Below are positions 1-64,000 of a stretch of DNA of 64,000 bases, piece after piece. The stretch's first letter is position 1. Each line of letters begins with the position of its first letter. The stretch spans positions 3,776,001-3,840,000 of the forward strand of contig NZ_JQNL01000001.1 in NCBI RefSeq assembly GCF_000745235.1, given 5' to 3'. Source of the DNA: Luteibacter mycovicinus. Lineage in GTDB: Bacteria > Pseudomonadota > Gammaproteobacteria > Xanthomonadales > Rhodanobacteraceae. A model generated the notes under the pieces. The model searched no databases. It had not been told where the DNA came from and saw nothing but the letters and a program-made list of their open reading frames with translations. A program made the position numbers and the translations under genes.

Positions 1-448
1 ATACACTGAGGTGCAGCAGGCTCATGGCGGCGTTGGCGGCATCGAGGATCATGCCGACCTTACCGCTGGACGAGGTGCAGGCGGTGGTGCCGGTGCCGGA
101 ACCGGTGCCGCCTACGACCATGCTGGCGACCTGCGCCGCGGCACCGATCAGCACGCCACCGATCAGGGCGGGGGCCACGTCGGCGATGCGCTTATGCGCA
201 AAGGCGATCTGGTAACCGGAGAAGATCACGGCGATCGTCACGACGACGATGGATGCCGCATTCAGCAGGCCGTTGATGCTCTGGAAGAAGCCGCAGACCT
301 TCGTGCCGGTTTCGCCGGTACCGTCGCCGTCGGCACCGAAAACGATGGTCGGCAGCATCATGGCGAGCACGATGGCGAAGAAGGCGATCTTGCGGGACAG
401 CGACGTTTTCGACGGATCGTAAATGGTGTTGAGGGAGGGCAGGGCCAT
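1..448 (-). CDS. virB2: VirB2-like type IV secretion pilin, partial at left edge
   Basis: The open frame begins at an ATG whose complement lies at 446-448 and runs off the left edge, so the C-terminus is missing; about 149 residues are visible. An AAGGA ribosome site sits eight bases upstream. The N-terminus has a basic stretch and a long hydrophobic signal ending near a VFGA cleavage site. The mature part has two cysteines and hydrophobic segments of the TrbC/VirB2 type. VirB2 is the major pilin, made in the inner membrane and assembled into the secretion channel or pilus. It follows virB1 in the same orientation, as in the Xanthomonas citri locus. The glycine/threonine-rich loop between the hydrophobic segments is unremarkable. 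Identification rests on topology and neighbours more than on sequence identity. Confidence 0.8.
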   Translation of the reverse strand, partial: MALPSLNTIYDPSKTSLSRKIAFFAIVLAMMLPTIVFGADGDGTGETGTKVCGFFQSINGLLNAASIVVVTIAVIFSGYQIAFAHKRIADVAPALIGGVLIGAAAQVASMVVGGTGSGTGTTACTSSSGKVGMILDAANAAMSLLHLSV

Positions 449-548
449 CTCAAAAGTTCCTTAGTGGACAGTGTAAACGTGAATGCGGAAGTCGGATGAC
501 CGCCGCGCGGTGGTGGCGGCGCGAAGGCCACCGGCTGACGAAACGACA

Positions 549-571
549 TGCGGGAAAAACCTCTTCCCGCA
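549..571. other. Hairpin between virB1 and virB2
   Basis: TGCGGGAA (549-556) and TTCCCGCA (564-571) form a perfect 8-bp stem with a 7-base loop in the 214-bp gap between the virB1 stop and the virB2 start. There is no run of T on either side. It could be an mRNA processing or stabilising element that lets pilin be made in excess; this is inference. Confidence 0.45.
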
Positions 572-662
572 CGGGGCGGCCCAAAGGCCATCGCGACTAC
601 CGGACATGCCGATAACCGTGCGACACATGGTGGACATCCTTTGCATGGATGATCCGGAGTAC

Positions 663-1682
663 TCAGAAGACGAAAGCGCCATCGCCCCCTCCTTGTCGAA
701 GGTCGGCCTGATCCCGCCTCTGCCCCGGTGCTCCGCTACCGGATGACGGACTGATCGCCGGTGCAGGATCGTTGGGACCGTGGACTTCGGGCACGAAGAC
801 CGAATTGGGATCGTCCGCGGCGGCGGCGGGAGCATTGCCCACCTGATTGGCCGAAATGCCGATCTGCGCCATCGCGGCAGCGGTCGCCGCGTCGGTGGGG
901 ATCCGTCCCGGCTGCGGGGCAGGGAGATTGGTGGGCAAGGCTGCGCCGACCTGCGCCATGGCTGCCGCGGTGGCCGAATCGGCTGGAATCCGCCCGTTAC
1001 CTTGCGGGTAGACGACAGCCGCTGGGTCGGCACTGACCATCGGCATCTGCACCTGACCGTTGACGCCGGCGGCGGACGCGACGGCAGGAGCGACCGTGGT
1101 GGAAAGCGCCGCATCGACCACACTCCGCATCGCGACGCGATAGGCGCCGTCGTCAGCGCGGATCACCGGTGTTCCGCGCGTGGCGGCTTTGCTCGCACCG
1201 TTGTTCACCAACTGGATCGGGATTGCGCTGGCATTGGTCGCCATGGCCTGGCGGGACATGGAGGCGAACACTTTCTGGACGTAACCATCCTGGTAGCCGG
1301 TCGTGAAGTTGCCGGAGTAGTAGCAGCTGAATGCCTTGCCCCAGTCGCCACCGGCGCTCGTGTAGCACTGAGCGAGGATTTTTGAACCGGCAACGAGGTT
1401 GGGGCAGAGTTCAAAGGCTTTTTCGTAGCTATCGAGGCCATACTTGCCGAAATTGGCACGATTGACCTGGGCCACTCCCAGGGAATAGTTGTAGCCCTTT
1501 TCTTCGAGCATGCGGACGGTCGCCACGGCCTCATCGAGATTCTGAGGCTGGCGAACGAGCTGCGCGCCGACGACGCCGATCGCAAACGGGTTGCGCGACG
1601 ACTCGACATTGACCACGTGCTGCATCACCTCCGCCGGTACGGCAAGGTTGGGACACGCCATCATTTCCATTCCTGGTACCAC
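663..1682 (-). CDS. virB1: VirB1 lytic transglycosylase of the type IV secretion system
   Basis: This 339-residue protein has an N-terminal soluble lytic transglycosylase domain (about residues 10-150). The catalytic glutamate lies in VNVESSRNPFAIG, followed by SLGVAQVNRANFGKYG, the family pattern. VirB1 opens the peptidoglycan locally so the secretion channel can be assembled. The chosen start is a GTG eight bases after CAGGAG; ATGs a few codons downstream are also possible. The C-terminal half is low-complexity (alanine, proline, methionine) and carries two copies of an 'R-I-P-[AT]-D-[AS]-A-T-A-A-A-M-A-Q-[VI]' segment, probably a periplasmic linker as in VirB1*. It lies 37 bp after virB11 and before virB2, the X. 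citri order. No classical signal peptide is obvious at the annotated start. Confidence 0.88.
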   Translation of the reverse strand: MVPGMEMMACPNLAVPAEVMQHVVNVESSRNPFAIGVVGAQLVRQPQNLDEAVATVRMLEEKGYNYSLGVAQVNRANFGKYGLDSYEKAFELCPNLVAGSKILAQCYTSAGGDWGKAFSCYYSGNFTTGYQDGYVQKVFASMSRQAMATNASAIPIQLVNNGASKAATRGTPVIRADDGAYRVAMRSVVDAALSTTVAPAVASAAGVNGQVQMPMVSADPAAVVYPQGNGRIPADSATAAAMAQVGAALPTNLPAPQPGRIPTDAATAAAMAQIGISANQVGNAPAAAADDPNSVFVPEVHGPNDPAPAISPSSGSGAPGQRRDQADLRQGGGDGAFVF

Positions 1683-1719
1683 CGTTACAACTCCTGATTA
1701 ATCACCGGTTGTCCGAGCG

Positions 1720-2760
1720 TTACCCCCCGTCCGCCGATAGTGCGCGAGCCGGGTTGAAGTCAATGCCGGTGATGTGTCGACGCCCGGCATGGGCTTTGAT
1801 GTGTACGACGATGTCGATAGTCATCATCAACAAACGTTTGATGGTCGAAAACTCAAGTCCCGACCCTTCATTGGATGCCTTGACCATGAGGGCCAGCTGG
1901 TCCCAGGTCTGCTCCACACTTCCTGCGTGACAGCTTGTGATCGAACCGGGATGCCCCGATGCGCAGTTTCGGATGAAGTAAAACGACTCGTCGCCGCGAA
2001 GCTCGGCAAGGATGATCCGGTCCGGCTTCATGCGCAGGCAGGCCTCCATGCAACTCTTCGCGGTGATGTTACTGGTGCTCTGGCCCCCCTTGGAATAGAG
2101 CAGGTGGACCACGTTGGGCTGGTCGATGAAGAGTTCTCGGGCGTCTTCAATGGTGACGAGCCGCTCATCGACAGGAATATGCCCGACCAGCGACTTCATG
2201 AATGTCGTTTTACCGCTACCCGTGGCGCCGGCGACGACGATGTTCTTCTTGCTGACGACGGCATGGCGGAAGAAATCCGCGTAACGACGCTCCGCACGAA
2301 GCTCGAGCAGCTCGCGATCGACCTGGCTGATCGCGTTGCCACCCTCCAGAATCTCGTCGAAGAAACCGTCTTCCTGGTACTGGGCGAGCGATTTGCTGTG
2401 CTTGGAAGGCAGGCGGATGGTGATCGACACACGTCCGGCTTCGACGGCCGGGGGAATGACGAACTGGGCACGCTGGCCGGTCGGGAAGGTCAGTGACACG
2501 ACCGGATCGGTATCCGTGATGCGCTGACCGGTGTTGCTCTCGTTGACCACCGCGGTGCAGAACTGACGCGCACGCTCGAAGGTCAGCGACGGAATGTCGA
2601 CCCGCTCCCATGCACCGCGCCGCTCCAGGTAAAGCTCACCTGGGCGGTTGATGCAGATTTCAGTCACATCCGGCGAGGCAAGGAAGTCCCGGACGCCCAG
2701 TACTTCGTACTGATAGTCCAGGAATTCGTTACCAACAGCGGCGAGGGCGGATTCGTTCAT
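1720..2760 (-). CDS. virB11: VirB11 secretion ATPase
   Basis: This 346-residue protein is a member of the GspE/VirB11 hexameric ATPase family. Walker A is GATGSGKTT at residues 178-186. An Asp box (VTIEDARELF) and a Walker B-like segment (DRIILAELRGDESF) follow. Length is normal for VirB11. It works at the inner-membrane cytoplasmic face, switching the channel between pilus assembly and substrate export with VirB4 and VirD4. The start lies 17 bp after the virB10 stop, so the two are co-transcribed. No anomalies were seen. VirB4, VirB3, VirB6 and VirD4 are not in the window and are expected beyond the left edge. Confidence 0.96.
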   Translation of the reverse strand: MNESALAAVGNEFLDYQYEVLGVRDFLASPDVTEICINRPGELYLERRGAWERVDIPSLTFERARQFCTAVVNESNTGQRITDTDPVVSLTFPTGQRAQFVIPPAVEAGRVSITIRLPSKHSKSLAQYQEDGFFDEILEGGNAISQVDRELLELRAERRYADFFRHAVVSKKNIVVAGATGSGKTTFMKSLVGHIPVDERLVTIEDARELFIDQPNVVHLLYSKGGQSTSNITAKSCMEACLRMKPDRIILAELRGDESFYFIRNCASGHPGSITSCHAGSVEQTWDQLALMVKASNEGSGLEFSTIKRLLMMTIDIVVHIKAHAGRRHITGIDFNPARALSADGG

Positions 2761-2777
2761 GCTCTATCGAATCCGCA

Positions 2778-4052
2778 TCAATACCGGGCGACCACGCCGC
2801 TGAAATCGACGTCCTTCGCGACATAGATCGCCAGGACCGTACCCTGGTTGATCGTCACGGTGGCCGGGCGATTCGCTGCGCGTTGTACTGCGCTGTTGGC
2901 GATCTGTTGGATGGTCATGGCGGTGTTGCTCTCGAACGGGTTCTGCGTCACGACGCCATTGCTGATCGTCGTCTGCTTGGGACCATGCTCGGCGGCCTCG
3001 TACTTGAACGCGTCGCTGAACAGCGAAATGAGCAGGGCTGAGCCGATGCGGCTACCCCAGTGCGCGTTGTAGTAACCGGGGTGACCGGCGCCACCCAGCG
3101 TATCGATACCCGGGCTGGCCATCTTGACGTCGATCCCCGTCGGAGTGACGACACGATCCCAGATCACCGCGACGCGCGGGCCGTTCGGTTCCATCTCATA
3201 CTTGCCCAGCACCTTCGAGCCCTTCGGGAGCAACAGGCGCTTACCCGTAAAGGAGTACACCGGCTCGGTGACCACGCAGGACGTGAAGCCCGGGATGTCG
3301 GTGATGATGCGGGTCTCGAGCACGCAACGAATGAACGTGCCCCGCAGCATCAGCGTGTCCGGATGCGTCAACGGTTCGGCACTCGAGACGTCGGCGAGTT
3401 CCTTGGCGCCATAGGCACTGTTGACCGGTACGCCGTTGTTCGGAAGCGGGCCGCCTGGAAAGCCTGGAATGCCAGCACCTCCCATGAAGCCCTGCGGGCC
3501 ACCGCCGGCCTGACCGCCACCGCCGCCATTCGCATTGCCGGCGATCTGTGCTGCGTCGTTTGCGGCCATGATGCGACGCTCGAGCAGGGTCGGACCGCGC
3601 GACGCCTCGGGCATGGAGGCGGGGCGCAACTGTTCGGGGGTCGGCAGAGGCGGGGGCGGAGCCAGCGCGATAGGCTGCGCACGGTTCTCTGTGTTGGGAA
3701 GGGCGGGCGTCGGCATGACGCGTGGCGCTTCGGGAACGTTGACCTGTTCCTCGCGCGGCTTCTCCACGACCTGCTGCTTGGAGCTACCTCCGCTGAGAAG
3801 CAGGTATCCCGCGGTAAGCAGCAGAACGATGATGCCGGCGAGGAATACCAGCGCCCGCCTGTTCATCCGCCGAACGTCGTTCGCGGCAAGTGTCGGCGCG
3901 CCCGCGTCCAGGTCCGGCTGCGGCGCTTGCTGGCGCTGTTGTGAATAGGGGTTGCTGGCCAGAGGATCGGGACGGTCGCCCACGCCCTCGTGCGGCGGGA
4001 CATGACCGGCCTGGTTCTCGTCGTCCGGATGATAAGGATTGTTCGGGGTCAC
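2778..4052 (-). CDS. virB10: VirB10/TrbI channel scaffold protein
   Basis: This 424-residue protein has a proline-rich cytoplasmic N-terminus, a single transmembrane helix near residues 66-86 and a long proline/glycine-rich periplasmic linker with a run of glycines near residues 175-195. The C-terminal TrbI-like beta-barrel contains the conserved LPKGSKVLGKYE-type segment. VirB10 spans both membranes and with VirB7 and VirB9 builds the outer-membrane core complex, passing the energy signal from the ATPases to the gate. Its ATG overlaps the virB9 stop by four bases (ATGA), indicating translational coupling. The length and domain order are typical. Confidence 0.95.
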   Translation of the reverse strand: MTPNNPYHPDDENQAGHVPPHEGVGDRPDPLASNPYSQQRQQAPQPDLDAGAPTLAANDVRRMNRRALVFLAGIIVLLLTAGYLLLSGGSSKQQVVEKPREEQVNVPEAPRVMPTPALPNTENRAQPIALAPPPPLPTPEQLRPASMPEASRGPTLLERRIMAANDAAQIAGNANGGGGGQAGGGPQGFMGGAGIPGFPGGPLPNNGVPVNSAYGAKELADVSSAEPLTHPDTLMLRGTFIRCVLETRIITDIPGFTSCVVTEPVYSFTGKRLLLPKGSKVLGKYEMEPNGPRVAVIWDRVVTPTGIDVKMASPGIDTLGGAGHPGYYNAHWGSRIGSALLISLFSDAFKYEAAEHGPKQTTISNGVVTQNPFESNTAMTIQQIANSAVQRAANRPATVTINQGTVLAIYVAKDVDFSGVVARY

Positions 4053-4834
4053 TTCTTTGTGTTCCTTCGCAGGCCCACGACGTTCGAGTCGTGTCGGATG
4101 ACAAGGTAGTTGTACGTGCCATGGACGACGAGCGTATTGCCCTCGACCGTGGTGTTAACGACCTGATCTTCACCGTGTTCCTTTTCGCGCATGTACACCG
4201 TGGGGAAATTGCCCGTCGGGAACTGCTTTAGGTCTGGCATCTTGATGTACGTAAAGCGCCCGTCATCGTACACATTGACTGGCACGATCCACGGTGCGGT
4301 CTTGCGTGTCTTGGCGTAGTCGTAGTCGAAGTTGTAGTCGCGACCCTTGACCAGCGACGTATCCAGTTCCGGGGTCTCGGATACCTTTTTGGTCTCCGCG
4401 ATGAAGCTGGTGTCCGACGGATAGGTGAACGTCACCTTGTACTGCACGCCGGCGCGGCGCGCCTGTTCAAGCGTCTTCCAGTCCGTCGCTACTACCTTGA
4501 GCTCGAAGATATAGGAGTGCGTCGCCGTACGAATCATCATGTTCGTATCGACGTCGACGTTCTTCGGCTTGATATAGAACACGTTGTCGCGGCGCGTCAG
4601 TTCCCAGCCGCTGCTGAAACCGGTGCTGAAATCCAGCACCTTCTCGTTCGGGTTCAGCTCGATCTGCGTGGTGATGCCAAGGCCTGTACGCACGGTGTAG
4701 ATGTGGTCGGGCTGGTATTCATACGGGGTCACGACCTGAGGGGTGACGACCTGGGCGCTGACGGCGCCTGCCAGCGAGGTAATCGCGAGGCAGGTGAGCA
4801 TGGCCAGTCGGAGTGTGCTGGAACCTTTCATCAA
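4049..4834 (-). CDS. virB9: VirB9 outer-membrane core complex protein
   Basis: This 261-residue protein has a cleavable signal peptide (residues about 1-27, ending SLAGAVSAQ) and the VirB9/CagX fold. The N-terminal part has PYEYQPDHIYTVRTGLG and later NVFYIKPKNVDVDTNMM, typical of the family. The C-terminal domain, which binds VirB7 in the outer-membrane ring, includes PWIVPVNVYDDGRFTYIKMP. It overlaps virB8 and virB10 by four bases on each side, so virB8-9-10 form a tightly coupled cistron set. Nothing unusual was noticed. Confidence 0.95.
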   Translation of the reverse strand: MMKGSSTLRLAMLTCLAITSLAGAVSAQVVTPQVVTPYEYQPDHIYTVRTGLGITTQIELNPNEKVLDFSTGFSSGWELTRRDNVFYIKPKNVDVDTNMMIRTATHSYIFELKVVATDWKTLEQARRAGVQYKVTFTYPSDTSFIAETKKVSETPELDTSLVKGRDYNFDYDYAKTRKTAPWIVPVNVYDDGRFTYIKMPDLKQFPTGNFPTVYMREKEHGEDQVVNTTVEGNTLVVHGTYNYLVIRHDSNVVGLRRNTKK

Positions 4835-5760
4835 CGGCGCCCTCCATTGGCGGCGTTTTGCGGGACGGCCTGCGGCGCGACCGGCGCGGCAGATTCGGGA
4901 ATGGGCGGTGCCGAGAGAGGCGCAGCCTGCGCGCCCTGCGGGATGGCGGAGGGTGCGCCCGACGTTTCTGGAGCGGTCGACGGCGCGCCAGTCGGCGCAG
5001 CGGAAGGATCCTGCGTGGCGGGTACCTCCGGCGGCGGGCCTTCGGCGTAATCGTTGTCGACGCGATATGTGGTGACCTGGAATCCGAGCGGATTCTCGAC
5101 GCGATACTGATCGTCCATCTTCAGGTTCGGCTTATAGGTGAATTCCATTGTCGCGATCTTGCTGTCGAGAGGCACCGTCACACCAGTCTGCTTGTTGAAA
5201 ACAGACCGCTGGAAGCGAACGGTCGCGCCCTTGGGCGTCGCACCGTTCCCACCGCCGATCAATACGATGCTGAGGATCTTGACGCGGATCGCGCGCTCGC
5301 GACCATAAGTCTTGAACGGGGCGTCGGGATTCGACTGGGCGTGCAGGTTGACATAGACCTGCGCGACGGAAGGCGACGACATGGTCAGCACCGTGGCCCA
5401 GTCACGCATATTGATGATCGCGACGTCGAACGATTCACGCGCGAGAATGAAGTGCGCAATGTTGCTGCGGTTCACGGCCTCGCTGGCCGTGACGCGGCGG
5501 CTGAACACGTCGTCCGTCAGCTGGGCGACTGAGCTAAGGCCCGAATTCGCGTCCGCCATGACGATGTACGGCACTTTTTCCTTCAGCGGAAGCATGTAGA
5601 AATAGCCGCCGAGGAGGATCAGCGACATGATGATGGAGGCGAACGCCACCATCCATGCGCGACGTTCGCTGCGCCGGGCGAGGTCGCCTACCGCGATTTC
5701 GAAATCGACGGATTTCGCTACCGCGGCGTCGATCTTCGGAGATTCTTTTTTGTTACGCAT
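4831..5760 (-). CDS. virB8: VirB8 inner-membrane assembly protein
   Basis: This 309-residue bitopic protein has a short cytoplasmic N-terminus, one transmembrane helix around residues 34-56 and a periplasmic NTF2-like VirB8 domain. The C-terminal 70 residues are a proline/alanine/serine-rich tail (PATQDPSAAPTGAPST and onwards) that extends beyond the compact VirB8 domain and resembles the tails seen in Xanthomonadaceae homologues. VirB8 forms the periplasmic collar that nucleates assembly and touches VirB9 and VirB10. It sits between virB7 and virB9 with a four-base overlap to virB9. Confidence 0.93.
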   Translation of the reverse strand: MRNKKESPKIDAAVAKSVDFEIAVGDLARRSERRAWMVAFASIIMSLILLGGYFYMLPLKEKVPYIVMADANSGLSSVAQLTDDVFSRRVTASEAVNRSNIAHFILARESFDVAIINMRDWATVLTMSSPSVAQVYVNLHAQSNPDAPFKTYGRERAIRVKILSIVLIGGGNGATPKGATVRFQRSVFNKQTGVTVPLDSKIATMEFTYKPNLKMDDQYRVENPLGFQVTTYRVDNDYAEGPPPEVPATQDPSAAPTGAPSTAPETSGAPSAIPQGAQAAPLSAPPIPESAAPVAPQAVPQNAANGGRR

Positions 5761-5798
5761 TTAACGAATGCCTGCCTTGGTCACAACGCTGGATCGGA

Positions 5799-6365
5799 TC
5801 AGTTAGCGGCCGTCTTCGCACCAGGAACCGGTGCGGCGGAAGTGTGGTTCGTCTGCGGAGCATCTGGCGTGGCGTTGTCGGCACTGGCCTTGCGTTCAGA
5901 GGCCGACGCGGGGGTGCCGGCGGCCGGGACGATGGCACTCGCTTCCTCGACCACGATGACCGGGCCGTCGATAAGTACGACGACACCCTGCGGCGCGTAG
6001 ATGGCGCTCAGCTGAGAGGCAGCGTCGCGTCCTTCGGTCGTATGGATCGACGAGGTGCTTTTCGGCAGCGTGAAGTCGGACCGAAGTTTGTAGTTGAGCT
6101 TCATGCCGGTGTCCGAAGACCAGCGCGTCAGCATCACCTTCAGCGTGCCGTCCATCGGCGCCGCGTAGTACGTGTACGGCACGGCGAGCGGGATCTCGAC
6201 CACCTTGTCGTCGTACTTGTTGACCGGACGCCAGCGACCGCCGAAGTCCTTCGCCGGCGGCGTGCCGCATGCGGACAGCAGCAGGACAAACCCGGAGACG
6301 AGGAAGAGAGTAAGGGCAGGGTGCAGGATTTTTTTCACGCGTGGCTCGTAAGTCATGAAAAGCAA
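5799..6365 (-). CDS. virB7: VirB7-like lipoprotein with C-terminal N0-like domain
   Basis: The 188-residue product has a lipoprotein signal ending LLLSAC, with the lipidated cysteine at residue 33 from the annotated start. A GTG at 6338 would give a more usual MKKILHPAL start. Most VirB7 proteins are under 70 residues. Here a folded domain of about 100 residues follows the short VirB9-binding segment, with text such as GTLKVMLTRWSSDTGMKLNYK and a VIVVEEA strand. That matches the enlarged VirB7 with an N0 domain described for the Xanthomonadaceae system (Souza and co-workers), which forms an extra outer ring. It is the first visible gene of the virB operon. An alanine-rich tail ends the protein. 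Confidence 0.85.
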   Translation of the reverse strand: MLFMTYEPRVKKILHPALTLFLVSGFVLLLSACGTPPAKDFGGRWRPVNKYDDKVVEIPLAVPYTYYAAPMDGTLKVMLTRWSSDTGMKLNYKLRSDFTLPKSTSSIHTTEGRDAASQLSAIYAPQGVVVLIDGPVIVVEEASAIVPAAGTPASASERKASADNATPDAPQTNHTSAAPVPGAKTAAN

Positions 6366-6791
6366 ACAGAAAACATCAGCGGCCCTCGTCGCGGAAGCCC
6401 GGACGCGGGGTCGAGAAACCGTTTACATCGCTACGAAAATGACGACGGAACGTGCGGCCTGGCGACTTGCCAGGCCGGTATCGGTCGATGAGCCGTGGCG
6501 CGACGCGCGCCAACGGCAAAGGACTCCCCTGGAGGAGCTGGAACCTCGGGCCAACCGGCCCCGAGCGATATGCAAATCATCCATAGAACATCCTGTATCG
6601 AGCGCCTGCGCGCCCTTGCATTACGTGCCAGCAAAGAATGGCCGCACGACCCCCGGAGCGATAGAGATATCGCCACTCGCAGTTGCCGCACCGAACCAGT
6701 GATTCCCCAAAACGTTTCTGCGGATCTCAGTCCACGTTGTTAAGATAGCGCAACGTCGCATTCCTGGCTAGTGGGCTGTATAACCGTTTTC

Positions 6792-6807
6792 TGTGGCGAA
6801 TATCACA
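6792..6807. promoter_or_regulatory. CRP/Clp-like binding site upstream of virB operon
   Basis: TGTGG-CGAATA-TCACA matches the TGTGA-N6-TCACA consensus at nine of ten core positions. Xanthomonadales use Clp, a CRP homologue with the same recognition sequence. The site lies about 430 bp upstream of virB7. The match is seen directly; the regulatory role is inferred. Confidence 0.45.
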
Positions 6808-7084
6808 CAAATTCAGCCCTTATCATGTCTTGAACTAACCGAAAGTTGACGCAGATCACATTCTTGCCGTGCGTTACGGCTTACGAGAATGTTTGGAATG
6901 TGTATGTCTCGTGAAGGTTGCGCTTGAAACCAAGGCGCACGCTTCCACGCGGATGCAAACGTTGTCACTTTGCGATGTCACTCGTGCGACAGCCGTGTCT
7001 CTGGCTGAGTTTTTGCCGCATTCAAAAACGGGGGTGCCATGCTGAAGGAGGAGCGCCGGTGATGGCAATGTGCGCCGCCCTGAA

Positions 7085-7112
7085 AAACATGTGAGCAACG
7101 GCCAACCGTTGC
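7085..7112 (-). terminator. Probable terminator of the effector operon
   Basis: On the minus strand a perfect 7-bp stem (GCAACGG/CCGTTGC, 7095-7101 with 7106-7112, four-base loop) starts three bases after the stop of the coiled-coil gene and is followed within ten bases by TTTTT. Confidence 0.5.
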
Positions 7113-7114
7113 CC

Positions 7115-7666
7115 TCAGTGGCCCAGGCGGTGCCAGCGTTTACCGACGTAGACGCACACGCCGCCTTCAGGGCAGGGTTGCAGGCGCCCGTGCGCGCGCG
7201 CTTCCTGAACCTCGTCGAACCACGCGGCTTCGTCCATACGCTTGTAAATAGTCCAGCTGAGCACGCAAGCGCCACAGATCGCGAAGACCGCCGCCGCGCC
7301 CGCGGCGGCCAGCGCCTTCCACGCGCTGATGGCGTGCAGGCGTCTCAGGGCGTGGACGTTCGCTTCCAGCGCCGTACTTGCACGTGTCAGCCGGGTCGAC
7401 GCCTGCGTCATCGCACGCTCGAGATCGCCGGCGGCAGCGGCGGCGCTGGCGACGATCGCGTCGCCAGCGCGCATGGCAAGTTCGGCGGTCGCGTCGCGTG
7501 CGCTTGTCTCCGCGGTCAGTGCGAGCGACTCCGCCGCGCGGACGAGTTCGGCGTGCGACAACTCCGCCTGTCGCGTCAGGCGCTCGCCCAGGCCCTGCAG
7601 GCCGGAAGCGAACATGCCGAGTTTGACCGTGATCTCTTCAGCGTCGGTCCGGGTCATCGGCAGCAT
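7115..7666 (-). CDS. Coiled-coil single-span membrane protein next to the type IV effector
   Basis: I do not recognise a named family. The 183-residue product has an alanine-rich helical N-terminal half (about residues 10-110) with regular hydrophobic spacing suggesting a coiled coil. One transmembrane helix follows near 114-140, then a short tail with PCPEGGVCVYVGKRW, where two cysteines could pair. The start is one base after the effector stop, so it is the third gene of the immunity-effector operon and translationally coupled. The layout resembles accessory relaxosome proteins of mobilizable plasmids, but there is no relaxase here. A role in effector delivery or as a second immunity or anchoring protein is equally possible. 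An ATG three codons in (7657) could be the true start. Confidence 0.7.
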   Translation of the reverse strand: MLPMTRTDAEEITVKLGMFASGLQGLGERLTRQAELSHAELVRAAESLALTAETSARDATAELAMRAGDAIVASAAAAAGDLERAMTQASTRLTRASTALEANVHALRRLHAISAWKALAAAGAAAVFAICGACVLSWTIYKRMDEAAWFDEVQEARAHGRLQPCPEGGVCVYVGKRWHRLGH

Positions 7667-7667
7667 G

Positions 7668-8837
7668 TCAGAGCGCCATCGCTGGAGCGCTTTGCTCCGC
7701 GACCTGAGTAGGTACCTGTTCCGCTGTGGGCTGCACCGGGAGCGAATCGGTCAGGGCCTGCTGGTTGCTCCGTTCACCCTGAAGCAGCCAGGTCTGCCCG
7801 TCCAACGTTTCGCCATAGGTCCGACCGACCCGGCACAAGGCGTCCACGTCGCCCTCGGCGCCCGAACGGCACAATGCCTCGAACATGTCGTGCGTCGACG
7901 TCTGCCGCGTGACATTTCCATCAGGTCTGTCGGGTGCGCTGACATATGGGCCCCTGTTCTGCATGAGCGTTTCATGCGCCGTCCTGGCTTGATCGACGGT
8001 CCGCACTCCCGCGATCCCGTCGACGACCAGGTCGTGGTTCTGCTGAAACGCCATGACGGCGAGGCGCGTGGCGTTGCCGTAAGCGCCATCCGGGCGCACC
8101 GCGTAGCCGAGGTCATGCAGTTGCGTCTGGAGTTCACGCACCCGATCCCCACGAGCGCCTTCGCGCAGCGTGGAAGAAGCCGGCGCCTGGTGCGACGCAC
8201 TCATCGCCATGAGGTCTTCGGTGCCGATGGTCTGGTTACGGATCCCTTCGACGAGTTCGGGCGTGATGACGGTCGACCAGTGATTCACCGCCGCGACGCG
8301 CTCGGCGTAGCCATTGCTGCCGCCATTGATGGCCTTGGTCGCCGCGCGTACATCCGAAGGATCGATGTCTCTGCATCGTTCCTTCCAGTAGGCGATGGCG
8401 ACATCGGCGGAAACGTCGGGATCGCTCGCAAGGTGCGGGTGCTCGACCAGGTCCACGCCCACGAGTCGCCCGAACTTTTCGTAATTGGAGCGTCCGGTCA
8501 GCTGGATTACGCCGCGACCGTGAAATCGCCAGCCATCCCCGGGCTCCCGGTTACCAAGCGTGGGGTGGGTGTCGTAAAGGAGGTTTGCGATGGTCTCGGG
8601 ATCTCGGGTAGCCAGTGCCGCGTCGACCTCCTCGCGGGTGTGTCTGGAGCTAAGGCCTTTGATCTGGCTGAGCGCGCGATCCGCGCTCGAATACATCATG
8701 CTTTCGTTCACGCGATGAAAGTTCATCGACTCCACCGAGGCCTGGCCCATGAGATTGGCCAGCTCGGCGGGCGAGGTGATTCCTTTGTCGATCGCGCGCT
8801 TCAGCAGTGTCGTCGAGTGTTGGTTGAATGTGCTCAA
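7668..8837 (-). CDS. GH19-type lysozyme effector with peptidoglycan-binding domain
   Basis: This 389-residue protein begins directly with a GH19 chitinase/endolysin-like domain (residues about 1-205). It shows MGQASVESMNF with the likely catalytic Glu36, followed by GDGWRFHGRGVIQLTGRSNY, a family signature. A PG_binding_1 repeat (LREGARGDRVRELQTQLHDLGY, then FQQNHDLVVDG) covers roughly 213-280. The last 100 residues have no enzyme motif and end in a glutamine-rich tail, the position and composition of the XVIPCD secretion signal of Xanthomonadales type IV effectors. The usual HPD-type XVIPCD opening is not obvious, so the signal is divergent or only partly conserved. There is no signal peptide. 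It lies 12 bp after a periplasmic candidate immunity gene and next to the virB locus. A phage endolysin origin is the main alternative. Confidence 0.82.
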   Translation of the reverse strand: MSTFNQHSTTLLKRAIDKGITSPAELANLMGQASVESMNFHRVNESMMYSSADRALSQIKGLSSRHTREEVDAALATRDPETIANLLYDTHPTLGNREPGDGWRFHGRGVIQLTGRSNYEKFGRLVGVDLVEHPHLASDPDVSADVAIAYWKERCRDIDPSDVRAATKAINGGSNGYAERVAAVNHWSTVITPELVEGIRNQTIGTEDLMAMSASHQAPASSTLREGARGDRVRELQTQLHDLGYAVRPDGAYGNATRLAVMAFQQNHDLVVDGIAGVRTVDQARTAHETLMQNRGPYVSAPDRPDGNVTRQTSTHDMFEALCRSGAEGDVDALCRVGRTYGETLDGQTWLLQGERSNQQALTDSLPVQPTAEQVPTQVAEQSAPAMAL

Positions 8838-8849
8838 GGTTCCCTCCGC

Positions 8850-9515
8850 TCAGAACGTGGTTATGGTGTGTTTGACGAGCAGAGGCCAGAGGCGGTCGGG
8901 ATCGAGGTCTTCCATCGGAGTGACGGGAAAGTCGCGAGGCGAGACGATTTCGCCATGGGCGGCGCCCAGCGGCGCGTCGGGGTCGGCTGAGCGCTCAACA
9001 GGGAAGTCCTGGGTCATCGCATGGACGATCCACCGCTTTCTGGTGCCGTCGTAAGTGAACTCGAACGTGTGATGTTGGCGATGGGTCGCGTTTGCCCAGC
9101 GGATGGTGCCGGCGGCGATTTCCAGGTCGTAAATGCCCATCATTTCCTGCGGGCGACTCATGTAAGGGTTGTTGACGCAGTCAACCGCGCTGTCGCTGCG
9201 AGCCGTTTCCTTCCACGTGCCCTCGTGATCGGTGAACACGATCAGCTTGCATGGGTTGTTTCCGCCATGACGGGGCTCTTCCACGTAACGTGCGCCGGGG
9301 TAGACGGCAACGACGAGCCCTTTCGTGCCGTTGCCGGTCAACTCGCCGGTTTTGAAGGCGAGCACCAGGTCGTCGGGCGCGAGAGCGGCGCGGACGTCGT
9401 CGGGGACAGTTGGCAGCGGCGGCGCGGGCAGCGCGAACGGCCGCGTGCTGACGAACAGGGCGGTGGCGACAGCGACGCGAAGCCGCGCCACGTTGCGAGT
9501 GACGTTCCTTTTCAT
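8850..9515 (-). CDS. Periplasmic candidate immunity protein for the GH19 effector
   Basis: The 221-residue product starts at the ATG complementary to 9513-9515, preceded by GGAAGAAG at good spacing; a longer frame upstream lacks such a site. Residues 1 to about 28 form a signal peptide (MKRNVTRNVARLRVAVATAL, then FVSTRPFALPAPP). The mature part contains LAPDDLVLAFKTGELTGNG and two cysteines and has no recognised enzyme motif. It sits 12 bp upstream of the lysozyme-like effector in one operon. In Xanthomonadales, type IV effector immunity proteins (X-Tfi) are periplasmic and encoded immediately upstream of their effector, so immunity is the natural reading. The family itself was not identified. 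Confidence 0.72.
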   Translation of the reverse strand: MKRNVTRNVARLRVAVATALFVSTRPFALPAPPLPTVPDDVRAALAPDDLVLAFKTGELTGNGTKGLVVAVYPGARYVEEPRHGGNNPCKLIVFTDHEGTWKETARSDSAVDCVNNPYMSRPQEMMGIYDLEIAAGTIRWANATHRQHHTFEFTYDGTRKRWIVHAMTQDFPVERSADPDAPLGAAHGEIVSPRDFPVTPMEDLDPDRLWPLLVKHTITTF

Positions 9516-9798
9516 GAGGGTGCTTCTTCCTGCGCCTGCCGAAGCAGACGGTTTGATGGGCAGTACGCGTTGGTAGGGGAGGGCGGCGCTCTGGACCGGC
9601 TTGCGACGACGAGTCGGCAACTCAGGATCGTCGTTGCATGCCAATCATGGGTTGCCATCGTAGCGGCGTTGGCCGGACGCGACAATGCGTCGTACATAGA
9701 ACTTTTCTGAAAAATCGTCCGGATTGGGGTTGGCTTCGCATCGACAGCCCGCCACCTTCCGGGTTAGAAGTTCTCTCTTTGCCCGACAGGATCCCCGG

Positions 9799-10308
9799 AT
9801 GGCCGTTGACCTCATGCCCACCGATGCCGAACTCATGGCGCTGGCCCAGGAGGTCGCCGCCGCCGCGCAGGAGCGCCGGGTGATGGTCGCGACCGCCGAG
9901 TCCTGCACGGGCGGCTGGATCGCCAAGACGCTGACCGACCTGGCCGGCAGTTCCGCGTGGTTCGAAGCCGGCGTCGTGACCTACAGCTATAGCGCGAAAG
10001 AGTCGCTGCTCGGGGTCAACCCGCGCACACTGGAGCGGACGGGCGCCGTCAGCGAGGAGACCGTGCTGGAAATGGTGTCCGGTGCATTGGCCCGGTACGG
10101 CGCCGGTGTCGCGGTGGCGGTGACCGGCATCGCGGGCCCGTCCGGCGGCACGCCAGACAAACCTGTCGGCACCGTTTGGATCGGCTGGAAGCGCCGCGGG
10201 GGCTATGCCCACGCCACGCTTCACCATTTCGATGGTGACCGCGAGGCGGTGCGGCGGCAGACGGTCGCGGCCGCACTTGCTGGAATGACCGCGGAACTGA
10301 AGGGCTGA
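9799..10308 (+). CDS. pncC: Nicotinamide-nucleotide amidohydrolase (CinA C-terminal family)
   Basis: PncC deamidates NMN to nicotinate mononucleotide in the cytoplasm, recycling NAD breakdown products. The 169-residue protein is the free-standing CinA C-terminal domain. The nucleophile motif [20 protein letters not shown] lies near the N-terminus and [22 protein letters not shown] is the other family block. I chose the ATG at 9799; MPTDAELMA at 9814 is also possible. It lies directly upstream of recA, the common arrangement in gammaproteobacteria. The 283-bp gap to the divergent immunity gene holds the promoters of both. Confidence 0.95.
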
Positions 10309-10405
10309 ACCGTCCGGGCTATGGCAAACTTGGGGATTGCGGATCGCAGTCCCTGAGACGACGGTCCGGCAAGATACTCACCTACACACGAGACCGGATA
10401 CCACG

Positions 10406-11446
10406 ATGGACGACAATAAGCGCAAGGCGCTGGCGAGTGCCCTCGGCCAGATTGAAAAGCAGTTCGGCAAGGGTGCGGTCATGCGTCTGGGCGACCGTGT
10501 CGACGACAACATCGATACCGTGTCCACCGGCTCGCTCGGCCTCGATATCGCCCTGGGCATCGGCGGCCTGCCGCGTGGCCGTGTCGTCGAAATCTATGGC
10601 CCGGAATCCTCCGGTAAGACGACCCTGACCCTGCAGGCCATCGCGTCCTGCCAGCGCAACGGCGGCACGGCGGCCTTCGTCGACGCCGAGCACGCGCTCG
10701 ATCCGAGCTACGCCGAGAAGCTGGGCGTCAACGTCGCCGATCTCCTCGTCAGCCAGCCGGATACCGGTGAGCAGGCGCTCGAAATCGCCGACATGCTGGT
10801 TCGCTCGGGCGCCGTGGACATGGTCGTGGTCGATTCGGTGGCCGCGCTGACCCCCAAGGCGGAAATCGAGGGCGAAATGGGCGACTCCCACGTCGGCCTG
10901 CACGCCCGTCTGATGAGCCAGGCCCTGCGTAAGCTCACGGCCAACATCAAGAAGACCAACTGCCTCGTCATCTTCATCAACCAGATCCGTATGAAGATCG
11001 GCGTGATGTTCGGCAGCCCGGAAACCACCACCGGTGGTAACGCGCTGAAGTTCTACGCCTCGGTTCGTCTGGACATTCGCCGTATCGGCGCGGTCAAGAA
11101 GGGTGACGAAGTCATCGGTTCGGAGACCCGCGTCAAGGTCGTCAAGAACAAGGTGGCTCCGCCGTTCCGCCAGGCCGAGTTCGAGATCCTCTACGGCGAG
11201 GGCACCTCGCGCGAAGGCGAGATCATCGAGCTGGGCGTGCGGGAGAACCTGATCGACAAGTCGGGCGCCTGGTATAGCTACAAGGGCGATCGCATCGGCC
11301 AGGGCAAGGAAAACGTCCGCCAGTTCCTGCGCGACAACCCGGCCATGGCCAACGAAGTCGACGCGGAACTGCGCGCGCGCCTGCTGGTCAAGGCCGGTCC
11401 GAAGTCCGAAGCCTCGACCGAGGCCGACGAGCTTGAGGAAGTCTGA
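10406..11446 (+). CDS. recA: RecA recombinase
   Basis: RecA polymerises on single-stranded DNA, drives strand exchange and triggers LexA cleavage. The 346-residue protein starts at [20 protein letters not shown]. It shows Walker [10 protein letters not shown], the VDAEHALD and [21 protein letters not shown] blocks, the L2-loop region with [20 protein letters not shown], and an acidic C-terminal tail. An upstream in-frame ATG at 10337 would add a non-homologous extension and was rejected. I looked for a LexA box before the gene and saw neither CTGT-N8-ACAG nor the Xanthomonas TTAG-N6-TACTA form, which leaves SOS control open. recX overlaps its 3' end. Confidence 0.98.
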
Positions 11447-11939
11447 TAAAGGCGCGGGGAAGGGCGACGGCAAGGCCGATCGCCCCACCCGTACCGCGTA
11501 CGACAAGGCGCTTGGGCTGCTTGCCCGGCGCGAACACTCCCGCCGCGAACTCAGGCAGAAGCTTGATCGCGGCGGTTTTACGCGTGACGAGTCGACTGCC
11601 GCCGTCGAGCGGCTGGGCGACCAGGGGTACCAGGACGACGATCGCTTCGCCGCCTCGTTGTTTCGCAGTCGGGCCGGGCAGGGCTACGGGCCGGCACGGA
11701 TCCGGGCCGAACTTCGCAGTCAGGGCGTCAGCGATGCCACGATCCGCCAGTTGATGGAGGAAACGGACATCGATTGGGACGATCTGGCCGCCGGTCAGCT
11801 GCGTCGGCGCTATGGCGGATCCTCGGCCGACCCCGCTGAACGGGCGCGGCGGGCGCAATTCCTCTTGCGTCGCGGCTTCGCCGCCGCCACAGTACGTGGT
11901 CTAACCCACGCCGATGCGGAAGACGCCGACGACGATTGA
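11433..11939 (+). CDS. recX: RecX regulator of RecA
   Basis: RecX binds RecA filaments and limits their extension. The 168-residue helical-repeat protein has the family pattern: [23 protein letters not shown], then [20 protein letters not shown] and [12 protein letters not shown]. The start is a TTG overlapping the last 14 bases of recA, which should make its translation depend on recA and keep it low. The C-terminal tail is acidic. The region between its stop and alaS is about 70 bp. Confidence 0.94.
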
Positions 11940-12010
11940 AGGCAACGAGCCTTGATTCTGGACGGGGCGTCGACGTAACGCGTCTCGCAGCTTCCAAGCC
12001 ACGATCGCTC

Positions 12011-14644
12011 ATGAAAACCGCCGAAATCCGTTCGACCTTCCTCGAATTCTTCCGTTCCAAGGACCACACCATCGTGCCTTCGGCATCGCTGGTGCCGTCG
12101 AACGACCCCACGTTGCTGTTCACGAACTCGGGCATGGTGCCGTTCAAGAACGTGTTCCTCGGCAGCGAAAAGCCAGGCTACGTCCGTGCGGCCGACGTCC
12201 AGCGCTGCCTGCGGGCGGGCGGCAAGCACAACGACCTCGACGCGGTGGGCTACACCGCCCGCCACCACACCTTCTTCGAAATGCTGGGCAACTGGTCGTT
12301 CGGCGACTACTTCAAGCGCGACGCCATCCGCTTCGCCTGGGAGCTGCTCACCGACGTCTACAAGCTGCCGGCCGAGCGCCTCTGGGTCACCGTGTACCAC
12401 ACGGACGACGAGGCCTTCGATATCTGGAACAAGGAGGTCGGTGTCCCGGTGGACCGCATCGTCCGCATCGGCGACAACAAGGGCGCGCCGTTCGCCTCCG
12501 ATAACTTCTGGCAGATGGCTGACACAGGCCCCTGCGGTCCGTGTACGGAGATCTTCTTCGACCACGGTGCCGACGTGGCCGGTGGCCCCCCGGGCTCGCC
12601 CGACGAGGATGGCGACCGCTACATCGAGATCTGGAACCTGGTCTTCATGCAGTTCGACCGTGCCCCGGACGGCACGCTGACGCCGCTGCCGGCGCCCTGC
12701 GTCGACACCGGCATGGGTCTCGAGCGCCTGGCCGCCGTGCTGCAGCACGTGCATTCCAACTACGAAATCGACCTGTTCGCCCACCTGATCGCCGAGGCCG
12801 GTCGTCTGACCGCCACCGCCGATCTGTCGAACAAGTCGCTGCGCGTCATCGCCGACCATATCCGTGCCTGCTCGTTCCTCATCGTCGACGGCGTGCTGCC
12901 TTCCAACGAAGGTCGTGGCTACGTGCTCCGCCGCATCATCCGTCGCGCCCTGCGCCACGGCTGGATGCTGGGCGTGCGCGGCGATTTCTTCTGGAAGATG
13001 GTCGCGCCGCTGGTCGCCGAGATGGGTGAGGCCTATCCGGATATCGCGAAGAAGCAGGCGTTCGTTGAGCAGGCGCTCAAGAACGAAGAAGAGCGCTTCG
13101 GCGAAACCCTCGAGCACGGCATGCGTCTGTTCGACGACATCGCATCTCGGGCGGAAAAGGTGATTCCCGGCGTCGACGCTTTCCGTCTGTACGACACGTA
13201 TGGCTTCCCGGTGGATCTCACGGCCGACATCGCCCGCGAGCGCGGCATGAGCGTCGACATGGACGGCTTCGAGCAGGCCATGGGCGAGCAGCGCACGCGT
13301 GCTCGCGCCGCCAGCAACTTCTCGACCAGGGCCCAGTTGCCGGCGGAAGTCGCCAGTGCGGTGTCGCCGACGGTTTTCACCGGCTACGACAGCCTCGAGC
13401 TGAGCGATGCCCGGGTGCTCGCGATCGTCCGTGACGGCAAGTCGGTGGATCGCCTCTCCGACGGCGAAGAAGCTTTCCTGTTGCTCGACCGTACACCGTT
13501 CTACGCGGAGTCGGGCGGCCAGGTGGGCGATACCGGCGTCCTGCGCAATCCTTCGGGCGCGCTGGCCGTGGCCGATACGCAGAAGGTCGGTGGCGCGTTC
13601 TTCGCGCACTTCGGAACCTGGCAGGGGTCCGCGCCGCTGAACAAGGGCGACATCGTCGGCGCCGCGGTGGACGCCTCGCAGCGTCAGGCCACGGTGCTGA
13701 ATCATTCGGCGACCCATCTGCTGCACGCTGCGCTGCGTACCGTCCTGGGCGACCACGTTTCGCAGAAGGGCTCGCTGGTGGCTCCTGAGCGCCTGCGTTT
13801 CGATTTCTCCCACTTCAAGGCGCTGACCGCCGACGAGCTCGCGCTGATCGAGCGCATGGTCAACGACGAGATTCGCCACAACGACGCCGCCGAAGTGCAC
13901 AACATGGCGTACGACGAAGCCATCGAGTTCGGCGCCATGGCGCTGTTCGGCGAAAAATACGGTGCCGAAGTGCGCGTGCTGAAGATGGGCGACTTCTCGA
14001 CGGAGCTTTGCGGCGGCACGCACGTGTCCCGGACGGGCGACATCGGTCTGTTCAAGATCGTGGCGGAATCCGGCGTCGCCGCTGGCGTACGACGCATCGA
14101 GGCTGTCACCGGCGCGGGAGCCATGGCACGTGTTTCGGATGAAGAACGCGTCCTCGGCGAGGTCTCCGGACTGCTTGCCGCGACCGGTGACGAAGTTGTC
14201 GAAAAACTCCGTCAGCTGTTCGATCGACAGAAGAAGCTCGAGCGCGAAATCGAATCCTACAAGGCCAAGGCGGCCAGCTCCGCCTCGGCCGATCTCGCCG
14301 CCTCGGCGGTGAATGTCGCCGGTATCAAAGTCGTCGCCGCCCGTATTGAAGGTCTCGATGCCAAGTCGCTGCGCGACAGCGTCGATGTGCTCAAGCAGCA
14401 GCTCGGCGATTGCGCCATCGTGCTGGCAGGTGCGGTCGATGGTCGCGTTGCACTCGTGGCAGGCGTCGGCGGCGCCGCGCTGGGCCGGGTCAAGGCCGGC
14501 GATCTGGTGGGCGAAGTGGCCTCGAAGATCGACGGCAAGGGCGGTGGCCGCCCTGACATGGCCCAGGGTGGCGGCGTCGACAGCCCGGCGCTTCCCGGTA
14601 TTCTCGAAAGCATCCCTGCGTGGGTGGAAGCTCGTCTGCGCTGA
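12011..14644 (+). CDS. alaS: Alanyl-tRNA synthetase
   Basis: AlaS charges tRNA-Ala in the cytoplasm and edits mischarged Ser and Gly. The 877-residue protein starts at [20 protein letters not shown]; a longer frame to 11936 is less likely. Visible domains in order are the class II catalytic core ([20 protein letters not shown]), the tRNA-binding helical region, the editing domain with [12 protein letters not shown] and the [13 protein letters not shown] zinc ligands, a coiled coil and the C-Ala domain ending [20 protein letters not shown]. Length is normal. A strong hairpin follows the stop. Confidence 0.98.
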
Positions 14645-14663
14645 ACGGGAGATAGATGGACCC

Positions 14664-14694
14664 GTACCAAAGTGCCGTAAAGGCGCTTTGGTAC
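14664..14694 (+). terminator. Hairpin after alaS, probable terminator
   Basis: A 13-bp stem with a single T-G wobble (14664-14676 with 14682-14694) and five-base loop begins 20 bases after the alaS stop. There is no T-tract, so it may be a weak terminator or a 3'-end stabiliser. Confidence 0.5.
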
Positions 14695-14715
14695 ACGTCT
14701 TCACGGCTGTGTGCG

Positions 14716-14745
14716 TTGCTTACGCTGGATTGGCTCAGCTAGTAT
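14716..14745 (+). promoter_or_regulatory. Candidate sigma70 promoter of csrA
   Basis: TTGCTT (14716-14721) and TAGTAT (14740-14745) are separated by 18 bp, about 195 bp upstream of csrA. Confidence 0.4.
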
Positions 14746-14946
14746 GATCCGAATGCCGAACGTAATTTTCGGTGTCGGTCCTTCGGATCGGAATGGCAGG
14801 ACAGCTGGTCAGCGACACACACAACTAGAGCCGGGGAAGGCAGTTCGGCCTTCGATGGTCGAAACGTCAATCCATCGACGGCAAGCACTCGGGGTGAGGT
14901 TGTCGTTGGTGGGGAAGCCAATACCTGATTTTATGGAGTATCAATC

Positions 14947-15150
14947 ATGCTGATTCTGACCCGCCGGGTCGGTGAAACCCTGATGATCGGCGACGAGGTG
15001 ACCGTCACCGTTCTGGGTGTCAAAGGTAACCAGGTGCGCATCGGCATCAATGCACCGAAAAATGTCGCAGTCCATCGCGAAGAGATTTACCAGCGCATCA
15101 AGAACGAAGGCGACGCCGGCGGCCATTCCGGGGACGACCACGACCAGTAA
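14947..15150 (+). CDS. csrA: CsrA/RsmA global RNA-binding regulator
   Basis: CsrA binds GGA motifs in mRNA leaders and represses or stabilises translation of many genes, including virulence, motility and secretion genes in xanthomonads. The 67-residue protein begins [18 protein letters not shown] and keeps [19 protein letters not shown], with the RNA-contacting residues intact. The C-terminal tail is His/Asp-rich. GGAG lies eight bases before the ATG. In X. citri RsmA has been linked to control of the type IV system; whether it acts on the virB operon in this window is inference. tRNA-Ser follows. Confidence 0.97.
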
Positions 15151-15227
15151 GGTCTGAGGCTTTACGAGTCGACCAAGGTTAAGTATCCTTGCCGGCTCGT
15201 GAAGGCAGGTCCTTTACGAAACATCCC

Positions 15228-15320
15228 GGAGAGTTGCCCGAGTGGCCGAAGGGGCTCCCCTGCTAAGGGAGTATAGGGTCAAAAGCCTTATCGAGGGTTC
15301 GAATCCCTCACTCTCCGCCA
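15228..15320 (+). tRNA. tRNA-Ser (anticodon GCT)
   Basis: This is a 93-base class II tRNA with a 7-bp acceptor stem, long variable arm, TTCGAAT T-loop and encoded CCA. The anticodon GCT is at 15262-15264 between CCCCT and AAGGG arms. Its last 17 bases are the left copy of the integration repeat of the 38.6-kb element, so the tRNA stays intact after insertion. Confidence 0.97.
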
Positions 15321-15323
15321 GTT
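15304..15323 (+). repeat. attL: tRNA-Ser 3' end, left copy of the 20-bp direct repeat
   Basis: The sequence TCCCTCACTCTCCGCCAGTT covers the tRNA T-arm/acceptor end plus three bases beyond CCA. The identical 20 bases recur at 53848-53867; the flanking base differs on both sides. The integrase gene starts 85 bp to the right. Confidence 0.93.
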
Positions 15324-15326
15324 TGC

Positions 15327-15356
15327 AAAAAGCCCTGTTTTTACAGGGCTTTTTTG
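15327..15356 (+). terminator. Rho-independent terminator just inside attL
   Basis: AGCCCTG (15331-15337) and CAGGGCT (15344-15350) form a stem extended by A-T pairs, with a TTTTTA loop and a T-tract to 15355. It now ends tRNA-Ser transcription and shields the integrase from tRNA read-through. It belongs to the element, since the native terminator lies beyond attR. Confidence 0.85.
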
Positions 15357-15408
15357 TGGGCGGCGCATCAACCCATCGGGTCACGGCCCGGGTCACATTG
15401 AGGACCCG

Positions 15409-16797
15409 ATGCGCCTGCCTTCCTATCTGCAACTTGCACCGTCAGGTGTTTGGCACTTTCGCCAACGTGTGCCCGCCGACCTCTTACCCGTCTTCAACAG
15501 GCGGTTTCTCAAACATTCCCTCAGGACCCGGGATGTGTTGGCGGCGCAGCGTCTCGCCTTGGCATTCGCCGACCGGTATGCTCGGCTCATCGAACAGGCA
15601 AGGGGAATGCACGTGTCGGACAAGGATGTGCCATCGATTGAATCCATCCTCCGGTCAACGGGGAAGAAGAAGTACAAACTCATCCGCCACGCGGACGGCA
15701 CCGTCGAATTTGAAGCCAAGGGCAAGGCGGACCATGACCTCGGCATGGCCGCCATCGAGCGCATCGGCATCCTCGCCAACGAGCCCTTTGTCCAGAAAAC
15801 GATGCGGGAGGCGGCGGAACGTGAAGCCGCCGCCAAGCCATTGGTCCCCGTGTTGCCCATCGGCAAGGTGGTGACCCAGTGGCTGGCCGACATCAAGTCC
15901 TCGACCTTGCCCAAGACGCTCAGCATCAAGGCGGCGGCGGTCGAGAGCTTCGCCCGGCATTACGGTGAAAAGAAGCCTCTGCATGAGGCAGGGCGCCTGG
16001 ATGTCGGTCGCTGGATTGAAGCACTGCGCGCATCGGGTCTGTCGACACCGACCATCGTCAACAAGGCCGGTTACCTGCGTGGTTTTTTCGATTGGGTCAA
16101 GGCACGCGGGTACTACCCGCCGTTCTCGAAGGACGATAACCCGGCGGCCGGGCAAATCCTGTTCCGGGCAAAAGAGAAGCGGGCACGCCGGGTGCTCGGC
16201 TTCAAAGCGTTTAGCGTCGACCAAATCCGGATTCTTTTCTCGCCTGAAGCGCTCGAAGGCCTGTCCGAAGCCGCTCAATGGGGTGCATGGATTGGGCTAT
16301 ACACGGGCGCCCGTGTGGCGGAGGTGGGCCAACTGGCGTTGGCTGACTTTGTTGTTCAGGACGGCACCCCTTCGATTCGAATCACGAACGAGGGCATCGG
16401 GCAGAGCGTCAAGAATGACGCCAGCATCCGGACGATTCCCATCCACCCGGCGCTGATTGAGCGCGGATTGTTGGACCGTGTGGCAATGCTAAGAGCATCG
16501 GGCGAAACCAGGCTGTTTCCCAAAGTGAAGCTCGATGGCGTCAACGGCGCCGGCAACTGGCTGTCGAAGGCCTTCACCCGGCATGTGGAGAAAAACCTGG
16601 CCTTGCCGGCGAAGGGCAAGTTTGGGTTCCACAGTCTGCGAAAGTCTGTTGTTCAGGGCCTTCAAACAGTGGGTGTCGCGTCAGAACTGCGTGCGGCGTA
16701 TGTCGGGCATGAGTTGGGGGACGAGCATCATGGCTCGTACAGCCGGAAGCCGACGATGGGAGAGCTGCTGGCGGAGGTGTCACAACTACGTTGGTGA
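15409..16797 (+). CDS. int: Tyrosine integrase of the element
   Basis: This 462-residue phage-type integrase catalyses site-specific integration and excision at the tRNA-Ser attachment site. The N-terminus (PSYLQLAPSGVWHFRQRVPADL) is the short arm-binding-like segment typical of island integrases of this type. A SAM-like core-binding domain spans about 145-235. The catalytic domain keeps R302 (TGARVAE), H408 and R411 (HSLRK), H434 (GHELG) and the nucleophile Y444 (GSYSRK). All five are present, so the enzyme should be active. It starts 85 bp after attL and reads into the element, the usual arrangement. No excisionase gene is obvious next to it. Confidence 0.95.
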   Translation: MRLPSYLQLAPSGVWHFRQRVPADLLPVFNRRFLKHSLRTRDVLAAQRLALAFADRYARLIEQARGMHVSDKDVPSIESILRSTGKKKYKLIRHADGTVEFEAKGKADHDLGMAAIERIGILANEPFVQKTMREAAEREAAAKPLVPVLPIGKVVTQWLADIKSSTLPKTLSIKAAAVESFARHYGEKKPLHEAGRLDVGRWIEALRASGLSTPTIVNKAGYLRGFFDWVKARGYYPPFSKDDNPAAGQILFRAKEKRARRVLGFKAFSVDQIRILFSPEALEGLSEAAQWGAWIGLYTGARVAEVGQLALADFVVQDGTPSIRITNEGIGQSVKNDASIRTIPIHPALIERGLLDRVAMLRASGETRLFPKVKLDGVNGAGNWLSKAFTRHVEKNLALPAKGKFGFHSLRKSVVQGLQTVGVASELRAAYVGHELGDEHHGSYSRKPTMGELLAEVSQLRW

Positions 16798-16851
16798 GGG
16801 AGCAAATGTTGTTCTTGGACTTTCAACCCGATTTGTAAAAGGGCTTAGAAA

Positions 16852-17187
16852 ATGACGAAATCCGCAAAGTTTCTCACGAGAGTTGTCGTTGTAGGAGAGG
16901 GCACAATTGAGGTCAAGAAGACAACTGGTTTTTTGGGAAGAACGGTCAAGATAGAAGTCAAAAACGCACCCGAGCTTGCTGATTACGATACGCTCGGAGC
17001 CGAAGTCGAGGCTGCTTATGAAGACTTCGACGTTGACGGGTATGATGTGATTCAACTCATGCCGCTAAGCATTGGCAATTCGCGTCCGGAATATTCGCAG
17101 TCCGGAAGCAAAGTCAGCTACTTGGGAGAGACGGGGTTCTCTGTCACCAGAGGAGTGATGCTTGTTGCCAAAAGGCGTACGCCATGA
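16852..17187 (+). CDS. Small hypothetical protein after the integrase
   Basis: The 111-residue product has alternating charged and hydrophobic residues (VVVGEGTIEVKKTTGFLGRT) suggesting a small beta-rich soluble domain, with no signal peptide or membrane helix. It begins 54 bp after the integrase stop, with an AAGGGC ribosome-like stretch. It is less GC-rich than its neighbours, as expected of acquired DNA. I recognise no family. An accessory role near the integrase, for example as a directionality factor, cannot be excluded, but there is no helix-turn-helix to support it. Confidence 0.55.
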   Translation: MTKSAKFLTRVVVVGEGTIEVKKTTGFLGRTVKIEVKNAPELADYDTLGAEVEAAYEDFDVDGYDVIQLMPLSIGNSRPEYSQSGSKVSYLGETGFSVTRGVMLVAKRRTP

Positions 17188-17201
17188 GCGCGAGGTTTTT
17201 C

Positions 17202-17303
17202 TCATTCAACACGTCGGCTTCCAATAAATGACCTTAGGGTTAATGTGAGAGCACACAAGGCAATGATGCCAAGCAAGGCGTTCGTGAGAATAATTGATTC
17301 CAT
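17202..17303 (-). CDS. 33-residue single-span membrane peptide
   Basis: A short frame (102 bp with stop) encodes an ordered small membrane protein: MESIILTNALLGIIALCALT followed by LTLRSFIGSRRVE. One hydrophobic helix covers residues 3-25 and the C-terminus is basic. AAGGAG lies six bases before the ATG, and a TTGACA-N16-TAAAAC promoter lies 22 bases upstream of that. Ribosome site, promoter, charge asymmetry and stop all agree, which is unusual for a random short frame. It runs against the 111-residue gene. It could be a type I toxin-like peptide, a stress peptide or an accessory of the neighbouring export operon; no antisense RNA was identified. Confidence 0.6.
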   Translation of the reverse strand: MESIILTNALLGIIALCALTLTLRSFIGSRRVE

Positions 17304-17331
17304 GGTTGCTCCTTGTCGGGATTGATAATCT

Positions 17332-17359
17332 GTTTTAGCGAGCTTCTGGCAACTGTCAA
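17332..17359 (-). promoter_or_regulatory. Promoter of the 33-residue membrane peptide
   Basis: On the minus strand a perfect TTGACA (17359-17354) is followed after 16 bp by TAAAAC (17337-17332), predicting a start near 17325 and a leader of about 22 bases with AAGGAG. Confidence 0.5.
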
Positions 17360-17560
17360 GCCTTGAAACAATAGAATCAAAAGCGCGTCTTAGTGTTTGG
17401 CTTTGCCCAACACGACACTAAGAGCATCGCAGACCCGTCCGGTCCCGCTCCTTTGGTCCGCACAAGAGCAGAAAAAGCCTTCAAAGCAGGGGTGCCCTTA
17501 AAACCGGCGCCCTTTCTCTTGAGAAAAGGGCAGGCGCTCCGCGGTCGTCCCATTGATTCA

Positions 17561-17605
17561 TTTGGACGTCCAAACGCTTGACAGCTGTCGGTTCTCTGCT
17601 TTGAT
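17561..17605 (+). promoter_or_regulatory. Palindromic operator and promoter upstream of the export operon
   Basis: The palindrome TTTGGACGTCCAAA (17561-17574) lies three bases upstream of TTGACA (17578-17583), followed after 16 bp by TTTGAT (17600-17605). The core TGGACGTCCAAA recurs before the relaxase gene at 22845-22856. Promoter strength and regulator are not known. Confidence 0.4.
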
Positions 17606-17950
17606 GGCTGCGACAGGTCGCGCATTGGTGCGACACATTGCCCACTCCGAGACAGGGCGGGTCCGACGTCGACCAGACAAGGAAGGCCGTGCCCGCGATT
17701 CCAGTCCCACCTCTCGCCCATTTGGCGTGCAGTACCCAGGCGCAAAAATTTCCTGTGTCTGCTCCACGGGCGGTGCGACGCAGTCGTGGGTTTCGTGAGA
17801 AAATACTCAAAATCCGTTGCAGACGTCTTGTGTCGCCTGCTATGGTTTTTGCTGCTGCGAGCGAACGCCCGGTCAGCCTAAGGACGAGCACACAGCATTA
17901 TGTGTCCCCAAGGTGGGGATGACCCGAAATCCTTTTGTCAGGAGATGAGC

Positions 17951-18748
17951 GTGCGCAAGCTGGAATCCCATGAACTCGCCCTGGTCGCCGGTGGTGTAAC
18001 AACCGGCCTTGGTGTCGGCGTCGACGGCATCGTCAATGCCACCCCAAAACTTGCAACAGATGTGGCCAATCTCATGAACGGCCCGAACCACTGGACTTTC
18101 CAGTACGCGCCGGCGAACTCGCCCTACAACGGCAGCGTTACGGTCTTTGGCAGCACACACACCGTTTACATCGACAATCGCTACACCGACAACGCGAGTG
18201 TTGCTACAGGCCAGTTTCTTCATGAGCTCGGTCACATTGAAGCAGGCGCTCCGCCTGATGTGACAAAGTTGAGCGAAGCTGACTACATGCGCCTGTCAGT
18301 GCTCAATGAGGCGTCCGCCCAGACGACCGCCATGCAGTATGCGTCCGTGCTCAGCGGAGCGGGGCTGCAAGTGCATCTGCCCGGCAGCCAGGAAGCGCTG
18401 ACCAACGAGATGCATTCGTACCTGAGCATCCTTTCCCAGGTCCAGTCCGGCAACATGCAGATGCCCCAGGCGATGGGTCTACTGCAGCAGCAGTTTTCCA
18501 AGTTCATGGCCAACGAAAAGCTGGCTAACGGCATGACCTACATGCAGTATTACGACCAGTTTTGGCACGATAACCATTCATTTCCGGTCAATGGGGGAAA
18601 TACGGTGGGCGCCACCGGTGGCGGTGGCGGAAGCTTTGTTCACAGCGGTACCGGCGGCGTCAGCGTCAACCCGTTCGATGGCTGGCAACTGTCTCCCTGG
18701 TCACCCGTGATGAATCCGACGGTGACCGTCGGCGAAATCAGGCCCTGA
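17951..18748 (+). CDS. Double-glycine-leader secreted metallopeptidase-like protein
   Basis: From the GTG at 17951 (AGGAG six bases upstream) the product begins MRKLESHELALVAGG, a textbook double-glycine leader with L4, L10 and V12 in the usual positions and cleavage after GG. The ATG at 17945 has its ribosome site too close. The mature part of about 250 residues has a zinc-binding HELGH at 91-95 (FLHELGHIEAG) and a likely third ligand Glu120 in VLNEASAQ, so it looks like a gluzincin-type metallopeptidase. The tail is glycine-rich. Double-glycine leaders normally belong to small bacteriocins; here the cargo is a whole enzyme-like domain. The C39-peptidase ABC exporter that would cleave and export it is encoded downstream, with a periplasmic protein between. 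I know no named family for this combination. Confidence 0.85.
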   Translation: MRKLESHELALVAGGVTTGLGVGVDGIVNATPKLATDVANLMNGPNHWTFQYAPANSPYNGSVTVFGSTHTVYIDNRYTDNASVATGQFLHELGHIEAGAPPDVTKLSEADYMRLSVLNEASAQTTAMQYASVLSGAGLQVHLPGSQEALTNEMHSYLSILSQVQSGNMQMPQAMGLLQQQFSKFMANEKLANGMTYMQYYDQFWHDNHSFPVNGGNTVGATGGGGGSFVHSGTGGVSVNPFDGWQLSPWSPVMNPTVTVGEIRP

Positions 18749-18750
18749 CC

Positions 18751-19284
18751 ATGAGACGGCTTGTGCTTTGCCTGCTGGCAACCACTCTCTCGGTGTCGGC
18801 GACGGATGCGCCCGTGACCGACAAAGGGCGTGCCAGCCCATCGATGAAATCAGTCTTGTCCGAGGTGCAAGCCGTGGGAGAGCGCTCTTCAAGGCTCGAC
18901 ATCACGCAGCTGCTTGCCGTTTTTCCCTCTCTCTCGCCACCTGCTGAGAGCACAAAGGTCAACGGGCGGGGCAAGTGGGTCGGTCAGGGCTTCGTCATGC
19001 AAGACAATACCAAGGTGGTGACGGTGGATGCGGACGTCCTCGCTGACGGCACTGTCGTCAGCGCCGACCTGGTTCTCGCCCCTGAGCCCTGCTTTGACCA
19101 GTCAAAGGTCGATGCGCTGTACACGGGCCTGCTTGATACCGAGTCCAATGCAAATGTTCCGCCCGACATGGAGAGCATGTACCGGATTCACAGGACGCCG
19201 AGGGTCGAGAGCTTCTTTGGAACCGGAGCTCTCCACCGGGGGTGTGTCACTCGCGTCGGATTCCGTTTCATCCCCGCTGCCTGA
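18751..19284 (+). CDS. Periplasmic protein, candidate immunity to the metallopeptidase
   Basis: The 177-residue product starts two bases after the stop of the metallopeptidase-like gene, so the pair is coupled. Residues 1 to about 18 are a signal peptide (MRRLVLCLLATTLSVSATDA). The mature part has two cysteines (EPCFDQ and HRGCVTR) that could form a disulfide and no recognised enzymatic motif. Position directly after a putative toxin and periplasmic location suggest an inhibitor that protects the producer. A chaperone or maturation factor for the exported enzyme is the alternative. No family recognised. Confidence 0.72.
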   Translation: MRRLVLCLLATTLSVSATDAPVTDKGRASPSMKSVLSEVQAVGERSSRLDITQLLAVFPSLSPPAESTKVNGRGKWVGQGFVMQDNTKVVTVDADVLADGTVVSADLVLAPEPCFDQSKVDALYTGLLDTESNANVPPDMESMYRIHRTPRVESFFGTGALHRGCVTRVGFRFIPAA

Positions 19285-19320
19285 CGAATCACCCGACTGA
19301 CCCATGCCCAATGCATCAGG

Positions 19321-19350
19321 GCATCCGTCCGGCACGCGCCGGACGGATGC
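19321..19350 (+). terminator. Perfect intercistronic hairpin between cargo and exporter genes
   Basis: GCATCCGTCCGGC (19321-19333) and GCCGGACGGATGC (19338-19350) make a 13-bp perfect stem with a four-base loop, 36 bp after the immunity-like stop and 17 bp before the adaptor start. No T-tract follows, so partial termination or RNA-end protection is more likely than full termination. Either would raise cargo over exporter expression. Confidence 0.5.
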
Positions 19351-19367
19351 TTGCAAGGACCGCTGCC

Positions 19368-20630
19368 GTGCTGTTTCGCAAAGAAGTATTCCAAAGCCGT
19401 CAGCACCGCTGGCTCGGTTCCCCCCGCATTGTTGCACCAGTACCTCAACGGTACGCCGCCCTCGCCGCCGTGGCGTTTGCCCTAGGGGTGTTGCTCTGGC
19501 TTTGTATCGGGACCTATACCCGCCGTGTTCCCGCCGTTGGTCGCCTGGTCCCGAGCAAGGGGTTGCTCAGTGTCTCGGCACAAACCCCAGGGACCGTTGT
19601 CGATGTGTTTGTTTCCGTCGGTCAGGTTGTCTCCAAGGGCTCGCCTCTCGTCGTCGTCTCCGGTGAGCGCAAAAGCAGTGCGCTCGGAAACACGTCCGCC
19701 GGCATCGTTGCCACCCTGACCGCCGACCAGTCGCGCTTGACCGCCGACCTCGATTCGGCAAAGGAGCTCAGCGCATCTCAGGCAGCGGCATTGCGTCTGC
19801 AGTTGCAAACAAATGCCGACCAGCTCTCCCGCCTCGATGCGCAGGTCGACCTGCAAAAAAGCCAGATAGAGCTGCAAAAGACCATGCTCGACAAGATTGC
19901 TCCCTTGCTCGACAAGGGGTATGTGTCTGCCCTCCAGGTCCAGCAGCAAAAAGCCCAGCTCCTGACGTCGCGAACCGACCTTGAATCGCTGTACCGTCAA
20001 CGGTCGGATGTGGTCCAGCAGCGAAACACGGCCAGTGCACAGCTCGCCCAGCTGTCGATGCAATTGTCCGAGAAACTGTCCGATGTCGGAGGCCGCCTGT
20101 CGTCGAGTCGTCAGGCGCTTGCCGCAGCCGAGGTCGACCGGTCAACTGTCCTGCCGGCCCCTGGTGAGGGCGTTGTTTCCTCGGTGCTCATCAAGCCCGG
20201 CGAGACGGCGGGGCCGAACCAGGCGCTGGTGACAATTGTGCCAAAAGGCGCACGGCTGCAGGCCCAGCTTCTGGTGGCCAGTGAAGCAGTGGGGTTCGTC
20301 AGGAAAGGCACGCCGGTGATGCTCCGCGTTCGCGCTTTCCCCTTCCAGAAGTTTGGTGTGGTCAAGGGGATGGTCGACCAGGTCTCCACCAGTGCCCTGT
20401 CTCCCGAAGATGCGGCCATGCTGCTCCATCAGCCACAGGTCCAGCAAGAACCGATGTATCTCATTGACGTAAACGTCCCCCAGCAGGACATCGAAGCCTA
20501 TGGCGAGCGGCGGGCCATGCACGCGGGCATGGTGGTTGATGCGGACCTCCTTCTCGACAAGCGACGCATAATCGAATGGATATTCGAGCCCCTAATGGGT
20601 GCAAAGAGCCGGTATGGGAATGACCAATGA
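19368..20630 (+). CDS. HlyD-family membrane fusion protein of the exporter
   Basis: The adaptor links the inner-membrane ABC transporter to an outer-membrane channel of the TolC type. I start it at a GTG with AAGGA eight bases upstream, giving MLFRKEVFQSRQHRWLG, the form usual in CvaA-like adaptors; longer starts to 19242 lack a ribosome site. The 420-residue product has one transmembrane helix at about 26-48 (YAALAAVAFALGVLLWLCIG), a biotinyl-lipoyl-like segment, a long coiled coil (about 120-250) and a beta-barrel with GEGVVSSVLIKPGETAGPN. Its stop overlaps the ABC transporter start (ATGA). No TolC is encoded in the element, so a host one would be used. Confidence 0.92.
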   Translation: MLFRKEVFQSRQHRWLGSPRIVAPVPQRYAALAAVAFALGVLLWLCIGTYTRRVPAVGRLVPSKGLLSVSAQTPGTVVDVFVSVGQVVSKGSPLVVVSGERKSSALGNTSAGIVATLTADQSRLTADLDSAKELSASQAAALRLQLQTNADQLSRLDAQVDLQKSQIELQKTMLDKIAPLLDKGYVSALQVQQQKAQLLTSRTDLESLYRQRSDVVQQRNTASAQLAQLSMQLSEKLSDVGGRLSSSRQALAAAEVDRSTVLPAPGEGVVSSVLIKPGETAGPNQALVTIVPKGARLQAQLLVASEAVGFVRKGTPVMLRVRAFPFQKFGVVKGMVDQVSTSALSPEDAAMLLHQPQVQQEPMYLIDVNVPQQDIEAYGERRAMHAGMVVDADLLLDKRRIIEWIFEPLMGAKSRYGNDQ

Positions 20631-22792
20631 GCGATGCTTCCTCGTTTGAAACCCTTGGGGACGATTTCTCAGGGCATCTTCTGTGGCGCCGGCGCCGTCA
20701 CCTCCCGGACGTCCGCCAGGTCGAGGCCTCCGAGTGCGGCCTCGCATGCCTTGCCATGGTTCTCGCATGGTGGGGCCGGCATGAATCCCTGAGCGAACTC
20801 CGCCGCCGATTTTCCGTGTCGGCCAAGGGCACGACGCTCGAAGACCTCGTTGGCTGGAGCGATGCACTGGGCCTCGTCTCGCGCCCGGTCCGCCTTGAGC
20901 TCGATGAGCTCGGCGAATTGGTCACCCCCTGCATTGTCCATTGGGACCTCGACCACTTTGTGGTTTTGAAGTCTGTTTCTGGACGAAAGGTTACGATTCA
21001 CGACCCTGCCCATGGCCCCCGGACCCTGGACGTCGCCGAAGTCGGCCGACGGTTTACCGGTGTCGCGCTTGAGCTGGCCGCAGGTCCCACGTTCACGACC
21101 AAGAAAGCCAGTCCCACCCTTTCGCTCAGGAAACTTGCCGGGTCGGTCAAGGGCCTTCGTGGCGCACTGGGCAACATCTTCGGCTTTGCGCTTGCCCTGG
21201 AGGTGGTGGCTTTGCTGATGCCGCAGTTCCTCCAGGTGGTCGTCGACCAGGTGCTCGCGGATTCAGACCGCGACCTTTTGACCTTGCTCGGCACCGGGTT
21301 TGTGCTGCTCGTCATCGTCCAGGTCGTCATCACCGCTTTCCGGACGTGGTCGGTGGTGTGGCTGGGTACGCATTTCACAATGAACTGGACGGGCAATGTC
21401 TTCCAGCACCTGATGCGGTTGCCGCAAATCTATTTCATGAACCGCCATCTCGGGGACGTGGTCTCCCGGATGGGAGCTATCAACGTCATCCAGCAGAACC
21501 TGACCACACAGTTGGTCGGAGCGGTGCTCGATGGTCTGATGGCAGTGGCAACGCTTGTCGTGCTCCTCCTCTACAGCCCCATGCTGACCACCATCATCGT
21601 CAGTGGTGTCGTCGTCTACACCCTTTTGCGTCTTGCCTACTTCAAGGCATTCCAGGAGGCCAACCTCAGCCAAATCATGGTCAACGCACACCAGCAGAGC
21701 GCACTGATGGAATCGGTGCGTGGCGTGCAGACCATCCGGCTGAACAACAAGGGCGCAGCAAGGTCGGCGCGGTATCTCAACCAGACAGGCGAGGCATTGG
21801 GCACCCAGGTCGAGGTCCAGCGGCTCGGCATGGTCTTTGGCATGATGCAGGGGCTTACCGGTGGACTCCAGCGGGTCGGGGTCCTTTGGCTCGGTGCGTG
21901 GCTCGCCCTGAAAGGACAGATGACGGCCGGCATGTTGATGGCGTTTGCTGCCTACGGTGAGCAGTTTGCCTCGAGGTCGATGGCGCTGGCCGATTACCTC
22001 ATCCAGGTCAGGCTTCTGCGGCTGCAGGGGGAGCGTTTGTCGGACATTGTGCTGACACCTGCTGAGCCGTTTGCAAGAGGGGCCTATCAAGGACCACCAC
22101 CCGAGGCGTCCGTTGCCTTCAAGGGCGTGCGCTTTCGCTACTCCGATTCCGAGCCCTGGGTCATCGATGGCTGCAATTTCGAGGTGAGACGGGGCGAGGC
22201 CGTGGCGATTGTTGGACCCTCGGGGTGCGGCAAGAGCACGTTGCTGAGGCTCCTTCTTGGCCTGCTCGACCCCCAGTCCGGGCAGGTGGCCGTGGGCGGG
22301 GTGGAGCTCACCCGGCTCGGCAAGGTGGCCTACCGGGAACGGGTAGGCTGCGTCCTTCAAGACGACAAGCTCTTCGCCGGTTCGATTGCCGACAACATCG
22401 CCTTTTTCGATGACAACGCCCTTCCGAAGGCTGTCCAAGCCGCAGCAGAGGCTGCCGGACTCCATGACGACATCTGTGCCATGCCGATGGGCTACAACAC
22501 GCTCGTCGGCGACATGGGCTCGTCTTTGTCCGGTGGCCAGCAGCAGCGGCTCTTTTTAGCCCGCGCACTGTATCGCAAGCCCGATATCCTCGTTCTTGAC
22601 GAGGCGACCAGCCATCTGGACATCGCCCGGGAGCAGCAGATTGCAACAACCATCGGCCGGATGAACATCACACGAATCATGGTGGCCCACCGGCCAGAGA
22701 CCATCGCCCTGGCAGACCGCGTCTTTTTCCTCAGCAGCGGGCAGCTCCATGAGGTTCCGGGCCCTCGTCTGGCGGTTCGCCCCATCGATTAG
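20627..22792 (+). CDS. Peptidase-containing ABC transporter (C39 type)
   Basis: The 721-residue protein cleaves double-glycine leaders and exports the cargo. An N-terminal C39 peptidase domain (about 25-150) has Q31 and the nucleophile C37 (RQVEASECGLAC), the catalytic His110 (HWDLDHFVVL) and Asp126 (IHDPAHG), so it should be active. Six transmembrane helices follow (about 165-440). The nucleotide-binding domain has Walker A GPSGCGKST, signature LSGGQQQR, Walker B ILVLDEATSHLD and the switch histidine AHRPET. It overlaps the adaptor gene by four bases. This confirms the double-glycine reading of the first gene. GGACGTCC inside this gene (around 20707) is coding and not an operator. Confidence 0.96.
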   Translation: MSDASSFETLGDDFSGHLLWRRRRHLPDVRQVEASECGLACLAMVLAWWGRHESLSELRRRFSVSAKGTTLEDLVGWSDALGLVSRPVRLELDELGELVTPCIVHWDLDHFVVLKSVSGRKVTIHDPAHGPRTLDVAEVGRRFTGVALELAAGPTFTTKKASPTLSLRKLAGSVKGLRGALGNIFGFALALEVVALLMPQFLQVVVDQVLADSDRDLLTLLGTGFVLLVIVQVVITAFRTWSVVWLGTHFTMNWTGNVFQHLMRLPQIYFMNRHLGDVVSRMGAINVIQQNLTTQLVGAVLDGLMAVATLVVLLLYSPMLTTIIVSGVVVYTLLRLAYFKAFQEANLSQIMVNAHQQSALMESVRGVQTIRLNNKGAARSARYLNQTGEALGTQVEVQRLGMVFGMMQGLTGGLQRVGVLWLGAWLALKGQMTAGMLMAFAAYGEQFASRSMALADYLIQVRLLRLQGERLSDIVLTPAEPFARGAYQGPPPEASVAFKGVRFRYSDSEPWVIDGCNFEVRRGEAVAIVGPSGCGKSTLLRLLLGLLDPQSGQVAVGGVELTRLGKVAYRERVGCVLQDDKLFAGSIADNIAFFDDNALPKAVQAAAEAAGLHDDICAMPMGYNTLVGDMGSSLSGGQQQRLFLARALYRKPDILVLDEATSHLDIAREQQIATTIGRMNITRIMVAHRPETIALADRVFFLSSGQLHEVPGPRLAVRPID

Positions 22793-22844
22793 TGTGAAAA
22801 CAGCAGCCATGTATTGACAGTCTCTAGTTTTGTGCTTTTGTGTA

Positions 22845-22856
22845 TGGACGTCCAAA
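22845..22856. promoter_or_regulatory. Second copy of the GGACGTCC operator-like palindrome, before the relaxase gene
   Basis: TGGACGTCCAAA at 22845-22856 matches the core of the 17561-17574 palindrome over 12 bases. It lies 33 bp before the relaxase start and 25 bp after a TTGACA (22814-22819), in a position where a bound protein would block transcription. Shared control of cargo export and mobilization is a hypothesis. Confidence 0.35.
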
Positions 22857-22889
22857 TGGAATCGAGGACGCAACCAGCCAAGGAAGGCC

Positions 22890-24590
22890 ATGACCAGTAC
22901 CCCCACCTCTGTTGCTCCCACCCCCTTCAAACACGCACGACCCCACCTCACCACCCACAACCGGGCCCAGGGCCATTCCTCGGTGGCCGGTGCCGCCTAC
23001 CGGCTGGGTCTGAAGCTGACGGACGAGCGCACAGGGGAAACCCACGATTTCCGAAAGCGAAAAGCAGGGGAGGAAATCGTCCGCGCGGTCACGGTGGCGC
23101 CCTCAGGTGCCCCGGCCTGGGCGAGTGACCCCCAGGCCCTGTGGAACCGCGTGGAAGCCTCCGAGCACCGGAAGGACGCGCAGGTCGCCCGGGACTACCG
23201 CGTGCCCATCCCCATTGGCCTGACCGACGAGCAAGCCGGGGATCTCGCTGAGGACATCGCCCGATACATCAGTGACGCGCTGTTGGTGCCGGTGTCCATC
23301 GGTTTGCACCGCGATGCGGACCGCGACGCTCTGGGAAACCTGAAGCCGAACGACAAACAGGGCTTTCACGCACATCTTTTTTTCCCAACCCGCGCCGTCG
23401 ATATGGGGCAGGCGGACGGGTCAGCCGCCGGTGGAAGCACGGGGTTCGGCCCCAAGCTTTCCATGCTCTCGAACAAGAGAACCTCGGCCGAGTGGGTCGA
23501 GCAGCTCAATGCGAGGTGGGCAGAGCTGTCCAACGTCTACCTTGCCGCCGCAAACAAGCCTGAGGTCATTGACCACCGTAGTTACGTCCGCCAGGGCGCC
23601 GTCGTCATCCCCCAGCCAAAAATGGGTGTCGCTGCAACGGCGATGGAACGGAAGGGCATGACGACCGCACGCGGTGATGTGCTCCGGGAAGCCTTGGTCA
23701 TGGCTGAAGTCCAGCGCCGCGTGCAGGACGCCACGAGGACCGCCATACAGGCCGGGCGGGATGTGCGGGTTGTCAGCCTTGCCAACAGCGTCGAGCGGAC
23801 CGCCACCGCCGCAGTCGGAGCCGCCAAGGGCCGGCCCGCCGGTGCCATCCCCATCGTTGCCAATCCAAGAATCATCATGGCCCGGCCGCAACGGATGGTC
23901 CGGACAAGTGCCGTCCAGCGGGAAACCCTGGCTCAGAAAGTGGCTGCTGCTGGGCCGAAGCCAACAAACGCAGCCGAGCAGTTTGCCTTGGAGCGGGCTG
24001 TCGCCTTGGTCAACATTCTGGAAGGCTTTCTCCAGACGGCGGCGGCTCAGATGAAAGAGCATGCAAACCTGGCCGAGCAGGTCCGGCGTGCACAGTCTTC
24101 CGCGCTGGATGTGCTCCATGAGATTGACCGAAGCCGAACCGCGCGGGAATCTGCCCGCCGTGTTGTTCGTGACCTGACAGCGCTGCATCCCATCCGCATC
24201 CGCCTCGCCGATTCGGGTTTACCAGTAAGGGACCCGAGGCAATCGAAGTTAGCTCTGCTCGCGCGCCACGACAACCATGTGCAAGAGGGCAAGAAGGTCG
24301 TTCGTACCCTGAAGGCGACGGAGGCCCAGGCACTTCGAGAAGCCAAGGTTGCCAAGGCGGAGCTCGACCGCCGGAAGGCATCGCTGCAGGAGGCGGTGGT
24401 CAACCTCGCCAACGAGAATGCCGGCCTGCTTCAACAGGTGCTGTCGTTCCTTCCCCAGGACTCGGCAGAGCTCGTCCGGGAGGCGATGAAAGCAGCGGGC
24501 GCGGTCGAAGATGAGCTGGCAGGGGGGACGTCGCTCCCACAGCTGGACGCCGGTTACCAACCCGCCCAGCCAAAGCCAGCCGCTCCCTGA
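22890..24590 (+). CDS. mobA: MobA/MobL-family relaxase
   Basis: The relaxase nicks the element's origin of transfer and pilots the strand into a recipient. The 566-residue protein starts at MTSTPTSVAPT after AAGGAAGG. The N-terminal MobA/MobL domain has the early tyrosine region SVAGAAYRLGLKLTD (Tyr37) and the metal-binding histidine motif GFHAHLFFPTR. The central and C-terminal parts are helical with coiled-coil character (about 400-540). No helicase domain is present, as in other MOBQ-type proteins. It is the only transfer gene I recognise, which is the basis for calling the element mobilizable rather than conjugative. oriT should lie nearby, perhaps in the 97 bp upstream, but no classical oriT was identified. 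Confidence 0.9.
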   Translation: MTSTPTSVAPTPFKHARPHLTTHNRAQGHSSVAGAAYRLGLKLTDERTGETHDFRKRKAGEEIVRAVTVAPSGAPAWASDPQALWNRVEASEHRKDAQVARDYRVPIPIGLTDEQAGDLAEDIARYISDALLVPVSIGLHRDADRDALGNLKPNDKQGFHAHLFFPTRAVDMGQADGSAAGGSTGFGPKLSMLSNKRTSAEWVEQLNARWAELSNVYLAAANKPEVIDHRSYVRQGAVVIPQPKMGVAATAMERKGMTTARGDVLREALVMAEVQRRVQDATRTAIQAGRDVRVVSLANSVERTATAAVGAAKGRPAGAIPIVANPRIIMARPQRMVRTSAVQRETLAQKVAAAGPKPTNAAEQFALERAVALVNILEGFLQTAAAQMKEHANLAEQVRRAQSSALDVLHEIDRSRTARESARRVVRDLTALHPIRIRLADSGLPVRDPRQSKLALLARHDNHVQEGKKVVRTLKATEAQALREAKVAKAELDRRKASLQEAVVNLANENAGLLQQVLSFLPQDSAELVREAMKAAGAVEDELAGGTSLPQLDAGYQPAQPKPAAP

Positions 24591-24591
24591 T

Positions 24592-25473
24592 TCAGTCGAA
24601 GCGGAGCTTGCCCTTGCGGACCAGCTTCTGGAGGGCCGCAACCTCGACCTCATTGAGGTCAAAGGCCATCTCGTCGGCATTGCCCCTGGACACCGTGAGC
24701 TTTCCGGCATCCCACCGGGTCAGTCGGGTAACGTCGACCAGCAGTGGTGCGTCGCCCTTGGCTGCATGGAGGGTCCCGTCGTCTTCGACGCACAGATACC
24801 GGATGCCGGCACTGCCAAATCCGTGCGCTTCAATCACCGGTTTTCCCTTGTGGGTCCGCTGGCGGCGGCACGTGGCAAGCCAGTTGGCACAGGTCGATGC
24901 CCATTGTTTCCGAAGGCCGTCGACATCAGGCCGCAGCACCTTGGCATGACGCGAGAGCCAGCGCTCAAACGCCTGGGACTCACGGCCGCCCAAGTGTCCC
25001 GAGAAGACCTCCGCCTTCGTGCCCTTCGTGTCTTCACCACACCATTTCCGGTGCAAATAACCCGGCACATCGATGGCCGAGAGGGTGACGGTGGAAAGGC
25101 CCGTGTATTCCTTCTCGAAGACCGTTTCCATCTGGCCTTGGGTCCCGGAAAACACGGTGCTGTTGATGACGCCGCCCGGCAGCACCCGTCCTACGACCCG
25201 GTCCGGGCTGCCTGCGTGATAGACATTCCGGGCTGCAACATAAGACTGGTCGCGAAACGCCATGTCCATCCGGCCAAAGGGAATGGAGCGGACATTCACA
25301 TCCCCCCTCGGCATCAGGCAAAGGACACGCTTGTCGGTGTCGAGCCACGCCTGGAGCGTTTTTCCTTCAAACTCGTGCCGGTTGGGCAGGGTGACAAGAG
25401 TCCGCCAGGCATAGGCGAGCAGCAGCACGCCACCGACCGCAATGGCGGACGCAACATAAAAGAGCACGGGCAT
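24592..25473 (-). CDS. Membrane-anchored protein of unknown function
   Basis: The 293-residue product has one N-terminal transmembrane helix (about 3-24) and a long soluble domain containing WRTLVTLPNRHEFEGKTLQAW, several cysteines (including a TCANWLATCRRQR pair) and a basic C-terminus. A ribosome-like AAAGGA lies ahead of the ATG. It is convergent with the relaxase gene, whose stop is one base away, and is in tandem behind the lipoprotein gene, 68 bp apart. It may be anchored in the inner membrane with the bulk on either side; topology is uncertain. No family recognised, but a link with mobilization or with the neighbouring lipoprotein is possible. Confidence 0.7.
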   Translation of the reverse strand: MPVLFYVASAIAVGGVLLLAYAWRTLVTLPNRHEFEGKTLQAWLDTDKRVLCLMPRGDVNVRSIPFGRMDMAFRDQSYVAARNVYHAGSPDRVVGRVLPGGVINSTVFSGTQGQMETVFEKEYTGLSTVTLSAIDVPGYLHRKWCGEDTKGTKAEVFSGHLGGRESQAFERWLSRHAKVLRPDVDGLRKQWASTCANWLATCRRQRTHKGKPVIEAHGFGSAGIRYLCVEDDGTLHAAKGDAPLLVDVTRLTRWDAGKLTVSRGNADEMAFDLNEVEVAALQKLVRKGKLRFD

Positions 25474-25541
25474 GGCGAGGTCCTTTTGGCCTGAAAAGCC
25501 GGGCCCGGTCAGTCCAGGCCCTTACTGGTTATGGCTCAGGG

Positions 25542-26303
25542 TCAGGGAAGGTCAGCAGTGACCAACACTTGTCGGGGCTTGCCGATGGGCTCCCAGATGA
25601 GCTCGACGTGGCGGTGCATCATGGTCCCGTGGCCTCGCCCCTGGCCCTCATCAACGCTGTCGACACGGAAGTAATCTTTCGACTCGACGCGCATCTCACC
25701 CTTGTTTCGCCGTTCCTCTATCTGGCGGGCAAGGCCTTCGTCCGGAACCGCCACGGCACACATGGATTTGGGGGTTCGGACGACCAGGTTCGTATTGTGT
25801 TTGTCGCTGGCGGCGACCCAGCCGTTGTGGGTGCAGCTGTAGAGCGGAAATGACTTTGGTGCCATGACGTAGGAGTCAACGGAATCGAGCATCACCGCCG
25901 GGCCGGTGACAAAGAAGGAGGCGGCTCTGGCTCGGCCAAGCAACTCATTGATGCGGGGCAGTTCCTTCTCTTTGATATCCGCTTTCTTGAAAGTGTCCAT
26001 CTCGGCGAAGTAGCCGGGGGCAAGCGTGTTGAGCTTGTCTTCGTCGGTCGCCGTCTTGGCGCGGGACAGATAGACGATGGTGAAAAAGTCTTTGCCGCCC
26101 ACACTGGCAGCATCGGTGTACTGGTCGAGCGGGACGTCAGCGGGTGGTTCCGGTGTGGTGTCAGAAGTCTTTTCCGGGCTGGTTGCCCCGGCAACGGGGT
26201 GGGGTGATTCGGCCGGACCTGCCGCCTCTCCGGGCTTTCTATCAGTGCATGCGGCAAGCAGTGACACGATTGCCGTGACCACAAAAAGCCTGAACGTCTT
26301 CAT
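25542..26303 (-). CDS. Lipoprotein of unknown function
   Basis: The 253-residue product has a lipoprotein signal ending SLLAAC (Cys at residue 19), then a Pro/Glu/Thr-rich linker and a soluble domain with KDFFTIVYLSRAKTATDEDK. AGGGAG is well placed before the ATG. The residue after the cysteine is Thr, so the outer membrane is the expected location. It starts 100 bp from the divergent XRE regulator with the palindromic operator in between, which suggests the regulator controls it. With the membrane-anchored protein downstream it probably forms a two-gene cell-envelope unit; entry exclusion or surface modification are possible roles, without direct evidence. Confidence 0.75.
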   Translation of the reverse strand: MKTFRLFVVTAIVSLLAACTDRKPGEAAGPAESPHPVAGATSPEKTSDTTPEPPADVPLDQYTDAASVGGKDFFTIVYLSRAKTATDEDKLNTLAPGYFAEMDTFKKADIKEKELPRINELLGRARAASFFVTGPAVMLDSVDSYVMAPKSFPLYSCTHNGWVAASDKHNTNLVVRTPKSMCAVAVPDEGLARQIEERRNKGEMRVESKDYFRVDSVDEGQGRGHGTMMHRHVELIWEPIGKPRQVLVTADLP

Positions 26304-26338
26304 GGAATCTCCCTGTTTTCCAGATTCTATAACAACAC

Positions 26339-26363
26339 CGAATATTCTCAGACGGAATATTCG
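26339..26363. promoter_or_regulatory. Inverted-repeat operator between lipoprotein and XRE regulator genes
   Basis: CGAATATTC (26339-26347) and GAATATTCG (26355-26363) are perfect 9-bp inverted repeats separated by seven bases, in the 100-bp divergent gap. Size, spacing and position are those of an XRE-family operator, so autoregulation by the gene starting at 26404 is likely. A related half site CGAAATATTCG is at 34981-34991 before the second recombinase gene. Confidence 0.7.
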
Positions 26364-26403
26364 AAACTGGCATTTAGCTTGGCTTCACCCTCAGGTGAAC
26401 CCC

Positions 26404-26700
26404 ATGCCCAAACGCCAGACCGGTCCCAAGTCCATCCACAGCGCCGAGTACGCGGCGTTCTGTGTGTGGCTGACTGAGACCCGGACGGAGCAGGGTGTCA
26501 CCCAGGTGGCGCTGGCGAAGGCACTGGGGGTCTCCCAGCCCTACATCTCCCACGTCGAAAATGGGGATGTCCGCGTCGACGCGGTCCAGCTCTACCGCTG
26601 GCTCCAGGCGCTCGATGTGGACCCCGTCGGGTGGCACGGTGAGCTCTATGCACGGATGGACCGTGCTGCAAAAGCTGGGCGGCGCAAGCGCCAAGGCTGA
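26404..26700 (+). CDS. XRE-family helix-turn-helix regulator
   Basis: The 98-residue protein is little more than one Cro/C1-type DNA-binding domain: GVTQVALAKALGVSQPYISH forms the two HTH helices, followed by VENGDVRVDAVQLYRWLQALD. The start MPKRQTGPKSIHSAEYAAF was chosen because the longer frame runs back through the divergent lipoprotein gene. It would bind as a dimer to the inverted repeat 41-65 bp upstream and control itself and the divergent lipoprotein operon. The basic C-terminus (AAKAGRRKRQG) may add non-specific DNA affinity. It may also control transfer or recombination genes elsewhere in the element. Confidence 0.88.
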   Translation: MPKRQTGPKSIHSAEYAAFCVWLTETRTEQGVTQVALAKALGVSQPYISHVENGDVRVDAVQLYRWLQALDVDPVGWHGELYARMDRAAKAGRRKRQG

Positions 26701-26728
26701 GCCCGGACCCCGCATGGGGCCAGGTGCC

Positions 26729-27070
26729 CTAATGGGCCCCCGGTCCCGGCGGGCTCTCCTGCCGCCCAATTTCCATCACCGGGTTCTTGCAGGCGTTCCA
26801 CGCCTTGACCGTGACCATGACCTGGTCTTTGAACCGGAAGTGGAAGTCATACACACAGGCAGAAGGCGGCAGGGCTATCGATGCTTTTCCACCGTTGTCG
26901 ATGGCGTCCCCGGCCATGGCAAACCAACGGTCGGTGCCACTCGGTGCATAGGCAACATCTGTCATCCGGCTGTCGCCGGCATTGATGAGAGTCAGCGTCG
27001 GCGTGGCCGCGAGAACAGGCGCACTCGAAAACAACAAGACCGGAAAGAAGAGATGCGCAATTTGTCGCAT
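26729..27070 (-). CDS. Small secreted protein of unknown function
   Basis: The 113-residue product has a signal peptide (residues 1-22, MRQIAHLFFPVLLFSSAPVL then AA) and a beta-rich mature part with two cysteines (PSACVYDFHF and KAWNACKNP). AGGGGGC precedes the ATG at good spacing. The sequence resembles small periplasmic proteins of Gram-negative islands, but no family was recognised. It is divergent from the LuxR-type regulator, which could control it. Confidence 0.7.
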   Translation of the reverse strand: MRQIAHLFFPVLLFSSAPVLAATPTLTLINAGDSRMTDVAYAPSGTDRWFAMAGDAIDNGGKASIALPPSACVYDFHFRFKDQVMVTVKAWNACKNPVMEIGRQESPPGPGAH

Positions 27071-27165
27071 GAAAGCCCCCTGTGGCTTTTGAAATTCCTT
27101 GCCAAAGCCTAGGGCGCGGGATTACGGTCTTCATCCTCAAAAGTGTGGATGACAGGGGTGTCAGC

Positions 27166-28314
27166 GTGCGGCAGGGATGGCGTGAGAAGGCAGGGATAAA
27201 GGACGGGCTGATTGCGGACCTCTATGAGTCGGTCCTGTCACCCGGAGACGTTCCGGCAGTCATTGCCCGCATCAACACCTATCTGGATTGCGACGGCGTC
27301 CACATGGTCGGCTGGGATGAGTCGAAGAACGAAATCCTGATGAGCATGGTGTCGGGCAACCACATCCAGGGCGCGGAAGCTGCCTACCTGTCGCACTTCC
27401 AGGCCATCGACCCACGCAGAAAGATGGGCCTGAAGTCCCCGACAGGCATTGTCATCGCCTGCCATGACGAGCTCGATGACAAGTACGTGTCGGGGTCGGA
27501 GTTCTATCAGGATTTCCTGATTCCCCATGGGCCGAGATACGTGGCTGGCGGAAACATTTATCGGGAGCAGGGCCGGAATGTCCACATCGCCTTCAATCAT
27601 CTGGTCGGCCGGTCCCGCTTCGAGGGGGCCAAGCGCGAGGCACTGGGCGGGGTGATGTTGCACCTTGCCCGGTGGATGCGGATGATGGTGCGGGCTGATT
27701 GGCTCAGGGACGCAGCGGCGGGTAGTCAGGCGGGCATCGACATGCTCGACAAGGGACTGGTTTTTCTCGATGACGCAGGCAGGGTTCTTCATGCGAACCC
27801 ATCTGCTGTCCAGCTGCTCGGTGACCAGATGGGCCGGGTCAATCTCGGCTTGTCGGGGACGGTCGCCGGTTCCAGCCTTGACGCCATTGCAAGGGCTGTG
27901 GCCCTCACTCGGGTTCCCTCGACGCTGTCTGTTCGGCGCGGTGGGCGAACCCTCGCCTTGACCTTGTCCCCGCTGCCACGGAGCTCGTCAGGCGTCGCGG
28001 GTGGTCTCGGGAAGATGGCGGCGGCGTCCGGAGACCTGTCGGGACTGCATCATCGGGCCAGCGTGGTCCTTTCCGTCACCGACATGGGCGGCGAGGGAAG
28101 GAAGGACGTGGCGGGCGTCGCGCGGGCGTGGGGCCTGACGCCAGCCGAGGAAGCCTTGCTGCGGTCACTGGCGGCCGGGACCAGTCCGGCGGCCCATGCC
28201 GAGGGGCGCGGGGTCAAAATCAGCACGGTCAGGAGCCAGGTTCGGGCGTTGCTGGAGAAGTCGGGGGCGGGGTCACTGCGTGATCTGATTTTGCATGTGT
28301 TGCCACGAAACTAG
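27166..28314 (+). CDS. LuxR-type transcriptional regulator
   Basis: The 382-residue protein ends in a LuxR-type helix-turn-helix (about 310-380: LTPAEEALLRSLAAGTSP, then GVKISTVRSQVRALLEKSGA). The first 300 residues are a sensory region with a PAS-like segment around MLDKGLVFLDDAGRVLHANP. No response-regulator receiver domain is present. I start it at a GTG with AGGGG seven bases upstream; a frame opening at 27082 would leave only 11 bp to the divergent gene. It sits 9 bp before a membrane protein gene in the same direction, so the two are one operon. The ligand and targets are unknown. Confidence 0.82.
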   Translation: MRQGWREKAGIKDGLIADLYESVLSPGDVPAVIARINTYLDCDGVHMVGWDESKNEILMSMVSGNHIQGAEAAYLSHFQAIDPRRKMGLKSPTGIVIACHDELDDKYVSGSEFYQDFLIPHGPRYVAGGNIYREQGRNVHIAFNHLVGRSRFEGAKREALGGVMLHLARWMRMMVRADWLRDAAAGSQAGIDMLDKGLVFLDDAGRVLHANPSAVQLLGDQMGRVNLGLSGTVAGSSLDAIARAVALTRVPSTLSVRRGGRTLALTLSPLPRSSSGVAGGLGKMAAASGDLSGLHHRASVVLSVTDMGGEGRKDVAGVARAWGLTPAEEALLRSLAAGTSPAAHAEGRGVKISTVRSQVRALLEKSGAGSLRDLILHVLPRN

Positions 28315-28323
28315 GAGCCTGCA

Positions 28324-29112
28324 ATGAACGAAAAGGCCTGTGCCAGGGAAAGCCAAGACGCCTTCGACCTGTCGTCGGTCGCACCCGCTGCGAGGGAGGA
28401 ACTGGATCCATCAGGGGATGAGGTAGAGGTCATCCGGAAGGTGGAAAGCTTTCACCCCTACAACGCCATTAAAAACACCATCCCCTTCGAGCGGCGCGTA
28501 ATGGTCTTCATCTGGGCTGCCCTCATCGTCGGCGTGGGTGGGGTGGTCGTTGCCTTTGCCTGCACGTTTGCGCTGTGGATAGCCGACTCGTCCCCCTTGG
28601 GCTGGCCGCGTGCGGGTGACGTGCTGGTCAACACGTCGATGTTGTTCGCCGGCCTTTGCATGGGGGCCTATCCGGTTTTGTATTTCGCCCGGTACCGAAA
28701 ACGGCATGACGACAGGACACGCCATGTAGGAGGTGAATACAGACACCGGGACAAACAAATCCGGTTGCTTCTAAAACATCCGTTGTCCGCGCTGCAATCG
28801 GTGGACCGCTTTTACGAGAGTCGCCCGGCGGGGCTTCCGGGGTTCCTGGGCTCGCTGTTCGGGACTGGCGTCGTCACCATGACCACGCTTGGTGCAGTGG
28901 CTGGCGTGGCCAAAATTCTGATGGATGCAAAGCCCGGCCACAGTTCAAACTCGGAAGCCGTGGAGATTCTCTTCGCCTTCGCGGTCTTTATTGTGGTCGC
29001 GGCCGCCATGAGCCGTCACGCCGTGTCTCGGGCCAGTTACCGGCGGGCAGTGTTGAGTGATGCCATCAAGTCGGTGGTGGCTGAAGAGAAGGAGGAAAAG
29101 GGCGCTGTTTGA
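28324..29112 (+). CDS. Integral membrane protein of unknown function
   Basis: The 262-residue product has an acidic N-terminus of about 55 residues and four predicted transmembrane helices, two around 60-125 (VFIWAALIVGVGGVVVAFAC and MLFAGLCMGAYPVLYFA) and two around 175-235. A charged cytoplasmic loop with HRDKQIRLLLKHPLSALQ separates the pairs. AGGAG lies six bases before the ATG. It follows the LuxR-type gene by 9 bp and is probably translated from the same message. No transport or enzymatic motif was recognised. Confidence 0.72.
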   Translation: MNEKACARESQDAFDLSSVAPAAREELDPSGDEVEVIRKVESFHPYNAIKNTIPFERRVMVFIWAALIVGVGGVVVAFACTFALWIADSSPLGWPRAGDVLVNTSMLFAGLCMGAYPVLYFARYRKRHDDRTRHVGGEYRHRDKQIRLLLKHPLSALQSVDRFYESRPAGLPGFLGSLFGTGVVTMTTLGAVAGVAKILMDAKPGHSSNSEAVEILFAFAVFIVVAAAMSRHAVSRASYRRAVLSDAIKSVVAEEKEEKGAV

Positions 29113-29126
29113 ACTCGCGCCTCAGC

Positions 29127-29822
29127 TCATACAGACGACAACGTCAGACGCCATTCTCCCAAAGAGGCCACGGGCCCTAGCGGCGCTATTGCGGATACCC
29201 GGTGTGCGCCATAAAACTCCATGTTCACTGTCACGAAGTTCTGCCTTTCAAGAACCTGGTACACGAATATTTCCGGATGACCGCCGAGCTTGGGCTCTCT
29301 CTCAAAGTCTAAAGTCGCCCACTTGCGCATGTTTTCGACCACCGGCGCGAGCCTTGGATGGGCGAGCGGCTCGATGGGAAGAAAGAGGGGACAAGCGACC
29401 ACTTTTCCCAATAGCTTCCGCCTTCCGCAGTGATGGTGAAAATATAGAGCTCTGGTCATCTTCTCCAAAGACATGGCGAGAAGGTCATCTCGGAGTGGAA
29501 ATGTTCCGTTCGTGACCACCGTTTCTCCGTCAAGTGAAAGTCCGTACATGGAAAGGGTGTGGCTTTTTTTCAAAGCCATTCTGACGGCTCCTCTGGCGGC
29601 ACTCGCCCTGACGTCAATGGGGATTTTTGGAGCAATCGCACTCAAAAGAAATTTCAGATAGTCGTCGGCGTCAGACGTCTTATTGTTATGGAGCTCGCAC
29701 GACGGGACCTTCAGCCGTCTATTCCAATCCTTGCCTTTCGGAAACAGGCACTTGGGGGGCACGTGTTCTTGCCCTGTCGCTTCAGCACTGCACTGGTAAC
29801 AAGTGTTCGTTTCGTATTTCAT
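29127..29822 (-). CDS. HNH-like zinc-ribbon protein, copy 1
   Basis: The 231-residue product starts at MKYETNTCYQC; an ATG at 29870 would add 16 residues. It has C-x2-C (CYQCSAEATG), then EHVPPKCLF and CELHNNKTSDADDY, the metal-binding and catalytic layout of an HNH-type nuclease, although the central histidine pair is unusual. The second half holds MTRALYFHHHC and strands without known motif. The same layout recurs in the protein at 49984-50856, so the two are a diverged family within the element. It lies 162 bp downstream of HerA in the same direction and may be part of the defence cluster, or it may be independent. Its GC content is lower than its neighbours'. Confidence 0.72.
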   Translation of the reverse strand: MKYETNTCYQCSAEATGQEHVPPKCLFPKGKDWNRRLKVPSCELHNNKTSDADDYLKFLLSAIAPKIPIDVRASAARGAVRMALKKSHTLSMYGLSLDGETVVTNGTFPLRDDLLAMSLEKMTRALYFHHHCGRRKLLGKVVACPLFLPIEPLAHPRLAPVVENMRKWATLDFEREPKLGGHPEIFVYQVLERQNFVTVNMEFYGAHRVSAIAPLGPVASLGEWRLTLSSV

Positions 29823-29984
29823 CGACGATTCCCTGGAAAGAACGGGGGCAAGCTCAACTTTTATCTTCACCCGGCCAGTGAAAGGCTGACTCCCGTGCTG
29901 GACTTCTCGTTGCTGCTAAGCCCTGCTATTGGGTGCGGGTTTCTCCTTAGCCGCTCAACGCCCATTTGAATGGTCCGGGCGTCA

Positions 29985-31826
29985 TCAGCCAGCCATCCGG
30001 TTCGCGATAACGTCCAGTTCGTCCTTCGAAAGCCTGTCCATGCTCCAACCCTTCGCAAATCGGGCATTCCGCGATTGAGGCAACTGGGCCTCGGTCAGGT
30101 CGTTGATTCGTACGCGGGCGGGGAGGGCCGCGCCCTCGCCGACAAAGATGGCTTCCTGCTGTCCGAGGTTCGGCAGGGACTTGGTCATGCCGGACAAGCC
30201 GTCAGGCAGGAACCGGGCCACATGTTGCTGGTCTGCCTGGTTGGTCAACCGGAGTACAAGCCAGGTGCCGCACTGGGCAATGACCGTACTCTCGACGTCG
30301 GCGGGTCGTTGGCTGACCAACATCAATCCCAAGCCATATTTTCGGCCCTCACGTGCAATCCGACGGATGGCACCCTGCGCGGCGGCATATTCGGCCTCGC
30401 CCCGGTCGGGGACATACCGGTGGGCTTCCTCGCACACGAGAAGGACAGGGTCCCTCTCCCGCTCCTCGGGTGCCTGAAAGACCTTGTACCGGAACAGCAA
30501 TTGGGCGAGCGACGCTGTGAGAGGGCCGGCGACCTCGTTGGGCAGCCCGGAGATGTCCAGTACCTTGATGTCAGCATCGTCTTCCCTGACACCGACAAAC
30601 TGACCGATGATGTCCCCCAAAGACGGGTCGCCCGGTTGCCAGTCCTTCATCATGAACCGGATGCGGGGGTCTTGCCGCAACACGGAAATCTTGTCGAGGA
30701 TAGACTTGAACTCGTCGGCGAATTGTCCGGCAGGGACGCTCTCCAGAACATTTGTCTTCGTCGGCCGCGCGGCCTGAAGGTAGACGATGTGATTAACCAG
30801 TTCATTCAAGCTGAATGGACGCGGCTTGTCGCGGTCAAAATTGTCCAGTTCTTCCTGCGTGTGCCCGTTTGCGGGACGGGGATAATCGTGGGGAAGGCCA
30901 TCGGTCGGGGCGGGACCTCCATGCGTCGTTGGAGATGCGGCGACCAGCCCGGCAGCCTGCATCCGGGCATGCGTCAGTGCCTTGTAAATGACGTTATGCT
31001 GGCTTGTGGCTTCCCGTTCCGTTTTCCCAATGGTCAGCAGCCGAAACTCCTCGGCAGACATGAGCCAATAAGGCAGCGCAACCGAAGTGCCTGCTGCATT
31101 TTCATTGCCGACGGGGTCATAGGCGCGGTAACGGACTCCCCGATTCCCGAACGCGGTGCCGTACTCGCCATGCGGGTCGACGACGATGATGCAGGGGCGA
31201 CATTCATCCAGCCCGTTGGCTCTGTGAATCAGGGTTGCGTGCAGGAGTGCAGATACGGCGCCAGATTTTCCCGAGCCAGTAGAGCCTAGGACCGCACAGT
31301 GCATGCTGAACATCTTGTCGATGTTGGCCCGGCAGGAAACGCCTTCCGCACCGACGTATGTGCCGAATCCAACCAGCGCATCAATGCCATCTTCTGCTAG
31401 CTTGCCTTCGGCGGCCGAATAGAGTGCGACGCCCTCATCCCTTGTCAGGAGATACACGCCCTGGCGAGGCAGGGGGTAGGTCGTTACGCCGCGCTTGAAG
31501 TTGAGCTTGTCAGTCGCCGACAGCCACGTGCCTTCGGCGAAAAGCTCGACTTCCATGATGCGCTGGTCGGCCTCCGGAGGAATGACCTTCCCTTGCTCAA
31601 TGAGGTCTTCCGAGCGCATGCGAAGCAGCGACACAAATCCGAACACCAGACTCCGACCGAAATGAACCTTGACGATGCTCCCCATCTGTCCGATGGGATA
31701 GACACGACCTGCATGGCTTCTGCTCAGTTCTGCAACATCCCCATCGAGTTCGACCCGGATGGTCGTTCCTGACACCTCGATGATATGTCCGATGCGCAGT
31801 TCCTTGACGACGTCGAAATTGTTCAT
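29985..31826 (-). CDS. herA: HerA-type ATPase of a SIR2-HerA defence system
   Basis: The 613-residue protein is a HerA/FtsK-like hexameric ATPase. An N-terminal HAS-barrel region (KELRIGHIIEVSGTTIRVEL) precedes the motor domain, with Walker A GSTGSGKSGAVSALL near residues 180-195, Walker B LLVCEEAHRYVP and an arginine-bearing ending of the ATPase domain (GLMLVSQRPADVES). The start MNNFDVVKEL overlaps the SIR2 stop by four bases, so the two are coupled. SIR2-HerA pairs are an established antiphage system in which SIR2 depletes NAD+ and HerA assembles with it and helps sense or cut DNA. A DNA-repair HerA-NurA pair is ruled out by the partner. Confidence 0.93.
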   Translation of the reverse strand: MNNFDVVKELRIGHIIEVSGTTIRVELDGDVAELSRSHAGRVYPIGQMGSIVKVHFGRSLVFGFVSLLRMRSEDLIEQGKVIPPEADQRIMEVELFAEGTWLSATDKLNFKRGVTTYPLPRQGVYLLTRDEGVALYSAAEGKLAEDGIDALVGFGTYVGAEGVSCRANIDKMFSMHCAVLGSTGSGKSGAVSALLHATLIHRANGLDECRPCIIVVDPHGEYGTAFGNRGVRYRAYDPVGNENAAGTSVALPYWLMSAEEFRLLTIGKTEREATSQHNVIYKALTHARMQAAGLVAASPTTHGGPAPTDGLPHDYPRPANGHTQEELDNFDRDKPRPFSLNELVNHIVYLQAARPTKTNVLESVPAGQFADEFKSILDKISVLRQDPRIRFMMKDWQPGDPSLGDIIGQFVGVREDDADIKVLDISGLPNEVAGPLTASLAQLLFRYKVFQAPEERERDPVLLVCEEAHRYVPDRGEAEYAAAQGAIRRIAREGRKYGLGLMLVSQRPADVESTVIAQCGTWLVLRLTNQADQQHVARFLPDGLSGMTKSLPNLGQQEAIFVGEGAALPARVRINDLTEAQLPQSRNARFAKGWSMDRLSKDELDVIANRMAG

Positions 31827-32992
31827 GCTGTCGCACTCCCCGTGCGAAGGAACGCGGTGGTTCCTGTGAACTTCCACCATCCAAACACGGTGCCGTTGCC
31901 GTCATCAATTCTTGCCCGACGACCCCAATGAACACCGTGCTCCGTCAGGACGAACACGCGGTCTGCGGCGTCCGACCTCAGCCACTCCCTCAAGATTTCC
32001 GGCAATGCGGCTCCCTCCATGCAGAACGCAATCAGGGTCAGCTTGCTGTCGGCCGAGAGCAAGGCACGTTCAATTTCCTCGTTGACGTGTTCATCCCCGA
32101 AGCTGTAGCCGGCCACGCCGAGCACAAGTTCGTCGCGCGCGCCGATGGTTCTGCGGAAAAGGTCAAATTGGGAGGCAAACGGGTCCCGCTGCGTCGACAG
32201 GTACTTGGTCGACTGGGGATGGATGAGAACGCGGCCTTTCTTTTCGGGATAGACATCGCTGTCCCGCACTCGCCACACGCCGCCGTCTTCGCCGAGCACC
32301 CAGTCAATGGAGCCGTGGAGCTTGATGACCAGGGCGCGGGACCCGCCAACCTTCGGCTCCTGTCCGTACTGGTGCGCCCGATATGCAACGGCACCCCCCG
32401 CGAAACCGTCCCATGCGGGAATGCGGGCCAATGCCAGGGCGTCTTCGAGAAGCGTGTCGTAATTCGTCGTGAAAAAATGGGTTGGCTTGAACCGGTTGGC
32501 ACGGCCGGCCTGCCGCTTCTCAAAAAGAGCGCGCACAAATTCCCGGTGGTGCGTGGCCACGGGAAGCGGCTTTTCTGGCGTACCAATCTGTTCGGCTACT
32601 TCGCCCTTTGCCTCAACATATCCCCACCGGATGGTGGTTGCGATGTCATCGAGGATGGCGGTATGGGCAGCATGCAGGGCATCGGTGGTGAATTCCTCAC
32701 CGCCGACTGAAATGGCCTTGGCCTCCAGCCGCGTTGCAATCGCCGAGTAATCTGCGAGTTGGCTGAGCACCTGCTCGATGTGGGCACTTTCCGGGAGCTC
32801 TCCGATGAGAAGCTCCAGCAGTGCGCCGTGGTCGCCTTCAGCTCCAAGAGCCCTGACCCTGGTGGTCAGGGCTCCCATCAGCGGCAATCCGGCTTCGACA
32901 CTGATACCCGCACCCAGCAGCCATGCCTGGTTGGCGGTACTGAAGTGACTGTCGAGCTGGTGCACGACATCCTCGAACGCATTCCCCGCCAT
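31823..32992 (-). CDS. SIR2-domain NADase of a SIR2-HerA defence system
   Basis: The 389-residue protein carries an N-terminal SIR2 fold: WLLGAGISVEAGLPL binds NAD, FFTTNYDTLLEDAL is the TN-D motif and VIKLHGSIDWV supplies the catalytic histidine. The start is MAGNAFEDVV with GGAAGGA before it; a longer frame to 33124 has no ribosome site. SIR2 proteins of this kind in defence systems hydrolyse NAD+ on infection and halt the host. The C-terminal domain is not recognised beyond SIR2-associated sequence. It overlaps herA by four bases and reads in the same direction. No Sir2-specific zinc cysteines are present, consistent with defence-type rather than deacylase sirtuins. Confidence 0.93.
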   Translation of the reverse strand: MAGNAFEDVVHQLDSHFSTANQAWLLGAGISVEAGLPLMGALTTRVRALGAEGDHGALLELLIGELPESAHIEQVLSQLADYSAIATRLEAKAISVGGEEFTTDALHAAHTAILDDIATTIRWGYVEAKGEVAEQIGTPEKPLPVATHHREFVRALFEKRQAGRANRFKPTHFFTTNYDTLLEDALALARIPAWDGFAGGAVAYRAHQYGQEPKVGGSRALVIKLHGSIDWVLGEDGGVWRVRDSDVYPEKKGRVLIHPQSTKYLSTQRDPFASQFDLFRRTIGARDELVLGVAGYSFGDEHVNEEIERALLSADSKLTLIAFCMEGAALPEILREWLRSDAADRVFVLTEHGVHWGRRARIDDGNGTVFGWWKFTGTTAFLRTGSATA

Positions 32993-33214
32993 GTCCTTCC
33001 CCTGGATTTGTGGAATCACGATGGTACGGCGAAGGTGGGCTGCCGGGAATCCGCCCAGCACGTCGCGCTGGCCTGTGCGCTTATTCGGCAATAGGACGAA
33101 ACATGGATACCGAAAACGCGACACCCGTCGTCGGCTGGACTTCCCGTTCAGCGCGGGTGCGACACGCTGCCCATGTCAGACGTCCCGATGACGGTGATGA
33201 AGCTGCCACCCGTG

Positions 33215-34888
33215 TCAGGCGTCCGGCGTGGCCGGCCAGGCTTCTTTTTCTGAGCAGGTTTCCAGGCTGTCCTGCGTCGGCTTCTTCTTGCTTCCCGTCG
33301 CTGGCTTCGGATTCGGTCCCCGTTTCGCTTTAGGCTCCTTTCCCGCCGCCACCAAGACCGCATTGGACCGGCCACGCACACTCTCACACATGAGGTAATG
33401 GTCAAAACGGCCGCGCTCGTAGGGGACGACGTCGAGCTCAGGGAAGGGCAGGCGATTGAGTTCCATGAGGATGTCGAGCGGTGTGATTTCGTCCTCGTAG
33501 AAGTTCTCCGCCACCTCATTGCCGCTGGGCACCGTGCCAGGACGCGATTTGCCGCTGTGCCCGAGCAGGGCACGGCGAACGGTGGCAGGCGTCCGGGCAT
33601 TTCGCATCAAGGTAGCGATGGTGTGGCGGAAGCAGTGGAAGGTCACCTTCGGGTCCAGGATGTTCCAAATCGTCCGCAGGTTGCCGTTGAACCAGCTTTC
33701 GATGGTGCCTCCGGGCCGGCCTTGGGATTTCCGCAGGCCCGGAAAGAGGTCCTTCTCGCCGAAGGCGTCGAGGTCTTGGAGGTATCGCTCGAACCCGAGG
33801 TCCAGAACACGTTTCGGAATGGGAACCACGCGAACCGCATTCTTGCCCTTGCGCTTCTTGCCCCGACCTAAGTACATGCAAAGAACATCGTGAATGACCC
33901 CGTCGCGGTCGGGCATTTTCTCGATGCGCACATCCGCCCGCTTGAGCTGTCCGATTTCGTTCGAACGCGCTCCTGTAAAAGCTGGAATGAGATGGCCAAA
34001 GAACTTCCACGGCGCATCGGCTTCTGCCATTTCATCCTTGTCGAAAGGGCGCTGCCACTCCGGGTTGTTGTACGACCGCTTCGAATGGATGACCTGGGGG
34101 CCAAAGTGTTTGCGCCGGTTGATGAGCAAGACGGGATTGGCGGGGGACCTGTCCCATGGTTTGAGCCGGTTGAAGAATGCGGAAAGATGCTGGACGTATT
34201 TTTCCTGGGTGCTCACCGCGATGGGTTCGCACTTGTGCTTCCGGGAATAGGCGAGCAACTCGGTCATGCTCATGTCCTTGTAACCCACGATGTTTTGGCG
34301 ATTCTTCGGCCAGACCGCGAGCGCATCGAGGAACCGCTCCATGTCGAGGACATTGACCCGCGACGAGTCCTTGTTGCCGTTGGCAGCAATGAAGAGGTCA
34401 AGACAGATGCGGATGGCCTGCGACGTCGAGTCCTCTTTGCCGCCCCGGCTGTATTGCATCATGTGGATGTCGGAGAGCCCCTGAAGGTCGTAGGGCAGCT
34501 CGTCCGCATCGGGTTCTGCCGTGCCGCTGACGGGGGTGGACCTGTCTTCCTGAGGTACAAGAGCGGCCACGGGCGGAGCGGCAAGCTCCAGAGCGGACGG
34601 AGACGCCGGTACCTCGACCATCGTCGGGAGCACCGCCGCAGGCGGGATGGTCGGTGCGGGCGAGGGAGGGGCCGGAGTGGACACTCCGGAACGGGGCATG
34701 CCATTGCCAGCGACCGCAGCATTCCTCGCCACATGGTCGAGTACCGGCAGCAGGTGGTCCAGCAAATGGGCCAGCGTGTCGGCACTGTCCGTTTCTGACG
34801 CCGTCAGACGGAAGCCGTGATATTCGAGTTCCCAGCGCGGCGCATTTTTTGCCGCATTAAGAACAGAGGTAATGGAGGGGGAGTGCAT
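33215..34888 (-). CDS. Second tyrosine recombinase
   Basis: This 557-residue site-specific recombinase is larger than the attL integrase and not closely similar to it. The N-terminal 140 residues are proline/alanine-rich. A core-binding domain around 150-280 precedes the catalytic part with TGARSNEIGQL (Arg), CFRHTIAT (His-x-x-Arg), LLGHSG (His) and the probable nucleophile tyrosine NFYEDEI. The C-terminus is basic. The start at MHSPSITSVL was preferred to one 19 codons upstream. It is the last gene of a minus-strand block and faces a 490-bp AT-rich gap. It could be the remains of a separate integrative element nested here, but I could not find a second pair of attachment repeats. Confidence 0.9.
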   Translation of the reverse strand: MHSPSITSVLNAAKNAPRWELEYHGFRLTASETDSADTLAHLLDHLLPVLDHVARNAAVAGNGMPRSGVSTPAPPSPAPTIPPAAVLPTMVEVPASPSALELAAPPVAALVPQEDRSTPVSGTAEPDADELPYDLQGLSDIHMMQYSRGGKEDSTSQAIRICLDLFIAANGNKDSSRVNVLDMERFLDALAVWPKNRQNIVGYKDMSMTELLAYSRKHKCEPIAVSTQEKYVQHLSAFFNRLKPWDRSPANPVLLINRRKHFGPQVIHSKRSYNNPEWQRPFDKDEMAEADAPWKFFGHLIPAFTGARSNEIGQLKRADVRIEKMPDRDGVIHDVLCMYLGRGKKRKGKNAVRVVPIPKRVLDLGFERYLQDLDAFGEKDLFPGLRKSQGRPGGTIESWFNGNLRTIWNILDPKVTFHCFRHTIATLMRNARTPATVRRALLGHSGKSRPGTVPSGNEVAENFYEDEITPLDILMELNRLPFPELDVVPYERGRFDHYLMCESVRGRSNAVLVAAGKEPKAKRGPNPKPATGSKKKPTQDSLETCSEKEAWPATPDA

Positions 34889-35381
34889 GGCAGCGGAACC
34901 TTGTTGAATTGGCCGCTGGTTTATAGAAAAAAATAGGCCTGTCAAGCATTTTCCAGTCCGATCAAAATAACATTTATTTAACGAAATATTCGGCTCTGGG
35001 CCTTGTTTGACGCCATTTTGGCGATCAAGGTTTTTGGGATTTGGTCCGCGTCAGGAAACGGCCGTTCACGAATATAGGCAAATTCGGCAAGATAATTCGA
35101 GGCAATTGACCTGTTTTGGTCAAATAATCGCCAATTGCTGGCTTGACAAAAACCACTTCGTTGGCAGATTGGGGAAGTCAATTCAGAAAGGTCCACTCCA
35201 GTGCCGCAACTGAGAAAAAATCTCGAAAATCGCGACTAGAAAAGGAGTCGGGCAGTATTCGCAGTCTAACGTATACATGCTACTTCTCCAACCTAACTCA
35301 CTGATTTGACTAATCCAACCAAAAAGCTAATAAAAATGCCAATTGGCTAAACTCTATCCAAATCGGAATAAGGACTTTCCA
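34889..35381. other. AT-rich gap upstream of second recombinase
   Basis: About 490 bp of clearly AT-richer DNA with no convincing gene. It contains a CGAAATATTCG near-palindrome (34981-34991) related to the XRE operator, the inverted repeat TTGACC-TGTTTT-GGTCAA (35106-35123), several A/T tracts and a TTGACA at 35142-35147. It separates the leftward recombinase gene from rightward genes, so promoters for both, and possibly a recombination site, are expected here. Confidence 0.5.
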
Positions 35382-36029
35382 TTGAACGTACCATCCACCC
35401 CCGACCTTGCCCGCTACTTCGCCAAGGTCCGCCTGACCCTCCATTCCGCTGCCAGCTTCACCCCCGATGGCGTCGCCCACACCGCGTGGGCCCTGAGCCA
35501 TACAGAGAACGGAAAGCCCTACTGGATAGGCGAGCGGAAGCGCTTTGTCTCGACCACCGAGCTCTGGTCGGCCTGGCAGGCCCATCAGCTCTCCTTGCAC
35601 CTCCAGCATGCCCAGGCCCTCCGGCTTGTCCGCTTCTACCTCCGGAACGAGCCCGACCATGTCGAACCCTTCAACGCCTGGCTCGACTACAAGGCGACGG
35701 CCCGCGCTGCGCAGTTCGACGAGGTGGACGTCGATTGCTGGCCGTGGACCTCCGCCACCACGTCCATGGACCGTCGCGACCGCCTGAGTACGCCGGGCTG
35801 GCCCTGGTCCGATGCGCCGACGCCTGCGGTCATCCGCCGTTGCACCAAGCGGTCCGATGGCAATGGCTGGGCACGGCGTGCGCTGAAGGTTGCCGAGTTC
35901 GACAGACAGTCGGCCACCCGGTACACCGCTGCCATCCGGGCCTTGGTCGAATCCGAGCGCCGCCGAATGTTCGACCGGAAGATGCCAAGGGCAGGCGCTC
36001 CGGTGACAGCGCGGGCAAGGCGGCTCTGA
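35382..36029 (+). CDS. Hypothetical protein
   Basis: The 215-residue product begins at a TTG with AAGGA eight bases upstream (MNVPSTPDLARYFAKVRLTL). It is a soluble, Trp/Arg-rich sequence (NGKPYWIGERKRFVSTTELW and VDCWPWTSATTSM) without signal peptide, membrane helix or recognised motif. The ankyrin-like gene begins 41 bp after its stop. The many tryptophans and arginines suggest a nucleic-acid or protein binding role, but no function is assigned. Confidence 0.6.
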   Translation: MNVPSTPDLARYFAKVRLTLHSAASFTPDGVAHTAWALSHTENGKPYWIGERKRFVSTTELWSAWQAHQLSLHLQHAQALRLVRFYLRNEPDHVEPFNAWLDYKATARAAQFDEVDVDCWPWTSATTSMDRRDRLSTPGWPWSDAPTPAVIRRCTKRSDGNGWARRALKVAEFDRQSATRYTAAIRALVESERRRMFDRKMPRAGAPVTARARRL

Positions 36030-36070
36030 TTTTTCTCATGGATGACCGTTGGGCAAGGAGGCCCTTTTCA

Positions 36071-36418
36071 ATGAACCACGACCTGCAACGAACGCTCGAA
36101 GACGCATGTTGGGATGGCGATGCCAATCTCGTCGCTCATCTTCTCCAGCACCCTGACATCGACCCTGCTGCCCACCATTCCACGGCACTGCTGCATGCAG
36201 CCCATCGAGGACATTGGCGCATCGTGGGCATGCTGATTCCCGTCAGCAACCCAATGGAGCGCAAGTCCGAGGCGCTCTACCGGGCAGCAAAGGGAAGGAC
36301 GGCCGGGCATCGCCGGTGCCTGCGCCTGCTCGCCCCGGTGTCAGATACCCGGGAATGGGAGGCGTGGGAGTGGGCAGAACTCCCTGCGTCGTCGACAGCC
36401 ATGCTCCTCCGTGTGTAG
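36071..36418 (+). CDS. Ankyrin-like small protein, copy 1
   Basis: The 115-residue product has two to three short ankyrin-like helical hairpins (LEDACWDGDANLVAHLLQHP, then LLHAAHRGHWRIVGMLIPVS). GGAGG nine bases before the ATG lies in a short GGGC...GCCC stem. A clear paralog with the same leader is at 49584-49862 (DAAWDGDHVTVSALINHPGV, LLHAPHRGHWRCVELLLPVS), 13.5 kb away. The C-terminal end of this copy is longer and Trp/Glu-rich. Small ankyrin proteins bind other proteins; the partner is unknown. Confidence 0.75.
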   Translation: MNHDLQRTLEDACWDGDANLVAHLLQHPDIDPAAHHSTALLHAAHRGHWRIVGMLIPVSNPMERKSEALYRAAKGRTAGHRRCLRLLAPVSDTREWEAWEWAELPASSTAMLLRV

Positions 36419-36482
36419 GCCTTCCCTGACAGACGTTACCTGCATAGCCCGGCATCATCGGCAAACCACAACAGGGGATTTG

Positions 36483-36686
36483 ATGATGAAGATGGAAGTG
36501 TCATTCAAGATTGAGGGGCGTGCCTTCGACCAGGCGGTAAAGCCGGTCGGCGATGAGCTTGCGCGCATTTTCCGCAGGCTTGCCGACCAAGTCGAGGGGA
36601 TGGACATCGCTGAACTTCCCCAAAGCCGGTGGGCCATTTATGCGGAAGACGGTCCCAACCTCGGCGAAGCCCGGATTATTGAATAG
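36483..36686 (+). CDS. Small hypothetical protein
   Basis: The 67-residue product (from MMKMEVSFKIEGRAFDQAV) has an AGGGG site five bases before the ATG. It is amphipathic and acidic with RIFRRLADQVEGMDIAELPQ as the main helix. A truncated DUF3800 gene follows after 18 bp, and the two probably share a message. No family recognised. Confidence 0.6.
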   Translation: MMKMEVSFKIEGRAFDQAVKPVGDELARIFRRLADQVEGMDIAELPQSRWAIYAEDGPNLGEARIIE

Positions 36687-36704
36687 AGTCAGGGAGGGCG
36701 GGAC

Positions 36705-37067
36705 ATGTACTTTTACATCGACGAAAGTGGGCAGACCGGGTTGAATCTTCTCGACCCATCGCAGCCGGAAATTTTCTACGGCACGGTCAGCAGCCCGAGA
36801 GATTTGGACGTAGAAGCCCGGCCATTCGTTGAAAAGATGCGGGCCTCCCTTGGCGTCAGCCGGCTCCATGCTTCCGAACTCGGACAGGGGCGACTGGGAG
36901 AGTTCGCAAGAGAGCTCCAGACACTGGTCAGGACCTTGTCCATTCGCTTTGACGTCTACAAGCTCGTCAAACGTGATTGTGCAGTCATCCAGATTTTCGA
37001 CAGCCTGTTCGATTCTTTCGACAACCCTGCCGTCCCGAAGACTGCATACCTTATCCCTCTGCGTTAA
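36705..37067 (+). pseudogene. Truncated DUF3800-like gene
   Basis: The product opens MYFYIDESGQTGLNLLDP, the signature of DUF3800 proteins, which have an RNase H-like fold and are common on mobile elements near defence genes. The family is usually 200-400 residues, but here only 120 remain and the frame ends soon after FDNPAVPKTAYLIPLR. The following sequence does not continue the domain in another frame as far as I could see, so it is a deletion rather than a simple frameshift. The conserved acidic residues of the first strand (YIDES) remain, but it is unlikely to be active. Confidence 0.6.
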
Positions 37068-37127
37068 CGTGCCTGGCACGCGCCCGGCACTGGATTCGGG
37101 ATGGCGTTCTTTACAAGAAGGTATGTC

Positions 37128-37901
37128 TTGACAGGTAAGACTGACGACAGCGGCATGCGGGATGACTGGGTCGTGCTGGCCATGCTCGGCACGCTCGTGA
37201 CAATTGTCGGCTCGGTGGCCCATGAAGCCATCGGTCATGGGCTGGGGTGTGCACTCGATGGCGGGACCGTCACCCTTCTGACCTTTCTGGTTTTCAGGTG
37301 CGATGGGGCGGGGTGGGTTGCCGATGGGGGCGGTCCAGTCGGAGCTCTGATTGTTGGAGGCTTGGCACTGGTTTCGCTCAACCGAAGCCGGGCTAAAAAC
37401 CCGCTGTATAGGCTGGCCCTGTTTACGGTCGCAAGCATGCTTCTTTTCTGGTTTTTCGCCCAGATGGTCAAGGAGGCCTTCGACGGGAGCGACGACTGGG
37501 GTCATGTCGCAAGAGATTTGAGCTGGGCGAGCCAATGGCACATGGTCGCTGCTACCGTCGGAATTTCAGGGTATTGGCTGACACTTCGTTTCCTCAGGCA
37601 TGCAGCCGTTTCAGTGATTGACGGCCGCAGGCTGCGTTTAATTGTTCCCTACCTTGGTGCTGCGCTCACTGCGCCGCTTCTTGGTGCGCTCTGGCACGGC
37701 GGGGTTCTTGCTTCGGCGGTTGATGGGTTGATGACCTTTGCCGTTGCACCCTTCGGGCATCTCCTGCTTCTTTTTTTCATAAAGCGCAATGACGTGGTGG
37801 GTGAACTCATTCGGCGAAGTCATGCGTTCATCGGCACGACCCTTGTCCTGCTCGTGCTTTTCGCAGCCGTGGTGGCGCCCGGTCTTGGGCGTCTTTCATA
37901 G
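37128..37901 (+). CDS. Multi-pass membrane protein with HExxH motif
   Basis: The 257-residue product begins at a TTG with AAGAAGG six bases upstream; an ATG at 37101 is the alternative. It has about six hydrophobic segments. The first carries VAHEAIGHGLGCALDGG, an HEAIGH sequence embedded in a membrane helix as in site-2/M50-like metalloproteases. The later signature of M50 (an aspartate in a membrane NPDG) is not obvious, although ADGGGPVGALIVGG occupies a similar place. It may be a degenerate or distant M50-like protein, or a transporter. It stands alone on the plus strand. Function unknown. Confidence 0.62.
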   Translation: MTGKTDDSGMRDDWVVLAMLGTLVTIVGSVAHEAIGHGLGCALDGGTVTLLTFLVFRCDGAGWVADGGGPVGALIVGGLALVSLNRSRAKNPLYRLALFTVASMLLFWFFAQMVKEAFDGSDDWGHVARDLSWASQWHMVAATVGISGYWLTLRFLRHAAVSVIDGRRLRLIVPYLGAALTAPLLGALWHGGVLASAVDGLMTFAVAPFGHLLLLFFIKRNDVVGELIRRSHAFIGTTLVLLVLFAAVVAPGLGRLS

Positions 37902-38109
37902 GCGAATCGGCGAGGTCCACGAACACTGCACTGACGTCCCGGCAATGAGCTCGTCGCGTCCGTTGCCGCATTGTCGGTTCGGTCAGCGGCGCGGGCACCG
38001 GTGGCCTTCAGGGCAATCGATAGACGGTCGCAGGCTGAACCGGACAGGCCGGCTGTACGTGTGCGACTAAATCGTGCATGAACGGAATCGTCAATTTTGT
38101 CATTTTTGC

Positions 38110-38136
38110 TTCAGTCGAGCGCGTTACCGCCGATAG
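38110..38136 (+). promoter_or_regulatory. Candidate sigma28 promoter of the chemoreceptor gene
   Basis: GCCGATAG (38129-38136) matches the sigma28 -10 element GCCGATAA at seven of eight bases, with TTCAGTCG (38110-38117) 11 bp upstream as a partial -35. Position 25 bp before the MCP start fits flagellar-class control. Confidence 0.5.
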
Positions 38137-38160
38137 GGGAATATCCGTCAGGAGTTACCT

Positions 38161-39819
38161 ATGACCGTTCGCCAACGCATTACCTTCCTAATTGTTTCCG
38201 CCGTGGTCACTGCCTTGGCCGTGGGCGCGGCAGGGCTGTTCGCGCTTCGCCAGACCGGCCAGCAGCTCGATGACCTGTATAAGACCTCCCTCGTCCCCAT
38301 CGTCGAGGTCACAGCCATCCGTGACCTGTTCAACGACAACCGCACCGGCCTCAACCGCGCGTTGTTGAAAGGGACTGTCGAAGCAGCTGCCGAGGAGAAG
38401 GCAAGCAGTGCCGAGTCGGTGAGCCGGATGGACGCCCTCTGGGACCATTACTATCCGGCGCTGGTGTCGTCGGGTGCGGAACGCGCGGCCGCCGAAGCTT
38501 TCCTCAAGACCCGTCAGCACGCTCGTGCCGTAAAGGCAGAGCTTGAACCACTCATGGCCAGCGGGCGGCACGAGGAGGCCGTGGCGTTCATGCTGGGGAC
38601 TGTAGGCCCGGCTTTCACCGAGGAATCCAGGGCTATCCAGGCCATCGTCAAGGCCAATGTGGATGAGGCAGCCGTCGCCTACACCGAGACCCAGCGCCGG
38701 GAAAAGACGGCCGTCGTCTTGGTCGCCCTCGTCGTCGTGCTGGGCGGTATCGGCCTTGTCGTTTCCGGTTTCTTCCTTGCCCGTTCCGTCATGCGTCCAC
38801 TGATGCAGGCCCGCGAGCTGGCAGCGTCCATCAGCGATGGCGAACTGGGGCACGCCATCGCGGTGAGTGGCAAAGACGAGGTCAGTGACACCCTCCGCTC
38901 GCTGGTGGCCATGGACACGACGCTTGCCGGCATCGTCCGAAAGGTCCGTGACAACGCCGGGCAAGTCAGTGCTGCGGCCCGGGATATTGCCGCAGGCAAT
39001 GATGAACTGTCCTCGAGAACACAAGAGCAGGCGTCGAGTCTTGAAGAGACGGCCGCATCCATGGAGGAGATGACAGCATCGGTCCGTCAGAATGCTGATT
39101 CTGCAGTGGCCGCCCGGGGGCTCGCCGAACATCTCGCCACTCAGGCTTCGACCACCAGCGGGCTGGCCGGCGAAACCTCCGAGGCCATGGGGCGGGTAAG
39201 TGCCGCCAGCCGGGAAATCAGCGGTATCGTGTCGGTCATTGACGAGATTGCTTTCCAGACCAATCTGCTTGCCCTCAACGCGGCGGTCGAGGCTGCGCGG
39301 GCAGGGGAGCAGGGCCGGGGGTTTGCAGTGGTTGCAGGCGAGGTCCGACGCCTTGCACACCAAAGTGCCGTGGCAGCGAAGGACATCAAGAACCTGATTG
39401 CGTCGAGCAGTGAGCGGGTTGAGGAAGGCGTGGTCCTGCTTGAGCGGACGACTGCTGCGCTGTCTGAAATGCAGGGCGCGGCCGTGAAGGTCGCCAGTTT
39501 TGTCGGGGAGATTGCCACCGCCAGTGCCGAGCAGGCGGCCGGCATTGACCAGGTCAACATGGCGGTCACCGAACTCGACGCCGTTACCCAGCAGAACGCA
39601 GCCCTGGTCGAAGAAGCCAGTGCCGCCAGCCAGCAAGCGAGCGAACTGGCGGACGGGTTGATGACCCAGGTTGCGGTCTTCCGCTTTGCTGGCAACACCG
39701 ATGCGAGCATCGCGCCAGCCACGGCTCCTTTGGTACACCCCGTCCCCGCCCCGGCGGTCAGGTCGACCACCCCCCCGGCCACTTTGGCCCTGGCCGCCTC
39801 GGTGTGGCGGGAGTTCTGA
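38161..39819 (+). CDS. Methyl-accepting chemotaxis protein
   Basis: The 552-residue receptor has an N-terminal membrane helix (10-32), a four-helix-bundle periplasmic sensor of about 150 residues, a second membrane helix near 185-210, a HAMP domain ([20 protein letters not shown]) and the long signalling hairpin with the CheA/CheW tip [20 protein letters not shown]. Methylation sites should be in flanking QEQAAS-type segments ([19 protein letters not shown]). It would relay an unknown ligand to the host chemotaxis kinase. A sigma28-like promoter precedes it and the GAF-EAL gene follows two bases after the stop, so taxis and cyclic-di-GMP turnover are linked on one message. Carrying this on a mobile element is uncommon. 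Confidence 0.96.
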
Positions 39820-39821
39820 GC

Positions 39822-41768
39822 GTGCTGGATGAATTCCTCCTGGAGCTGCGCAAAGATGGCGGCAAGGGCTCCATCCCGGGTACGCGAGTCCCGGACGGGC
39901 TTGTGCGATTTGCCCAGCAGGGGGCTGCCATGGCGGAGGCGACAATGGAGCGAGGAGATGGGATGGCGGACGCCGCCGCTGGGCGCGTCGATGAGAACGA
40001 GCGGGCGCGCCTGAGCGCCCTCGGCAGTCTGAGGGTCTGGGACAGCCGACCGCTGCCCGGCCTCGACCGGCTTACCTCGATGGTGGCCGAGGCCTTTGAT
40101 ATGCCAACCGTCCTCGTGTCGCTCGTTGGCGAAGCCGAACAGCGGTTCGTCTCCCGGGTGGGCATGGAGGAGTCCGGCACGGAGCGGGGCGCTTCCATCT
40201 GTTCGGTGGCCATCGAACAAGACAACGTCTTCGTCGTCGCCGACCTGACGAAAGACACCCGTTTTGCATCCAACCGCCTCGTCTGCGGCGCGCCGGGTTT
40301 TCGCTTCTATGCAGGAGCGCCCCTCGTGACCAGCTCCGGTCATGCCGTGGGCACCCTTTGCGTTCTCGACCATCGACCGCGCCGCTTCACCGACCGAGAC
40401 AAGCAGCGGTTGACCGATTTCGCCGCTCTGGTTCTCGACCAGATTGCCCTGGCCCAGATGGTCGGACGCCGTGACCCCATCACCGGGCTGCCGAACCGGC
40501 AGCAGTACTATGCCGACATCCACGCCATGGCCGGCGCCGGCTTTTCCGGTACCTTCGACCTTGCGCTTGTCGATGTTATCGATTTGCCACTTGCCCACCG
40601 ACTTGCCCAGGCACTCGGAATGGGCCCTGTCGAGTCGGTCATCCGCCAAGTCGCCCAGAGGCTTGAATCCATCGTCCGCCCGTTCGGAACGCTCTACCAT
40701 GTGGCCGTGGCACGGTTTGCATTTTTTCTCCGGCCCCTGCCCGGCGCTTCCTGCGAATGGCTGCTCGATGAAATTGCCCGTGCCGTTGCCATGCCGCTTG
40801 ATGCGGAAGGCATTGCCCTGCACCCCACGTGCCACGCCGGATTTGTATCGTTTGATGCAAGGGACGCCGCTGACGCGCTCCGTCGGGCCGTCTCGGCCAC
40901 CCAGGATGCCATCGATGACCGTGCCACATGGCGGGTGTACGACGCTGTCCGCGACGAGCGTATGCGTCGCCAGTACCGCCTCGCAGCGGATGTGCCAAAG
41001 GCGCTTGAAGACCATCAGCTCCATCTTCTCTTCCAGCCCCGTGTCGACCTTGCCTCCGGAGACGTTCGCGGATGCGAAGCCCTGCTTCGGTGGAAGCACC
41101 CGGAGCTTGGCGACCTCTCCCCGGGCGAGTTCATCCCCATCGTGGCCCGCACCGCCCTCATGCGAAAAGTGACGGACTGGGTTCTCACTTCGTCTTGCCG
41201 CCAGTTGGCGTCCTGGCAAGCCGAGGGCGTGGTCACAACGGTGTCGGTCAATGTCACTGCGGCTGATTTCGACGGCGGCGACTTGCCGGACCGGGTGTTT
41301 CTGGCTTGCGTTGCAAGCGGGGTCTCCCCAAGCTGCATCGAGCTCGAAATCATCGAAGGAGACTGGCTCGAGCACAGTCCCGGCGTGCTTGAGCAATTGG
41401 CGAAGCTTCGGCGGGAAGGCGTGCGGATTGCCATCGATGATTTCGGCGTGGGATACAGCAACTTCTCGTACCTGTACACCATCCCCTTCGACATCCTCAA
41501 AATCGACCAGGCGCTGGTGCGCGGATTCTTGTCCAATGCGAGGCAGGAGGCGATGCTCACCGGCATCATCCGGCTGTGTTCGAGGCTTGGCATCGTCTCG
41601 GTGGCTGAGGGGGTCGAGACGGTCGAGGAGCACTCCGCGTTGTTCGTGGCCGGTTGCCAGGAAGGCCAGGGGTATTTTTACGCCGAGCCTTTGAGCGCTC
41701 GCGCCTTTGAAGTGATGGCGGCGGGTCCAGTTTCGACATTCCGATGTGACCCGGCGACACGGTCCTGA
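39822..41768 (+). CDS. GAF-GGDEF(degenerate)-EAL phosphodiesterase
   Basis: The 648-residue protein starts at a GTG two bases after the MCP stop, with GGGAG about nine bases upstream. A GAF domain (about 50-200; SICSVAIEQDNVFVVADLTK) is followed by a GGDEF-like domain that keeps RDPITGLPNRQQYYADI but has lost the GG[DE]EF loop. The C-terminal EAL domain (about 400-640) has CEALLRWKHP, IELEIIEGDWLE, the DDFGVGYSNFSYL loop and EGVETVEEH. It should therefore degrade cyclic-di-GMP, with the degenerate domain as a regulatory or GTP-binding part. Coupling to the chemoreceptor suggests it lowers cyclic-di-GMP when the signal is sensed, favouring motility. Confidence 0.92.
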   Translation: MLDEFLLELRKDGGKGSIPGTRVPDGLVRFAQQGAAMAEATMERGDGMADAAAGRVDENERARLSALGSLRVWDSRPLPGLDRLTSMVAEAFDMPTVLVSLVGEAEQRFVSRVGMEESGTERGASICSVAIEQDNVFVVADLTKDTRFASNRLVCGAPGFRFYAGAPLVTSSGHAVGTLCVLDHRPRRFTDRDKQRLTDFAALVLDQIALAQMVGRRDPITGLPNRQQYYADIHAMAGAGFSGTFDLALVDVIDLPLAHRLAQALGMGPVESVIRQVAQRLESIVRPFGTLYHVAVARFAFFLRPLPGASCEWLLDEIARAVAMPLDAEGIALHPTCHAGFVSFDARDAADALRRAVSATQDAIDDRATWRVYDAVRDERMRRQYRLAADVPKALEDHQLHLLFQPRVDLASGDVRGCEALLRWKHPELGDLSPGEFIPIVARTALMRKVTDWVLTSSCRQLASWQAEGVVTTVSVNVTAADFDGGDLPDRVFLACVASGVSPSCIELEIIEGDWLEHSPGVLEQLAKLRREGVRIAIDDFGVGYSNFSYLYTIPFDILKIDQALVRGFLSNARQEAMLTGIIRLCSRLGIVSVAEGVETVEEHSALFVAGCQEGQGYFYAEPLSARAFEVMAAGPVSTFRCDPATRS

Positions 41769-42190
41769 AGCCCCACTGGTGTTTTCCGGAACAGGGACCT
41801 CGCTGCAACGATGAAAATGCACGCGGTGACCCCGCTGGATGAAGCCACGCGCCAAGCCAATCAAAGCCGGCGGCCACGGTGGTCTTCCCGCCAAGAAGTC
41901 AGCCCGACTTTGCGTCGCGAAACGGGTAGCGTGGATGCACACATGGCACGAAGGGCAATCATGGGTGGCCGGTTGAAGTCACCAGGCCTTGAGCCGGTGA
42001 CGTTCTTCCAGGGTCAAACGGCGGCCCGTATGAGGAAGATGTAGACCAGGTCGGCCGTCGGGACTGGCAAGGGCGTCGACCGGTAAGCGTTGTCCCCCGC
42101 CTGATAAACCACAGTGCCAGTGGGGTGGGCTTTGCAAGATATCTGCTGCTGCAAACTCGACGCAGAGCTTGGCTTGGGTGACAAGGATGG
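41769..42190. other. Gap without recognised gene
   Basis: About 420 bp after the EAL gene. Open frames on both strands here lack ribosome sites and resemble nothing known. I see no strong terminator or repeat. It may be decayed sequence. Confidence 0.45.
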
Positions 42191-42421
42191 ATGACGAAAC
42201 GAGAAAAGATGCGGTACATTTGTACAATGTCCGTCCGGTTTACATGTGGATACTCCGTCCTCGCCACATCAGGCGAGGGGTTCCGAGGCGCTTTCGAGGT
42301 GTTTGACCAGAAAGGGGCCATCGTTGATTCCGGGACGGATTCCGCGGCTCACGCGACCCTGCAAAAGGCATGGGTCAGTGTCTGGAGCCTTGGTCAGATG
42401 GCGGTTGCGCGCCTGAGCTGA
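42191..42421 (+). CDS. Small hypothetical protein
   Basis: The 76-residue frame contains MSVRFTCGYSVLATSGEGFR then AFEVFDQKGAIVDSGTDSA, which looks like a small beta-sheet domain. Starts at 42191, 42209 and 42227 are all possible; AAGGATGG precedes the first closely. No family recognised and the gene may not be real, but amino-acid composition is protein-like. Confidence 0.45.
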   Translation: MTKREKMRYICTMSVRFTCGYSVLATSGEGFRGAFEVFDQKGAIVDSGTDSAAHATLQKAWVSVWSLGQMAVARLS

Positions 42422-42708
42422 CGTCGGTTGCCCGGCCCGGGTCGCTCGACTGGGGTCGGCGGTCACGGTCTGTTTGCCATGCCGAAGCCGGGGGGGGATT
42501 GAACTTCGGAGAGCCCGCAATCACCTTCTCAGCGCGCATTTCCCTGAGGGCAAGGGTTGAACATTCCAAGAAAGCCGCGAATCACCGGATTCGACATGCC
42601 CAGCGCGGGACCGTCGGTCGAGAAGCGTGAACCCAGTGTTGCCGTGCTTGATGTGGAGCCTGATTCGGCGTGGGTCCAGGCGTTCCGGATAAGGGTGGAC
42701 CTGACACA

Positions 42709-43113
42709 ATGAGACAGTCTTTCAACATCGACGTTTCTTACCGCCAGCTTGCAATTTTCTCGCCGGACCTGGACAACCCGTTCAAGGACTGGACGGAAGA
42801 AGCATTCGCCGTTGGCTTCTCGTGGCGACCGGAAAGCTGCTCATTCAGCGCGGATGAGGATGGGGCCCATCAAGTCGATGTCATCGTGGATGACACCTTT
42901 CCAGAGCCGGCACCGGACGCTGTCCGGTCTATCGAAGTGATGCTTGACATCGGCAGAATTGCGGAGCTTGAAGTTGCCAGCATTTCCGAGTCCCGAGTGA
43001 TGCCGCTTCGTCCGGGCCGGTACCGGGTCAGGTCGGAGTACATACCGGCCGCCAGCGTGGCGGTCCCTCGATTCATCCTCGCCTTGGTGCCGGTGCTTAC
43101 ACCTGTGCCCTGA
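42709..43113 (+). CDS. ComJ-like nuclease inhibitor
   Basis: The 134-residue protein begins MRQSFNIDVSYRQLAIFSPD and continues NPFKDWTEEAFAVGFSWRPE, the pattern of ComJ, the inhibitor that pairs with the DNA-entry nuclease NucA in Bacillus. It is a soluble beta-rich protein. No NucA-like gene is next to it, so it may act as a stand-alone (orphan) inhibitor against a foreign nuclease toxin. The start MRQSF was chosen by similarity; the longer frame adds a disordered stretch. The 290 bp before it carry no recognised gene. Confidence 0.72.
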   Translation: MRQSFNIDVSYRQLAIFSPDLDNPFKDWTEEAFAVGFSWRPESCSFSADEDGAHQVDVIVDDTFPEPAPDAVRSIEVMLDIGRIAELEVASISESRVMPLRPGRYRVRSEYIPAASVAVPRFILALVPVLTPVP

Positions 43114-43481
43114 CTTCCTTGCAGCGGGTGCGGCATGGGCGAAGGTCAGCACCTGATGATGCATTGCTCACTCATTGCTGACCCGAGCCTGCCGTCCCCG
43201 TCACGGCGGTCGGCGCCCCATCGAGCTCCCAACCGGTGGAAAAGACCATGAGCGATGAAGCCAGAATGAGCGAAACAGGCGTCGTGGATCCAGGCAAGGA
43301 GCCCGCACAGCCCGGCGACGGCAAGCCGAGGTAACCCGACAGCGACCCGGGCCAAGTGCCCCCGGCTCGGGGGGTGGGCCGGAAGAGGGCGACCCCGACC
43401 AAGTCGGCCAGCAGGACCCTGATGGCGGCTTTAACCGTTAAGCCTCCGATTTCGCCGGCCCTCAGGGGCGGGGCCGGCGAG
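43114..43481. other. Gap with hairpin terminator of leftward gene
   Basis: These 370 bp contain no convincing gene. The perfect 9-bp stem CGCCGGCCC/GGGCCGGCG (43453-43461 with 43471-43479) lies two bases beyond the stop of the leftward 118-residue gene and probably ends its transcript. Confidence 0.5.
43453..43479 (-). terminator. Probable terminator of the ABM-like gene
   Basis: A 9-bp perfect stem with a 9-base loop directly follows the stop on the minus strand. No T-tract follows, so it may be weak. Confidence 0.45.
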
Positions 43482-43838
43482 TTAAGGACCGAAGGCGTGC
43501 CCGCCCATGGGCCCACCCAGGATGGGGAGGGACGCGAGGTCCATATACGAGGCGCTCGCCTCATCGAGCGTTCGAATCGGCACCATGCGGGCAATCACGG
43601 CCACCTGCGCGTCGATGTCCTGAAAGACAGGGTCTTCCCAAAGAAGGTCAACGTTGGCTCCCGCCGCCAGCTTGACGACATACAGTATCTCGCCGTGAAC
43701 GCCCTCGCCCAGCAGCGGAGGGGTGGTGCCAATCAACCCGAGCTCGCGCCCCCGTATGTGTTGTTTGGCGAGTAGCCCCAACAGCTCCTCGCGTCGCCCG
43801 GTCTGGGGACGATAAGTAACTATGATGATGCGTTCCAA
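43482..43838 (-). CDS. Small ABM-like protein
   Basis: The 118-residue product from a TTG after GGGAGG begins MERIIIVTYRPQTGRREELL then GLLAKQHIRGRELGLIG, resembling the strand-helix unit of antibiotic-biosynthesis-monooxygenase or NIPSNAP-type alpha-beta barrels, which work as dimers. The region containing VVKLAAGANVDLLWEDPVFQ also fits. No catalytic residues can be named. A 12-bp palindrome CGGGTATACCCG lies 37 bp upstream of the start. Stress response or an unknown small-molecule role is possible. Confidence 0.58.
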   Translation of the reverse strand: MERIIIVTYRPQTGRREELLGLLAKQHIRGRELGLIGTTPPLLGEGVHGEILYVVKLAAGANVDLLWEDPVFQDIDAQVAVIARMVPIRTLDEASASYMDLASLPILGGPMGGHAFGP

Positions 43839-43874
43839 GATGCCTCCCCTCGCTCTGGCTGAGGGCATTTTTAA

Positions 43875-43886
43875 CGGGTATACCCG
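43875..43886. promoter_or_regulatory. Palindrome upstream of the ABM-like gene
   Basis: CGGGTATACCCG is a perfect 12-bp palindrome 37 bp upstream of the TTG start at 43838, a typical operator position. No adjacent regulator gene points to a binding protein. Confidence 0.35.
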
Positions 43887-44073
43887 ACAGCGGCAACGGC
43901 CGGCATGCATCGGGCCGGCTCCAGTCGAAAGTGCGGCGCTACAACATGCGCAAAACACGATTTGGCAGACGCCCGGATACTCTGAAACGCCATCCGTGGC
44001 CGACATTCGTCAATGACTCGGGGGAGGAAGGCGAAGGAACCCGGAAACCAACGCCTGACGCCGGAAATGCCAA

Positions 44074-44295
44074 TCAAAGAGGCGCTTTGAGGTCAGGCGT
44101 AAACAGCCTCCACTTCCCGTCTTCCCCTTCAATACTCAGATAGGCGCCTCCACTCATCGTGTCAATCTGGGCGGCAACTTTGGCGGCGTAGACCACGGCC
44201 TCGTGCCGCGCACCGAATTGCCTGCGCTCGCCGTTGGGAATTGAAACAGCCCAGGTATGGTCTGGTGGGGCGAGCGGAATGTCGAAGACCCGCAT
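44074..44295 (-). CDS. DUF2188-like small protein
   Basis: The 73-residue product (MRVFDIPLAPPDHTWAVSIP, then FGARHEAVVYAAKVAAQIDT) has the strand-helix layout of DUF2188 proteins, which are small and widespread on islands. No Shine-Dalgarno sequence stands out. The gene faces a CPBP gene divergently across about 200 bp. Confidence 0.6.
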   Translation of the reverse strand: MRVFDIPLAPPDHTWAVSIPNGERRQFGARHEAVVYAAKVAAQIDTMSGGAYLSIEGEDGKWRLFTPDLKAPL

Positions 44296-44490
44296 GGACG
44301 CAAACTTGTAAAGGGTGGTGCGACTATGGCCGGAGTCGACATTTCTTGCGTCAAAGTCTCTTACACGTCCGTGAACTCGCTCGCGGGGCGTATGGCATGG
44401 ATGCGGAAGAAGGTCCTCCCCGAGACGACGTGACCATTGGCAGGCGTCCTTGGCGTTCCCGGACGCCATCATCACCCGTCGGTCCTTACG

Positions 44491-45381
44491 GTGAGACGCG
44501 TCGTGACTCCCCAACGCACATGGCAGCCCATCGGCTGGTTTCTTTTCTGGCTGGTGGTCCTGAGCGCGCCGGTCGACCTCCTTAGCATCCATGCCGGCGT
44601 CACCCCACCGATGCTCTCGCGCATCAGCATGTGGTGCCCGGGAGTGGCGGCGGTCATCACCACCGTCCAACTGCGCCTGCCGTGGGGCGCTCTCGGTTTG
44701 CGGGCGCCAGAACGACGATTCTGGCTGGCGGGCTATTTCATTCCATGGGTCTATGCCATCCCTGTGTATCTTCTGGTCTGGACGTTCGTCGCGGGCGGAT
44801 GGGGCTGGATGTCTTACGTGGCGTCCCAATCGGGCATGTACCACATCGCGACCCATCAGGCCCTCTTTTCGGCCCTCTTTGGCATTCCCTCCACCTTGAC
44901 CTTCGGCGTGTTGTCGACCGTGGTCTGGACGCTTGGGGAAGAGCTCGGCTGGCGCGGATTTCTCTCGCCCCGTCTGGCGGACCACATGGGGGTGACGGGT
45001 GCCGGGCTGGTTGTCGGCCTTGTGTGGGCGGTCTGGCATTATCCGATTCTGCTGGGCGCCGACTACAACGCAGGAACGCCGCCGCTGTACGCGGTCAGCT
45101 GCTTTACGGTCATGGTGGTGGCAATGGGGGTATCCATGGCGTGGCTGCGGGAAGTGTCCGGCAGTGTGTGGCCCTGTGTGCTCCTCCATGCCAGCCACAA
45201 CATCCTGGTGCAGGGGGTTCTTGATGCCATGACGGCGAGAGAGGGGCAGGCGGTATATGTAACCACGGAGTTTGGGTGGGGCATGGCACTGACCGAGACA
45301 CTGATGGCGGTGTACCTTGCGGTCCAGGCCAAGCGGAGCGTCGCCTTTATGCGGCCCCTGGCCAGCGGACTGCCGGATTAA
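44491..45381 (+). CDS. CPBP-family intramembrane metalloprotease
   Basis: The 296-residue protein has about eight membrane segments and the CPBP (CAAX protease/bacteriocin-processing) signatures: the E-E-x3-R motif in LGEELGWRGFL, WAVWHYPILLG with the second histidine, and LLHASHNILVQG. Start is a GTG; upstream frames to 44437 are possible. Family members process prenylated proteins or peptides, and in bacteria often confer self-immunity to bacteriocins. On the same element as an export operon, a role in immunity or processing is attractive, but it lies 22 kb from it. The catalytic set appears complete. Confidence 0.85.
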   Translation: MRRVVTPQRTWQPIGWFLFWLVVLSAPVDLLSIHAGVTPPMLSRISMWCPGVAAVITTVQLRLPWGALGLRAPERRFWLAGYFIPWVYAIPVYLLVWTFVAGGWGWMSYVASQSGMYHIATHQALFSALFGIPSTLTFGVLSTVVWTLGEELGWRGFLSPRLADHMGVTGAGLVVGLVWAVWHYPILLGADYNAGTPPLYAVSCFTVMVVAMGVSMAWLREVSGSVWPCVLLHASHNILVQGVLDAMTAREGQAVYVTTEFGWGMALTETLMAVYLAVQAKRSVAFMRPLASGLPD

Positions 45382-45560
45382 GATCCCGGGACTGGGTTGC
45401 GTGCTGGCGCCCATCGGGCACATCTGTGTGGGAACGTTCGACACAGGATGAGCTGCGGGCAGTGACACCACCCTCTATTTGCGCCGCACTGGTTGTCGGA
45501 CTTCCGTTGGACTGTCTTCTTGCCGGGCAACGCGACACACTTGTCAGCAGCGAAGACGGG

Positions 45561-45824
45561 TCAGGTTTTGCTGAGTTCCACGGAGAGGTCCTGCACTGCT
45601 TTGGCGTATCCGTTTTTGGGCGTCTCGCCCTCTTTTCCCAGGCGATTGATGACCGCCTGGGCGGCCTTCTGCAAAGCGGGAAGACCACCGGCGCGTGCAA
45701 CCGCTTCGATGAGGTTCGCGCGAAACCGGCTTTCCTGCAGGTCGCCGTCGAGCAATGCCTCGTTCAAGGCAACTGCATCGAGGACAAGTGCTTCGACATC
45801 GAGGGCGAAACCTTCGTCTGACAT
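45561..45824 (-). CDS. Small helical protein, paralog A
   Basis: The 87-residue product (MSDEGFALDVEALVLDAVAL, then LQESRFRANLIEAVARAGG) is all-helical and acidic. GGAG lies seven bases before the ATG. A paralog of similar length is at 46741-47022; aligned, the shared pattern is LDV-LV--A-A---A-L--D--E-RFRA-LI-A followed by G-TP--GY. The pair flanks the MltR-like gene. Function unknown. Confidence 0.65.
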   Translation of the reverse strand: MSDEGFALDVEALVLDAVALNEALLDGDLQESRFRANLIEAVARAGGLPALQKAAQAVINRLGKEGETPKNGYAKAVQDLSVELSKT

Positions 45825-46089
45825 CGCTGGTCTCCGAAAGAAAAGCGCATCGTAGCGGTCAATGCGCTCGCCGTTTGCCTGCAAACCGGCAAGAAAACGG
45901 TGCACCTGACTGTGATGTCGTCGAGGCAATGCCCACCGCCCCACGGTCTACGGGGGCACCTAGAAGGGAACACCTGCTCGCGTGATTTCCCGCTGGGCAC
46001 CGTGCCGGTGCAGTCGTGGCCGGCGCGGCCCGGCAAGGAAAGCACTCGCCGGCCCCCGCCGACCTTCAATGTTGAAGTGGGGGCTGGTC

Positions 46090-46689
46090 ATGATGCGCAA
46101 CCAGGACCATATCGAGGGTGGCATGACTGGCATGACCGACACCGCTCCCGCCGCTGACTTGATGGAAGAATCCGACAGGGGATGCGTCCTCGTAGGCGCA
46201 GCGATGCTCGAAGACAGCCTTGCCGAACTGTTCAAAGCGGTTTTCAAGAAGAACGCCATCGTGGGCAAGGTCGAAAAAGCCTTGTTTGACGCCAACGGCC
46301 CTTTGTCGACCTTTTCGGCCAAAATAAAGATGGCGTACGGGATGGGCTTTATTGACCGCGCAGTGTTCGACGACCTTGAGCTCATCCGCCGCATCCGAAA
46401 CGAATTTGCGCATTCCCAGGCGAAGGTCGACTTCGTGGATGACCGATTCAAACCGCTGGTCGAGAGCCTCAATTCCATCCAGGACATTCTTCATGTCATG
46501 CCCACCTATGGCGTGGCGGAGGGAGAGACACCGGACGACTACGACCTGAGAAGGGCGGGCTACATCAAGCGAACGAAGGCACTCTTTGCCCTTGGCGTGA
46601 AAAGCCTGGTTGTGACGCTGGGGCGGGCTCAGCTACGCGCACTTGGCATTTCCCTGCCAGAGCTCTCGGCGGCGATGCCTTGCAGGTGA
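46090..46689 (+). CDS. MltR-family protein
   Basis: The 199-residue product begins at an ATG after a GGGGG stretch and carries the MltR-type helical domain: EESDRGCVLVGAAMLEDSLA, then GPLSTFSAKIKMAYGMGFID and LIRRIRNEFAHSQA. MltR (mannitol operon repressor) proteins are small helical regulators without a helix-turn-helix. No mannitol genes are nearby, so a mannitol role is not suggested; members are also found on islands. The RNEFAH motif gives it a superficial resemblance to HEPN nucleases, which leaves a nuclease-like role as an alternative. Confidence 0.72.
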   Translation: MMRNQDHIEGGMTGMTDTAPAADLMEESDRGCVLVGAAMLEDSLAELFKAVFKKNAIVGKVEKALFDANGPLSTFSAKIKMAYGMGFIDRAVFDDLELIRRIRNEFAHSQAKVDFVDDRFKPLVESLNSIQDILHVMPTYGVAEGETPDDYDLRRAGYIKRTKALFALGVKSLVVTLGRAQLRALGISLPELSAAMPCR

Positions 46690-46740
46690 GATTTTACTGC
46701 CTCTTGGCTTCAGGCCTGCCGAGGGCCCGGCCTTGATGCT

Positions 46741-47022
46741 TCAAAGCGGCTCGAAGCCCAATGCATCGAGCTCATCGGCAACGCGCAAAATGCCCGCGCC
46801 GTATCCCGGGCCTGGCGTAGTCCCAACTGGCCCGAGGACCGCGACGAGGTGAGCGGCGGCAATGGCGAGGTCGACATAACCCGCCAAGTCTGCCTTGGCG
46901 GCAATCAGCTGCGCCCGGAAGCGTGCTTCGTCCATGTCTTTTTCCAACGCGGCATCACCCATGGCAGCCGCCTCACTGACGAGGACGGCAACATCGAGGA
47001 TGGGGCTTTCCCGGGATTCCAT
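46741..47022 (-). CDS. Small helical protein, paralog B
   Basis: The 93-residue product (SPILDVAVLVSEAAAMGDAA, then MDEARFRAQLIAAKADLAGY) is a paralog of the gene at 45561-45824. No Shine-Dalgarno sequence is visible, but TATACT (minus strand, 47034-47029) ends six bases before the ATG, so the message may be leaderless. Confidence 0.6.
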   Translation of the reverse strand: MESRESPILDVAVLVSEAAAMGDAALEKDMDEARFRAQLIAAKADLAGYVDLAIAAAHLVAVLGPVGTTPGPGYGAGILRVADELDALGFEPL

Positions 47023-47184
47023 GTCGAGAGTATATCGGCGAATGGTACGTGGAGTTTTGCGCCGCGCTGAAAAGGCACGCGGTCAAGGTTGGCCCGGACC
47101 TGTATCACCACTGTTACAGGCTTTTTATGCGTGCCGACTCGGCCTAGAGTGGGTAGATTGACCGTCGAACGGCCGCACGGTGAC

Positions 47185-48741
47185 ATGCCCGTGTTTATCC
47201 GACCGAGAACCGCATCCACCGCCCAGCCCGTCATCGTCGCGGCCTACATGCGCATGTCGACGGACATGCAACGCTACTCGCTGGAAAACCAGACGCGCGC
47301 CATCGATGCTTATGCCGCCGGCCATGGCATGAACATCGTGCGTGTGTATCAAGACGCGGGGCGGAGCGGGCTGACCATCGAGCGACGGCCGGGGCTCACG
47401 TCGCTCATGGACGACGTCCGGGGCGGCCGTGCGGGATTCGATGGCGTGTTGGTGCTCGATGTCACGCGATGGGGACGGTTCCAGAACACGGATGAGGCAG
47501 CCTTCCATGAATTCATGTGCTGGCGCTCCGGCATCCAGGTCATCTACGTTGGTGAGCCCTTTGAGAATGACCAGTCGCCCTTTTCGATGGTGTTCAAAGG
47601 ACTGAAAAGGGCCATGGCCGCCGAGTACAGCCGGGAGCTCTCAGCCAAGACCTCGGCGGGCCAGCGGCACTTGGCAAGCCTCGGCTACCGCCAGGGCGCA
47701 ATTGCGGGTTATGGGCTCCGGCGTCTGCTTGTCAGTGCCGACGGCGAGGCGAAGTTCCTCCTTGGCGACGGCGACCACAAGAGCATCCTCACCGACCGCA
47801 TCATTCTCGTCCCGGGCCCACCGGAGGAAGTCAAAACCGTTCGCTGGATGTTCCAGCGCTACTTGGAGGGACTGGGCTGCAGTGCCATTGCCCGGGAGCT
47901 CAATGACCGTGGCGTGCCGACGCACAGGGGGAAGCCTTGGGTCTATGGCACGGTGCGGACCATTCTCGACGGCGAGAAATATGTCGGGCACGCCGTGTAC
48001 TGCCGGGCGAGCAAGAAGCTCGCAGGGCCCCTTGTCCAGAATCCGGAGTCCGATTGGGTCAGGAAGGAAGGCGCTTACGAGGCAGTGATTGCACCAGAGC
48101 TGTTCCGAGCGGTCGCGGCCAGGCGGGTTGCCCTGAGAAAAAGGGATACGAGGACCGAACTGCTCGACCAAGCGCGGCGGTTGCTCAAGAGGGAAGGCAG
48201 GCTGAGTGCTCCGCTCCTTGATGCGGAGCCAGGCATCCTGTCGAGTCACGGCTTTGCCCGCCGCTTCGGTGGCCTGACCGCGCTGTATCGTGAAGTAGGG
48301 TTTGTCCCTGGAAGGAACCCGCGATACGCCGACATCCGACTGTGGCTCACCCGGTGGCGGGAAAGCCTGACGGCCTTCGCCGTTGGGCAACTGGAAGAGG
48401 CGGGTTCGACAGTGACGCGGGAAGGGTGGTGCCTGACAGTCGATGACGCTTGGTCACTGTCTTTCATGGTGGTGCACGGGGCGCGGCCGAGAGAGTCACG
48501 CCAGCAGTGGTTCAACCACCGGAAACCCGAAGACACCGACGTTGTCGTCTTTGCGCGCTCCGAATTTGGGGAGCCCGGCCCCAAGGACTACTTTGTTCTT
48601 CCAAGAGTTATGTTCCCGACCTGGCCTTCTTGCATCTATACAAGAAACGGTCCGTTGCTCGAAAGCTGCCGGTACCCATCCCTGGCCGTTCTCGAAGACT
48701 TGGCGCGTCTGTCACGGCAGGACACGCAACTGTGTGGGTGA
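47185..48741 (+). CDS. Large serine recombinase
   Basis: The 518-residue protein has a resolvase catalytic domain (YMRMSTDMQRYSLENQ with the nucleophile Ser, then DVTRWGRFQN) and the Recombinase domain (WVYGTVRTILDGEKYVGHAV), followed by a C-terminal region that lacks an obvious zinc ribbon. ATG 47185 was chosen; earlier starts to 47089 lack ribosome sites. Large serine recombinases integrate phages and islands. Here it is internal, which suggests a previously separate element or a switch that acts on an internal site. A small gene is coupled at its 3' end through a GTGA overlap. Confidence 0.88.
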   Translation: MPVFIRPRTASTAQPVIVAAYMRMSTDMQRYSLENQTRAIDAYAAGHGMNIVRVYQDAGRSGLTIERRPGLTSLMDDVRGGRAGFDGVLVLDVTRWGRFQNTDEAAFHEFMCWRSGIQVIYVGEPFENDQSPFSMVFKGLKRAMAAEYSRELSAKTSAGQRHLASLGYRQGAIAGYGLRRLLVSADGEAKFLLGDGDHKSILTDRIILVPGPPEEVKTVRWMFQRYLEGLGCSAIARELNDRGVPTHRGKPWVYGTVRTILDGEKYVGHAVYCRASKKLAGPLVQNPESDWVRKEGAYEAVIAPELFRAVAARRVALRKRDTRTELLDQARRLLKREGRLSAPLLDAEPGILSSHGFARRFGGLTALYREVGFVPGRNPRYADIRLWLTRWRESLTAFAVGQLEEAGSTVTREGWCLTVDDAWSLSFMVVHGARPRESRQQWFNHRKPEDTDVVVFARSEFGEPGPKDYFVLPRVMFPTWPSCIYTRNGPLLESCRYPSLAVLEDLARLSRQDTQLCG

Positions 48742-49091
48742 CCCGGTCCGAGCGCGAGTGGACGCGGAAGCTGGAGGCGGAGGGGCTTGCGGCCGCTGCC
48801 CGAGACGCCGAGGCCCGTTTTGCCAGCGTGACCGCTGCGCTTAGGGTGCTTCTGGCCGACACCCGGGCTGCGCCCATGCTCGCCCAGCATGATATTTCCC
48901 GGGTCGCGCTGGGCCGTTCGACGAGGCTCGCGGAGAACGGGCGGGCAGAAGGTCTCGCGGTTCTCGAAGGCGTGGTGCTGGCTGGGGTTGTGCGGGCATT
49001 GCTCGACGATGCTGAACTTGTCCGCTGGATGTCCGGCCATCACTCCAGGGAGCTCGCCGCTCTTCATGAGGCTTGCAGGCGAGACCGCTAG
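48738..49091 (+). CDS. Small helical protein coupled to the serine recombinase
   Basis: The 117-residue product starts at a GTG overlapping the recombinase stop (GTGA, 48738-48741). It is helical, rich in Ala, Arg and Glu (MTRSEREWTRKLEAEGLAAA). No family recognised. Tight coupling to a serine recombinase suggests an accessory factor such as a directionality factor, which in such systems is often small and unrelated between elements. Confidence 0.6.
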   Translation: MTRSEREWTRKLEAEGLAAAARDAEARFASVTAALRVLLADTRAAPMLAQHDISRVALGRSTRLAENGRAEGLAVLEGVVLAGVVRALLDDAELVRWMSGHHSRELAALHEACRRDR

Positions 49092-49583
49092 GCCTGCGGC
49101 CGGGTCCCCCACAACCGGTAAGGGGGGCTTCGCCGGTCGTCGCCGACCTCAATGTTAGGCAAGACGGATATCGGTCGAGGCGGCGGCATGTACTTTTTCT
49201 CTGCGCGGCGTTGGGCAAAAAAAGGGGCCGGAAGGCCGGCCCCGCTTGCGTATGAAAGGGGTTCAGCTTACGGAGCCAGGGTTAGGCACGACGCCGCCCA
49301 TAGGACTGCTGTGCCCATTGTGAGAACGGACAACAACGCGAACAGTCCCTGCCACGCAGAGGACCTCACCAGCAATCGGCCGACCAAAGACAGGGAATAC
49401 TGATGGGTCCAACAAAACTTTTTAAGCCCATATTTTCAAAGCTAATTTAGCTCTGTACATCCAGACGCTTCCCCTGCAAAGCCCGTCTGGTTGTCCACTT
49501 GACGGGTCGAAAATCCAGGGTAGACAGAATGTCGCGCTGACGTTTTTTTGTCAGGCAGAAGCCAGGGCAGGGAGGCCCGTTCA
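49092..49583. other. Gap with hairpins before ankyrin copy 2
   Basis: About 490 bp without a supported gene. GGGGCCGG/CCGGCCCC (49224-49231 with 49236-49243) next to AAAAAAA would terminate leftward transcription. CCAGACG/CGTCTGG (49461-49467 with 49484-49490) is a second inverted repeat. A short leftward hydrophobic frame (about 49260-49390) lacks a start codon with a ribosome site. The last 30 bp match the leader of ankyrin copy 1. Confidence 0.5.
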
Positions 49584-49862
49584 ATGAACTACCAAATGCA
49601 ACGAGCCTTGGCGGACGCCGCATGGGACGGGGACCACGTCACCGTGTCCGCCCTCATCAACCATCCCGGGGTCGACCCCGCCGCGCATCACTACGCCGCG
49701 CTGCTCCACGCCCCCCACCGGGGCCATTGGCGGTGTGTCGAGCTGCTCCTGCCTGTCAGTGACCCGAATGCCCATAACGCCGAAGCCCTTTGGCGCGCGG
49801 CAAAGCACGGGCACCGCAGGGTGGCCCGAGTGCTGGCGCCTGTATCTGACATAAGCCGATAG
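49584..49862 (+). CDS. Ankyrin-like small protein, copy 2
   Basis: The 92-residue product (MNYQMQRALADAAWDGDHVT) is a paralog of the protein at 36071-36418. GGGAGG lies nine bases before the ATG and the leader GGGCAGGGAGGCCC repeats that of copy 1 with one change. It is shorter, ending after LAPVSDISR. Role unknown; see copy 1. Confidence 0.75.
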   Translation: MNYQMQRALADAAWDGDHVTVSALINHPGVDPAAHHYAALLHAPHRGHWRCVELLLPVSDPNAHNAEALWRAAKHGHRRVARVLAPVSDISR

Positions 49863-49983
49863 GAGGATTGGATGAGGAATGGGTTGGGTGTCCGGATGAA
49901 GTGGGTCGAACAAGGCTCACCCCAACAACAAGGATTGTCACCGAGGGTCCTTGGTAATCTGTAAGAGTTCAAAGGGGAAATCC

Positions 49984-50856
49984 ATGGGTGCTGCAACCAA
50001 ACACAAACAGGCGCTTCTCAAGACCAATCCCAACTGCATCTTTTGTGGTGGGGCCGCCTTGGCGACCACGGTGGAGCATTGTCCACCACGTGCCCTTTTC
50101 CAGAACCGCCAATGGCCCGAAGGGTTCGAATTTGCGGCATGTCATGGATGCAATGGCGGTACGTCGAATGAAGACCTCCTGCTTTCCATGCTAGCGAGAA
50201 TGAATCCGTTTGATGATTCCAGTGACTCGGATGGGAAAACGGAAGGTATTGTGCGTAGGGTGGTCAAGCAGTTCCCGGGCATCTTCAGCCGCATGGAACT
50301 CTCTGCGGCCGAGGCAAGGCGCAATAACCGCAAGCTTGGTATCACGCCGACACCGGGGCAACTCCATCAGGAGGCCGGAGTGGTCCGGGTTCCTCCCGAG
50401 ATGACCAACGCTGTCTGCACCTTTTCCTCCAAGCTGGCGAAGGCCGTTTATTTCCTCCACTCACAACGGATTTTTCCGGTGGAGGGCTGCCTGTTGCTCC
50501 ACTGGTTCACCAACGTCCATCTCTATGAGAAGGGGCACTATCCGATGCTCAAGCAGATGGAGCATTTCGATGGGCTGGTGCCTGACCTTGTAAGGACCGG
50601 ACGGCACCTCAATGACCAGTTTTCCTACAAGCTCACCATGGACAGGACTCATGAGGTCTTTGCCTTGCAGACGGTCTTCGGCAAGGCATTCGGGACGGTC
50701 GTTTTCGGCTCCAGGGAGCCTGGCAAGCTTGAGGCCACCTTCGCCGAACTGAAGCGCAAGTTTCCGAACAAACCGGAACCCTTTTCAGTCCTCCAGTCAT
50801 CCGTGTTGCCCGTCACCCGGACCACTCCCGAAACGGCGCCCTATACCGCTGCCTGA
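49984..50856 (+). CDS. HNH-like zinc-ribbon protein, copy 2
   Basis: The 290-residue product starts at MGAATKHKQALLKTNPNCIF after GGGGAAA. The N-terminal C-x2-C (CIFCGG), EHCPPRALF and CHGCNGGTSNED match the layout of copy 1 at 29127-29822, including an AKAVYFLHSQ segment equivalent to TRALYFHHHC. An HNH-type nuclease fold is likely, although catalysis is unproven. The HEPN/AbiU2-like gene begins 81 bp downstream in the same direction, and the pair may act together in defence. Confidence 0.75.
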   Translation: MGAATKHKQALLKTNPNCIFCGGAALATTVEHCPPRALFQNRQWPEGFEFAACHGCNGGTSNEDLLLSMLARMNPFDDSSDSDGKTEGIVRRVVKQFPGIFSRMELSAAEARRNNRKLGITPTPGQLHQEAGVVRVPPEMTNAVCTFSSKLAKAVYFLHSQRIFPVEGCLLLHWFTNVHLYEKGHYPMLKQMEHFDGLVPDLVRTGRHLNDQFSYKLTMDRTHEVFALQTVFGKAFGTVVFGSREPGKLEATFAELKRKFPNKPEPFSVLQSSVLPVTRTTPETAPYTAA

Positions 50857-50937
50857 TTTCCGGATGCCTCTGGTTGTGCCGGGCCTGCACGGCCGACAGT
50901 CCTTCAGTACACGTGCCTAAACCGCGAGGAGTTGAAC

Positions 50938-51567
50938 ATGCAGTACGCAGACGGGCCGGACAGGTTTGCCGAAGTCATGGGCGACGACCTTGGCGAGGTT
51001 ATGGCTGTCCTCGACAACAAGCTGGTTGAACTGCAAGTGGTGTGGCTCCAGTACCGGCAACTCTTTGGCACGAACGAAGACACGGTCCATCTCCTGAACC
51101 GTGCAGCAGGGCTGTTTTTCCAGATTGTCCAGGACCAGCTATGGGATGGGGTCCTGCTCGGGATTGCCCGGATGACGGACCCGGCCAAAAGCGGAAGCAA
51201 CAGGAACCTCACCATCCACTCCCTTGGTCCGTTGATTGCCGATATGGCTTTCCGGTCCCGAGTCGATGCCCTGTGTGCGGACGCATTGGATGAATGTGAA
51301 TTCGCCAGGGAACACCGGAACAAGCGAATCGCCCACCGTGACCATCGTCACGCAGTAGACCAAAAGGCCCATCCGCTTTCCGGCATCAGTCGGGCTAAGG
51401 TGGAACGCATGCTCGATTCACTGCGCAAGGTTCTCAACGCCCTCCATCACCATTACCGGGACACCACAGTCCTGTATGAGGACTTTGTCGACCACTCAGG
51501 AGCGGAGCTGCTGGTGCATCGACTGGAAAAACTGGAGCGGCTGCAAAAGCCGGGCCTGACCGTCTAA
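50938..51567 (+). CDS. HEPN/AbiU2-like protein
   Basis: The 209-residue product starts at an ATG six bases after GAGGAG. Its sequence (QDQLWDGVLLGIARMTDPAK, then HRNKRIAHRDHRHA) follows the AbiU2/HEPN pattern: an R-x4-H motif in RNKRIAH is the usual HEPN ribonuclease active site. AbiU2-like proteins occur in abortive infection systems. It lies downstream of an HNH-like gene in one transcription unit. Toxicity in the absence of a partner, or a toxin role in a toxin-antitoxin pair, has not been shown. Confidence 0.72.
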   Translation: MQYADGPDRFAEVMGDDLGEVMAVLDNKLVELQVVWLQYRQLFGTNEDTVHLLNRAAGLFFQIVQDQLWDGVLLGIARMTDPAKSGSNRNLTIHSLGPLIADMAFRSRVDALCADALDECEFAREHRNKRIAHRDHRHAVDQKAHPLSGISRAKVERMLDSLRKVLNALHHHYRDTTVLYEDFVDHSGAELLVHRLEKLERLQKPGLTV

Positions 51568-51811
51568 GAAAGACTTTCCTTTCTTGGCGTGCCCTTCGTG
51601 CCTCTCGACTGGTCATTGGTGTCCAGTCGCTTATGGTTCTGTGGTCCTGCTAACCGTGGTGGGTAGTGGGGTAATGCTTACCGGGCGTTTTTGCCCCCTC
51701 CTAGAAGGAGGCTTTAAGGTCTGGTCGGAGGAGGCATGGTTGCCTCCTCCCAAATCCTTGCGGCGGCGTCTCCACAGCCCTAGATTGAAGGTGTGACGCA
51801 AGGATAACTGT
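51568..51811 (+). promoter_or_regulatory. Leader with two hairpins before the winged-helix gene
   Basis: CCTCCT/AGGAGG (51697-51702 with 51706-51711) and GGAGGAGGCA/TGCCTCCTCC (51727-51736 with 51741-51750) lie in the 244-bp gap. Arms of the two could exchange partners, because both contain GGAGG or CCTCC, so a terminator/antiterminator or a translation switch is possible. Hairpins of similar composition recur after the gene (52490-52535). Confidence 0.4.
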
Positions 51812-52294
51812 ATGGCGACGACTCTAAAAAAGAAAACATCGGCATCTTCCAAACCGAAAAAGGCCGCCTCTTCCAACTCGGCAGAGGCCAAGTGGGGCAA
51901 GGCGGTCATGAGAAGGGGATTTGTCATCGTCCCCTCCATCCTGCTCCGTGCCCAAGGACGCCTTGGCCTCTCCGGGACCCAGCTTGCCATTCTTCTCCAG
52001 CTCATCGACTGGTGGATGGATGCAAAAAAGCATCCCTGGTCCAGCAAAGAAACGCTGGCCGTCCGTATCGGCATTTCCGAACGGCAGCTCCAACGGCAGG
52101 TGGCCCAATTGGAAAAGGCAAAACTGGTTCAGCGGGTGGAGAAAATAACCAACCACGGCAAACGGCCCAACGGCTACGACCTCTCCGGTCTGGTCTCTAG
52201 GCTCAAGGCTCTTGCCCCGGAATTTAAGGCGGCTGCGAAGGCGTCGACCGACGTGGAGAAGAAGGGCGGACTTGCGGGCAAGAAGGCGCTCTAG
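51812..52294 (+). CDS. Winged-helix DNA-binding protein, possible replication initiator
   Basis: The 160-residue protein has a basic N-terminal tail, a winged-helix domain (SGTQLAILLQLIDWWMDAKK, then ETLAVRIGISERQLQRQVAQ) and a Lys/Ala-rich C-terminus. AAGGA lies seven bases before the ATG. Such domains occur in small replication or regulatory proteins of mobile elements. It sits between hairpin clusters and next to an AT-rich inverted repeat (52332-52377), so replication or maintenance of the excised circle is a reasonable but unproven role. Confidence 0.72.
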   Translation: MATTLKKKTSASSKPKKAASSNSAEAKWGKAVMRRGFVIVPSILLRAQGRLGLSGTQLAILLQLIDWWMDAKKHPWSSKETLAVRIGISERQLQRQVAQLEKAKLVQRVEKITNHGKRPNGYDLSGLVSRLKALAPEFKAAAKASTDVEKKGGLAGKKAL

Positions 52295-52331
52295 TTGTTC
52301 AGGTTTCGCTCAGCCTTCACGATGTGGGAAG

Positions 52332-52377
52332 GTTCTTGTTTTTTGAGCTCACCTTCAAAGAGCGAAAAAACAAGAAC
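52332..52377. repeat. 13-bp perfect inverted repeat beside the winged-helix gene
   Basis: GTTCTTGTTTTTT (52332-52344) and AAAAAACAAGAAC (52365-52377) with a 20-base spacer, 38 bp after the winged-helix gene stop. AT-richness and length suit a binding or melting site for that protein. Confidence 0.55.
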
Positions 52378-52481
52378 TAAGTAGCATTTTTTTGAAGAAA
52401 AATCAAGCTGCTGTCAAGTCTTTACGAGACCGGCCAGCGGGCATAAGGTTCAGGTGAAGGAACGGGCCGCCGGTTCGGGGC

Positions 52482-52519
52482 AAAAAAAAGGAGGGTTGAG
52501 CCTAGGAACTCAACCCTCC
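52482..52519 (-). terminator. Leftward rho-independent terminator
   Basis: On the minus strand the 11-bp perfect stem GGAGGGTTGAG/CTCAACCCTCC (52519-52509 with 52500-52490) is followed by eight T. No recognised gene lies to its right on that strand, so it ends a small RNA or shields against read-through. Confidence 0.65.
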
Positions 52520-52672
52520 GGTGCGCACCCGGAGGCGCGCGGCGCAGCCAGTCTTGGGAACGGCATGCCCCTGCAAATTAGTCCTATTGTGTATCGATAG
52601 GCAAGCGCAGGGCATGAAAGACAGGTTGTCGCTTCATGGATTCCGGGACCTCCATCCCAAAAGGAAAACACC

Positions 52673-53008
52673 ATGATTAGCTTTACGACCAGCAATCCCC
52701 AGGGGCTTCTCGCCGCGATGAAGAAGGCCATCGACCAGGGCCACGTCACGACGTGGAAGTACGATTCGGACGGTGATTTCACCCATACCCCCGACCAGTG
52801 GCGCGGCAAGGCATGGCTCCGTCCTAAGGTTGTGGCTGGGGAACTCCAGCTCGGAATCCTGTTCCCGCGCGGGCATCAGGCGACCAAGGAGGTCTATGCC
52901 GTCTACCACGGTCGTTTCATCGAGATGGCGATGGCGCACTTTGACACCTCCTTCGGAAAGGCGGTGGGAACGGCCTTGGCCATGACTCCTGACGTCATCG
53001 CTGCATAA
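52673..53008 (+). CDS. Hypothetical protein
   Basis: The 111-residue product (MISFTTSNPQGLLAAMKKAI, then GKAWLRPKVVAGELQLGILF) has AAAAGGA before the ATG and looks like a small alpha-beta domain. A terminator lies 8 bases after its stop. It is the penultimate gene before attR. No family recognised. Confidence 0.72.
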   Translation: MISFTTSNPQGLLAAMKKAIDQGHVTTWKYDSDGDFTHTPDQWRGKAWLRPKVVAGELQLGILFPRGHQATKEVYAVYHGRFIEMAMAHFDTSFGKAVGTALAMTPDVIAA

Positions 53009-53015
53009 CCAACAG

Positions 53016-53038
53016 GCCGCCCCGTAGGGGGCGGCTTT
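53016..53038 (+). terminator. Rho-independent terminator
   Basis: GCCGCCCC/GGGGCGGC (53016-53023 with 53028-53035), four-base loop, followed by TTT, 7 bp after the stop of the 111-residue gene. Confidence 0.7.
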
Positions 53039-53261
53039 CTCGTTTGTATCTATGAGAGCGGGTCTTCGTTCTTCAAGAAAGCGATGCTGCCAGTGGGCCG
53101 TGACTCGCACGAGAAGCAGCCCGATTTTTGCGGCTAGTCTAGGCCATGCTGGACGCATGCGTTGCGACCTTCCAACCTGCCAAGACGAATGCAGAATGTG
53201 TCCAATTACATCCTTTAGAACTGCCAGGTTTTGAAGGTAAGCCTGAAAGTAAGGAGTGCCC

Positions 53262-53726
53262 TTGAACAGACCAGTGATTCCCAGCGTGAGGATGTGGCCG
53301 CGCAACCTGAGCACCTCGCAGGGCGGCGGTTTGTCCACTTCGCAATACGGTGGGATGTCGACCTCGCAATATGGAGGCATGTCAACATCCCAATATGGCG
53401 GAATGTCGACCTCGCAATACGGGGGTATGTCGACGTCCCAGTACGGTGGTTTATCAACCTCGCAATATGGTGGATTGTCCACGTCACAGTATGGAGGACT
53501 GTCGACTTCACAATATGGGGGGCTTTCGACGTCCCAATATGGCGGATTATCAACGTCACAAGGCGGGGGCATGTCTACGTCGTCAGGGAATGTCTACATG
53601 AGCAACATCCCGCCTTGGCCGGTTTTCTTGAGAGAGCTCGACGCTAGGGGCTACCACGGCCAAGCGAAGCTAATCAGGCAGTACTTGCCGGAAGCCTTGT
53701 GGCCGGAAAATTTCTTCAAGAGATAG
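53262..53726 (+). CDS. Octapeptide tandem-repeat protein next to attR
   Basis: The 154-residue product starts at a TTG five bases after AAGGAG ([15 protein letters not shown]). Residues 16-103 are eleven units of eight residues: LSTSQGGG, then MSTSQYGG or LSTSQYGG (nine units), then LSTSQGGG, followed by a partial MSTSSGN. Position one is Leu or Met; Gln5 is invariant and Tyr6 is replaced by Gly only at both ends. Codons differ between units (for example TCG/TCC/TCA/AGC for Ser, CAA/CAG for Gln), so selection keeps the peptide. A globular C-terminus ([20 protein letters not shown]) follows. No signal peptide or membrane helix. It could form a beta-solenoid or assembly. No function is known to me. 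Confidence 0.85.
53307..53570 (+). repeat. Eleven 24-bp tandem repeats inside the octapeptide gene
   Basis: Eleven in-frame 24-bp units encode LSTSQ[YG]GG or MSTSQYGG, with no two neighbouring units identical at the DNA level; synonymous changes dominate. Confidence 0.9.
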
Positions 53727-53847
53727 ATTGGTAGTCGAAAAATTTTTGTGCCTTGACGTTAGGGTCTTATCCGCTCAAAAATCCGGGACACCACCCGGAA
53801 CACCCGGGCTGGGCTTGGACGGGTTGGGAGAGAAGGGGGAAATGATG

Positions 53848-53867
53848 TCCCTCACTCTCCGCCAGTT
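53848..53867 (+). repeat. attR: right copy of the 20-bp direct repeat
   Basis: This copy is identical to 15304-15323. Immediately to its right lies a hairpin terminator (53875-53895) that would be the original terminator of tRNA-Ser in an uninterrupted chromosome. Confidence 0.93.
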
Positions 53868-53874
53868 ACGCAAG

Positions 53875-53895
53875 ACGCCCCTAACGGGGCGTTTT
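53875..53895 (+). terminator. Displaced native terminator of tRNA-Ser
   Basis: ACGCCCC/GGGGCGT (53875-53881 with 53886-53892), four-base loop, then TTTT. It begins 8 bp after attR and would follow tRNA-Ser directly in an uninterrupted chromosome. Confidence 0.8.
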
Positions 53896-53925
53896 GCGTT
53901 TCCAGACCACCGTTTCCGGAGTCAT

Positions 53926-53949
53926 GTAGGAGCGCGCCCCGCGCGCGAC
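53926..53949. repeat. REP-like palindrome
   Basis: The 24-base stretch from GTAGGAGCGCGC to GCGCGCGAC resembles the REP palindromes common in intergenic regions of Pseudomonas and xanthomonads. Only one copy was seen in the window. Confidence 0.4.
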
Positions 53950-54042
53950 CCGTGACGCTCGCGCCCCATAATTTGACCGAGGTCGGGGCAGCCCGCACCG
54001 CACCTTTCTAAGCTCGCAGCTTTTGTCCAAAGCGAGCCTCCC

Positions 54043-54447
54043 ATGTCCTCCGGATACGACGACCTTCAGGTCAGCTACGGTCGCTGCCTGCGCACGCGCG
54101 GTTTCATCGGGCGCTTCTACGAGATCCTCCTGTCCCGCGACCCTGGTCTCGCGCTCCTGTTCGCCACGACCGACTTCCAGAAGCAACACATGGCCCTGCG
54201 CCGCGGCATCAGCCTGGCGATCTCCTGGGCCGCCGGCGACGGTATGGCGCAACGCCCGGTCGACGAGATGATCCGCGTCCATGCCCGCACGGGCAGGGCG
54301 CCGGTACCGCCGGAGTACTACACGTACTGGCTCGACAGTCTGCTGCAGGCGGTGCGTGAGCGCGACGAGCAGCTCACGCCGGAACTGGAGGCGCGCTGGC
54401 GTGAGGCGATGAGCGCCGTGACCCACGCCTTCGCCGTCGCCTACTGA
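54043..54447 (+). CDS. Bacterial globin
   Basis: The 134-residue protein has a globin fold pattern: [20 protein letters not shown] in the first helices and [20 protein letters not shown] holding the probable proximal histidine (F8). Length fits single-domain or truncated-like globins. Such proteins bind oxygen or nitric oxide in the cytoplasm. It is the first chromosomal gene right of the element. No strong ribosome site was seen before the ATG. A terminator hairpin follows at 54510. Confidence 0.82.
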
Positions 54448-54509
54448 CGCGGATCGCCAGGCGGCTGTGCCTGCGGGTCGTTCGCAGGCCGGATCCCGCG
54501 CAAACAAAA

Positions 54510-54533
54510 ACGCCGGCACTAGGCCGGCGTTTT
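54510..54533. terminator. Bidirectional terminator between globin and tRNA-Pro
   Basis: CGCCGGC/GCCGGCG (54511-54517 with 54523-54529) with A5 before and TTTT after, serving the rightward globin gene and the leftward tRNA-Pro. Confidence 0.75.
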
Positions 54534-54551
54534 CATAATGAACGAATTCAT

Positions 54552-54628
<77 letters not shown>

Positions 54629-54785
54629 ACGGGAGCCGCGTATATTAGCCATGCTCCCGATCAATGGCAACAGGTCGCTTCAACTTTTTTCACGCATTGC
54701 CTACCGGGGCGGGCTGTGGCCATCTGCTAATCTATGCGGCTGCCGCGTGGCGGCCTCCGTATAAGCCTGTCCGAAGAGGAATTGC

Positions 54786-56177
54786 ATGGCACTCACCCCG
54801 GCCCGCACCATGCCCGGTGTCCTCGAGCTCCTGCCGCTCGATCAGATCGCGTTTCAGCGCATGCTGGACACGATCCGCCGTAACTATGAGAAATTCGGCT
54901 TCCTGCCGATCGAGACGCCGGTGATCGAGCACAGCGATGTGCTGCTGACCAAGACCGGCGGCGAGACGGAGCGCCAGGTTTACTTCGTGCAGTCCACCGG
55001 TGCGCTGGGCGCGGCGGCGGAGAAGGACAAGGGCGGCGTACCCGAGCTGGCGCTGCGTTTCGACCTCACCGTGCCGCTGGCGCGCTACGTGGCCGAGCAC
55101 GAGCACGACCTCAGCTTCCCGTTCCGTCGCTACCAGATGCAGCGCGTCTATCGCGGCGAGCGCGCGCAGCGCGGACGCTTCCGCGAGTTCTACCAGTGCG
55201 ACATCGACGTGATCGGCAAGGACTCGCTGTCGGTGCGTTACGACGCCGAGATTCCGGCGGTCATCTACAGCGTGTTCCGCGACCTCAACATCGGTCCGTT
55301 CACCATCCAGCTGAATAACCGCAAGCTGATGCGCGGTTACTTCGAAAACCTCGGCATCGCCGACGCCGAGCAGCAGATGCTCGTGCTGCGCGAAGTCGAC
55401 AAGCTCGACAAGCGCGGTCCGGACTATGTGCGCGACACGCTGACCGGTGAGGCGTTCGGCCTGTCGGCCGACGTGGCGGCGAAGATTCTCGCCTTCGTGC
55501 AGGTACGTTCCACCTCGGTCGATAACGCCTTCGCGCATCTCGACGCGCTGGGTGCCGGTTCGGAAACCTTCGAGCAGGGCAGGGCCGAGCTGAAGGAAGT
55601 CCTGACCATGATCCGCGACTTCGGCGTGCCGGAGACGCATTTCGCACTGAACCTGTCGATCGCCCGCGGCCTCGATTACTACACGGGGACGGTCTACGAG
55701 ACCACGCTCAACGATCATCCCGGCATCGGTTCGATCTGCTCGGGTGGCCGCTACGAGAATCTGGCCGGTCAGTACACGAAGTCGCATCTGCCGGGCGTCG
55801 GCATCTCGATCGGCCTGACGCGCCTTTACTGGCAGCTGCGTGACGCCGGCCTGATCTCGACCGCGCAGAGCACGGTGGACGTGCTGGTGACGCAGATGGA
55901 CGCGGCGCAGTTGCCGACCTATCTCGCCGTCGCGACGGAACTGCGCAACGCAGGCATCGCCACCGAGGTCGTGCTCGAGGGCGGCAAGCTCGGCAAGCAG
56001 TTCAAGTACGCGGACAGGGCGGGCATTCGCTTCGTCGTGGTGCTGGGCGAAGACGAGATCGCGAAGGGCGTGGTCACCGTGAAGGATCTTCGTCGCGAAG
56101 ATCAGTTCGAGGTGGCTCGCGCCGACCTGGTCAAGACGTTGCGCGTCGAACTGGCCCAGGCCGAAATCGGTCGCTGA
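54786..56177 (+). CDS. hisS: Histidyl-tRNA synthetase
   Basis: HisRS charges tRNA-His with histidine in the cytoplasm. The 463-residue class II enzyme has motif 1 region [20 protein letters not shown], motif 2 ([20 protein letters not shown], then [11 protein letters not shown]), the histidine-binding motif [13 protein letters not shown] and a C-terminal anticodon-binding domain ([10 protein letters not shown]). Length is slightly above bacterial average but normal for some lineages. hutH follows after 32 bp, so both may share a transcript. Confidence 0.97.
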
Positions 56178-56209
56178 GCTTTCTCTTACCCCCACCGCAC
56201 GGCATCCCC

Positions 56210-58105
56210 ATGACCAGCAGCATTCTTCTCGACGGACGTAGCCTCACGCGCGCCCAGGTCGCCGCTATCGCTCGCCACGGCGCTTCGATTCGTCTCGACG
56301 ACGCGCAGCTGGTGAAGGTCAGGCGCGCGGCCGACTTTCTCGCCGAGAAGGTCGGTGGCGGCGAGCCGATCTACGGCGTGACCACGGGCTTCGGCAGCAA
56401 TGCCGACAAGCTGCTCGGCGCGCATCGCGTGCGCGACGAGTTGCCCGGCGGTAATCCGGAGCCGCGCGAAGGCACGTTGCTGGAAGAACTGCAGCACAAC
56501 CTGATCATCACCCATGCGGTGTGCGTGGGTAAGCCCTTCGCTGAAGACGTCGTACGCGCGATGCTCGCCATCCGCGTCAACACGCTGATGAAGGGACACT
56601 CCGGCATTCGCGTGGAAACCCTGGGTGCGCTGGCCGAGCTGCTCAACCGCAACGTCATCCCGGTGATTCCGGAGAAGGGCTCCGTCGGCGCCAGTGGCGA
56701 CCTGGCTCCGTTGTCGCATCTGGCCATCGTGCTGCTGGGTGGTGGCGAAGCCTTTTATCAGGGCGAGCGCCTGCCCGGTGCCGAGGCGCTGAAGCGTGCC
56801 GGTCTCGAGCCGGTGCGCCTGTCCTTCAAGGAAGGTCTTGCGCTCAACAACGGCACGACGCAGATGCTGGCCACGGGCGTGCTCGCGCTCGACACGATGG
56901 ACATGCTGATCCGCACGGCGGACTTGGCGGCCGCGATGACGCTCGACGCGTTCGCTGGACGTACGGGCGCTTACGCCGAACAGGTGCATGCGCTGCGCCC
57001 CCATCCGGGGCAGGTGGCGGCGGCACGCAACATACGCGGTCTGCTCGAAGGTTCGACGCTGGCGGACATCGCGTACCACATGGTGCCGCGCTTCCGTCCG
57101 TGGCTGTCGGACTCGTGGGCGGATCCCGCCGACCAGGCCTATCGCTTCGACATCGGCTGGGACTGGGTGCCGGCCACGCAGCGGCATGGCAAGGAGGCGT
57201 TCTACTCCCGCTTCCTCCCGTTCAAGGGCGGCAAGAAGCATCAGCCGCAGGACGCGTACTGCCTGCGCTGCGCGCCGCAGGTGCATGGTGCCGTGCGCGA
57301 CGCGTGGGAGCAGGCGTGTCGCGTGTTCGACGTCGAGCTCAACGCCGTCACCGACAATCCGCTGGTCTTCCCCGATGCCGAGAACGCCGAGGTCATCGAG
57401 GATCAGGTGATTTCCGCCGGTCACTTCCATGGCATGCCACTCGCGCTGGCGATGAGCTACGTCAAGGCGTCGATTCCGGTACTCGCCTCGATCTCGGAGC
57501 GTCGGACCGCCAAGCTGGTGGATCCCGCGAATAACGACGGCCTGCCGGCCTTCCTGATCGGCAATGAAGACGCCACGGATTCCGGTTTCATGATCGTGCA
57601 GTACACCGCGGCGGCGCTGGTCAACGACCTCGCCACGCGCGCGCACCCGGCCTCCGTCTATTCGGTGCCGACCAGCGCCAACGCGGAAGACCACGTGTCC
57701 ATGGGTGCCAACGAGGCCCGTCACGTGCTGGAGATGACCGAGGACCTCGGCCACGTGCTGGCGATGGAGCTGTATACCGCCGCGCAGGCGCTCGAATACC
57801 GCCAGGACATGCTCAACGCCGCGCGTACCCTTGCGATGCGCGGTGACTGGCAGGCGCTGGCGTCGAAAATCGCCGGAGCGCCGCGTACCGACTCGCCGCA
57901 CTACGCGCGCTTCGAAACCGAAGTGCGCGCGCTGATGGACGCCCTCGCTGTCGCCGAGGATTTCCATGGCGGTGTCGCCGTGCGCGAGGCACTGGCGGCT
58001 CTTCGCCAGCACATCGCCTTCATGCAGCGCGATCGTGCGATGGATGGCGAAGTCCGCCTGATGTGCGAACTGGTGGCCTCCGGGCGTCTCGTCGCCGCGG
58101 CCTGA
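56210..58105 (+). CDS. hutH: Histidine ammonia-lyase family enzyme, enlarged form
   Basis: The 631-residue protein is an aromatic amino-acid lyase. It has the inner-loop tyrosine (IYGVTTGFGSN, Tyr55) and the MIO-forming Ala161-Ser162-Gly163 in GSVGASGDLAPLSH. THA at 101-103 is more like HAL than TAL or PAL. HAL converts histidine to urocanate. It is about 120 residues longer than typical HAL: a 60-residue insertion lies around 285-345, between LLEGSTLADIAYH and QPQDAYCLRC, and there are smaller ones near residue 70-88 and at the C-terminus. The rest of a hut operon is absent, and the gene lies between hisS and the his biosynthetic operon. A different substrate is possible. Confidence 0.85.
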   Translation: MTSSILLDGRSLTRAQVAAIARHGASIRLDDAQLVKVRRAADFLAEKVGGGEPIYGVTTGFGSNADKLLGAHRVRDELPGGNPEPREGTLLEELQHNLIITHAVCVGKPFAEDVVRAMLAIRVNTLMKGHSGIRVETLGALAELLNRNVIPVIPEKGSVGASGDLAPLSHLAIVLLGGGEAFYQGERLPGAEALKRAGLEPVRLSFKEGLALNNGTTQMLATGVLALDTMDMLIRTADLAAAMTLDAFAGRTGAYAEQVHALRPHPGQVAAARNIRGLLEGSTLADIAYHMVPRFRPWLSDSWADPADQAYRFDIGWDWVPATQRHGKEAFYSRFLPFKGGKKHQPQDAYCLRCAPQVHGAVRDAWEQACRVFDVELNAVTDNPLVFPDAENAEVIEDQVISAGHFHGMPLALAMSYVKASIPVLASISERRTAKLVDPANNDGLPAFLIGNEDATDSGFMIVQYTAAALVNDLATRAHPASVYSVPTSANAEDHVSMGANEARHVLEMTEDLGHVLAMELYTAAQALEYRQDMLNAARTLAMRGDWQALASKIAGAPRTDSPHYARFETEVRALMDALAVAEDFHGGVAVREALAALRQHIAFMQRDRAMDGEVRLMCELVASGRLVAAA

Positions 58106-58807
58106 TCACGGCGGGAAAAAGTTGAGGCTGGCGGCGGCCTCGTCTGTCGGGGACCAGTCGTCGAGTTTGTCGGCGCGGATGCCGGCCAGGTAATGATAGA
58201 GCTGGGCGTCGTTGACGAGGCCCAGCTTGCTCATGGCCGAGCGCTTCTGCCGGCTGATCGTCTTGATGCTGCGCCCCATGGCCGAGGCGATCTCGGGTAG
58301 CTGGTAGCCCTGCGCGTACCCGCGCAGGACCTCGATTTCACGGGGGGACAGCCGGGTAGCGAGTTCTTCTTCCTGCGCCGCCGCGCAGTCCGCCTCGTGG
58401 AAGAGGCGGCGGATGGCCGGGCTGAGGTAGGAGCGCCCGACGTTGGCCGCATGCACGGCGACCGGGATGTCGCGCAGATTGGTGCGCTTGTCGAAGATGG
58501 CCGCCACGCCCGCGTCGAGCAGGCTGCGCAGCATGGCCGTGTTCGACAGCATGGTGAGTACGACGATGCCGGTGTCCGGACGCATCGCACGGATGCGCCG
58601 GATCATGGGCATGCCATCCGGGCGGCTGCCTTCGGGCATGGAGAAGTCCGTCACGACGACGTCGCACGGGTAATCGGCCAGGGCGTGGAAGAGGGCGTCG
58701 GTGTTGTGGACGCGCGCGACGATGTCGTAGCGATGCGACTTCAGCACGGTTTCGACCCCCGCGACCACGACCGGGTGGTCGTCCGCGATGATCACGGTAC
58801 TACGCAT
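58106..58807 (-). CDS. NarL/RcsB-type response regulator
   Basis: The 233-residue protein has a receiver domain with Asp9/Asp10 (IIADDHP), the phosphoacceptor Asp54 (VVVTDFSMPEG) and Lys107 (IFDKRTN), and a LuxR-type helix-turn-helix (RLSPREIEVLRGYAQGYQLP, then SIKTISRQKRSAMSKLGL). The TDFSMP and GDGMPMI-like context is closest to RcsB-type regulators. No kinase gene is adjacent. Its stop directly abuts the hutH stop, so the two are convergent. Its start is divergent from hisR-hisG. Confidence 0.92.
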   Translation of the reverse strand: MRSTVIIADDHPVVVAGVETVLKSHRYDIVARVHNTDALFHALADYPCDVVVTDFSMPEGSRPDGMPMIRRIRAMRPDTGIVVLTMLSNTAMLRSLLDAGVAAIFDKRTNLRDIPVAVHAANVGRSYLSPAIRRLFHEADCAAAQEEELATRLSPREIEVLRGYAQGYQLPEIASAMGRSIKTISRQKRSAMSKLGLVNDAQLYHYLAGIRADKLDDWSPTDEAAASLNFFPP

Positions 58808-58925
58808 GGATAAGGCTCACAGCTTGGAGATGGCCGCCATGTTGGCCGGGTGCTGCGATGCGGTATATGGAAGAAAAGCGCAATTCTCTGTCGGCGCTTG
58901 CCACGAACCGGTTGCTCAAGTTAGG

Positions 58926-58947
58926 ATGCGTTATCGTATTAACGCAT
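58926..58947. promoter_or_regulatory. HisR-like operator upstream of the his operon
   Basis: ATGCGTTA (58926-58933) and TAACGCAT (58940-58947) are a perfect 8-bp inverted repeat with a 6-bp spacer, nine bases before the ATG of the TrpR-like gene. It overlaps TATTAA (58937-58942), a likely -10. The dimeric TrpR-like protein encoded just downstream is the obvious ligand; autorepression of the his operon in response to histidine is inferred. Confidence 0.65.
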
Positions 58948-58956
58948 TAGTACACT

Positions 58957-59274
58957 ATGAAGCGTCGCTCACTCGACCCTGAGACGCCCGCCGATTCGGC
59001 GGAAACCAGTCTGTGCGAAGCCCTGGCCGGCCTGGCCACGATCGAGGAGATGCGAGCCTTTCTGCATGACCTCTGCACGCCGGCCGAGATCGAAGTCATG
59101 GTCGATCGCTGGCGCGTGGTGCCATTCCTGCTCGAGGGCCGTTCGTACCGCGAAATCCATGAGCGTACGGCCGTCAGCATCACCACCATTGGCCGGGTTG
59201 CCCGGTACCTCAACCAGGGCAGCGGGGGCTACATGGCCGCCGCCGCCCGCCGCAATGCCGGGAGTGCCGTATGA
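58957..59274 (+). CDS. TrpR-like repressor of the his operon
   Basis: The 105-residue helical protein resembles the TrpR/YerC family: LATIEEMRAFLHDLCTPAEI, then LEGRSYREIHERTAVSITTI for the recognition helices. It is the first gene of the his operon, overlapping hisG by four bases (ATGA). In Xanthomonadales a TrpR-family protein called HisR is predicted as the his repressor. No Shine-Dalgarno sequence precedes the ATG, and the likely -10 ends 14 bases upstream, so the transcript may be leaderless or nearly so. Confidence 0.85.
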   Translation: MKRRSLDPETPADSAETSLCEALAGLATIEEMRAFLHDLCTPAEIEVMVDRWRVVPFLLEGRSYREIHERTAVSITTIGRVARYLNQGSGGYMAAAARRNAGSAV

Positions 59275-60164
59275 AGCCGCGTGATCGACTGCGCATCGCC
59301 ATGCAGAAATCGGGGCGCCTCACGGAGCCCGCGCAGGAGTTGCTGGCCCGTTGCGGCCTCAAGTTCCGCCAGAGCCGCGACAAGCTGTTCTGCTTCGGCG
59401 AAGGCGAGCCGGTGGACCTCCTGCTCGTTCGCGATGACGACATTCCCGGCCTGATCGCCGAAGGCGTGTGCGACCTCGGTATCGTCGGTCGCAATGTCCT
59501 GCGCGAATTTCAGCTGTCCAATCCCGAGGCCGGCACGGGCATCGACGAACTGCGCTCACTGGGTTTCGGTCACTGCCGTCTGTCCATCGCCGTGCCGCAG
59601 GAAGACGCATACGAAAGCCCGGCGCAGCTCGAAGGACAGCGCATCGCGACGTCATACCCCGGACTGACCGGCGAATGGCTGCGCGCGCACGGCGTGGATG
59701 CGAAAGTCGTCATGCTCAATGGCTCGGTGGAAATCGCGCCGCGCCTCGGCACCGCCGACGCCATCTGCGATCTCGTCTCCAGTGGCGCGACGCTGGTCGC
59801 GAACCAGTTGCGCGAGACCGCCGTGGTGATCGAGAGCGAAGCCGTCCTCGCCGGCCACGCGGAATTGCCGCTGGACGAGCGCGGTGAAATCGCCGAACTG
59901 CTGCTGCGTCGCCTGGATGGCGTCATCCAGGTGCGCGACTCGCGCCTGATCCTGATGCAGGCGCCGCGCGCCGCGCTGGCGGAGATCACCCGCCTCCTGC
60001 CAGGGACGCCGGTGCCCACGCTCACGCAGGTCGACGGCTCGCCCGATCAGGTCGTGCTGCAGGCGCTGTGTGCCGGCTCGGTGAGCTGGCGCCAGCTGGA
60101 AGACATGAAACGCGCCGGTGCCCGCGACATGCTGGTGCTGCCGGTGGAGAAGATGCTGGCATGA
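59271..60164 (+). CDS. hisG: ATP phosphoribosyltransferase
   Basis: HisG catalyses the first step of histidine synthesis, joining ATP and PRPP, and is the feedback-inhibited step. The 297-residue long-form protein shows [20 protein letters not shown] at the N-terminus, [20 protein letters not shown] for the PRPP site and a C-terminal histidine-binding ACT-like domain. Starts with ATGA overlap to the regulator and ends with ATGA overlap to hisD. Confidence 0.96.
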
Positions 60165-61468
60165 AACGGATCGACTGGAAAACCCTCGACGAAAATGGCC
60201 GCGACGCCGCGCTCGCCCGCCCGGCGCAGTCCCGCGCGGCGGAACTGCGTGATGGCGTGGAGGCGATCATCGCCGACGTGCGTGCGCGCGGTGACGATGC
60301 GCTGCGCGAACTCACCGCACGCTACGATGGCACGACGCTCGAGGACCTCGCGGTCACCGAGGCGGAGTTCGCCGCGGCGGAAGCGCGTCTGTCGCCTGAA
60401 CTGAAAGCGGCGGTGCGCGAAGCCGCGGAACGTATCGATACCTTCCACCGTGCCGCCGCTCCGACCGAAGTCGGTGTGGATACGGCGCCGGGCGTACGCG
60501 TCGAACGCGTGCTTCGTCCCATTCGCCGCGTTGGCCTGTACGTTCCGGCCGGTGGCGCGCCGCTGCCGTCGACGGCGATCATGCTCGGCGTCCCCGCCGC
60601 CATCGCCGGTTGCCGCGATGTGGTGCTGTGCACGCCGGTGCAGGCGAACGGCCGCTGCGACGATGCCGTGCTGTTCGCGGCGAAAACGACGGGCGTGCAC
60701 CGCGTCTACAAGCTCGGCGGCGCGCAGGCGATCGCCGCGATGGCCTATGGCACGGCGTCCGTTCCGCGTTGCGACAAGTTGTTCGGTCCCGGCAATGCCT
60801 GGGTGACCGAAGCCAAATTGCAGGCGGCCGGCGATCCTTCCGGTGCCGCCATCGATATGCCCGCTGGCCCGTCGGAAGTACTGGTGATCGCCGACGCCGG
60901 CGCCGACCCGCGCTTCGTTGCCGCCGACCTGCTGTCGCAGGCAGAGCATGGGCCGGACTCTCAGGTCTTGCTGGTCAGTCCGTCGGCCGGTCTTCTCGAC
61001 CGCGTCGAGGCGGAGGTGGAGCGTCAACGCCGGGAACTCCCGCGCGCCGATGTCGCCGCCATGGCGCTGTACGAGAGCCGCCTGATCCTCGTGAGCGATC
61101 TCGCGGAAGCCGTCGAGGTAAGCAACCGCTACGCCCCTGAGCACCTGATCATCCAGACGGCCGAACCGCGCGCGCTGCTCGACGACGTCGAATCCGCCGG
61201 CTCGGTCTTTCTCGGCGAATGGACGCCCGAATCCGTCGGTGACTACTGCAGTGGCAGCAACCATGTCCTGCCGACCTACGGCTACGCGCGCAGCTACAGC
61301 GGTGTCTCCGTGGGCAGCTTCCAGAAACAGGTCACCGTGCAGGAAGTCACCGCCGAAGGCCTGCGCAACATCGGTCCGTGCGCGGCGATCCTCGCCGAAG
61401 CGGAACAACTCGAAGCCCATCGTCGCGCGGTGACCCTGCGCCTTGCCGTTATGGATGCCGTCGCATGA
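60161..61468 (+). CDS. hisD: Histidinol dehydrogenase
   Basis: HisD oxidises histidinol to histidine in two NAD-dependent steps, using a zinc ion. The 435-residue protein has [34 protein letters not shown] and the Zn/His region ([14 protein letters not shown]). The start [10 protein letters not shown] overlaps hisG by four bases. It overlaps hisC by four bases (ATGA) at its end. Length is normal. Confidence 0.97.
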
Positions 61469-62523
61469 GCGTGCTCGATCTCGCCCGTCCCGATATCCGT
61501 GCCATCACGCCGTATTCCAGCGCCCGCATGGAAGCGCAGGGAGGTACGGTGCTGCTCAACGCCAATGAGTCGGCCCGTTCGCCGAACGTGCCAGGCGGCG
61601 AAGGCCTGAATCGTTATCCCGACCCGCAGCCGCGCGGTCTCGTCGAAACGCTGGCCGATCTTTACGGCAGCACCAGCGAGCGCCTCCTGGTCACCCGGGG
61701 CAGCGACGAAGCGATCGACCTGCTGGTCCGCGCGTTCTGCCGGGCAGGTCAGGACTCGATCGCGATCTCGCCGCCGACGTTCGGCATGTATGCCGTCTGC
61801 GCACGTGTGCAGGCGGCCGGGGTGATCGAATCGCCGCTGGATGCGTCCGGCAAGCTCGATCCCGACGCCTTGCTCGCCGCCGTCACCGACACGACGAAGC
61901 TCGTCTTCGTCTGCTCGCCGAACAACCCCACCGGCAACCTGGTCGAACTCGCCACCATCGAACGCCTGGCCCGCGAGCTGCAGGGCAGGGCGTTACTGGT
62001 GGTCGATGAGGCCTATCTCGAGTTCAGCGGCACGCGCAGCGCCGCCTCGCTGATCGACGACTTCGACAATATCGCCGTGCTGCGAACCCTGTCCAAGGCC
62101 TGGTCGCTGGCAGGTGCGCGAGTCGGGACCCTGATCGCACGGGCCGAGGTCGTGGCCTTGCTTCGCCGGATCATTCCGCCGTATCCGCTGCCGTCCCCGT
62201 GCGTGGACGCGGCGCTGGCGGCGCTGTCGTACGAAGGACGCCGCGTGCAGCGCCATCACGTACACGAACTGCTCAACGAGCGCGCCCGGATGGCCAGGGC
62301 GCTCGCCGCGCAGCCGGGTGTGCGTGAAGTCCTCCCGTCGCACGCGAACTTCCTCGCCGTACGCTTCGACGATGCGGCGGGTACGTATCGCCGACTGCTC
62401 GCCGCCGGTGTCGTGGTGCGCGACATCACGAGATACCCGGGCCTCGGCGACGCGTTGCGCATCACCATCGGCACGGGCAACGAGAACGACCGCGTGCTTG
62501 CCGTGCTGGGAGCCGGGGCATGA
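61465..62523 (+). CDS. hisC: Histidinol-phosphate aminotransferase
   Basis: HisC converts imidazole-acetol phosphate to histidinol phosphate with PLP. The 352-residue protein has [20 protein letters not shown] at the N-terminus, [21 protein letters not shown] and the PLP lysine in [14 protein letters not shown]. It lies between hisD and hisB with overlapping stops and starts, in operon order. Confidence 0.96.
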
Positions 62524-63584
62524 GCCGCAAGATCCTCTTCGTCGACCGCGATGGCTGCCTCATCGAAGAGCCCGCGGACCAGCAGATCGACAGCTATGAA
62601 AAGCTGGCGCTGTTGCCGGGCGTGATCGCGGCGCTTCAGCGCTGTGTCGCGGCCGGCTACGAACTGGTGATGGTCACCAACCAGGACGGCCTCGGAACCG
62701 ATGCCTTCCCACAGGCCTCGTTCGATGGTCCGCATGCGTTGCTGCTACGTATTCTCGCTTCGCAGGGCATTACCTTTCGCGAGCAGCTGATCGACCGCAG
62801 CTTCGCTCATGAAAATCTCGATACGCGCAAGCCGGGTGTCGGTCTCGCACGGCACTGGCTGGCGGACGACGGCTGGATCCGTGCGCAGTCGGCCATGGTC
62901 GGGGATCGGGAGACCGATCTGGCGTTCGCCGCGAACATGGGCGTGCGGGGTCTCCGCGTCGGTCCCGAGGGCATGAGCTGGGCCGAGCTGGCGCACGCGT
63001 TGCTCGATGCGCCGCGTACCGCCGAGGTCGTGCGCAAGACGAAAGAAACGTCGATTCGCGTGTCGGTCGATCTCGACCGCGTGGCGGATCCGGAGATTCA
63101 CACGGGTCTGGGCTTCTTCGATCACATGCTCGAACAGATCGGCAAGCATGGCGGCTTCGCCCTGCAGCTACGCTGCGATGGCGACACCCACATCGACGAA
63201 CACCACACCATCGAAGACTCCGCGCTGGCGCTGGGGCAGGCTCTGAAGCAGGCCCTGGGCGACAAGCGTGGCATCGGCCGCTACGGCTTCGCGTTGCCGA
63301 TGGACGAGAGCGCGGCGCGCGCTGAGCTGGATCTGTCGGGGCGTCCGTATTTCGTGTTCGAAGGCGAGTTCCCGCGTGAGCGCGTCGGCGATGTCCCCAC
63401 TGAGCTCGTGCCGCATTTCTTCCGTTCGCTGTGCGAGACGCTGGGCGCCAACCTGCACCTCACCGTGCACGGCGATAACGCGCACCATATGGTCGAAGGC
63501 TGCTTCAAGGTGGTCGCGCGTACCCTGCGCCAGGCGATCCGTCGCGAGGGTGCGGACCTGCCGAGTACCAAGGGGAGTCTCTGA
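62520..63584 (+). CDS. hisB: Bifunctional HisB: histidinol-phosphatase and IGP dehydratase
   Basis: The 354-residue protein has an N-terminal HAD-type phosphatase ([14 protein letters not shown] with DxD catalytic Asp residues, about 1-165) and a C-terminal imidazoleglycerol-phosphate dehydratase ([20 protein letters not shown], then [19 protein letters not shown]). It catalyses steps 7 and 9 of the pathway. The fusion is usual in gammaproteobacteria. Its stop overlaps hisH by one base. Confidence 0.97.
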
Positions 63585-64000
63585 TGCGCGTGGTCCTCGT
63601 CGACGCGGGCGGTACCAATATCGGTTCGGTGCGGTACGCGCTCCAGCGTCTCGGCACCGATGCCGAACTGACCTCCGACGCGAATCGCATCCGTAACGCC
63701 ACGCACGTGATCCTGCCGGGCGTGGGTGCGGCGGCTCCCGGCATGCGCATGCTGCGCGAGGCGGGCCTGGTCGATGTCATGCGCGGGCTGACTCAGCCGG
63801 TGCTTGGCGTGTGCCTCGGCATGCAGCTGCTGTGTGCCCGTTCGGAGGAAAGCGACACGGAGTGCCTGGGCATGATTCCCGCGACGGTGCGTCGCTTCGC
63901 GGAGCAGCCGGGTTTACGTGTCCCGCACATGGGCTGGAACACTCTGGTGGCGACCGGCGATCATCGTCTGACGGCCGGTCTGAGGCAAGGCGACACCGCG
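63584..64000 (+). CDS. hisH: Imidazole glycerol phosphate synthase glutaminase subunit, partial
   Basis: HisH releases ammonia from glutamine for HisF, which forms imidazoleglycerol phosphate. The frame runs off the right edge after about 139 of about 200 residues. It shows VVLVDAGGTNIGSVRYALQR, LPGVGAAAPGMR and the nucleophile cysteine in GVCLGMQLLC. The ATG overlaps the hisB stop (TGATG). hisA, hisF and hisI should lie beyond the window. Confidence 0.96.
   Translation, partial: MRVVLVDAGGTNIGSVRYALQRLGTDAELTSDANRIRNATHVILPGVGAAAPGMRMLREAGLVDVMRGLTQPVLGVCLGMQLLCARSEESDTECLGMIPATVRRFAEQPGLRVPHMGWNTLVATGDHRLTAGLRQGDTA

Follow-up and report, generated by a model that had tools for sequence, protein, structure and literature searches.

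A four-gene operon of Luteibacter mycovicinus that probably exports a metallopeptidase-like toxin with a double-glycine leader

Peptidase-containing ABC exporters are known mainly for the traffic of small peptides. In a 64,000-nucleotide stretch of DNA from Luteibacter mycovicinus (contig NZ_JQNL01000001.1; hereafter, the window), such an exporter shares an operon with an enzyme-like protein, and the question is whether this whole protein is the cargo of the exporter and, if so, what it does outside the cell. A preliminary description of the window had proposed that a zinc-protease-like domain is secreted by the C39 route and is accompanied by a periplasmic immunity protein. At the level of sequence, the comparisons reported here support this proposal: both leader and exporter fit a clade with other large cargoes. 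We consider it probable that the operon encodes a secreted antibacterial protease, exported by a C39 system with the aid of a double-glycine (GG) leader, together with a periplasmic immunity protein of 177 amino acids.

The anatomy of the operon can be read directly from the window. Open reading frames and domain matches gave all four genes in the arrangement described previously, namely, on the plus strand, the genes for the cargo, the 177-amino-acid signal-peptide protein, the HlyD-type adaptor and the C39 ABC exporter (Table 1). The cargo gene starts with GTG, and a spacer of 6 nt separates this codon from an upstream AGGAG. Because an in-frame ATG at position 17945 abuts the AGGAG, the GTG is preferred as the start; the GTG start and the leader of the earlier description are thus borne out. 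Only 2 nt separate the stop codon of the cargo gene from the start of the next gene. Simple promoter and terminator scans of the locus gave nothing above chance. The operon lies within a 38.5-kb island at tRNA-Ser, which is flanked by identical repeats.

Table 1. Features of the operon and of the surrounding island (positions in the window)
Feature	Position	Strand	Remarks
Left attachment repeat, 20 bp	15304..15323	+	3′ end of tRNA-Ser(gct), 15228-15320
Tyrosine integrase of the island	15409..16797	+	DUF6538, 3.8e-16 (over cut-off); Phage_integrase, 0.0026 (under cut-off)
Shine-Dalgarno-like AGGAG of the cargo gene	17940..17944	+	From the sequence
Double-glycine leader MRKLESHELALVAGG	17951..17995	+	15 residues; pattern match and comparison with related leaders
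Cargo gene	17951..18748	+	Leader and metallopeptidase-like toxin domain, Gly-rich tail, C-terminal TVTVGEIRP
Signal-peptide protein, proposed periplasmic immunity protein	18751..19284	+	177 amino acids; conserved Cys 114 and Cys 165
HlyD-type periplasmic adaptor	19347..20630	+	Open frame from 19242; start at 19347 likelier from comparison with relatives
C39 peptidase-containing ABC exporter	20627..22792	+	Overlaps hlyD by 4 nt
MobA/MobL relaxase, next island gene	22830..24590	+	Domain match; no part in the function of the operon
Right attachment repeat, identical 20 bp	53848..53867	+	

A leader pattern was run over the whole window on 3494 start codons followed by 30 or more open codons, and six of them matched; two of the six possess a Shine-Dalgarno-like sequence, and one of these two is the cargo gene. 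In 40 of 44 leaders beside related exporters, the length is exactly 15 residues, as in the window. The window leader has a commonest residue of the 44 at M1, R2, L4, E8, L9, V12, G14 and G15; the search pattern itself restricts residue classes at several of these positions but leaves the length free. Counted over 60 exporter loci, frames that combine a GG leader and a Shine-Dalgarno-like sequence numbered 48 on the exporter strand (4 were later dropped) versus 3 on the opposite strand. The dropped frames, all judged false by eye, are the hlyD-internal frames in L062, L065 and L066 and a dehydrogenase-like frame in L123, a locus outside the clade of the window exporter. The window leader ends directly before the start of the toxin domain, TTGLG. 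Judged from these features, the cargo has a substrate-type GG leader with the key hydrophobic and Glu positions.

The exporter protein matched Peptidase_C39 (E 1.1e-33), ABC_membrane and ABC_tran. Its C39 domain contains Gln31, which we take to be the oxyanion residue, and Cys37, His110 and Asp126, presumably the catalytic residues; the full catalytic set previously noted is therefore present. The adaptor is confirmed by HlyD_3 (1.7e-13, over its own cut-off), and it also matched TIGR01843 with E 6e-43, a value under the curated cut-off. By domain content, the operon encodes a C39 peptidase-containing type I export system. The window exporter falls into a clade with support 100/99. With one identical pattern applied to all 60 exporter loci, leader-bearing frames of at least 90 amino acids were found at 17 of the 24 other loci of this clade versus 3 of the 36 outside it, and none was found on the opposite strand across the 60 loci. 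All three matches outside the clade are doubtful: L099 has a 91-amino-acid leader frame just before the exporter, and the frames of L111 and L118 resemble, by eye, part of another ABC ATPase. In L062 and L063, the pattern also matches the exporter's own start. For the two other C39 exporters of the genome, our scans gave no leader frames on the sense strand; L071 has one of 46 amino acids on the opposite strand. Closely related exporters carry differing cargoes, a variation which, from the sequences, looks as in polymorphic toxin systems.

The mature cargo consists of 250 residues (26.6 kDa). HELGH occupies residues 91-95 and NEASA begins at residue 119, giving Glu120, so that the domain previously described behind the leader, with HELGH and a downstream Glu, is found in the sequence. 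His91, Glu92, Gly94 and His95 are invariant in all 16 aligned family members, and Glu120 is nearly invariant, being absent in L022. A family profile from which the window had been excluded recovered its cargo (E 3.1e-16) in a set of 8291 open frames. The structure model of the cargo had a pLDDT of 76, and 46 of the 50 listed neighbours in the fold search, by our own count, are zincin-type or HExxH entries, at low scores. With the HExxH motif and the conserved Glu, these low-scoring neighbours point to a putative zincin-like fold, as suggested earlier. DUF6782 (Pfam PF20573) was rejected as the family of the cargo (20 bits versus a gathering cut-off of 27). PDB sequence searches gave nothing useful, PHROGs contained no match for the cargo or the 177-amino-acid protein, and a Pfam search found no VgrG, PAAR, Hcp, known adaptor or XVIPCD module in the cargo. 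By sequence comparison, the cargo domain is a member of a rare, unnamed metallopeptidase-like toxin family, and it may catalyze with zinc.

The relatives of this domain, whose counts are lower bounds, differ in their delivery modules. VgrG is fused to the domain in L007 and L085 (TIGR03361, 8e-176 and 7e-140), and L008 was assigned to VgrG through its near identity to L007. L090 possesses a PAAR domain of type VI systems (5e-23) and L089 the XVIPCD domain of killing type IV systems (7e-26). In four relatives from the same genus, L013, L015, L017 and L018, a single chain joins a Sec-type signal, assigned by eye, to both the protease domain and an immunity-like domain; the structure model of the fused relative was good, with a pLDDT of 88 and a pTM of 0.72. 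In some homologues, the N-terminal part is neither a leader nor a named module. A single-sequence scan confirmed no relative in genome contigs and none in plasmids. Among the relatives found, the window has the sole intact copy with a GG leader, and the sole other copy tied to such an exporter is L074, a deletion remnant of the domain beside a truncated hlyD. Thus, what the earlier description named as a refutation, homologues that lack leader and exporter, is partly seen: apart from the exporter link of this remnant, the homologues have the type VI or IV modules, the Sec-type signal or the unnamed N-terminus instead. We read the missing leader and exporter as a swapped delivery module and not as a refutation.

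The 177-amino-acid protein has a signal peptide, assigned by eye. Of 20 toxin relatives, 17 have a neighbouring or fused protein that matched an immunity profile; because 11 of the 17 matched partners had been used to build the profile, the independent count is 6 of 9. The co-occurrence of toxin domain and partner raised in the preliminary description is thus seen in the relatives, and the likeness of the window protein itself is marginal: it was the best non-member against the profile (E 0.11) and was aligned with the partners of related toxins by hhalign at E 1.7e-4 (probability 50). It possesses the two conserved Cys residues of the partner family. In L006, three partner genes stand in tandem. 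From these comparisons, the 177-amino-acid protein is likely a periplasmic immunity protein.

How the toxin would enter its target was considered from TonB-box-like motifs. Behind the leader, these motifs are enriched in the large cargoes as a group, within a range (the first 45 residues) that was chosen after sight of the sequences and against control frames that include spurious ones. In shuffle tests, 5 of 16 large cargoes had p<0.05, but so did 3 of 31 small ones, and the window cargo was negative (p 0.455). Its C-terminus, compared with those of control frames, gave p 0.046 at one of two ends tested, which we do not count as shown. The group enrichment suggests colicin-M-like import of the large cargoes as a group, with a weak match in the window cargo.

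We infer the following course for cleavage, export, killing and immunity. The cargo would be made with its 15-residue leader, and the C39 domain would bind the leader and cut after Gly15. The ABC exporter and HlyD, together with a TolC-type channel whose gene lies elsewhere, would release the mature protein in one step. After entry into the target cell, this protein would work in the periplasm as a zinc metallopeptidase, whereas the 177-amino-acid protein would reside in the producer's periplasm and block returning or sibling toxin. The operon would belong to a polymorphic system by which this bacterial family deploys large GG-leader toxins, with a constant exporter and toxin-immunity cassettes that are swapped.

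The cargo might instead be a secreted nutrient or processing protease, with the 177-amino-acid protein as its chaperone or autoinhibitor, and the single chains of L013, L015, L017 and L018 could then each combine an enzyme and its inhibitor. However, other relatives reside on VgrG, PAAR or XVIPCD modules and the tandem genes of L006 are typical of immunity arrays, so that we regard such a role as improbable. The type VI and type IV effectors among its kin, and a TssK gene in the genome, raise the idea that the cargo is itself a type VI (or type IV) effector, which lies beside a C39 exporter by chance and has a fortuitous leader. This is highly improbable: the leader is normal in length and residues and directly precedes TTGLG, the genes are tightly spaced, other leader-bearing large cargoes occur in the exporter clade, and the cargo has no match to the effector modules. 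Moreover, TssK is about 188 kb away, whereas the genes adjoining the cargo are those for HlyD and ABC.

Export could also proceed as in the antibacterial protease reading, with the toxin held on the surface and acting by contact like Cdz instead of being imported by TonB. According to passages of PMC5380434, the Cdz system of Caulobacter crescentus combines a type I exporter with small antibacterial proteins (84-86 amino acids, glycine zippers) on the cell surface and an immunity protein that spans the membrane. The window operon resembles this system in its type I exporter and its proposed secreted antibacterial protein and immunity gene, and its cargo has a Gly-rich tail and a weak TonB-box-like site. 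In contrast, the Cdz proteins in these passages have no enzyme domain, while the window cargo is enzyme-like with a periplasmic-type partner, and the large cargoes of the clade share the enrichment described above. We consider contact action possible but rather unlikely.

If this reading is true, the three-part C39 exporter also carries large toxin domains, and a swap of its end-piece is enough to hand a toxin domain from one of the type VI, type IV and type I routes to another. Two questions become testable: how large proteins pass through a C39 exporter and how a secreted enzyme toxin gets through the target's outer membrane. Among the papers listed by literature searches, no title or start of an abstract described GG-leader enzyme toxins from C39 exporters. 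We tentatively propose, as something that may well turn out otherwise, that Xanthomonadaceae-type bacteria possess an undescribed arsenal of polymorphic GG-leader toxins of about 10-30 kDa from a dedicated C39 clade. Their killing domains (metallopeptidase, endolysin-like, lysozyme-like, beta-rich) would be interchangeable, and each would be paired with a dedicated gene for periplasmic immunity; many would enter by a TonB box, all would be actively secreted unlike colicin M, and the window would hold a captured type VI/IV effector cassette.

Among known systems, MchF, which exports class II microcins, and RaxB of Xanthomonas, of which RaxX is a small substrate, have the same active-type C39-ABC fusion, HlyD partner and short GG leader. 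In contrast to the enzyme-like domain of the window, the known cargoes of such systems are small peptides. Passages of PMC8277102 give a size of <10 kDa for microcins and also name MchF and RaxB; the mature window cargo exceeds this limit, and class II microcin identity was rejected. The toxin-domain relative L089 has an XVIPCD, and the window cargo differs in this respect from X-T4SS effectors. Colicin M, pesticin and other TonB-imported bacteriocins combine a TonB box, a flexible linker and a periplasm-acting enzyme with periplasmic immunity, a plan that we propose for the window cargo, whose TonB-box match is weak. Colicin M-type bacteriocins are released by lysis and not by a leader-cleaving exporter. 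The colicin M immunity protein is periplasmic (PMC4661593), and for X-T4SS effectors (X-Tfes) with XVIPCD, the upstream gene is taken as the immunity gene in passages of PMC6759196.

In passages of PMC6899460, the C-terminal metallopeptidase of VgrG2b, with PA0261 as its immunity protein, is an HExxH toxin that acts in the periplasm and occurs in several delivery formats; its family is annotated as DUF4157, the formats are of type VI, and members occur in Sphingomonadaceae, where type VI is rare. Like the proposed window pair, VgrG2b and PA0261 combine an HExxH domain with a periplasmic partner with partly conserved Cys, but these passages, unlike the window operon, contain no C39 exporter (PMC6899460). 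DUF4157 was absent among the matches of the 16 aligned toxin-family members, and the VgrG2b chain was absent from the fold-search lists of the cargo, which excludes nothing.

As a separate observation, the cargoes of L054 and L060 appear lysozyme-like by eye, a reading that no library match supports, and other cargoes appear beta-rich by eye.

Four genes coding for the toxin-like cargo, a signal-peptide protein, an HlyD protein and a C39-ABC exporter lie on the plus strand, and the four-gene operon of the preliminary description is real. The cargo has a double-glycine (GG) leader, MRKLESHELALVAGG, and the toxin domain starts directly after it with VTTGLG. The exporter matches the Pfam C39 family (1.1e-33) and both ABC domains. 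In its sequence, Gln31, Cys37, His110 and Asp126 are present, which we take to be the residues of an active C39 domain. The accompanying proposal, that a protease-like domain may be exported via the C39 route, holds as far as the sequence reaches.

Features of the operon and of the surrounding island (window positions)
Feature	Position	Strand	Remarks
Direct repeat, first copy	15304-15323		20 bp; end of tRNA-Ser(gct)
Cargo	17951-18748	+	GTG start, AGGAG six bases upstream
Signal-peptide protein	18751-19284	+	second gene of operon
hlyD	open frame from 19242, likely start 19347	+	
C39-ABC exporter	20627-22792	+	last gene of operon
SIR2 and HerA anti-phage defence pair	29985-33124	-	PADLOC: SIR2 1.9e-133, HerA 3.2e-134
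Large serine recombinase	47089-48741		Resolvase and Recombinase domains
AbiU2-type HEPN gene	50932-51567		Pfam 1.2e-21
Direct repeat, second copy	53848-53867		20 bp

The toxin domain is sparsely distributed: counting the window's own genome, the cargo alone as query matched 4 of 398 genomes of the order, and toxin-domain profiles matched 11 of 233 genomes in the family and 3 of 398 in the phylum. Three additional loci came from genome contigs, and the distinct relatives number 20 (L-numbers denote loci). In 16 aligned toxin domains, H91, E92, G94, H95 and W48 are invariant, and Glu120 is kept in all except L022. A profile built with the window left out still recovered its cargo (E 3.1e-16) when run against the 8291 open frames in the collected loci. 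Pfam matches of these 16 members are faint. The best (E 0.00046) is that of the window cargo to DUF6782, a putative metallopeptidase family (20 bits, cut-off 27), and there are weak matches to the peptidase families M78 (two members) and M32 (three members).

The 177-aa signal-peptide protein had been proposed as a periplasmic immunity protein. A profile was built from 11 partner proteins, with that of the window excluded; in 17 of the 20 relatives it matched a protein that is either fused to the toxin or encoded next to it. Eleven of these 17 had contributed to the profile, which leaves 6 of 9 as the independent count. The profile had no match at L089, L016/L074 and L019/L075. The window protein was the top frame among those that are not clear members, with E 0.11, which as a single test of a gene in the partner position corresponds to ~1.3e-5 (0.11/8291). 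By hhalign, E was 1.7e-4 with a probability of 50. Across an alignment of nine such sequences, from separate partners or fused domains, two columns are invariant, Cys114 and Cys165. It is likely, although not proven, that the window protein is homologous to the partners of related toxins. In L006 (Burkholderia sp. Ax-1724), three tandem immunity homologues follow one toxin gene (10428-12820).

A first addition to the preliminary description is that the toxin domain is portable: it is carried on modules of type VI and type IV systems as well. VgrG is fused to it in L007, L008 (Variovorax) and L003/L085 (matched directly in L007 and L085; L008 was assigned by its small difference from L007), PAAR in L090, and XVIPCD, the signal of an antibacterial type IV system, in L089. 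Longer N-terminal parts are found in L002, L004, L005, L006, L012 and L021; those of L002, L004 and L005, the three tested, had no Pfam match. A Sec-type signal (by eye) is combined with toxin and immunity-like domains in L014, as two genes, and in L013, L015, L017 and L018, where these same-genus proteins carry the toxin domain fused to its own immunity-like domain in a single chain. No GG leader was seen on the relatives' frames examined, among which the N-termini are missing in L016, L019, L023 and perhaps L022. The only other link of the toxin domain to such an exporter is L016/L074 (same genus), in which the first 180 residues of an hlyD are joined to the HELGH half of a cargo (L074, 9315-10255). 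This arrangement is as after a deletion and is probably a remnant. In mode of action, the window toxin may resemble the C-terminal domain of VgrG2b, a likeness that implies no family membership: excerpts of PMC6899460 describe that domain as an HExxH toxin acting in the periplasm and occurring in more than one type VI format. Its immunity protein is likewise periplasmic and depends on disulfide formation to function efficiently.

Exporters at E 1e-80 or better are present at 124 places in 85 of the 233 family genomes, window included. We sampled 60 loci. Two hold the further C39 exporters of the window's genome, and 58 come from the 65 best-scoring exporters elsewhere. The seven of these 65 that were left out comprise four interrupted by an in-frame stop, two that are repeat copies within a single genome, and one that was missed. 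GG-leader frames with a Shine-Dalgarno-like sequence numbered 48 on the exporter strand versus 3 on the opposite strand. After 4 of the 48 were dropped as false by eye, 40 of the 44 leaders were exactly 15 residues long. A tree built from 61 exporters places that of the window in a clade of 25 rows (support 100/99). A uniform scan of the 60 loci for 15-residue leaders on frames of at least 90 aa, without the Shine-Dalgarno condition, found them in 17 of 24 other clade rows versus 3 of 36 rows outside, a contrast that is descriptive since the clade was drawn with most large cargoes already known. The same pattern gave no such frame on the opposite strand, and by eye the three outside matches look unlike cargoes. 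Three loci end less than 1500 nt from the exporter; L058 belongs to the clade, whereas L098 and L115 do not. Small leader peptides (42-88 aa) occur mainly outside the clade, and inside it in L065, L069, L070 and L073. The exporter starts of L062 and L063 themselves fit the GG-leader pattern, probably by chance.

As a second addition to the preliminary description, the window exporter is a member of a clade in which large GG-leader cargoes are exchangeable. Its nearest exporters, L054, L055, L056 and L060, have different cargoes; by eye, two look lysozyme-like and two beta-rich. L068 (0.0014) and L091 (0.0019) weakly match an endolysin family. L094, from another genus, possesses a second GG-leader HExxH cargo at a C39 exporter (~10150-10905, LGHEAAH), which is unrelated to that of the window and has weak similarity to DUF3810, under the cut-off. 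A signal-peptide gene adjoins the cargo in many mapped loci. A constant exporter with a varying cargo and, in many cases, a neighbouring signal-peptide gene is the arrangement of a polymorphic toxin system. In portions of PMC8277102, the microcin/RaxB systems have the same kind of exporter and leader, whereas the window cargo is far larger than theirs. Parts of the 2012 polymorphic-toxin survey treat C39-like domains as toxins, and GG-leader delivery is not seen in those parts (PMC3482391). A literature search of titles and abstract openings found no publication on GG-leader enzyme toxins from C39 exporters.

Two further kinds of gene were observed at these loci. Fic-type genes (HPFxDGNGR-like motifs, by eye) lie beside the cargo and exporter in L054, L056, L060, L061, L068 and L093; of the two run against Pfam, L061 was above the Fic cut-off (6.5e-10) and L054 slightly below. 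Beta-rich cargoes are followed by proteins of ~430-440 aa in L055 (12021-13313), L056, L057, L059 and L064. That of L055, the one run, has an aspartyl protease domain (1.7e-11), which is unusual for an immunity protein.

Several large cargoes possess, soon after GG, a stretch resembling the TonB boxes of the genome's own receptors, followed by a Gly-rich linker. A matrix was built from 26 such boxes and applied to the initial 45 residues of the mature protein. In this region, 16 large cargoes (including the window, leaving out L095 and L096) scored higher than 481 control frames; the Mann-Whitney p was 6e-8, and 2.5e-7 when one member per homologous pair was removed to leave 13. Against their own shuffles, p was below 0.05 in 5 of the 16 (L093, L064, L094, L091 and L056) and also in 3 of 31 small cargoes. 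The window cargo had no signal above its own shuffles (p 0.455), and its N-terminal score was ordinary (p 0.37). The highest-scoring site of this cargo lies at its C-terminus (PTVTVGEIRP; p 0.046 versus control C-termini) and aligns in the same register with the cargo tails of L062 and L063 (TVTVGPIQS); this tail pattern, drawn from these very cases, had no further match in 7901 frames. For the large-cargo class, TonB-dependent entry is therefore proposed as the reading of greatest interest; for the window cargo it would be a candidate route only.

The genome carrying the operon is one contig of 4.6 Mb. Since a direct repeat links the end of tRNA-Ser(gct) with a second copy, the operon is part of a ~38.5 kb island. 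The island integrase adjoins the tRNA, and a MobA relaxase lies directly 3′ of the exporter. The same island holds the SIR2 and HerA pair and, close to its right end, the AbiU2-type gene. It also contains the large serine recombinase in addition to its own tyrosine integrase.
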